In this document: positions 1-27,012 of the stretch, piece after piece
Layout: each line of letters starts with the position of its first letter
Numbering within the stretch: position 1 is the first letter of the stretch
From: an uncultured archaeon
Lineage (GTDB): Archaea > Halobacteriota > Methanosarcinia > Methanosarcinales > Methanoperedenaceae
Assembly (NCBI GenBank): GCA_902386085.1
Contig: CABMIA010000048.1
Span: forward strand, 1-27,012
Length of the DNA stretch: 27,012 nt
Direction of reading: 5' to 3'
Position numbers and translations under genes: made by a program
The notes under the pieces: model-generated
Seen by the model: only the letters and a program-made list of their open reading frames with translations
The model's database searches: none
What the model was told of the DNA's origin: nothing

Positions 1-2262
1 ACAGTGATCGATTCATCGTTGATTTCCGGGACAGCGAACAATTATCTCATGTCTATCTCAGGAGCAGGTACGGAGTTCGGGGTATCATTTCTTGACGTGA
101 GCACCGGCGAATTCATAACCACCCAGTTTGGCGATAACGAGAATTACGACATGGTGATATGCGAGGCGTCGCGGATGCATCCTGCGGAATGCATTCTTCC
201 CCCATCGCTTTTTGATAATAAAAAGCTCTCAGAACGCCTTAAAAAATTAGATATCGTGATCAATAAATCCGATGCCGAGGCTTTCGACCCTAAGAATGCG
301 AGAGACTTCCTGCTTAAACAATTCGGCGTCATGACGCTTGAAGGCATGGGGTTGGAGAACCTCAAGTTCGCAGTATCTTCAGCAGGCGCAGCGCTTGAAT
401 ATGCACAGAGAACCCAGATGAGGGACCTGGCTCACATCCAGGCGATAAGAACATATTTTGAAAATGAGTTCATGGTGCTGGATTCCATCACGCTCAGGAA
501 CCTTGAGATAGTACAGGGTGTACGCGATTCCAATAATTCCCTCCTGTCAGTCCTTGATCGCACAAAAACGCCAATGGGGGGAAGGCTGCTTCGCAAAATG
601 ACACTTGCTCCGGCAATCTCGGTTAATAAGATATCAGAAAGGCTTGATGCGGTGGATGAGATCGTGAAAAAGACGCTGCTTCGTTATGATTTGAGAACGC
701 AGCTTTCCCGGATCCGAGATATCGAGCGCCTCATCGGGCGAATAGTTTACGGCAACTCCAATGCCCGCGACCTGGCAGCCCTCAAAATCTCGCTTGCCGC
801 AATCCCTGAAATTAAAAAATCCCTGAAAGAGAGCGACATTAAGTCAGGACTTTTATCAGGTATGATGCAGAAACTAGGCGATTTTACAGATACGGTCGCG
901 CTGCTTGAACGCGCCGTCGTGGACGACCCGCCCTTGAGTGTGCGTGAAGGGGGAATGATCAGGGAGGGATATAACGAAAAGCTGGATGAACTGAAGAAAC
1001 TCTCCCTCCACGGCAAGGACTGGATAGCTGAAATGCAACAGAAAGAACGGGAGCGAACAGGCATAAAATCCCTGAAGATAGGTTATAATTCGGTTTTCGG
1101 ATATTACATCGAGGTCACAAGGTCAAACCTTTCCCAGGTGCCTCCCGATTATATAAGGAAACAGACCACAGCGAATGGAGAGCGCTTCTACACGCCAGAG
1201 CTTAAGGAAAAGGAAATGCTCATCCTCTCTGCCGATGAAAAGAGGGTGGCGCTTGAGTATGAGCTTTTTTGCGGGATCAACTCTCTTATTGCGGGCAGGG
1301 CAAAGGATCTACAGCTTGCTGCATCTGCCCTGGGTGAACTTGATGTTATAGCAAACCTTGCCGAGGTTGCGGTTAACAACAGGTACGTAAGACCTGAGGT
1401 GAACGAGAACTGCACCATCCTTGTGCGTGACGGGAGGCATCCAGTCGTGGAAAGGACGCTTCCCGGTTTTGTCCCGAACGATACTCACATGGACTGCCAA
1501 GAAAACCAGTTCCTGCTCCTCACGGGGCCCAACATGGCCGGGAAATCAACATACATGCGGCAGACCGCGCTAATCGTGATAATGGCGCAGATAGGGAGTT
1601 TCGTGCCTGCGTCATATGCCTCTGTAGGGATCGTTGACAGGATTTTCACACGCGTTGGGGCATTCGATGACCTTGCAAGCGGGCAGAGCACGTTCATGAT
1701 CGAGATGGTGGAACTTGCGAACATTTTGAACCACGCAACACCAAAGAGCCTTGTCCTGCTTGACGAAATAGGCAGGGGCACGAGCACCTACGACGGGTAC
1801 AGCATAGCCAAAGCCGTGGTTGAGTTCATCCACAACAAAGACCGTGTTGGCGTGAGGTCGCTTTTTGCAACACATTATCACCAGCTTACAGCGATGGAAG
1901 GAGTATTGAAGCGTGTGAAGAATTATCATATCGCAGTAAAAGAAGAAGGCAACGACCTCGTGTTCTTGCGGAAAATCGTTCCCGGTGCCACAGACAGGAG
2001 CTACGGAATCCATGTTGCAAGGCTTGCAGGAGTGCCCCTGAAGGTGACGCAGAGGGCAAAGGAGATCTTGAAGGAAGTGGAGAACGGAGGTGCTATCAGC
2101 AGGGGGAAGGATAGCGGGAAATATACGCAGCTCATGCTTTTCGGGACTGAGCCTGTTAAGGAATCGCCGGTTGTAGAGGATTTGAAGAAGCTTAATGTAG
2201 AGGTCATGACCCCGCTTGAGGCGATGAATGCACTGGCGGAGTTGAAGAAAAAGGTGGAATAA
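1..2262 (+). CDS. mutS: DNA mismatch repair ATPase MutS (5' end outside window)
   Basis: MutS binds mismatched or looped DNA as a dimer and uses ATP to start mismatch repair. The open frame runs from base 1, and its first visible residues (TVIDSSL) match the end of the N-terminal mismatch-binding domain of the family, so the first roughly 120 codons lie upstream and the GTG at base 4 is not the start. Connector, core lever and clamp domains follow. The ATPase domain has the Walker A motif GPNMAGKS (about nt 1525-1548), the Walker B segment LVLLDEIGRGTS (about nt 1751-1786) and the FATHYH switch shortly after. The C-terminal tail with the MTPLEAMNALAEL motif is complete. No mutL is visible downstream; a tRNA gene on the opposite strand follows. 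Assignment is firm. Confidence 0.97.
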   Translation, partial: TVIDSSLISGTANNYLMSISGAGTEFGVSFLDVSTGEFITTQFGDNENYDMVICEASRMHPAECILPPSLFDNKKLSERLKKLDIVINKSDAEAFDPKNARDFLLKQFGVMTLEGMGLENLKFAVSSAGAALEYAQRTQMRDLAHIQAIRTYFENEFMVLDSITLRNLEIVQGVRDSNNSLLSVLDRTKTPMGGRLLRKMTLAPAISVNKISERLDAVDEIVKKTLLRYDLRTQLSRIRDIERLIGRIVYGNSNARDLAALKISLAAIPEIKKSLKESDIKSGLLSGMMQKLGDFTDTVALLERAVVDDPPLSVREGGMIREGYNEKLDELKKLSLHGKDWIAEMQQKERERTGIKSLKIGYNSVFGYYIEVTRSNLSQVPPDYIRKQTTANGERFYTPELKEKEMLILSADEKRVALEYELFCGINSLIAGRAKDLQLAASALGELDVIANLAEVAVNNRYVRPEVNENCTILVRDGRHPVVERTLPGFVPNDTHMDCQENQFLLLTGPNMAGKSTYMRQTALIVIMAQIGSFVPASYASVGIVDRIFTRVGAFDDLASGQSTFMIEMVELANILNHATPKSLVLLDEIGRGTSTYDGYSIAKAVVEFIHNKDRVGVRSLFATHYHQLTAMEGVLKRVKNYHIAVKEEGNDLVFLRKIVPGATDRSYGIHVARLAGVPLKVTQRAKEILKEVENGGAISRGKDSGKYTQLMLFGTEPVKESPVVEDLKKLNVEVMTPLEAMNALAELKKKVE

Positions 2263-2272
2263 GGATAAAAGA

Positions 2273-2346
2273 AGCCTCGGGAGGGATTTGAACCCTCGAC
2301 CGAGAGATTACAAATCTCTCGCTCTGCCGGGCTGAGCCACCGAGGC
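2273..2346 (-). tRNA. tRNA-Thr (anticodon UGU)
   Basis: The minus strand folds as a full cloverleaf: acceptor GCCTCGG/CCGAGGC, D stem GCTC/GAGC, anticodon stem AGAGA/TCTCT with loop TTTGTAA (anticodon TGT), T arm GAGGG-TTCAAAT-CCCTC, and discriminator U. CCA is not encoded and there is no intron. It lies between mutS and the 3' end of secD. Confidence 0.96.
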
Positions 2347-2400
2347 TTTCAGAAAAAGCTTTCGCTTAAAGGTTTGAATTACATTTAAAAATTTCGGTGA

Positions 2401-4083
2401 TCAATCCTCTTCAATATAGGTTTTATCTATGCTTTCTACGAGCATACCCTGTATGATCACCGCGTAAGCAGGTCTTGCTATAAATACTCCGATAAATACC
2501 CCTGCTATCGTGATTTCAGCAAATCCTCCCAAAGCGCTTGAATCCATGAACAATATAAGGGGCAGCATTGCCACAATCACCGTGGCTGCTGCTGCAAAAA
2601 TAATGGCAAACGCTTTTGAGATACGGGATCTATAGACTTTATCTGGCGGCAGAGCGCCGCCGGCCAGCACTTCGTCTGTAATAATTATGAGATGGTCAAC
2701 GCCCGTACCAATGACCGCAATGATGCCTGCGATTGTCGCAAGGTCAAGCTGCAGCCCGAAAACAACTGCAAAACCCAGTATCATGATGACCTCGCTGAAG
2801 GACGTTGAAAGCATCGGGATTACGATGTTTGGCTGTTTGTACCTTAAGGCCACCACGATGGCCACCAGTATCAGTGCGATCAATCCTGCGATAGCGACCT
2901 GTTCCTTGAATTTCTGGCCAAGCGGCGCCGGCACTTCTCCGGACCCTGCCTCTTTAACAGGCACAGGCAATGCTCCTGCTCTCAGATGAAGCTGGAGTTC
3001 TTTTGCTTTCTCCTGTCCTGCGTCTCCTGTTCCAGTAGTTGCAACCATGTTTTTCACAGGCACGCTCTGTATGTTCTTCGCAAGGTCAGGTGCAAGCGGT
3101 GCATTGAACACAAGATTATCGTCAAGATACATGCTCAAATAATGTGCATTAGGATTTGTAACTGCGCCATACTGTATCGCCGCATCCCTTAACGCATTTG
3201 CCCCATCGTCGCCGAGTTCAAAAGATACACCCCATGCATCACCGTGTTCTTTCTGTGGCACTCCTACACCTGTTATCTGGTCACCGTAAAGAACATGTTG
3301 CGTCTCATTACCCTGAACCTGTATCCGTATTTCGAACTTCCCTGGGGTCAGGGCAAGTTTTCTTGCTTCCTCTATCGATACCCCGGGGAGATCTATAAGC
3401 AGGTAATTATCACCTATCGGCGTAATAGTTATCTGTTTAAGGGCGATAGGGTTCAGTTTGTCTTCAAGCCTCTTTTTTGTTTCATCCCTGGTTTCCGGGG
3501 TCACACCTTCCTTGAAAGGCGGTACAACTTTTCCATCAACGGGTTTTAGGATAGCATTCAGTGAATCCTCTGTAACTGCTTTTCTTATTTCGAATGTAGA
3601 GGGCCTTCCCGGGCTGCTTGGAATTTGTTTTACGTCAGCATTCAGGCTGTCTTTCAGATACTTCTGGATCAAGAAGTCCTTACTTGTTTGCAGCGTCACC
3701 CTGGTACCGCCTCCTGTTGCACTTGATATGGTGGAGGTACCAAATCCGAACGAATCGATGGTTTTCTGTGTCGTCTGTTTTGAGGTTGTAAAAGTGAATG
3801 AACCCGCAGATGTTCCTTCGATTTTAACTGACGGGTCGCTGAGAAGTCTTGCGAATTCGACCTGGACAATTTTTCCAGGGTCAGCATCTACCTGGACAAT
3901 CGCGCCCTGAAGCTGCACCTGAAGCCACGAACCACCGTCGAGGTCAAGACCATATTTCAGGTTATTTCCGAATCTTAACTGCCCGTTCGAATAGGATACC
4001 GTTATTGCTGCAATAGAACCCAGGATAATCAATACAAGTAATAATACTCGCCAGTTTTTATAAAAAGGTGCTTCGTCGTTCAT
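2401..4083 (-). CDS. secD: Protein translocase subunit SecD
   Basis: SecD works with SecF in the membrane to assist export through the Sec channel, probably late in translocation. The 560-aa product has one N-terminal transmembrane helix (about residues 10-30), a large extracytoplasmic region of about 370 residues, and a C-terminal bundle of about five helices with the conserved GTGVDHLIIITDE segment typical of archaeal SecD. Its ATG overlaps the secF stop codon as ATGA (4080-4083), so the two are translationally coupled with secF first, the usual archaeal order. Length and domain plan are normal for the family. Confidence 0.95.
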   Translation of the reverse strand: MNDEAPFYKNWRVLLLVLIILGSIAAITVSYSNGQLRFGNNLKYGLDLDGGSWLQVQLQGAIVQVDADPGKIVQVEFARLLSDPSVKIEGTSAGSFTFTTSKQTTQKTIDSFGFGTSTISSATGGGTRVTLQTSKDFLIQKYLKDSLNADVKQIPSSPGRPSTFEIRKAVTEDSLNAILKPVDGKVVPPFKEGVTPETRDETKKRLEDKLNPIALKQITITPIGDNYLLIDLPGVSIEEARKLALTPGKFEIRIQVQGNETQHVLYGDQITGVGVPQKEHGDAWGVSFELGDDGANALRDAAIQYGAVTNPNAHYLSMYLDDNLVFNAPLAPDLAKNIQSVPVKNMVATTGTGDAGQEKAKELQLHLRAGALPVPVKEAGSGEVPAPLGQKFKEQVAIAGLIALILVAIVVALRYKQPNIVIPMLSTSFSEVIMILGFAVVFGLQLDLATIAGIIAVIGTGVDHLIIITDEVLAGGALPPDKVYRSRISKAFAIIFAAAATVIVAMLPLILFMDSSALGGFAEITIAGVFIGVFIARPAYAVIIQGMLVESIDKTYIEED

Positions 4084-5012
4084 GCCGCCTGTCTCCTCTT
4101 TTTAGGTTTTTCTATTTTTTTTTCACTTTTCTGGGATTTCCTTTCTATGTACCATCTGAGAATGCCCACATTTGTCATCCAAGTGTTTACGATGTCCGCG
4201 ATCAGGCCAAAAATAAGCACTATTGAAATATCCCTTATAATGTCAATTAGCAAAAATGATCCAATCAAGCCCGAAGAAACGATGAATAGCGCAACCAGAG
4301 CGCCTAATGTGGTTGTCGTCATCGTCAATCCCGTTTTCATGGCATCCCTTATTTTGTCGTTCAAATCTCCTTTTCTCTTAAGCAGCCGTGTGGTCAGAAG
4401 TATATCCGTATCCACAGAGTAACCGATGAGCATTAAAAGGGCTGCTACGGTTCCAAGTGAGAGAAGAATCCCAAAAACATCCATCATAGCCCCGGCGAAT
4501 GCTATGTCAGCAAAGGCTGAAACCAAAACCGCACCGGAAGGAACAAAAGTCCTGAACGTTATGAAAACCACTATTGCCATTAAAAAGAATGAGATAATTA
4601 TCGCTCGAACCGCCTGTACCTGCAGCGATTTACTGAACTGTTCCCCCATATCCCTTATTTCAACATTCGTGAATTCGGCCTTTAATTTCGCTATTAATTC
4701 ATCCTTAAGGGACGCATCCATCGGGCCAAATTGGATTATTTTACGCTGCCCTCCTCCGTATTGTCTTGTCTCTGCGACATTGAACGCCTTGAACTCCTCT
4801 TTCAACTGGTCAGGGGTTTTTTCACTATCAAAGTAAGCAGCAGTTCCACCTTTGAACTCAAGTCCAAGTTGAAACGGTGCGCCCGTCCTGTAAGTTGTAT
4901 ATGCCAGAATAGAAAGTGACAATATAAGCAGTATTGCAGGGATGATGAGCATCTGCTTTAAAGTGGTATTTTTGACGTAGGCTTCAATAGCTTTTTCATT
5001 AATTAGATTCAT
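4080..5012 (-). CDS. secF: Protein translocase subunit SecF
   Basis: SecF is the membrane partner of SecD. The 310-aa product has an N-terminal helix (about residues 18-42), an extracytoplasmic domain of about 90 residues containing the LGLEFKGGT motif, and five C-terminal helices with the family segment GYSVDTDILLTTRLL. The tail is very basic (KKIEKPKKRRQAA), probably cytoplasmic. On the minus strand a GGAG Shine-Dalgarno lies 7 nt before the ATG at 5012, which supports this start. It is the first gene of the secF-secD pair and diverges from dcd across 104 bp. Confidence 0.95.
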   Translation of the reverse strand: MNLINEKAIEAYVKNTTLKQMLIIPAILLILSLSILAYTTYRTGAPFQLGLEFKGGTAAYFDSEKTPDQLKEEFKAFNVAETRQYGGGQRKIIQFGPMDASLKDELIAKLKAEFTNVEIRDMGEQFSKSLQVQAVRAIIISFFLMAIVVFITFRTFVPSGAVLVSAFADIAFAGAMMDVFGILLSLGTVAALLMLIGYSVDTDILLTTRLLKRKGDLNDKIRDAMKTGLTMTTTTLGALVALFIVSSGLIGSFLLIDIIRDISIVLIFGLIADIVNTWMTNVGILRWYIERKSQKSEKKIEKPKKRRQAA

Positions 5013-5061
5013 CTGGATTCTCCTTCTGACACTTCAGGACTCACCTTAGATTACTATTAAC

Positions 5062-5089
5062 ATATTTACCTTTTGCGTTCGGTAAATAT
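5062..5089. promoter_or_regulatory. Divergent secF/dcd promoter region with perfect 9-bp inverted repeat
   Basis: The arms atatttacc (5062-5070) and ggtaaatat (5081-5089) are perfect reverse complements separated by 10 bp. Each arm ends in an AT-rich TATA-like stretch facing outward. The right one (about 5085-5093) lies about 28 bp before the dcd ATG, which fits an archaeal TATA box of a nearly leaderless transcript. The site may be a symmetrical pair of core promoters or an operator shared by both genes; the function is inferred. Confidence 0.5.
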
Positions 5090-5116
5090 TTATCATTTGC
5101 TGTATATTAATCGCTG

Positions 5117-5569
5117 ATGCGACCCACAATAGACGAATATTTCATGGAGCTTGCATGCATAGTTGCAAAACGTTCCACCTGCCTGCGGAACCAGGTGGGG
5201 GCGGTGATCGTGAAAGACAAGAGGATCCTTTCCACAGGATACAACGGAGCGCCGCGGAATCTTCCGCACTGTCTGGATATAGGCTGCATAAGGGAGCAAA
5301 ATAATATAGCTTCGGGAACACGGCATGAACTATGCCGCGCAGTGCATGCAGAGCAGAATGCCATTATCCAGGCCGCGCTTCACGGTGTTAGCATCGAGAA
5401 TGCGACGCTGTACTGTACGCACCAGCCGTGCATCCTCTGCGCAAAAATGCTGATCAACTCAAACATTGAAAAGGTAGTTTTCGGGACGGTTTACCCCGAC
5501 ACCGAAGCATTAAAATTTTTCGAAAAAGCCGGCGTCAGGGTTGAACAATTTCCCCAGGGAAGTCCCTGA
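5117..5569 (+). CDS. Deoxycytidylate (dCMP) deaminase family protein
   Basis: A zinc-dependent deaminase of the cytidine/deoxycytidylate family, expected to convert dCMP to dUMP for thymidylate synthesis. The 150-aa product shows the zinc and proton-shuttle signature H77-A-E79 (CRAVHAEQNA) and the second half-site P104-C105-I-L-C108. The motif GYNGAPRNLPHC (about 41-52) is typical of dCMP deaminases rather than of CDA or TadA. No good Shine-Dalgarno precedes the ATG; a TATA-like element about 28 bp upstream suggests a leaderless transcript. carS starts 14 bp after the stop. Family assignment is firm and the substrate is inferred from family resemblance. Confidence 0.9.
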   Translation: MRPTIDEYFMELACIVAKRSTCLRNQVGAVIVKDKRILSTGYNGAPRNLPHCLDIGCIREQNNIASGTRHELCRAVHAEQNAIIQAALHGVSIENATLYCTHQPCILCAKMLINSNIEKVVFGTVYPDTEALKFFEKAGVRVEQFPQGSP

Positions 5570-5583
5570 ATGTTCAGGAGAAC

Positions 5584-6117
5584 ATGGTTGAAATAATAAA
5601 TGTAGTAATAGGGGCAGTGTGGCTGATGCTGCCTGCTTATATCGCCAATCCCACGGCGGTGGTATTTGGAGGGGGAACCCCACTGGATTTAGGGAAGAAC
5701 TGGAGAGATGGGCGGAGAATACTCGGAAACGGGAAAACAATACGCGGATTGATAGGAGGGACAGCATGCGGAATTATTATTGGTCTCATCCAGATACAAC
5801 TCCCGCTTTTCCCGAATTTTGCGAGATTTACGTACATTGCAATAATCACGCTTTCATTTGGGGCGCTGCTGGGGTACATCGTAAAAAGCTTTTTTAAGCG
5901 CAGGCTGGGTTTTGCCCGGGGGGCACAATTCCCGCTTGTTGACCAGCTTGACTTTGTAGCAGGCGCGTGGGTTCTTACATATATTTTCGATCCGCAGTGG
6001 TTTACTTCAAATTTTACGTTCGAAATAATAATCGCAGTCCTTATTCTCACCCCGGTGCTTCATCGCATAACTAATATTTTCGGATATTACATAAAGCTTA
6101 AAAAGGAGCCATGGTGA
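5584..6117 (+). CDS. carS: CDP-archaeol synthase (CarS)
   Basis: CarS transfers CMP from CTP to unsaturated archaetidic acid, giving CDP-archaeol, the activated precursor of archaeal polar lipids. The 177-aa membrane protein has about five transmembrane segments. The family segments are visible: LPAYIANPTAVVFGGGTPLD near the N terminus, then RDGRRILGNGKTIRGLIGG (about residues 39-57) with the charged catalytic loop, and a later FPLVDQLDFVAGA motif. A Shine-Dalgarno (caggag) lies just before the ATG. The end overlaps pyrE, so dcd-carS-pyrE is a likely operon. The gene marks the host as an archaeon. Confidence 0.93.
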   Translation: MVEIINVVIGAVWLMLPAYIANPTAVVFGGGTPLDLGKNWRDGRRILGNGKTIRGLIGGTACGIIIGLIQIQLPLFPNFARFTYIAIITLSFGALLGYIVKSFFKRRLGFARGAQFPLVDQLDFVAGAWVLTYIFDPQWFTSNFTFEIIIAVLILTPVLHRITNIFGYYIKLKKEPW

Positions 6118-6641
6118 TGCAGGGTCTTGCAGAAGCCCTTAAAGAATGCGGGGCTATAAAATTCGGTGATTTCACCCTTGCTTCAGGAAAGAAAAGTTCG
6201 TTCTACGTGGATATTAAAAAGGCAAGCACCAACCCCTGCTTATTGAAATTGATAGCTCACAGTATTTCTGAAGTAATGAACGCATATTCTATTCCTGCGG
6301 ATTACATAGGCTGCGTAGCACTTGGAGGCGTTCCCATAGCTGTCGCCGCTTCCCTTGAAATCAACCTGCCTCTATTAATAATAAGAAAAGAAGCAAAGGA
6401 GTACGGCACGAAAGGGCAGATAGTTGGTGATGTTCTGCCGGGAAGAAGAGTATTACTGGTCGAGGACGTGACCACAACCGGCGGTTCGGTCCTGAGAGCT
6501 ATTAAAATCTTAAAAGATGAAGGGCTGGTCATCCAGCATGTGATTTCGGTAGTGGACCGTGAAGAAGGGGCCGCAAGTAACCTTGCCGATGCACATGTTG
6601 ATTTTATTCCGCTGGTCAGGGTGACAGATCTGCTGAAATAA
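6117..6641 (+). CDS. pyrE: Orotate phosphoribosyltransferase
   Basis: PyrE joins orotate and PRPP to form orotidine 5'-monophosphate in pyrimidine synthesis. From the ATG at 6117 the product is 174 aa, with the PRPP-binding motif VLLVEDVTTTGGS at about residues 112-124 and the flexible-loop segment KEAKEYGTKGQ before it. The start was chosen at 6117: the GGAG at 6105-6108 is 8 nt upstream of it, and this ATG shares a base with the carS stop (TGATG, stop-start coupling). The ATG at 6111 adds only two residues and would leave a spacing of 2 nt. The 3' end nearly abuts the stop of the convergent CBS gene (18 bp). Confidence 0.93.
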   Translation: MQGLAEALKECGAIKFGDFTLASGKKSSFYVDIKKASTNPCLLKLIAHSISEVMNAYSIPADYIGCVALGGVPIAVAASLEINLPLLIIRKEAKEYGTKGQIVGDVLPGRRVLLVEDVTTTGGSVLRAIKILKDEGLVIQHVISVVDREEGAASNLADAHVDFIPLVRVTDLLK

Positions 6642-6659
6642 TGAAAAAATAGAAGGAAC

Positions 6660-7523
6660 TCAATTTATTATAGATTTCAGAAGATCCTTATCCCGGAGAA
6701 GACCCAGGAGTTTCCGCGTGCTTGAGATTACCGGCATCTGGTCGATCCTGTTTCGCCTCATTTTCCTGGCACATTCGCTTACCGGGGAACTCAGTACCGC
6801 GGTTTCAGGATCACCCGTGATCTTTACGACCTCTTTTACAGGTGAGCCGGGTAGTTTGATCTTGGAAACGCTGTAATATAAGCTCATAGTGTCGCGCATG
6901 GATTCCCATGTCCACGCATCATCATCCGAGCCGGCCGACATGTTGGACATCTCTGTCCTGTCCTCGATCACGCTTGCGCTGATAAGGTCTTTATCGGAAG
7001 CCACACCCACGAGCGCAAGGTTTGAATCGAGAATTGGAACAGCTTTTACATCCGCAAGTTCCATAATAGCGCCTACAACCGAAATAGGTGTGTCGCTCCA
7101 TACCGATACGACATTATCCCCGACGTATTCGCTTATCGGGGTAGTAATATTCAACCTTGCTATCGCTCCTACTATATCTGCGATCGTTATGATTCCTGCA
7201 AGTGAATGATCCTCGACCACAGGCAGGCGCCGGATATTATTTGCCAGGATTATGCGCGCAGCCTCGACTATGGATTTTTCAGGCGAGATCGTTACAGGCT
7301 TGCGGTTCATCAGCATTGCTATTTGCTCTTCTTCCGGGTTTTTTAAGAGATCTGTCCGGGTCACTATTCCGACCAGTTCGCCGGTTTTTACGATAGGAAT
7401 TCCTGAGATATGTTTTGTTTTCAATATCTCAAGAACCTCATCCCTTGAACCTGGCAATTCGGCAAAAGCAACATCCTTGACCATCACTTCTTCAACCGTG
7501 ATGCTTTCAGGGGTTTCGGCCAT
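6660..7523 (-). CDS. Protein with four CBS domains
   Basis: CBS domains occur in pairs and bind adenine nucleotides or related ligands; free-standing CBS proteins are usually sensors or regulators with unknown partners. The 287-aa product contains four repeats with the usual strand signatures (for example GIPIVKTGELVGIVTRTDLL, RRLPVVEDHSLAGIITIADI, AVPILDSNLALVGVASDKDL and MPVISSTRKLLGLLRDKDLL), and no additional catalytic or DNA-binding domain. An AAAGGAG Shine-Dalgarno precedes the ATG. It is 21 bp downstream of the Usp gene on the same strand, so the two nucleotide-binding proteins are probably co-expressed. The specific role is unknown. Confidence 0.9.
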   Translation of the reverse strand: MAETPESITVEEVMVKDVAFAELPGSRDEVLEILKTKHISGIPIVKTGELVGIVTRTDLLKNPEEEQIAMLMNRKPVTISPEKSIVEAARIILANNIRRLPVVEDHSLAGIITIADIVGAIARLNITTPISEYVGDNVVSVWSDTPISVVGAIMELADVKAVPILDSNLALVGVASDKDLISASVIEDRTEMSNMSAGSDDDAWTWESMRDTMSLYYSVSKIKLPGSPVKEVVKITGDPETAVLSSPVSECARKMRRNRIDQMPVISSTRKLLGLLRDKDLLKSIIN

Positions 7524-7544
7524 TGTTTTTCTCCTTTTTTATTG

Positions 7545-7994
7545 TTATGATTTTTTCCCGCGAACGACCAGTACAGGTATTTTCGAATTGCGCACCACTT
7601 TTTCAGCTACGCTGCCCAGAAGGAACCTGTCCAGGCCGCTTTTTCCGAGCGTTCCCATTACGATCAGGCTAACCTGGTTTTTTTCTGCATGCTTTATTAT
7701 CTCCTCGCCAGGATGACCTTCAACTGTAAGCCTGTCCACTTCCAGACCCTCAGGTTCCGCCCTGTCAGCCACGTACTTCGTGGCTTCATCGCCTTCCTGT
7801 TTCAGGAGCTCGTACATGCTTTCCCACGCTGCATCCATGGGGATAGAGGCAAAAGCCGCTGTATCAACCACGTAAATAGCATACAATTTAGCACCAGTAT
7901 TCTTAGCCATGTCTATTCCGTAGTCAACCGCATTTTTCGTGTATTCCGAACCATCCGTTGCAATCAATATTTTTTTAACCAATTTACTTGCCAT
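7545..7994 (-). CDS. Universal stress protein (UspA family)
   Basis: A 149-aa single-domain Usp. It has the N-terminal LIATDGSEYTKNAVDYG segment and the ATP-binding signature G114-x2-G117-x9-G127-S128 (GTLGKSGLDRFLLGSVAEKV), so it probably belongs to the ATP-binding class. The last residues IPVLVVR are the usual closing strand. A GGAG Shine-Dalgarno precedes the ATG. It sits between the amidohydrolase (20 bp upstream) and the CBS protein (21 bp downstream) in one minus-strand unit. Usp proteins respond to stress or starvation in many organisms; the role here is unknown. Confidence 0.92.
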   Translation of the reverse strand: MASKLVKKILIATDGSEYTKNAVDYGIDMAKNTGAKLYAIYVVDTAAFASIPMDAAWESMYELLKQEGDEATKYVADRAEPEGLEVDRLTVEGHPGEEIIKHAEKNQVSLIVMGTLGKSGLDRFLLGSVAEKVVRNSKIPVLVVRGKKS

Positions 7995-8014
7995 ACAGTC
8001 TCTCCTTAATGCCT

Positions 8015-9055
8015 TTAAATTATTCTGATAATGTCATCAGGGCGTGCCCTCCTCACCAGAGTGCTTAAGGGGTTCCTTATACCCTGCATGTTATAAGATT
8101 TTTTTGTTAAGATCATCAGCCTTGCTTTTTTCCCCGCTTTTATGGAGCCAAATTCTTTATCTATTCCTAACAATTTTGCTCCATTTAGCGTGCACAACAT
8201 AAATACTTGTCTGTCATCATAAAGCGCTGTTTTGGCGAGAAATTCCATTTCGGAGAACATATTGACAGAATTGAGCATTACATTATCAGTCCCGGCCGCA
8301 ACGAGAACGCCTTCATCCATCATTTTTTTAACCGGTGGGATCCCTGATCCGGTCAGGAAATTTGAGCGAAGGCAGACCACAACCGGAATATTGGCTTCAG
8401 AGACGGATTTTATTTCCTTTTTCCCCGCATGTGTCAGGTGAACCAGGAAATCGGGATCAAGATCAACCGCCGGAGATATATCGGACGGATCCCTCTCCCC
8501 GGCATGGATGGCGAATTTTTTCATTTTTTCTTTTGTCAGCCTTGCGATATTTTTTATAAGACCGACATCCATGTCACTGGTACTGCTCAATCCGGTTCCA
8601 TCACATGTATCGATATAACCCATGTCCCCGTTCAGCGGTCTTCCGAAGATCTTTGCTTCGATGTCACTTGTTCCAAGCGCATCCTTTAGCGCCCTGACAC
8701 CGTCAACCCCTCCTTCGCGGAAATCTGCAAATGCGCATGTGCCTGTTTTTATCATATCGTTTATGGTAGCCTTCATCGCTGCTACGAGGCTGTCATGAGA
8801 GATTTCCCGCAGGCTCCTGTGTTTTAGCCCATGCGGGGGCTGCACAAGTTCAGCAAGCGGCAGGTAAGGCGGGTCTTTTATGACCGAATCCCCTATATGA
8901 GCGTGGGCGTTCACAAAGCAGGGAGCGATGATGGAATCCGTGGCTATGACGCTCTCTTCGATATCGGTTATTATCCCGTTCTCTATGGTCAAATAGCCAT
9001 CAACAGGCTCAAAATCATCACCACAGATTATTGTTCCCCGAAACGTTTGTTCCAT
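8015..9055 (-). CDS. Amidohydrolase-family metal-dependent hydrolase
   Basis: A TIM-barrel amidohydrolase of the deaminase-like type, 346 aa. Metal-binding positions visible are H51-x-H53 (VNAHAHIGD), H184 (AIHAGE), H206/H209 (VHLTHAG) and D257 (AAGTDNVM). An N-terminal beta-sandwich segment precedes the barrel and the C-terminal KAGKKARLMIL returns to it, as in this superfamily. The fold resembles that of cytosine, guanine and S-adenosylhomocysteine deaminases, but the sequence alone does not settle the substrate. It appears to be the first gene of an amidohydrolase-Usp-CBS operon. No disabling change is seen. Confidence 0.85.
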   Translation of the reverse strand: MEQTFRGTIICGDDFEPVDGYLTIENGIITDIEESVIATDSIIAPCFVNAHAHIGDSVIKDPPYLPLAELVQPPHGLKHRSLREISHDSLVAAMKATINDMIKTGTCAFADFREGGVDGVRALKDALGTSDIEAKIFGRPLNGDMGYIDTCDGTGLSSTSDMDVGLIKNIARLTKEKMKKFAIHAGERDPSDISPAVDLDPDFLVHLTHAGKKEIKSVSEANIPVVVCLRSNFLTGSGIPPVKKMMDEGVLVAAGTDNVMLNSVNMFSEMEFLAKTALYDDRQVFMLCTLNGAKLLGIDKEFGSIKAGKKARLMILTKKSYNMQGIRNPLSTLVRRARPDDIIRII

Positions 9056-9125
9056 TCGGTTTCATAGTATGTTCAAGGTATTTGCGTTTTTCGTTGTTGC
9101 GTTGTCGATATGTTCACCTGTGAAA

Positions 9126-9137
9126 ACTTTAATTTAA
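9126..9137 (+). promoter_or_regulatory. Candidate TATA box of the 9159 gene
   Basis: The AT-rich stretch actttaatttaa is centred about 27 bp before the ATG at 9159, and no Shine-Dalgarno is present. This is the spacing expected for an archaeal TATA box driving a leaderless transcript. Inferred from position and composition only. Confidence 0.35.
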
Positions 9138-9158
9138 GAAAAAGCCCTATAGCTGCTC

Positions 9159-9440
9159 ATGGACGAGAACACGGTGAACCGGACGAAAGCTGCCATTAAT
9201 GCCCTCATAGACATAGAGCAGTTGTGGATAGAGAACACGCCCAACTACAACCTCTCGACACAGGAATTGCTCATTCTCAAAAAAAGGCTTGAGCGTGCTA
9301 TGGAGAACGTCTCGAAGATCTACGAGGAAAACAAGACAAAATTAGAGGCAGCAGAGGCTGAAATAAAAAAGATGCACGAGGGCAGGAAACAGAAACAACC
9401 GGATGCTACGCAGCCCGGACATCGCACCAGGCAGATGTAG
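9159..9440 (+). CDS. Small coiled-coil protein of unknown function
   Basis: No family recognised. The 93-aa product is highly charged and helical: residues about 36-77 (LLILKKRLERAMENVSKIYE and onward) show heptad spacing of hydrophobic residues and probably form a coiled coil. The last 18 residues are polar and basic and look disordered. It stands alone between two divergent units, with a plausible TATA box upstream and no Shine-Dalgarno. GC content and codon use look like the host genes, not like the integrated element. Coding appears real from length, start context and composition; function is unknown. Confidence 0.65.
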   Translation: MDENTVNRTKAAINALIDIEQLWIENTPNYNLSTQELLILKKRLERAMENVSKIYEENKTKLEAAEAEIKKMHEGRKQKQPDATQPGHRTRQM

Positions 9441-9563
9441 AAGCCCTTTAAAAACTGCCTTAATGTTTACAGCATTTTGCGCCTGACGTTTAACATTATG
9501 AAGAGGTAAGAAAAGCACTTGAGCGCCGGGAACCCTGCGGAGGTCTTATTTATTTTTCACCTG

Positions 9564-9588
9564 CTGCCTGACCGCCTCGCTGAGGCAG
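9564..9588 (+). promoter_or_regulatory. Hairpin in the leader of the DUF488 gene
   Basis: The arms ctgcct (9564-9569) and aggcag (9583-9588) can pair; a tighter alternative is gcctc-gct-gaggc inside the same stretch. The GAGG within the right arm (9582-9585) is the only Shine-Dalgarno-like sequence before the ATG at 9598, so folding could hide it. A TATA-like ttatttat lies about 20 bp upstream of the hairpin. The effect is inferred. Confidence 0.3.
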
Positions 9589-9597
9589 GATACATTC

Positions 9598-10170
9598 ATG
9601 AGTAATAATAAAATAATCGTGCTGACAATCGGTCATTCAACACGCTCACTCCGGGATTTCATCCGTCTCCTGAAAGCCCACGGTGTCACGAGAGTGGTTG
9701 ATATCCGCACCGTGCCGCGTTCGCGCCACAACCCTCAGTTCAACCGCGAAACGCTTCCTGATGCACTCGCTGCTGCCGTTATAGGCTACACACATATGGA
9801 CGGACTGGGAGGTCTGCGCCATCCCAGCCCTGGTTCGCAGAACACAGGCTGGCAGAACTCATCGTTCCGGGGCTTTGCCGATTATATGCAGGCGCCTGAA
9901 TTTGAAATGAACATCAAAAAGTTGATCGAGCTTGCAGAAAACGAGCGGATCGCTTTGATGTGCGCCGAAGCTTTACCCTGGCACTGCCACCGGTCTTTGA
10001 TCGCTGATGCGCTGGTTGTGAGGGATGTCAAGGTGGAACATATTATGAGCGCTTCACGTGCGCAGGGGCATACGATGACTGAGTTTGCACGGGCAGATGG
10101 CTTGCGCATTACGTACCCGCCTAAGAATGTTGGAGACGATACAGGCACAACGAAAGAAAACCCGAATTAA
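9598..10170 (+). CDS. DUF488 family protein
   Basis: Members of DUF488 are small proteins of unproven activity found in bacteria and archaea. The 190-aa product carries the family signatures in order: TIGHSTRSLRDF (about 10-21), VVDIRTVPRSRHNPQF (33-48), LGGLR (70-74) and the highly conserved CAEALPWHCHRSLIAD (122-137) with two cysteines and a His-Arg pair that look like an active or metal site. A C-terminal segment of about 40 residues is less conserved and ends in a polar tail. It is the last host gene before the integrated element. Family membership is clear; biochemical function is not known. Confidence 0.88.
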   Translation: MSNNKIIVLTIGHSTRSLRDFIRLLKAHGVTRVVDIRTVPRSRHNPQFNRETLPDALAAAVIGYTHMDGLGGLRHPSPGSQNTGWQNSSFRGFADYMQAPEFEMNIKKLIELAENERIALMCAEALPWHCHRSLIADALVVRDVKVEHIMSASRAQGHTMTEFARADGLRITYPPKNVGDDTGTTKENPN

Positions 10171-10208
10171 AAGATTCATTTTAAATATGTGCAACTCTGG
10201 AGGAAATT

Positions 10209-10256
10209 ATGGATGTTTGTCTGTATGCAAATCGTGTGAATACATTCCGTAACTGA
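10209..10256 (+). CDS. Possible 15-codon ORF with strong Shine-Dalgarno
   Basis: GGAGG at 10199-10203 lies 5 nt before an ATG that opens a frame of 15 codons (MDVCLYANRVNTFRN) closed by TGA. It sits in the 111-bp gap between the DUF488 stop and the left att site. The ribosome-binding site is better than those of most genes here, but the ORF is too short to judge by composition. It could be a leader peptide, or the start of a gene truncated long ago. Weak call. Confidence 0.2.
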   Translation: MDVCLYANRVNTFRN

Positions 10257-10281
10257 TATGAGTCTCTGAACTAAAATATGA

Positions 10282-10339
10282 AAGCCGCCGGAGGGATTTG
10301 AACCCTCGATCTGCTGATTACGAATCAGCCGCTTTGCCG
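10282..10339. repeat. attL: 58-bp copy of the 3' part of tRNA-Thr(CGU)
   Basis: Identical over 58 bp to 19574-19631. On the minus strand it holds the anticodon arm, variable loop, T arm and 3' acceptor strand of tRNA-Thr(CGU), but not the 5' acceptor strand or a complete D arm, so it is a tRNA fragment and not a gene. Identity stops at 10339/10340, where the element's own sequence begins. Together with the right copy it defines the ends of the integrated element. Confidence 0.93.
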
Positions 10340-10345
10340 CTACCG

Positions 10346-11053
10346 ATGTCGATTAATAACAAAGAGTACAGTACAGAAGAGTTTCAAAAGATATTGAAAT
10401 TGCATAACCTTTCAGATAAGACAATAAAAATTTACATGCGTTGTTATAAGCTTTTTACCGATTCTAATTTATCAGTAAATGATTATATATTAAATAATAA
10501 AAACAAGCGTAACAACATAGCCATGCTAAAGATATTGTACACTAATTTAAATATCAAATTCCCCAAAAGACATTTTAAACCCAAGTTATTACCCAATAAA
10601 GAACAGCTTAGAACCTTCTACAATGCATTACCAGAACAGTATAAACCAATGTTCCTTACATTAGCCGAAAGTGGGCTCAGAATAGGTGAGCTATTAGATG
10701 CGGATATTGATAAAACAAACAAAATGATTATTCCCAAGTCCCATAACGGTCAAACAAAACATTCATGGGTATCATTCTATGTTACCGAGTTTGATTCAAT
10801 ACCCAAAATAACAGTTGATGGACTTAATCATGTATTCTTAAAAACGTCTAAGAAATGCGGAATTAAAATAAATCCACATCTGTTACGGTCAGTATTTGCC
10901 CGTGAAATGGCTTTAAAAGGCGTTCAACCTCAATATGTGGACGCTTTTTGTGGTAGAACTCCCCAAAGCGTTCTTGCAAGGCATTATAGCGATTTCAGCC
11001 CTGAAGTTTTGAAAGAGATTTATGAAAAGGCAGGGATAAAGATATTAAGTTGA
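10346..11053 (+). CDS. SSV-type tyrosine integrase, C-terminal part Int(C)
   Basis: This is the catalytic part of a tyrosine recombinase that integrates the element at tRNA-Thr. Counting from the ATG at 10346 (235 aa), catalytic residues are R112 (ESGLRIGEL), probably K138, H178-x2-R181 (HLLR), H213 and the nucleophile Y214 (ARHY). The frame stays open leftwards through the att core, where TTG at 10298 could also start. The same frame leaves the right att core from the Int(N) ORF, so in the excised circle both join into one 293-aa protein. In the integrated state this part lacks its natural promoter, ribosome-binding site and first 56-58 codons, and is probably not functional or only poorly expressed. 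Confidence 0.9.
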   Translation: MSINNKEYSTEEFQKILKLHNLSDKTIKIYMRCYKLFTDSNLSVNDYILNNKNKRNNIAMLKILYTNLNIKFPKRHFKPKLLPNKEQLRTFYNALPEQYKPMFLTLAESGLRIGELLDADIDKTNKMIIPKSHNGQTKHSWVSFYVTEFDSIPKITVDGLNHVFLKTSKKCGIKINPHLLRSVFAREMALKGVQPQYVDAFCGRTPQSVLARHYSDFSPEVLKEIYEKAGIKILS

Positions 11054-11084
11054 AAGCAGTTAATTAGAATATTCGGTGGTTATA

Positions 11085-13169
11085 ATGAATTTCAAAAAAG
11101 TTGGATTGACTGTCTTGATGATCTTCTTGCTGGCGGGCGGGGCGGGCGCAGTGACTGAAATTGACTCATGCACCACGATTTCTGAACCTGGGTATTACTT
11201 GCTTAATAAGAGTATAATGAAAAATTCAGATTGCATTTATATAAACTCAAGCAATATAATTTTTGATGGTGCTGGTTATAGTATCAATGGTGTTTCTTCG
11301 AACTTTTATGGAGTGTTTGTCTATAATTCGAGTAAAGTCCTTACAAATGTCACCGTAAAAAATCTCAATGTAAGAGATAGTAATTATGGCATTTATTATA
11401 AAAATGTACAAAATGCGAGCATCATAGACAATAATGCTTCTGAAAACATTAATGGCATATATCTGGATGATTCTAGAAACATTAGTTTAATCAACAATAT
11501 AGCTTCAAATAATCACCAAAAAGGGATTTATTCATATTGCAAAGGCATTAATTTGGATTATTCCAGAAACATAATCCTAATCAACAATACTGCTTCGAAC
11601 AATGTTGAGAAGGGCATTTATTTATATAATTCATTCAACAGTACGTTGTTATATAATATTGCTTTGAATAATCCAATAGGCATCAAATTGGAGGGTTTAG
11701 ATAACGAATTGAAAGGTTCTGCCACGCATACTTTAAGCTATAATACAGTTTCGGAGGGTTCAGATGGCATTTTCTTGGTTCTTTCAGGTGGCAGCACGCT
11801 TAATAACAACACAGCTTCATATAATCATAATAACGGTATCTATTTAAGTGATTCTGAAAAAAGCTATTTAAGTAACAATATTGCCTCTAACAACAATGGT
11901 GACTATGCTACAGGAATTGGAATATTCTTTTCTAATGATAGCAGGTTGAACAATAATATTGTTTCAAACAATTTCTATCAAGGGCTCCATATAGAACAAT
12001 CCAATAATGTCAGATTAACTAATAACATTGCTTCCAACAGTGATTACGGCATATATCTTCATTCTGCCAATAATATCACATTTAGTGGTAATAATGTTAG
12101 CAATAATAACTATGGATTCAATTCTTTCACATCTATGAACAATTCAATCTATAACAATATATTCAATAATACCATTAATTTTGCGTTTTCGGGTTATAAC
12201 GCTAACTACTGGAATACTATAAAAACAACCGGCTCAAACATCGTTGGTGGGTATTATCTGGGCGGTAACTTCTGGGCTCAACCTGACGGAAATGGATACA
12301 GTCAGAATTGCGTAGATTCAAACTCAGATGGGATATGCAATTTACCCTATACACTTGATGCAAACAATATTGATTATCTGCCACTTTCATTGAAATTCAT
12401 TTCTGATTTGATAGAGCCTACAACTTTAATTGGATTGAGTGGGACTCTTGGCGACAACAATTGGTATACTTCCGATGTTCAAGTAACTCTGACAGCAACA
12501 GATAATGAAGGTGGTTCAGGCGTTGCCAAAACAGAATATACTATTAATGGAGGAAGCTGGATTCAATATTCCGTTCCATTCACAATTTCAAATGAAGGAA
12601 CAACAACAATTCAATATAAATCGACAGATGTTGCAGGTAATGTTGAAACAGTAAAGACTCAAGATGTCAAAATTGATAAAACCACACCTGCCAGCATAAC
12701 GAACCTCACAAACATTAGCTATGCAAGCAATTATATTAACTGGACATGGACAGACCCGACAGATTTGGACTTCGACCATGTTTGGGTTTACATTGATGGC
12801 GTCTCTAATGGCACTGTCCAAAAAGGTTATCAGTTCTACAATGCAACGGACTTTGAACCCGACACCGAACATATCATCTCAACAAGAACAGTGGATACAA
12901 ATGGAAATGTAAACCAGACATGGGTTAACCATACAGTGAAAACCTCGCTTCAGTCAGTTAGATTACCTGAAACCGGCGATATAAATGGCGACGGCAAAGT
13001 AACCCTTGTAGATGCAATTTACTTGGCAAAGCATGTTCAAAAAATCAAAGGATATGAAACAATTTATGCCGATGACGATATAAACGGTGACGGGCAAGTA
13101 ACTCTTGATGATGCAATATACCTGGCAAAACACGTTGGAGGCTTCAGAGGTTATGGAAAAATTTATTAA
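11085..13169 (+). CDS. Secreted right-handed beta-helix protein with C-terminal dockerin domain
   Basis: A predicted extracellular protein of 694 aa. The ATG at 11085 was preferred over the GTG at 11076 because GGTGG at 11075-11079 is correctly spaced before it. Domains in order: signal peptide (about 1-23, hydrophobic, ending near AGA); NosD/parallel beta-helix repeats (about 50-390) with many copies of short N-rich units such as NNIASNN; an Ig-like domain of the kind with DVQVTLTATDNEGGSGV (about 445-530); a fibronectin-type domain (about 540-620); and a dockerin module (about 631-694) with two Ca-binding loops, DINGDGKVT and DINGDGQVT. Dockerins bind cohesins on other proteins, so it may dock to a surface scaffold. 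It follows the integrase by about 30 bp on the same strand. The ligand is unknown. Confidence 0.85.
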   Translation: MNFKKVGLTVLMIFLLAGGAGAVTEIDSCTTISEPGYYLLNKSIMKNSDCIYINSSNIIFDGAGYSINGVSSNFYGVFVYNSSKVLTNVTVKNLNVRDSNYGIYYKNVQNASIIDNNASENINGIYLDDSRNISLINNIASNNHQKGIYSYCKGINLDYSRNIILINNTASNNVEKGIYLYNSFNSTLLYNIALNNPIGIKLEGLDNELKGSATHTLSYNTVSEGSDGIFLVLSGGSTLNNNTASYNHNNGIYLSDSEKSYLSNNIASNNNGDYATGIGIFFSNDSRLNNNIVSNNFYQGLHIEQSNNVRLTNNIASNSDYGIYLHSANNITFSGNNVSNNNYGFNSFTSMNNSIYNNIFNNTINFAFSGYNANYWNTIKTTGSNIVGGYYLGGNFWAQPDGNGYSQNCVDSNSDGICNLPYTLDANNIDYLPLSLKFISDLIEPTTLIGLSGTLGDNNWYTSDVQVTLTATDNEGGSGVAKTEYTINGGSWIQYSVPFTISNEGTTTIQYKSTDVAGNVETVKTQDVKIDKTTPASITNLTNISYASNYINWTWTDPTDLDFDHVWVYIDGVSNGTVQKGYQFYNATDFEPDTEHIISTRTVDTNGNVNQTWVNHTVKTSLQSVRLPETGDINGDGKVTLVDAIYLAKHVQKIKGYETIYADDDINGDGQVTLDDAIYLAKHVGGFRGYGKIY

Positions 13170-13179
13170 AAGAATCTGA

Positions 13180-13407
13180 TTTCGTATCCCATACCAGCAA
13201 ATTACGATGACCAATGCAACTGGGTTCAATTCGCTGGAAGTTACTTCAGGTATATACAATCTTACTGCTGCCTACGATATAACATATTATACGAATAGTT
13301 CGGTGACAGTCTCGACTGCATCCGGCGCTGTTGTGTTGCAGGACATTGAACTTTTGAAGAGGGTGCAAGCATTACAAAAAAAATTTTTAAGCATCCTCTC
13401 AATCTGA
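13180..13407 (+). pseudogene. Remnant of a carboxypeptidase-regulatory-like surface domain
   Basis: An open stretch after the stop at 13177-13179 encodes ATGFNSLEVTSGIYNLTAAY followed by ITYYTNSSVTVSTASGAVV and QDIELL, the pattern of beta-sandwich repeats (CarboxypepD_reg/PEGA-like) common in archaeal surface proteins. It has no signal peptide, no Shine-Dalgarno before the ATG at 13207, and the reading frame decays after the QDIEL segment. It looks like the leftover of a gene fused to, or lying next to, the dockerin protein. The family match is by eye and moderately certain. Confidence 0.5.
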
Positions 13408-13413
13408 TAGATG

Positions 13414-13437
13414 CCCTGCCTTTTGAAAAGCAAGGGG
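13414..13437 (+). terminator. Imperfect hairpin downstream of the surface-protein genes
   Basis: The left arm ccctgcctttt and the right arm aaaagcaagggg can form an imperfect stem with a short loop, in the 177-bp gap before the zinc-finger gene. It may end or stabilise the upstream transcript. No long T tract follows at once, so a terminator role is only a suggestion. The rest of 13408-13584 shows no gene. Confidence 0.25.
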
Positions 13438-13584
13438 CTGTCTGTGGACGGCAAATGTTTTTACTTTACCGCAATAAAAAAGAAAAGTTTATCGCATTGT
13501 TTGATATATGACTTTAAAATTCAAAGGAATGTAGATCAGAGAGTGCAAAGCCTATAACTTCAAATTACCAAAAAGGGAAAAATA

Positions 13585-13968
13585 ATGAGTGAATATTATT
13601 GTACTAAATGTGGGATGGATGCAAATCAGTATGGTTTTTGTTCTAACTGTCAGAGTTCCAATAAAGTTGTTAAAAAATATAATCCAAATTATATTAAATT
13701 AGACAGAACGATTTTCTACGAAGGAAAAACTAAAATACCGGATGATTTTAAAGAGCTTTTGACTTGTGATTTTTGCAATATTTCTTTTGAAGATATGCCG
13801 AAGTATACCGAACATATTACAAAAAAGCACCCTGTTTGTTATGTCTGTGGAAAAAGTGTACGAAATAAAAATTGCTTAGAAAATCGTTGTACTGAGGTGA
13901 TAGTGAGATTAAAAAGAGAGTTTAGAAAAAGAGGCGGTTCATGTCCTATTTGCGGAGAAAGCTCCTAA
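13585..13968 (+). CDS. Zinc-finger protein with zinc ribbon and C2H2 finger
   Basis: No named family recognised. The 127-aa product is organised around metal ligands: a zinc ribbon (C6, C9, C19, C22), a classical C2H2 finger C61-x2-C64-x12-H77-x4-H82, a second four-Cys site (C85, C88, C97, C102) and a final CPIC pair (C120, C123). A basic helix (VRLKREFRKRGG) lies just before the last pair. The plan suggests a nucleic-acid-binding or protein-docking regulator of the element. It starts after a purine-rich sequence (aaaagggaaaa). The next gene begins 10 bp downstream, so the two are likely co-transcribed. AT-rich codon use fits the mobile element. Confidence 0.75.
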   Translation: MSEYYCTKCGMDANQYGFCSNCQSSNKVVKKYNPNYIKLDRTIFYEGKTKIPDDFKELLTCDFCNISFEDMPKYTEHITKKHPVCYVCGKSVRNKNCLENRCTEVIVRLKREFRKRGGSCPICGESS

Positions 13969-13978
13969 GCAGATATAT

Positions 13979-14377
13979 ATGATAAAAAGCATAAAACCCA
14001 AGACTGTAAAGGTTAAATCAAAAACGTATAGTTCAATTATTGAAGTGCAATACAAAACTGCCGATAAGCGAGTAAAATATCGTCGATGGACTGATGTAAA
14101 TGGGTTTATCGTTGGCTACCTGAGAGAATTCAAAGCAAGCGATTATTTAACACTTGCCACTGAATTCGATGATAAGAATAAACCACTTAATGAACTTAAG
14201 TTTATGATCGCACCACAGAAGGTCTTAGGCGAATATGAACCAGATTACAACCAAGAAGTCTGTTGCATCATTAAAGGTTCAATGGTGATAGGTCTTTATC
14301 CTTCAGAACAAACAAAAGAATGGAAAAAAGGAATAGACCTATTACAAATGTTTAAGGATGATGATTTCCCAGCTTAA
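13979..14377 (+). CDS. Hypothetical protein of the integrated element
   Basis: Not recognised. The 132-aa product starts with a lysine-rich strand region (KPKTVKVKSKTYSSIIEVQY), is mixed alpha/beta in appearance, and ends in an acidic tail (MFKDDDFPA). There is no signal peptide or membrane segment. The acidic, aromatic-ended C terminus resembles the tails that single-strand DNA-binding proteins of mobile elements use to recruit partners, but no OB-fold signature can be shown here, so this is only a thought. The gene lies 10 bp after the zinc-finger gene on the same strand. A T-rich stretch (attttttatata) follows the stop and may end the transcript; the next genes converge from the right. Confidence 0.65.
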   Translation: MIKSIKPKTVKVKSKTYSSIIEVQYKTADKRVKYRRWTDVNGFIVGYLREFKASDYLTLATEFDDKNKPLNELKFMIAPQKVLGEYEPDYNQEVCCIIKGSMVIGLYPSEQTKEWKKGIDLLQMFKDDDFPA

Positions 14378-14418
14378 AATTTTTTATATATTACCAATTA
14401 TTCTAATGAAGGAAAGGA

Positions 14419-14661
14419 TTAAAGCTCTATGATCCCTTCCTTGCTTGCTTCAATCACCCTCTCATAAAATGCCCTGTCATCACTGGTTAAGCCCTCTGGG
14501 TTCTCATTACCCTGTTTAAATTGGTCTATTGCTTCGCTTATCTTAGTCCATCTCTCAGGCGTTAAAGTGTTCACGTAGTCATAGCACCATTGAGGCGGTT
14601 CTTTTGGCTTTTCTATGGGCTTCAGGGCTTTCAGGCGTTTTTTGATACCTTTAATTTTCAT
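14419..14661 (-). CDS. Small hypothetical protein
   Basis: Not recognised. The 80-aa product has a basic N terminus (MKIKGIKKRLKALKPIEKPK), a central WCYDYVNTLTPERW segment with two tryptophans, and an acidic helical C terminus. No membrane segment. It is the last of a series of small minus-strand genes downstream of the nuclease at 15010. The gap to the next upstream stop (14730) is 68 bp and holds only a 31-codon frame overlapping this start, which I do not call. Coding is likely from length and composition. Confidence 0.6.
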   Translation of the reverse strand: MKIKGIKKRLKALKPIEKPKEPPQWCYDYVNTLTPERWTKISEAIDQFKQGNENPEGLTSDDRAFYERVIEASKEGIIEL

Positions 14662-14729
14662 ATTCTCGGTAACTGCAACAACATAAGGCTAAAAATGCTT
14701 TTCTGCCTTCATCATCCTTTTTAATGTCT

Positions 14730-14993
14730 TCATCCTGTTTTTGCATACGCATCCTCCAATTCTTCCAGTTTTTTCTCAACGTCCTCAAGTTCCGTGTCCT
14801 TTTCCATACTATGGATCGTCCTGGTAGCCTCAACGATGATTGAGTATAGCCTTGACCTATCCATAGGGCTTAATTCACTGTCATTTACTAACCTATTATT
14901 GGCATCCGTAACAAGCCCTTCCAGATATTTAACCCTCTTTTCAACACTACTGAGGGTTATTTTATAGTCGTATTCCTTCATACCGTAAACCAT
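14730..14993 (-). CDS. Small helical hypothetical protein
   Basis: Not recognised. The 87-aa product is highly charged. Residues about 14-50 and 57-83 (ATRTIHSMEKDTELEDVEKK and onward) look like two long helices that could form a coiled-coil hairpin. There is no signal peptide or catalytic motif. It starts 16 bp after the stop of the nuclease gene, so both are probably on one transcript. A second ATG at codon 5 (MKEYDYKI) is an alternative start. Confidence 0.6.
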   Translation of the reverse strand: MVYGMKEYDYKITLSSVEKRVKYLEGLVTDANNRLVNDSELSPMDRSRLYSIIVEATRTIHSMEKDTELEDVEKKLEELEDAYAKTG

Positions 14994-15009
14994 TTTTACA
15001 CTCCATATT

Positions 15010-15312
15010 TTATTTTGCGCCTGTTATCTGCATGAAATCAGCCATATCCATAACCACCAATTCGCTATGTTTGCCTTTTTCTTTGATGACCAGTAATGGC
15101 GTTTTTCCTTCGGCTTTGGCTTCATCCATCACGTCCTTAAATAATCCAGTAATCGCCCATTTCTGCCTTAGCTTGCATTCGATATAATAGCAGTCATGGA
15201 TAACATCGCCTGATGTGTGCATACTGTTACTACCACTTAGAGGATTACGTACACCACCCAGCTTTTTAGCTGCTTTTCTCTCAAGTGCCTTCCATGTGCT
15301 TCTTGATGTCAT
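15010..15312 (-). CDS. PD-(D/E)XK nuclease, Holliday-junction-resolvase-like
   Basis: A compact nuclease candidate of 100 aa. The catalytic pattern of the PD-(D/E)XK fold is visible: E11 in the first helix, D36 (TSGDV), then E45-C-K47 (YYIECKLRQ) on the next strand, followed by a helix and LLVIKEKGK and ELVVMDM strands. Order, spacing and size resemble archaeal Hjc-like resolvases and the small endonucleases of plasmids and viruses. Substrate is inferred: branched DNA produced during replication or recombination of the element would fit. It is the first of three small minus-strand genes; upstream lies the AT-rich non-coding region with an inverted repeat that probably contains its promoter. 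Confidence 0.75.
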   Translation of the reverse strand: MTSRSTWKALERKAAKKLGGVRNPLSGSNSMHTSGDVIHDCYYIECKLRQKWAITGLFKDVMDEAKAEGKTPLLVIKEKGKHSELVVMDMADFMQITGAK

Positions 15313-15635
15313 TTTTATTCATCCCATCCTATTATTTAATTCTCAAGGATTATTGTCCTTTTTGTACAATTGTTATATCAATATTGTACATTTGGGTATA
15401 AATAATTAACGCTTGGTATAATATCGCCTAAAAGCAGATTTAAAGCGTTTAAATTATCGGGAATGTTTTTTTACGTAATCTACGTGCGTATATAAATCAA
15501 ATAAGCTAATAACTTGCGTATTTACTCATACCTATCTCTATATTATATATAGAGTACTCTACTATAATCTGAGTATTTGTATGACTCTGTTTTATCTAAT
15601 TAGGTGTATTATTCCATGAATTTGCATTCCCGATG
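15313..15635. other. AT-rich non-coding region between helicase and nuclease genes
   Basis: These 323 bp hold no gene I can support. They contain an inverted repeat at 15363-15390, a TATA-like tataaata (15397-15404), a 7-bp inverted pair ctctata/tatagag (15536-15542 and 15548-15554), an overlapping 10-bp palindrome agagtactct (15551-15560), and repeated tgcgtat words (about 15485 and 15515). It must at least contain the promoter of the nuclease operon. A replication origin of the circular form is possible but unproven. Confidence 0.5.
15363..15390. promoter_or_regulatory. 8-bp inverted repeat upstream of the nuclease operon
   Basis: The arms tgtacaat (15363-15370) and attgtaca (15383-15390) are perfect reverse complements, 20 bp centre to centre (about two helical turns). 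The site lies 51-78 bp upstream of the nuclease start. The geometry suits binding of a dimeric regulator to one DNA face. Function inferred. Confidence 0.45.
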
Positions 15636-17876
15636 TTAAAAATCTTTTTTTACTACTATATCCACACGTTTATCAGACTCAGGAATCTTTTTCTTATCTT
15701 TTTTCCATTTATCCGTTTTTGCTAAAAATTCATTTACCTTTTTTTCAGCTTTGTAAAGACTACAATCAGTATCCTTTACCATAGCTTCCTTAATCTCACT
15801 GATACGCTTTTCATGTTCGAAATAGCTTTCAGGATTACATCTATCGATTAAACCTTGTCTTAAAACATTGATATGTAGGTTTATATCTTCAATTTCTTCA
15901 TACCTCAATTGACCCTTAACATCTTCAGGAACAATACCCCATACATAGATAATCTTGGGTTTACTCAATGGTCTGATTCGATAAATTGCCTGATAATGCT
16001 CATTCTCCCTTTTAATGAGTTCAATAAGGTCTGCCTTTATTTCTTCTGATACTGATCTCCCTGAATCGTCAATATATCGCTGTCTTTTGGTTCTGATATA
16101 CCTGCGCTTGCCGTCAAGATAAGGGTATTTCTTTTTATAAGGCATGAATATGCTCAGGCTACCTGTATTCATCTTTGCATTGAACCCGTAGGCTTTTCCG
16201 TCATCCATTGTAAGGGTTATCTTATCTTGGGTATCGTTGAGGGTAATTGAAATAGAATGATTTTCATCATACATTTTCATAGTCTTATTATCAGGGGTTT
16301 TTTCGATATTGGCAGTAAAGAACCAGACCACATCGGGATTTTTTACCCCATTAATATCTAATACATTCATTACAAATAACCAAACATGCTGTTTTATAGG
16401 AGTATCCCAACTAAATAAAATTTCACATAAAGATGTTTTTTCATCAAAATTATCCTTTAGATTTACAACCGCATAATCATATACTGGTCTAATGTGACCA
16501 TATTTCGGGTCTTTAGTTTTTGCGTAATTATCTGCCTCTTCATCTGTATCAAACTCGATTACCTTTGTCGATACTGAGAGGTCAGTTAAATATAATTCAT
16601 TGTGGTCATTGATTATACCGACAGGATTGACTTGATAAGTTCCCAAAAGAATCAGGACATCAAAAGTCTCAAATTCGTTTTTACCCCGCAAATCTCCATA
16701 ATGAAGAATCTTAAAACCCTCAAATTGCGATTCAATGTCCTTGAAGGTGATTATTCCAACCCTTTTACCTTTCTTGACTTGAATATTATATAAATTTTTT
16801 ACATCCTGAATGATTCCCGAAGTAATGGATGATTTGGGATACCAATACGTAGGATTAACCCTGCAAACAACACTCTCTTTATTTTGAACATGGGAATTGT
16901 ATATATTTATGTAAAAATTATTCTTAATGACAAATTCCCCACCGTAACCATTCAATAGGTCAGTAAAGAGTTCCTTATTGAATGTTGCATCCATAAGAAC
17001 AATAGGGAGAGATTCAGCTAACTCAAACAGGTTGTAAATATAGGGTTCATAGTAAGTCTTAAGAAATTTCTCATACCCATCACTTTTCTGGTAGATATTT
17101 TTCCATTTTAAAAATTCCACTGACTTGTTTATATCGCTCAATACCTTTGCTAACAAATTAAAACTTTTAGGCTCAAGGATTGATTTATTAATACCTCTTA
17201 GAAAGATGCGCCTGAGTTCTTTCAAATCGATTTCTTTAAATTGTTCTGGATTGCTTACACCGTTCATCAATTCATCCAAAATAGGTGAGTATTCAAAGCC
17301 TCTAAGAATGCTGACAGATTGCTTTACTTCGGTATCTACCAAAGCCCAAGAAAAAGTACTACAGTCCTTAGAAAATTCATCCACAAAAACCGTATCAAAA
17401 TCCGTTATGTAATGCGTTCCGATGTATGCAGAGGGAGCTAATATGATGGCTGGTTTTGTATATTTGAATTGATTTATATAATCACATTGGTCTATATAAC
17501 AAAATTTACAGAAAGAATGAATGCTTAAACCACGTTCTATCATAGTCTTTACAAAAGGGTCTTCATCCAGATAGCGTTTGCATATCTTTGTAAGCCCATA
17601 CCAATGAAGTCCTTTTAATGACATTTCTTCAAGCCTATCCGCAACCTCTTTTAAAAGGTCATGGTTCGGCGCAAAGTAAGCTATGTTTTTCTCTGGATTA
17701 TTTTTACAATATTTTATAAAAGTCTCAGTCTTACCAACTTCGGGCTGTAAAGCCAATACTGTAATTCCCTTATCGAATTTTATATCTCTTAATTCATCCC
17801 TTACATCAGGCAGGGTTTTTCCATTCAAATCTTGTTCATCGATTTTAAACGTGGTAGTTCCCTTGAGTCGTGCCAT
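15636..17876 (-). CDS. Large SF2-type helicase of the element, XPD/DinG-like cysteine pattern
   Basis: Probably the replication helicase of the element. Of 746 aa, SF2 motifs appear in order: a modified Walker A QPEVGKTET (44-52; the usual first glycine is absent), motif Ia-like YFAPNHDLLKEV (67-78), DEFS as Walker B (166-169), MDATFNKE (295-302), ITFKD (376-380), motif V-like HYGDLRGKN plus LLGTYQVNP (392-418), and motif VI-like YQAIYRIRPL (628-637). Cysteines C99, C123, C126 and C131 lie between motifs I and II, where XPD-type helicases hold an iron-sulfur cluster. About 210 residues are inserted between motifs V and VI. A lysine-rich tail follows. A strong Shine-Dalgarno (aaggggag) precedes the ATG closely. 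Helicase class is moderately sure; the cluster is inference. Confidence 0.75.
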   Translation of the reverse strand: MARLKGTTTFKIDEQDLNGKTLPDVRDELRDIKFDKGITVLALQPEVGKTETFIKYCKNNPEKNIAYFAPNHDLLKEVADRLEEMSLKGLHWYGLTKICKRYLDEDPFVKTMIERGLSIHSFCKFCYIDQCDYINQFKYTKPAIILAPSAYIGTHYITDFDTVFVDEFSKDCSTFSWALVDTEVKQSVSILRGFEYSPILDELMNGVSNPEQFKEIDLKELRRIFLRGINKSILEPKSFNLLAKVLSDINKSVEFLKWKNIYQKSDGYEKFLKTYYEPYIYNLFELAESLPIVLMDATFNKELFTDLLNGYGGEFVIKNNFYINIYNSHVQNKESVVCRVNPTYWYPKSSITSGIIQDVKNLYNIQVKKGKRVGIITFKDIESQFEGFKILHYGDLRGKNEFETFDVLILLGTYQVNPVGIINDHNELYLTDLSVSTKVIEFDTDEEADNYAKTKDPKYGHIRPVYDYAVVNLKDNFDEKTSLCEILFSWDTPIKQHVWLFVMNVLDINGVKNPDVVWFFTANIEKTPDNKTMKMYDENHSISITLNDTQDKITLTMDDGKAYGFNAKMNTGSLSIFMPYKKKYPYLDGKRRYIRTKRQRYIDDSGRSVSEEIKADLIELIKRENEHYQAIYRIRPLSKPKIIYVWGIVPEDVKGQLRYEEIEDINLHINVLRQGLIDRCNPESYFEHEKRISEIKEAMVKDTDCSLYKAEKKVNEFLAKTDKWKKDKKKIPESDKRVDIVVKKDF

Positions 17877-18072
17877 ATCTCCCCTTGATTACTTTAAGGG
17901 TTTTAAAACATGCCGTCTTGATTGACGTTTCAGAGATTCCTTTGCATTATGGTTTTACCCCCGACTTATTAGCATATTTTTACAAAGTCGAGCCTCATAA
18001 ATGCGATATAGAGCGTTATTTTTGCATAGATAATGCAATAAGACCTATCCTTTTTCACTCTCAGGATCGCAT

Positions 18073-18219
18073 CTATGGACTTGCAGATTTTTCTATCTTC
18101 TTAATGTCTATCTCTATCAGGTCGCCTTCTTTCAATGCCTCACCTTCCCAAATCTCAATTGGTATGGTAATTATATGTCTATTCCGTTTATCTTTGGGTA
18201 TTTTAACAGTGCTTTTCAT
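18073..18219 (-). CDS. AbrB/SpoVT-type DNA-binding regulator (48 aa)
   Basis: A short gene with a clear family look. The product reads MKSTVKIPKDKRNRHIITIP and continues through EALKEGDLIEIDIKKI, the swapped-hairpin pattern of AbrB-like transition regulators, which bind DNA as dimers. The ATG at 18219 lies just downstream (on the minus strand) of a TATA-like tatatatgta at about 18243-18252, so a leaderless transcript is likely. An 11-bp repeat array surrounds that TATA element and could be its operator, giving autoregulation. The helicase gene lies about 200 bp downstream on the same strand, with no other gene in the gap (17877-18072). Confidence 0.75.
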   Translation of the reverse strand: MKSTVKIPKDKRNRHIITIPIEIWEGEALKEGDLIEIDIKKIEKSASP

Positions 18220-18232
18220 CAATGGTATATGA

Positions 18233-18282
18233 GCGGTATTTACATATATATTTTACGGTATTATAACGGTATAATAACGGTA
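18233..18282. repeat. 11-bp-period direct repeats (iterons) between divergent genes
   Basis: The word acggta occurs at 18255-18260, 18266-18271 and 18277-18282, exactly 11 bp apart, and gcggta at 18233-18238 is in the same register two periods to the left. One repeat per helical turn puts all copies on one face of the DNA. The array lies between the AbrB gene and the ArdC operon and touches both predicted TATA elements. It could be an operator for cooperative binding or plasmid-type iterons; the choice is inference. Confidence 0.6.
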
Positions 18283-18285
18283 AAG

Positions 18286-18293
18286 TATAAATA
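18286..18293 (+). promoter_or_regulatory. Candidate TATA box of the ArdC operon
   Basis: The sequence tataaata directly follows the last iteron. Transcription would start near 18315, leaving a leader of about 80 nt before the ATG at 18395. That leader has a small hairpin, attcct/aggaat (18372-18389), whose right arm overlaps the GAGG Shine-Dalgarno (18383-18386). Inferred from sequence only. Confidence 0.4.
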
Positions 18294-18394
18294 GGATTAA
18301 AGCATACTATAGCATAGAGGAAAAAGAGCAAGTTGCCCCTGCGGTGCTTCTAACACCCAGAGGCGTGGCTCATTCCTGACGTGAGGAATAAGCA

Positions 18395-18547
18395 ATGACA
18401 AATAAGACTGAAATAATAAAAGCCTTTCGTGAGGCAAGAATCGCAGGGGAAAAACTGCTATCTCAGGGTAAAATAAGCTGGGAGCAATACGCAAGCACAA
18501 TGGTAGGCTTTGAGCTTACCTTAAGAGAAATGGGGGTAAACCTATGA
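18395..18547 (+). CDS. Small protein of the ArdC operon (50 aa)
   Basis: Not recognised. The product starts MTNKTEIIKAFREARIAGEK and ends LREMGVNL; it is mostly helical and carries a SWEQYASTMVGFELTLRE amphipathic segment. GAGG 8 nt upstream gives a good Shine-Dalgarno. The stop codon overlaps the ATG of the ArdC-like gene as ATGA, so the two are translationally coupled and the protein is probably made with ArdC in a fixed ratio. It might be a partner or accessory factor of ArdC; this is inferred from the coupling alone. Confidence 0.65.
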   Translation: MTNKTEIIKAFREARIAGEKLLSQGKISWEQYASTMVGFELTLREMGVNL

Positions 18548-19317
18548 ATCCCCATGTTAAAGAGGCAATGGATACGCTTCTTAAAATGTTCAATGAGGAG
18601 AATTTGCCAAAGGTTGCAATGGCAGTATTCAAGGGTAATGATATTCCCTCTGATAAATGGAGCTTCTTAAATCGCATTCTGATGTATCTTAACAATACTG
18701 AGGATGCAAGAGGCTTCAAGCAGTGGCAGCAGGTAGGCAGGTATGTTAAGAAGGATTCAAAAGCTTTCTACATTCTTGCGCCGATGTTTAAGAAAGTCAT
18801 TGAGGAAAAGACCTTAGAGGAAAAACAAATACTTGCAGGCTTTAAGGCTGTTGCAGTTTTTCGCTATGAAGATACGGAAGGCGCACCACTGATAAAAGAG
18901 AACTTCAAGGCAAATATTCCCTTTGAGTTCAACAGTATAATAAAAGAGCTTGGGCTTAAGATCGATGCTGTAAGGTTCAATGGGGCGGTTTATGGCTCAT
19001 ATAACCTCAATACAAAGGCTATAAGGCTTGCATCCCCTGATATTGAGGTATTCCTTCATGAGTTGGCGCATGCAGTAGATGACCGTTTAAACGGCTTAAA
19101 AGCAGGACAACAAAAAGACCAAGAAGTAATAGCGGAATTTTCAGCGGCAGTAATAGGACATTTAATGGGTTATAAAATCCCCTTCGGGAATGTCAAGGAA
19201 TACATAGAGCATTACAGCTTTAAAGAGCTTCTTAGCTCACTGTCGAGGATTGAAAAGGTTGTAACCTATGTGATTGAAAGAACAGGGATAAAACAGCCTA
19301 TTCCTTGTTTTGCATAG
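18544..19317 (+). CDS. ArdC-like antirestriction protein with zincin metallopeptidase domain
   Basis: ArdC proteins of plasmids and phages bind single-stranded DNA through the N-terminal domain and help incoming DNA escape restriction. The 257-aa product matches this plan: an N-terminal region with the signature GFKQWQQVGRYVKKDSKAFY (about 57-76) and a C-terminal metallopeptidase-like domain with the zinc motif H172-E-L-A-H176 and a glutamate-bearing helix EVIAEFSAAVIGHLMGY (about 194-210) that would supply the third ligand. The ATG overlaps the preceding stop (ATGA). Downstream are a 45-aa gene and the 5' part of the integrase. Both domains look intact. Whether the protease site is active is unknown. 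Confidence 0.82.
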   Translation: MNPHVKEAMDTLLKMFNEENLPKVAMAVFKGNDIPSDKWSFLNRILMYLNNTEDARGFKQWQQVGRYVKKDSKAFYILAPMFKKVIEEKTLEEKQILAGFKAVAVFRYEDTEGAPLIKENFKANIPFEFNSIIKELGLKIDAVRFNGAVYGSYNLNTKAIRLASPDIEVFLHELAHAVDDRLNGLKAGQQKDQEVIAEFSAAVIGHLMGYKIPFGNVKEYIEHYSFKELLSSLSRIEKVVTYVIERTGIKQPIPCFA

Positions 19318-19324
19318 GTGAGTT

Positions 19325-19462
19325 ATGAAAGAACCTTCCTTTTCTCAGAGGCTTAAAGCTGGATGGTCAAAAACTGATTTGATGCGTTATTATGCACTTG
19401 ATGAAAAGCAATATGATAAAGTCCTTGCATGTTTGGAAAGAATAAAGAATGAGGTTGTTTAA
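19325..19462 (+). CDS. Small protein (45 aa) between ardC-like gene and Int(N)
   Basis: Not recognised. The product, starting MKEPSFSQRLKAGWSKTDLM, is short, charged and helical; the LKAGWSKTDLMRYYALDEKQ stretch could be a helix-turn-helix-like unit, but it is too short to assign. It begins 7 bp after the ArdC stop and ends 1 bp before the Int(N) ATG, so it is packed in the same operon. The dense packing is the main evidence for coding. Confidence 0.55.
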   Translation: MKEPSFSQRLKAGWSKTDLMRYYALDEKQYDKVLACLERIKNEVV

Positions 19463-19463
19463 A

Positions 19464-19637
19464 ATGCCAAAAGTAGGATATACTTCTATTACCGTACCAA
19501 ATGATTTGTACAGTATGTTAAAAGAAGAATCAAAAAATTTAAAAATCAGTATCAGTGACTATATTTTTAATTTAAGCCGCCGGAGGGATTTGAACCCTCG
19601 ATCTGCTGATTACGAATCAGCCGCTTTGCCGAGCTAA
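19464..19637 (+). CDS. SSV-type integrase, N-terminal part Int(N), with ribbon-helix-helix-like start
   Basis: As it stands this is a 57-aa ORF. Residues 1-37 (MPKVGYTSITVPNDLYSMLK followed by EESKNLKISISDYIFNL) have the strand-helix-helix look of a ribbon-helix-helix DNA-binding unit. Residues 38-56 are the att core read on the strand opposite the tRNA (SRRRDLNPRSADYESAALP), and the frame stops one codon past the core. The same core is read in the same frame at 10283-10339, where it continues into the catalytic integrase. Excision would thus join 56 codons here to 237 there. GAGG at 19451-19454 is a suitable Shine-Dalgarno. It is probably a severed integrase start, not an independent regulator. 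Confidence 0.85.
   Translation: MPKVGYTSITVPNDLYSMLKEESKNLKISISDYIFNLSRRRDLNPRSADYESAALPS
19574..19631. repeat. attR: 58-bp core inside the intact tRNA-Thr(CGU) gene
   Basis: Identical to 10282-10339. Here the core continues into the 5' half of the tRNA (rightwards), so the gene is complete. The 3' portion of the present tRNA gene is therefore supplied by the element, while the original 3' portion remains at the left edge. Confidence 0.93.
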
Positions 19638-19648
19638 GCCACGACGGC
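19575..19648 (-). tRNA. tRNA-Thr (anticodon CGU), integration target
   Basis: The minus strand folds completely: acceptor GCCGTCG/CGGCGGC (one T-G pair), D stem GCTT/AAGC, anticodon stem GCTGA/TCAGC with loop TTCGTAA (anticodon CGT), T arm GAGGG-TTCAAAT-CCCTC, discriminator U. No intron, CCA not encoded. The T arm is identical to that of tRNA-Thr(UGU) at 2273. The element operon at 18395-19637 is transcribed toward it on the opposite strand. Confidence 0.96.
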
Positions 19649-19738
19649 AGGAAAGTCACTATATCGGTATTTTTTGCTATATAGTTTACTCAATTTTTTT
19701 ATCAATAGCAATATTTTTTAAGTATAAAACCCAATTAA

Positions 19739-20500
19739 ATGAATATGCTGATTGATATTTTAAAGATAATATTATGTACACCTTTTCTGGTTTACTCCTG
19801 TTATTCCGATATCAAGACGCGCCGCGTGACCAATAACGTTTGGCTGGTAATGCTTACAGGCGGCGTATTTTTTGTTTTGTACGATATCATGACTATCGGC
19901 ATATCATACCTTCCCCGCTTACTAATTTCAGCAGGATTAATATTCGCATTCGTATACCTCCTTTTCCAGATCGGGACTTTCGGAGGGGCTGATGCCAAAT
20001 CGCTTATCGTGTTATCCATAATCCTCCCGGCTTATCCGGAATTCCAGGCATTGGGGCATACCTTCCCCCTGAATAAACCTTTAATCGACCTTTTTGCCTT
20101 TGGGATTTTCGGAAATGCAGTTTTACTGACCATTGTAGTTCCCATCGCCCTGGCGGTTTATAACATTTCGAAAAAAGGGCTGCATATAGATAATCCGCTT
20201 TATATTTTCATAGGCTATAAGAGCAAAATTTCAAACCTTGCGAACAGGCACATCAAGATGATCCAGGATTTTGAAGAGATCGATGGTAAGGTAAGATTTT
20301 TTTTCAAGCGTGGGGGCGTGGAAATAAATGAGAAAAAAATTTCGGAGCTTAAAAACCTGAGGAAAATGGGTTTAATTACAGACGAAGTATGGGTAACCCC
20401 CGGCTTACCATTCATGATTCCTATAACCCTGGGATTTTTTGTGGCCGGGTTTTACGGCGATCTGATCTTTGAGCTGACAAAATTCCTTATTTTTAGATAA
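19739..20500 (+). CDS. A24-family prepilin/preflagellin peptidase
   Basis: A membrane aspartic protease that cleaves the class III signal peptides of archaeal pilins or archaellins. The 253-aa product has about six transmembrane helices and the two catalytic aspartates of the family: D24 in CYSDIKTRRVTN and D84 in the GxGD-type motif GGADAK. A cytoplasmic loop of about 60 residues (about 165-225, including FFKRGGVEINEKKI) separates the last helices, as in archaeal FlaK/PibD relatives. It starts the host sequence right of the element, with an AT-rich promoter region before it (19649-19738). No pilin genes are in view, so the substrate cannot be named. A second ATG at codon 3 is an alternative start. 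Confidence 0.88.
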   Translation: MNMLIDILKIILCTPFLVYSCYSDIKTRRVTNNVWLVMLTGGVFFVLYDIMTIGISYLPRLLISAGLIFAFVYLLFQIGTFGGADAKSLIVLSIILPAYPEFQALGHTFPLNKPLIDLFAFGIFGNAVLLTIVVPIALAVYNISKKGLHIDNPLYIFIGYKSKISNLANRHIKMIQDFEEIDGKVRFFFKRGGVEINEKKISELKNLRKMGLITDEVWVTPGLPFMIPITLGFFVAGFYGDLIFELTKFLIFR

Positions 20501-20529
20501 TACCACTCTAATTCTACTCTCTGACGCAT

Positions 20530-20546
20530 AAAAAAAATAAAAAATA
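20530..20546 (-). terminator. T-rich terminator of tRNA-Tyr
   Basis: On the minus strand the tRNA-Tyr 3' end is followed directly by a run rich in T (ATATTTTTTATTTTTTTT), the form of archaeal oligo-T termination signals. Confidence 0.55.
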
Positions 20547-20657
20547 TCCCGCCTCCCAGATTCGAACCGGGGACTTCGCGGTGCCTGCGCGGTATTGTGT
20601 GCAAACGCACATGAACCAAACTACAGCCGCGCACTCTAGCCACTGAGTTAAGGCGGG
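20547..20657 (-). tRNA. tRNA-Tyr (anticodon GUA) with 38-nt intron
   Basis: Exons fold as acceptor CCCGCCT/AGGCGGG, D stem ACTC/GAGT, anticodon stem CGCGG/CCGCG, T arm CCCGG-TTCGAAT-CTGGG, discriminator A. The anticodon loop CTGTAG is interrupted after position 37 by a 38-nt insertion at 20583-20620, the canonical archaeal intron site, then continues with A38. A second CCGCG inside the intron can also pair with the 5' strand, which would compete with the mature fold. CCA is not encoded. Confidence 0.9.
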
Positions 20658-20760
20658 ATTGCCTTTGAATAAGCATAAATATACTTAACCCTTTTCTTTC
20701 GCTATCTTTAAAAACGTCAACCTTTTTTAAAAAAGTCTTCAAATCCTTAAAGAAGTGATT

Positions 20761-20836
20761 TGGGGCCCGGGTCGGGATTCGAACCCGAGTCGTAGGATCC
20801 ACAGTCCCATAGGATGACCAGCTACCCCACCCAGGC
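20761..20836 (-). tRNA. tRNA-His (anticodon GUG), CCA encoded
   Basis: Acceptor GCCTGGG/CCCGGGC (one T-G pair), anticodon stem TGGGA/TCCTA with loop CTGTGGA (anticodon GTG), T arm TCGGG-TTCGAAT-CCCGA. The discriminator is C (20764), as expected for archaeal tRNA-His, and CCA follows in the DNA (20763-20761). The D stem GGGT/ATCC is regular with one G-T pair. The extra 5' G of tRNA-His is not encoded (T precedes). Confidence 0.9.
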
Positions 20837-20870
20837 ACCTTGATGGAGTAGCTTCCCAAATGTAACTGAA

Positions 20871-20978
20871 ATGGATAAAGGTTTTGATTATCATGATATC
20901 TCCGAATTCGGAGATGAGATAGAGAAAGATTTAAGCTTAATAGAGATGTTAAAGGGGCGCACGTTCACGAGGTTTTAA
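20871..20978 (+). CDS. Possible 35-aa protein between tRNA-His and tRNA-Lys
   Basis: An ATG opens a 35-codon frame, MDKGFDYHDISEFGDEIEKD, continuing through LIEMLKGRTFTRF to a TAA. The amino-acid composition is protein-like and acidic with a basic end, but the Shine-Dalgarno is poor and the frame is short. An 18-bp palindrome lies inside it. No family recognised. The remaining part of 20837-21064 shows only promoter-like AT-rich sequence. Confidence 0.3.
   Translation: MDKGFDYHDISEFGDEIEKDLSLIEMLKGRTFTRF
20898..20915. repeat. Perfect 18-bp palindrome
   Basis: atctccgaattcggagat is its own reverse complement over all 18 bases, with no spacer. It lies in the 228-bp region between the divergent tRNA-His and tRNA-Lys genes, 62 bp upstream of tRNA-His. 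It may be an operator or simply part of the 35-codon frame that covers it. Confidence 0.6.
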
Positions 20979-21064
20979 CAGAATTGCAATTTGTTAGCGA
21001 GTATTTATCTTCCCCGATTGGCATTATACGATTAGGGGAGATAGAACGAAATGAAGACAGGTTT

Positions 21065-21153
21065 GGGCTCGTAGCTCAGTCAGGCAGAGCACCGGGCTTT
21101 TATTCGATTGAAAAGATACCCGATGGTCGAGGGTTCAAATCCCCCCGAGCCCG
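21065..21153 (+). tRNA. tRNA-Lys (anticodon UUU) with short intron (about 15 nt)
   Basis: Acceptor GGGCTCG/CGAGCCC and D stem GCTC/GAGC are perfect. The anticodon loop CTTTTA (anticodon TTT) is followed by an insertion at 21103-21117, then A38 and the 3' stem strand CCCGA. Removing 15 nt gives a 74-nt tRNA. The CTTTT/AAAAG pairing across the junction could form the bulge-helix-bulge that the splicing endonuclease needs. Two mismatches remain, C27-A43 and A50-C64, so exact intron ends are not certain. rpoH starts 22 bp downstream. Confidence 0.82.
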
Positions 21154-21174
21154 TTTGCCTGGGAGATATATTGT

Positions 21175-21432
21175 ATGAAGGAGAAAGAGCCTACTGGAAG
21201 GGAATTTGCGCCATTGGAACATAAAATGGTACCAATGCACGAGATATTGGATGGAAGCGAAGAAAAAAAAATACTTGCCGAGTACGAGATAGAAAAAGAA
21301 CAATTGCCCAAGATTCGCGAATCAGATCCTGCGGCCCGGGCAATTAACGCCAAGGTAGGGGACGTGGTCAAAGTAACACGTGACAGCCCGACAGCAGGCA
21401 AAGCAGTTTTTTATCGTCTGGTAATAGCATAA
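21175..21432 (+). CDS. rpoH: RNA polymerase subunit H
   Basis: RpoH is the archaeal counterpart of the C-terminal domain of eukaryotic RPB5 and sits in the lower jaw of RNA polymerase. The 85-aa product carries the family pattern HKMVPMHEIL, then EIEKEQLPKIRESDPAARAI and KVGDVVKVTRDSPTAGKAVF to the C terminus. GGGAG at 21161-21165 lies 9 nt before the ATG. The start gives about nine residues more than is usual at the N terminus, which is still plausible. It opens the RNA polymerase operon with rpoB2 24 bp downstream. Confidence 0.95.
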   Translation: MKEKEPTGREFAPLEHKMVPMHEILDGSEEKKILAEYEIEKEQLPKIRESDPAARAINAKVGDVVKVTRDSPTAGKAVFYRLVIA

Positions 21433-21455
21433 ATGGAAGTTTCCGGAGTCGTAAT

Positions 21456-23072
21456 ATGGTAGACAGAAAAGTAATTTTAGATAGAAAAGTATTATCCAAA
21501 GCATATTTTACAAGTGATAAAATTGTTAGACACCACGTTGATTCCTTTAATGATTTTCTGGATTCCGGTCTCCAGAAGGTCATAGATGAGCAGCGGATAA
21601 TCGAAACCGATATTGAAGGCACATATGTGAAGCTCGGGAAAATCCGTGTCAGCCACCCGGTTGTAAGAGAGGCAGACGGGGCAATAGATAAACTTCATCC
21701 CACAGAGGCAAGGTTAAGAAACATAACATATTCATCCCCGCTTTACCTTGGAATGACCATAGTCAGCCCCGAAGGTGAAAAAGAGGAGAAAGAAGCAGAA
21801 ATAGGACTTCTGCCGATGATGATATGGTCGAAAAAATGTAACCTAGTCGGGTTGACCGAAAAAGAAATGGTCGAACTGGGAGAAGACCCGCAGGATCCAG
21901 GCGGATATTTTATTATCAACGGTACGGAGCGCGTGATTACCACGCTTGAAGATCTTGCCCCGAATAAGATCCTTGTTGAATTCGAAGAACGCTACGGTGA
22001 GAACATCGAAGTTGCGAAAGTTTTCTCGCAGCGGCGGGGCTATCGAGCCCTCGTGGTCGTGGAACGGAACAGGAAATCAATTCTTGAAGTTTCATTCCCT
22101 TCGATATCCGGCAGGATAAATTTCGTAACTCTGATGAGATCGCTAGGGATCGAGACTGACCTGGATATCGTGAACGCGGTTTCGAATGACCCTGAAATTG
22201 TCAAATTCATGCTCGAGAACCTCGAAGAAGCCGAGGTAGCAGATAAGGAAAAAGCAATGGAAAAAATCGGGACGCGGGTTGCCTCAGGACAGGCAAGAGA
22301 ATACCAGATAAAAAGAGCAAACTACGTAATAGACCGCTATTTATTGCCGCATCTTGGAAACGATGAAGCGCACCGCATGCTTAAGGCCCAGTTCCTGGGG
22401 CGCATGGCGCAGGCTTGTTTCGAACTTGCCCTGGGTAAAAGGGAAAGCGATGATAAAGACCACTATGCCAATAAGAGGCTCAAGCTTGCGGGCGACCTTA
22501 TGGAAGACCTTTTCAGGGTTTCTTTCAACAGGCTCACGCGTGACATCAAATACCAGCATGAGAGGGCCAGTATGAGGAACCGGGACCTGAACGTTGCCAC
22601 TGTTGTAAGGTCAGATGTGCTGACTGAACGTCTCGTGCATCCCCTGGCAACCGGGAACTGGGTCGGGGGCAGGACGGGAGTGTCCCAACTGCTTGACCGG
22701 ACTGATTATATCGCCACCCTTTCGCATTTGCGGAGGGTGATTTCACCGCTTTCAAGATCGCAACCCCATTTCGAAGCAAGGGATCTGCATCCAACGCAGT
22801 GGGGCAGGGTATGTCCCTCGGAGACGCCGGAAGGACCAAACTGCGGACTTGTTAAGAATTTTGCGCAATTGGTTGAAATCTCAACAAGCGCAGGCGATGA
22901 AAAACAGATCAAGAACCAACTTTATGAGATGGGCCTGGTTCCAATTATCCCGAAGCTTGTGGGAATGGAAGAGGTTCCAACCACTTATGCGACTGAACTT
23001 GAGGCGCTTGAAGAAGCCGAGGAGATCAAGGTCGAACCTGAGGAAGAGGCGGAGGTTGATATCTTTGAATAA
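21456..23072 (+). CDS. rpoB2: RNA polymerase subunit B'' (N-terminal half of beta)
   Basis: B'' and B' together equal bacterial beta and eukaryotic RPB2. The 538-aa product covers the protrusion, lobe and fork regions: [12 protein letters not shown] (about 149-160) and, near the C terminus, [20 protein letters not shown] with LVKN, typical of the beta fork. The tail is acidic ([20 protein letters not shown]). GGAG at 21445-21448 is 7 nt before the ATG. The gene is split from B' as in many methanogens and haloarchaea. The 3' end overlaps the rpoB1 start by 8 nt. Confidence 0.96.
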
Positions 23073-24879
23073 GACAAGGATTTTCCTGAATGGAGAGCTC
23101 ATAGGCACTCACGACAAACCAAAAGAATTTGTAAGCGACATGCGAAAAAAACGCAGGCATGGCGAGATAAAAAGACAGGTTAACATCATTTACTATGATG
23201 ATACGAATGAAATTTATATCAATTCCGACCAGGGAAGGACAAGACGTCCTGCCATAATCGTTGAAAAAGGCGCACCGCTTGCAACAAAAGAACATATCGA
23301 GAAACTGAAAAACGGTGCAATCAAATTCGATAACCTTGTTAACGCAGGTTTAGTAGAATACCTGGATGCCGAAGAAGAAGAAAATGCATTAATAGCGATC
23401 GATGAAAAAGACGTAACTCCGGCACATACGCATCTTGAGATAGACCCCGCCCTGATGCTCGGTATATGCACTGGCATGGTGCCTTTCCCGGAACACAATG
23501 CATCCCCCAGAAATACGATGGGAGCAGGAATGATAAAGCAGTGTCTTGGAATGTCAACGCCCAACATGAAACTCAGGCCTGATACAAGGGCCCATGTGCT
23601 GCACTATCCGCAGAAAGCACTCGTTACAACACGCACCGCCGAAGCCATAGGGTTCGATACGCGCCCTGCAGGCCAGAATTTCGTCGTGGCGGTCCTGTCG
23701 TATGAAGGCTACAACATAGAGGATGCTCTTGTTATAAATAAAGGTTCGATAGAACGGGGCCTGGGCAGGAGCCACTTTTTCAGGACGAACGAGGGTGAGG
23801 AGCGGAAATATCCGGGAGGGCAGGAGGATAAGTTTGAGATCCCGGATGCAGAGGTAAGAGGGGCCAGGGGCGCAGAAGTTTATAAACAGCTTGATGACGA
23901 CGGGCTTGTCAATCCGGAAATACCTGTCGGGCCAAATGATGTCCTCATAGGAAAGACCAGTCCCCCGCGTTTCCTTGAAGAACCTACCGAGCTTGGGATC
24001 AGTCCTCTCCAGCGAAGGGAGAGTTCGGTCACAATGCGTTCGAACGAGAAAGGAATAGTCGATACAGTGATCCTTACTGAATCGGAAAACGGTTCAAGGC
24101 TTGCTAAAGTCAGGACGCGGGACCAGAGGATACCTGAGATCGGGGATAAATTCGCATCCCGTCACGGGCAAAAAGGAGTTATTGGCCTTATAGTACCCTT
24201 TGAAGACATGCCTTTTTCAGAGAATGGAACAATTCCTGATCTAATTATTAATCCTCACGCCATTCCTTCAAGGATGACAGTCGGGCATGTGCTTGAGATG
24301 ATCGGGGGCAAAATGGGTTCTCTTGAAGGAAGACAGGTCAACGGCACCCCGTTTTCAGGAGAATCCGAGGAAGACATGTGCGCAGCGCTTAAGAAATTCG
24401 GATATTCTCCCGGAGGCAAGGAAGTACTCTATGACGGCATAACAGGGAACAAGATCCAGGCCGATATATTCGTGGGCGTTATAATGTACCAGAAGCTCTA
24501 CCATATGGTTTCATCCAAGATGCATGCAAGGTCAAGAGGGCCTGTCCAGGTATTGACCAGGCAGCCCACCGAAGGCAGGGCAAGGGAAGGCGGTTTGAGG
24601 TTCTGTGAAATGGAACGTGACGTTCTTATCGGTCACGGCGCAGCGATGGCTTTAAAGGAAAGGCTGCTTGACGAATCAGACAGGGTACTGGAATACGTCT
24701 GCTCCCATTGCGGGATGATAGCTACTTTGGATAAACGTAAAAATATCACCGTATGTCCCAATTGCGGCGCGGAAACAGATATCCATCCTGTTGAGATGAG
24801 CTATGCATTCAAACTGCTGCTTGATGAAATATTATCTCTCGGTGTTGCGCCGCGGCTTGTGCTTGAAGATGCGGTATAG
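23065..24879 (+). CDS. rpoB1: RNA polymerase subunit B' (C-terminal half of beta)
   Basis: B' holds much of the active-centre wall and the hybrid-binding region. I place the start at the TTG at 23065: GGAGG at 23051-23055 lies 9 nt before it, the product then begins [19 protein letters not shown] as relatives do, and its 604 aa is the usual length. The frame is open further upstream to 22849, but that part is out-of-frame rpoB2 sequence. Motifs include [25 protein letters not shown] and, at the C terminus, a zinc site CSHC-x14-CPNC. The start overlaps the rpoB2 stop, which suggests coupled translation. The rpoA1 Shine-Dalgarno overlaps its stop. Confidence 0.95.
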
Positions 24880-24888
24880 GAGGAAATC

Positions 24889-27012
24889 ATGATAACAACT
24901 CCAAAAAGAATAAAACAGATAAAATTCGGACTTATCTCGCCCAAGGAGTTCAGGAAAATGAGCGTCACACGTGTTATAACGGCAGATACGTATGACGACG
25001 ACGGTTTTCCGATCGAAATGGGATTGATGGATACCAAACTTGGGGTAATCGACCCTGGATTACGATGTAAAACATGCGGGGGCAGAGCTGGCGAGTGTCC
25101 GGGGCACTTCGGGCACATCGAACTCGTAGCGCCTGTTATCCATGTTGGCTTTGCCAAGCTCATCCGCAAGATCTTAAGAGCCACATGCAGGAACTGCGGT
25201 GCACTGCTTCTTTCACCTGACCAGAAGAAAAAATATGTCGAGCAGATAAAAACACTTAAAAAAATGGGACAATCAACCGAAGATATTGTCAATGAGGTGT
25301 TCAAGGAAGCAAGAAAGTCAGGAACATGCCAGTACTGCGGCGAAGAGCAGCAGGAGATCAAATTCGAGAAACCCACGACCTACATCGAGAATGAGCATAA
25401 GCTCATGCCGACTGATATCCGTTCGCGTCTTGAAAAAATGACAGATGAGGATATCGAAGTTATAGGAATGGATCCCCAGAATGCGCGCCCGGAATGGATA
25501 ATCCTTACAGTGCTGCCTGTGCCGCCTGTTACGATGCGGCCCTCCATTACCCTCGAATCAGGCCAGCGCAGCGAAGATGACCTCACGCACAAACTTGTGG
25601 ATATAATCCGCATCAACCAGAGATTCCAGGAGAACAGGGAAGCAGGAGCCCCCCAGCTAATTATCGAGGATCTCTGGGAATTGCTCCAGTACCATGTGAC
25701 CACGTTCATCGACAATGCAGTCTCAGGTGTCCCGCCAGCAAGGCACAGGTCGGGAAGACCTTTAAAAACGCTATCCCAGAGATTGAAAGGCAAGGAAGGA
25801 CGCTTCAGGGGCAGCCTTTCAGGCAAGCGTGTCAATTTTTCAGCCAGGACAGTGATCTCACCAGACCCGAATCTCCGCGTTTTCGAGGTGGGTGTGCCTG
25901 TTGAGGTCGCAAAAGAACTTACTATAACATTGAATGTTACCCCGAGGAATATCGAGGAAATAAAGGAATATGTAAGACGAGGCCCAGAGAACCATCCGGG
26001 CGCCAATTACATCGTACGGGCTGATGGACGCAGGGTAAAGATCACAGATAAGAACTGCGGGGAACTTGCTGACCTGGTCGAACTAGGATTTAAGGTCGAC
26101 AGGCAGATAAAGGACGGCGATGTTGTGCTATTCAACAGGCAGCCCTCGCTTCACAGGATGAGCATAATGGCACATGAGATAAAGGTACTTCCCAATAAGA
26201 CATTCAGGCTCAACCCTGCGGTATGCCCGCCTTACAATGCAGACTTTGACGGCGATGAGATGAACCTGCACGTGCCGCAGACTGAAGAGGCGCGGGCTGA
26301 GGCAAAGATACTTATGCATGTCCAGGAGAACATTCTCTCCCCGAGGTTCGGCGGCCCGCTCATCGGCGGTATCCATGACCACATATCCGGGCTTTTCCTG
26401 CTCACGAACAGCAAAGATAAAATATACAAGAACGAAGCCCTTGAACTTCTTGGAAAATCTGAGATCAGGGAATTACAGGAACCCGCAGGCAAAGAGAACA
26501 AGGTGCCTTACTGGACAGGAAAACAGATATTCAGCCAGATACTTCCAAAGGGATTGAATCTGCAATTCAAGGCTGAAATCTGCGAACATTGTGACGCCTG
26601 CCAGGGCGTGGACTGTGAGAAGGATGCTTACGTGGTAATTAAAGACGGTGTGCTTGAAGGCGGCACGATCGACGAGAAGGCCATAGGCGCTTTCAAAAGC
26701 GTGATACTTGATAAGCTTATGAAAGAATTCAACCCTCAGGTCGCATGCAAGTTCATCGATGATGCAACGCGCCTCTCCATAAGAGGTATTATGCGAAAAG
26801 GGTTCAGTTTCGGGATAGATGACGAATACATACCTCCCGAAGCCCAGAACCAGATAAACGAGGAACTTGACAAGGCAAAGGATAAAGTTGAAAAACTGAT
26901 CGCCGCTTATAAGGCAGGCGAGCTTGAACAACTCCCGGGCAGGACGCTCACCGAGACGCTCGAAATGGAGATAATGAAAGAACTCTCCAAGGCAAGAGAC
27001 TCAACAGGCGAC
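24889..27012 (+). CDS. rpoA1: RNA polymerase subunit A' (3' end outside window)
   Basis: A' is the large N-terminal half of the beta'/RPB1 equivalent. The 708 codons in view remain open to the last base. The catalytic magnesium motif NADFDGD is at residues 450-456. Zinc sites: C60-x2-C63-x6-C70-x2-H73 in the clamp, then CRNC and CQYC pairs (about 98-101 and 145-148). Between the catalytic core and the funnel, C565-x2-C568-x2-C571-x4-C576 forms an extra cluster. AGGAGG at 24878-24883 lies 5 nt before the ATG at 24889. A'' is presumably encoded downstream of the window. Confidence 0.96.
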   Translation, partial: MITTPKRIKQIKFGLISPKEFRKMSVTRVITADTYDDDGFPIEMGLMDTKLGVIDPGLRCKTCGGRAGECPGHFGHIELVAPVIHVGFAKLIRKILRATCRNCGALLLSPDQKKKYVEQIKTLKKMGQSTEDIVNEVFKEARKSGTCQYCGEEQQEIKFEKPTTYIENEHKLMPTDIRSRLEKMTDEDIEVIGMDPQNARPEWIILTVLPVPPVTMRPSITLESGQRSEDDLTHKLVDIIRINQRFQENREAGAPQLIIEDLWELLQYHVTTFIDNAVSGVPPARHRSGRPLKTLSQRLKGKEGRFRGSLSGKRVNFSARTVISPDPNLRVFEVGVPVEVAKELTITLNVTPRNIEEIKEYVRRGPENHPGANYIVRADGRRVKITDKNCGELADLVELGFKVDRQIKDGDVVLFNRQPSLHRMSIMAHEIKVLPNKTFRLNPAVCPPYNADFDGDEMNLHVPQTEEARAEAKILMHVQENILSPRFGGPLIGGIHDHISGLFLLTNSKDKIYKNEALELLGKSEIRELQEPAGKENKVPYWTGKQIFSQILPKGLNLQFKAEICEHCDACQGVDCEKDAYVVIKDGVLEGGTIDEKAIGAFKSVILDKLMKEFNPQVACKFIDDATRLSIRGIMRKGFSFGIDDEYIPPEAQNQINEELDKAKDKVEKLIAAYKAGELEQLPGRTLTETLEMEIMKELSKARDSTGD

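What the first reader, a model, noticed from the sequence alone, without database searches (positions are those of the whole stretch)
10282..19637. Integrase gene split by tRNA integration; excision rebuilds a ribbon-helix-helix-fused recombinase
Seen in sequence: the 58-bp att core is open in the same frame at both ends. At the right edge the frame starts at 19464 and runs into the core; at the left edge it leaves the core into the catalytic domain. Joining them gives 56 + 237 = 293 residues. Known: SSV-type integrases carry attP inside their own gene, and integration separates Int(N) from Int(C). Unusual here: the N-terminal part looks like a ribbon-helix-helix DNA-binding unit, and 19 residues of the integrase are the tRNA gene read backwards. 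Routine annotation would call a CopG-like regulator and a short integrase and miss the connection.
Basis: partly seen in the sequence, partly recalled or inferred. Interest (0 to 1): 0.75.

Follow-up and report, generated by a model that had tools for sequence, protein, structure and literature searches.

The report
Self-splitting archaeal integrase with DNA-binding head
A small mobile element in a methane-oxidising archaeon cuts its own integrase gene in two when it inserts into a tRNA gene, and the piece left at one edge is a small ribbon-helix-helix DNA-binding unit that uncut relatives carry as the front end of the same enzyme.

Summary
An exact 58-bp repeat (10282-10339, 19574-19631) is the 3' part of tRNA-Thr(CGT). 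One frame runs from 19464 into the right copy; the same frame leaves the left copy into a tyrosine recombinase; joined, 293 residues. This is an SSV-type ("suicidal") integrase, a known kind; a translated att inside such proteins is known too. Not found described in the searched library: the N-terminal ribbon-helix-helix (RHH) module. Three uninterrupted relatives (289-312 aa, 45-50% identical over 98-100%) carry it fused. A profile of their first 38 residues, run on 23,618 ORFs, finds below E 0.01 only att-site Int(N) fragments, this one included. The predicted structure of one is RHH, disordered tRNA-like linker, core-binding domain, catalytic domain. A CcdA-like RHH heads other PF16795 integrases; SSV1 has another head, and 4 of 8 paired elements show no RHH. 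Two extras: relatives read the same tRNA-Thr site on the opposite strand, and a related element lies in a non-tRNA site with an 11-bp shared core, the site being uninterrupted in a sister species. Excision was not tested. Verdict: new variant of a known kind.

The parts
10282..10339 (.). left att copy: 58 bp, partial tRNA-Thr(CGT) remnant, in frame with Int(C)
10340..11053 (+). Int(C): core-binding and catalytic part of the integrase; the frame is open through the left core
   Evidence: PF16795, PF00589
11076..13169 (+). cargo: NosD/beta-helix protein with a Dockerin_1 match near its C-terminus
15010..15312 (-). Holliday-junction-resolvase-like protein of the element (PHROG match; Pfam PDDEXK_15 below cut-off)
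15636..17876 (-). 746-aa element protein, replication-like by inference only; relative in L005 (29% identity over 465 columns)
   Evidence: no Pfam hit above cut-off, no PHROG hit
18395..18547 (+). 50-aa ORF at the head of the int operon; relative in L005 (67% over 45 aa)
18544..19317 (+). ArdC-N-like protein upstream of int (Pfam below cut-off, PHROG anti-restriction match); 78% identical relative in L005
19325..19462 (+). 45-aa ORF ending 1 nt before the int start; relative in L005 (72% over 36 aa); possible accessory factor (inference)
19464..19637 (+). Int(N): RHH module (about residues 5-42) plus tRNA-derived tail
19574..19631 (.). right att copy; all but its first base lies in the intact tRNA gene
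19575..19648 (-). intact tRNA-Thr(CGT), the integration target

Best explanation
10340-19631 is a 9.3-kb integrated plasmid-like element of a Methanoperedens-type archaeon, with a suicidal (SSV-type) tyrosine integrase. On the free circle the integrase is one 293-aa protein: N-terminal RHH module, 19-residue linker encoded by the attP core (the tRNA read on its non-coding strand), core-binding domain, catalytic domain. It recombines attP with the tRNA-Thr gene, most likely at the anticodon loop, and so separates Int(N) (start codon, upstream operon, RHH) from Int(C). The RHH most likely pairs integrase protomers and may add an arm-type DNA contact, standing in for the multimerising N-terminus of SSV integrases. 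Shown by sequence: the split, the frame and the fused relatives; predicted: the folds. Inferred: crossover point, RHH function, excision.
For: Exact 58-bp att and joined frame. Three uninterrupted fused relatives. A profile from their first 38 residues, run on 23,618 ORFs from 105 sources, gives four distinct hits below E 0.01, all Int(N) fragments (L093/L095 3e-14, L091/L096 2e-5, L005 0.0018, window 0.0038); next best 0.31 and 0.8. AlphaFold2 of P0011: helices 13-26 and 30-42 confident, residues 42-57 below pLDDT 50, then further domains; the whole model matches XerA, lambda and SSV1 integrases. The window's 57 aa alone: helices 13-25 and 30-42, tail 43-57 below 50, top PDB matches mostly Arc, CopG and antitoxin RHH proteins. 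Invariant R170, K196, R262, Y272 and nearly invariant R239 in a 19-row alignment (their catalytic role is recalled family knowledge). Crossover: a related element in G012 has only ACTCTTAATCC in common between its two ends, and G008 has the site uninterrupted.
Against: No reads or circular form of this element were available, so excision is untested. P0011, P0022, P0034, P0121, L005 and L095 get no RHH Pfam hit, and in the joined protein the RHH_3 score falls below its cut-off (17.1 against 21.6 bits). Foldseek E-values for the 57-aa model are weak (best 0.2), as expected for about 40 residues. Of 8 elements whose two att copies I paired, 4 show an RHH Int(N) (window, L005, L095, L019); L010 and L042 have no Pfam hit, L018 was not scanned but looks like L042, and L004 has only 10 codons open at its far end.
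Confidence: 0.9

Rival explanations
1. The 57-aa RHH is an independent regulator or antitoxin gene whose frame runs into the tRNA by accident; the integrase is complete from about 10298 or 10346.
For: RHH proteins are common on mobile elements (recalled); a TTG (10298) and an ATG (10346) lie in the Int(C) frame; many homologs are catalogued without an N-terminal part.
Against: Uninterrupted fused relatives. Of 126 integrase rows, 51 carry a recognisable tRNA-like peptide ahead of the core-binding part, as expected of split or fused suicidal integrases; in 75 none was recognised. The stand-alone relatives P0121 and P0122 carry the tRNA tail.
Confidence: 0.05
2. Fossil: the element was captured by suicidal integration, and both halves are inert relics under no selection.
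For: The review states that split halves are generally inactive, though reduced or trans activity is reported (PMC8371274, section 30 read); several Int(C) copies in sister genomes are truncated.
Against: Here both halves are stop-free, the conserved residues are present and the 58-bp att copies are identical, so this copy is recent or still recombination-competent.
Confidence: 0.3
3. Int(N) released by integration works on its own as a small RHH DNA-binding protein that represses the int operon or blocks further recombination.
For: Int(N) keeps the start codon and upstream operon. In the window three ACGGTA hexamers lie 11 bp apart just before a TATA-like box upstream of the operon (18255, 18266, 18277); 4 of 300 Markov shuffles of the element give any such triple at spacings 9-12. 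The review reports that only int(N) is transcribed for two elements of S. solfataricus P2.
Against: The triple repeat was noticed after the fact and is absent at the matching place in L005. The same review section reports no int(N) expression for integrated pSSVi. One apparent Int(N), in G015, is cut short (L111). No expression data here.
Confidence: 0.15

Closest known systems
SSV1 integrase (SSV-type, type I archaeal integrase)
   Same: attP inside the gene, att of tRNA type read on the non-coding strand (ADPPGFEPGTSGSGG), PF16795 catalytic domain
   Different: its N-terminus is PF07935, with no RHH hit
pT26-2 and pTN3 suicidal integrases of Thermococcales
   Same: split on integration; att translated inside the protein; variable att peptide; PF16795 (review PMC8371274)
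   Different: sequences not compared here; the review's main text has 0 occurrences of ribbon or RHH; [quoted passage not shown]
CcdA-headed PF16795 integrases (P0085, P0104, P0107, P0117 of unnamed source; L015 labelled Bathyarchaeota; L019 labelled Thaumarchaeota)
   Same: RHH-type head, tRNA-like stretch; PF16795 in all but L019, whose catalytic part was not scanned with Pfam
   Different: head matches PF07362 rather than RHH_3; integrase part 35-43% identical to the window (for the P rows, for L015 and L019)
Arc/CopG RHH proteins
   Same: predicted fold
   Different: free-standing regulators, not fused to a recombinase

Membership tests
Suicidal (SSV-type) integrase | attachment site lies inside the integrase reading frame | tested here: met
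   uninterrupted relatives
Suicidal (SSV-type) integrase | integration leaves Int(N) and Int(C) at opposite ends of the element, with att repeats | tested here: met
Suicidal (SSV-type) integrase | Phage_integr_3 (PF16795) catalytic domain with conserved R/K/R/Y | tested here: met
Suicidal (SSV-type) integrase | tRNA gene target left intact on integration | tested here: met
   19 of 30 other genus genomes have the tRNA and at least 200 bases of the right flank; in none of the listed matches does the left flank follow, so the left edge rests on the repeat alone
Suicidal (SSV-type) integrase | recombination activity of the full-length protein | not testable with these tools
   needs biochemistry or circle reads
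Ribbon-helix-helix superfamily (N-terminal module) | beta-alpha-alpha topology and RHH sequence signature | tested here: met
   (22.0 bits alone, cut-off 21.6; 17.1 in the joined protein); the strand itself is not assigned in the monomer models
Ribbon-helix-helix superfamily (N-terminal module) | dimerisation and major-groove DNA binding through the paired strand | not testable with these tools
   monomer prediction only
SSV1-like N-terminal domain (PF07935) | Pfam match of the N-terminal part | tested here: not met
   window Int(N) hits RHH_3 only; SSV1 hits PF07935

The most novel reading that the evidence does not exclude
Integration doubles as a switch: by cutting the gene at a tRNA-encoded disordered linker, the element turns its integrase into a free RHH DNA-binding protein that keeps the operon promoter and can repress the operon or occupy attP-type sites, so the split is regulatory rather than merely suicidal. 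In addition, the near-palindromic anticodon arm lets the lineage flip the orientation of att within the gene, both strands of the core offering one open frame.
Probability: 0.15. Interest if true: 0.75.

Novelty: new variant of a known kind. Interest (0 to 1): 0.5.

Why it matters
The N-terminal part of suicidal integrases is described as highly divergent and tied to multimerisation and site recognition (review passages); a recognisable RHH head gives it a fold and a testable job. It also warns annotators that some small CopG-like proteins next to archaeal tRNA genes are integrase fragments. The same tRNA site read in both orientations in relatives, and the insertion with an 11-bp core, give natural data on how such integrases choose and change sites.

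Tried and rejected
Chance overlap of a separate RHH gene with the tRNA: rejected on fused relatives. Viral relatives: three scans of viral contigs with the integrase gave no close relative (none; 19 two distant loci), one with the 746-aa protein gave none; P0117 against phage records gave no match, and P0011 against plasmids gave one distant integrase. PDB by sequence for the 57 aa gave nothing better than E 0.33 and no RHH. A shared operator for Int(N) in window and L005: not found. Antisense att as a single clade: the test that rejects it (p-AU 0.0004) is not usable, because unlabelled rows lie between the two labelled ones; only at least one orientation change is claimed. The 124-row tree is a quick tree, its careful search unfinished; the careful tree holds 33 rows that I chose from 126. 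Orientation labels (25 antisense, 26 sense, 75 undetermined of 126 rows) rest on recalled T-loop peptide motifs; the window and L005 were checked against located tRNA genes. dN/dS of Int(N) was not attempted, for lack of close DNA pairs.
Full report
OBSERVATION. The window lies in a 1.69-Mb, 207-contig genome, 64% complete. In 9000-21000 a 58-bp exact repeat at 10282-10339 and 19574-19631 is one of two direct-repeat families found; the other lies inside one beta-helix gene. The right copy is part of an intact tRNA-Thr(CGT), 19575-19648 minus. One frame starts at 19464, 1 nt after the stop of a 45-aa ORF, and enters the core; the same frame leaves the left core. Joined, it gives 293 codons without stop.

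WHERE IT LIVES. L005, which has both this integrase type and an RHH Int(N), is titled Candidatus Methanoperedens. It appears to be the same sequence as G013, a genome of the window's own genus (same ORF length and profile score in L005 and L062; places). I therefore take the host as Methanoperedens-like; no name is given for G000.

THE INTEGRASE. The left part hits PF16795 and PF00589; the right part alone hits PF12651 RHH_3 at 22.0 bits against a cut-off of 21.6, and at 17.1 bits within the joined protein. Of 131 database proteins found with the joined query (120 listed), three, P0011, P0022 and P0034, cover 98-100% of it in one frame. Their order is RHH-like head, then a stretch with the tRNA-like motif GSNP (the only tRNA sign in P0022 and P0034), then the integrase. 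In a motif scan of 126 rows (117 to 119 of them database proteins, the rest loci and the window), 51 show a tRNA-like peptide ahead of the core-binding part and 75 do not; many of the latter are catalogued from a start further in.

INDEPENDENT TEST OF THE HEAD. A profile built only from the first 38 residues of P0011, P0022 and P0034 was run on 23,618 ORFs of at least 25 codons from 105 sources. Four distinct ORFs came out below E 0.01: L093/L095, L091/L096, L005 and the window's Int(N); the next were at 0.31 and 0.8. All four continue into tRNA-derived residues. Two of these loci had been fetched with the window's RHH, so their presence in the set is not independent, but their likeness to the fused proteins is. 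In an order-wide search of 185 genomes with a nine-row RHH alignment, 24 genomes and 26 places matched at E 0.01; 7 places scored 1e-8 or better, 4 of which were seeds of the alignment. Of the other 3, G005:C116 has the tail seen beside tRNA-Ser in L006/L099, G065:C566 has a tRNA-like tail judged by motif only, and G005:C75 has none. Among the 19 weaker places G064:C171 has such a tail; the rest include a cut-short copy (L111), apparent sensor proteins (L112, L113) and other RHH-like or doubtful ORFs.

STRUCTURE. AlphaFold2 of P0011 (43 rows): mean pLDDT 87; two helices at 13-26 and 30-42 after an extended stretch, then residues 42-57 below 50, then helices that I read as core-binding and catalytic domains. 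Fold search of the whole model finds XerA, integron, lambda and SSV1 integrases. The window's 57 residues alone (9 rows, mean pLDDT 73.6) give helices 13-25 and 30-42 and a disordered tail 43-57. Its PDB matches are mostly Arc, CopG, AtaR, KacA and similar RHH proteins, with probabilities mostly 0.8-0.99 but E-values of 0.2 or higher (50 of 127 matches listed).

HOW GENERAL. Pfam was run on 21 N-terminal pieces or whole proteins for this question (one, ten each). An RHH-type family scores above its curated cut-off in 8: window, P0085, P0104, P0107, P0117, L015, L019, L025. It scores below in 3: P0110 and L014 (CcdA), L096 (HicB). No RHH hit in 10: P0011, P0022, P0034, P0121, L005 and L095, which are tied to the window by profile, alignment or structure instead, P0091, L010 and L042, and SSV1, which has PF07935. 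These 21 were chosen by me for having a readable N-terminal part, so they are no random sample. In one search att repeats were paired in 7 of 38 rows (several rows are one place twice, and many loci end too soon); with L095 that makes 8 elements, 4 with an RHH Int(N). So RHH is a recurrent head, not a universal one.

ORIENTATION OF THE SITE. In the window the integrase reads the non-coding strand of the tRNA, as SSV1 does. P0002, P0006 and P0014 carry (V/A)KRLIRNQQIEGSNPS(G/D)G, which is the coding strand of the same tRNA-Thr core (compare the minus-strand frame 2); this is read from protein, their DNA was not seen. L005 likewise has its tRNA-Ser(GGA) in the gene's direction, with the intact tRNA beside Int(C), while sharing the operon with the window: ArdC-like 78%, 45-aa ORF 72%, 50-aa ORF 67%. 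The window falls inside a supported group of sense-type relatives: 23 rows with 9 sense and 2 antisense, 21 rows with 9 sense and 2 antisense. At least one flip is needed; the number is not resolved. The tRNA-Thr anticodon arm is a 9-bp inverted repeat around 3 nt, which may ease flipping (inference).

CROSSOVER. In G012 (L095) a related element with an RHH Int(N) lies at the 3' end of a PadR-like gene (PadR recalled from sequence, not tested). The two ends share only ACTCTTAATCC: the query of joined flanks matches at 1-309 and 299-471, an 11-base overlap, and G008 matches 1-471 uninterrupted at 88%, its own version of the 11 bases differing at 2. The 11 bases are the anticodon loop and its edges of the att carried by the element, which resembles the tRNA-Lys(CTT) of L101; no tRNA gene was found in L095 itself. 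The off-target site is an inverted repeat, GGGATT-8-AATCCC. This agrees with the anticodon-loop overlap reported for SSV1 in the review (section 17 read). For the window, joined flanks match at 1-331 and 274-570, a 58-base overlap. 19 of 30 other genus genomes have the tRNA with at least 200 bases of the right flank, but in no listed match does the window's left flank follow, so no uninterrupted site was seen for the window itself.

LITERATURE. Searches for suicidal, split or SSV-type integrases, for ribbon-helix-helix with integrase or tyrosine recombinase, for CopG with integrase, and for Methanoperedens integrases (an open-licence library) gave no paper that I saw describing an RHH head on an integrase. 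This rests on listings plus passages of PMC8371274, PMC9608457, PMC6563490, PMC4158269, PMC6972569, PMC9674854 and PMC3293823; of PMC8371274 I read the abstract and sections 6, 9 (part 1 of 2), 17, 18, 30, 31 and 36. Primary papers such as Badel 2020, Cossu 2017 and Zhan 2015, cited in the review, were not seen, nor any supplement. PMC8371274 already lists pT26-2-type suicidal integrases with Methanosarcinales in brackets, so the host group is not new either. PMC4158269 describes RHH proteins in ArcVen-P3 beside a split SSV-like integrase, apparently as separate genes (passages).

CONCLUSION. The split is ordinary for this enzyme class; the RHH head, the opposite-strand use of one site among relatives and the insertion with an 11-bp core are the new parts.

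Noticed in passing
L095 (G012:C5), 1416-1426 and 8605-8615: A related element sits in a non-tRNA site with an 11-bp shared core; the uninterrupted site is seen in G008 (L131). Looks like a natural off-target insertion by an RHH-type suicidal integrase.
   Followed up: yes
window 18326-18371; L005 about 16064-16110: A similar hairpin-rich leader precedes the first ORF of the int operon in both elements (shuffle z -3.2 and -1.7); no Rfam match for the window stretch; its exact start pattern occurs in 2 of 31 genus genomes, in these two elements.
   Followed up: partly
window 18255-18290: Three ACGGTA hexamers 11 bp apart directly upstream of a TATA-like box of the int operon; possible operator of an RHH protein, not seen in L005.
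   Followed up: partly
window 19325-19462: 45-aa ORF coupled to the int start, 72% identical in L005; candidate recombination accessory factor.
   Followed up: no
L112, L113 (G130, G106): Long ORFs (329 and 334 codons) that look like sensor proteins start with an RHH-like segment similar to this one (MP.EGYSSTTIKTPVYD.LKK).
   Followed up: no
L004 / L100 (G005:C83): An element of about 5.3 kb with a 46-bp repeat that is the 5' part of tRNA-Arg(CCG), and no RHH Int(N) at its far end (only 10 codons open).
   Followed up: partly
L025 4764-5780: CcdA-headed integrase with no recognisable tRNA peptide, in a contig labelled Bipolaricaulota; possibly a non-suicidal form or a mis-binned archaeal contig.
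   Followed up: no
window 11076-13169: The element carries a NosD/beta-helix protein with a dockerin-like end next to Int(C), apparently cargo.
   Followed up: no
window 21064-21154: tRNA gene with an anticodon that ARAGORN could not assign; Rfam confirms a tRNA.
   Followed up: no
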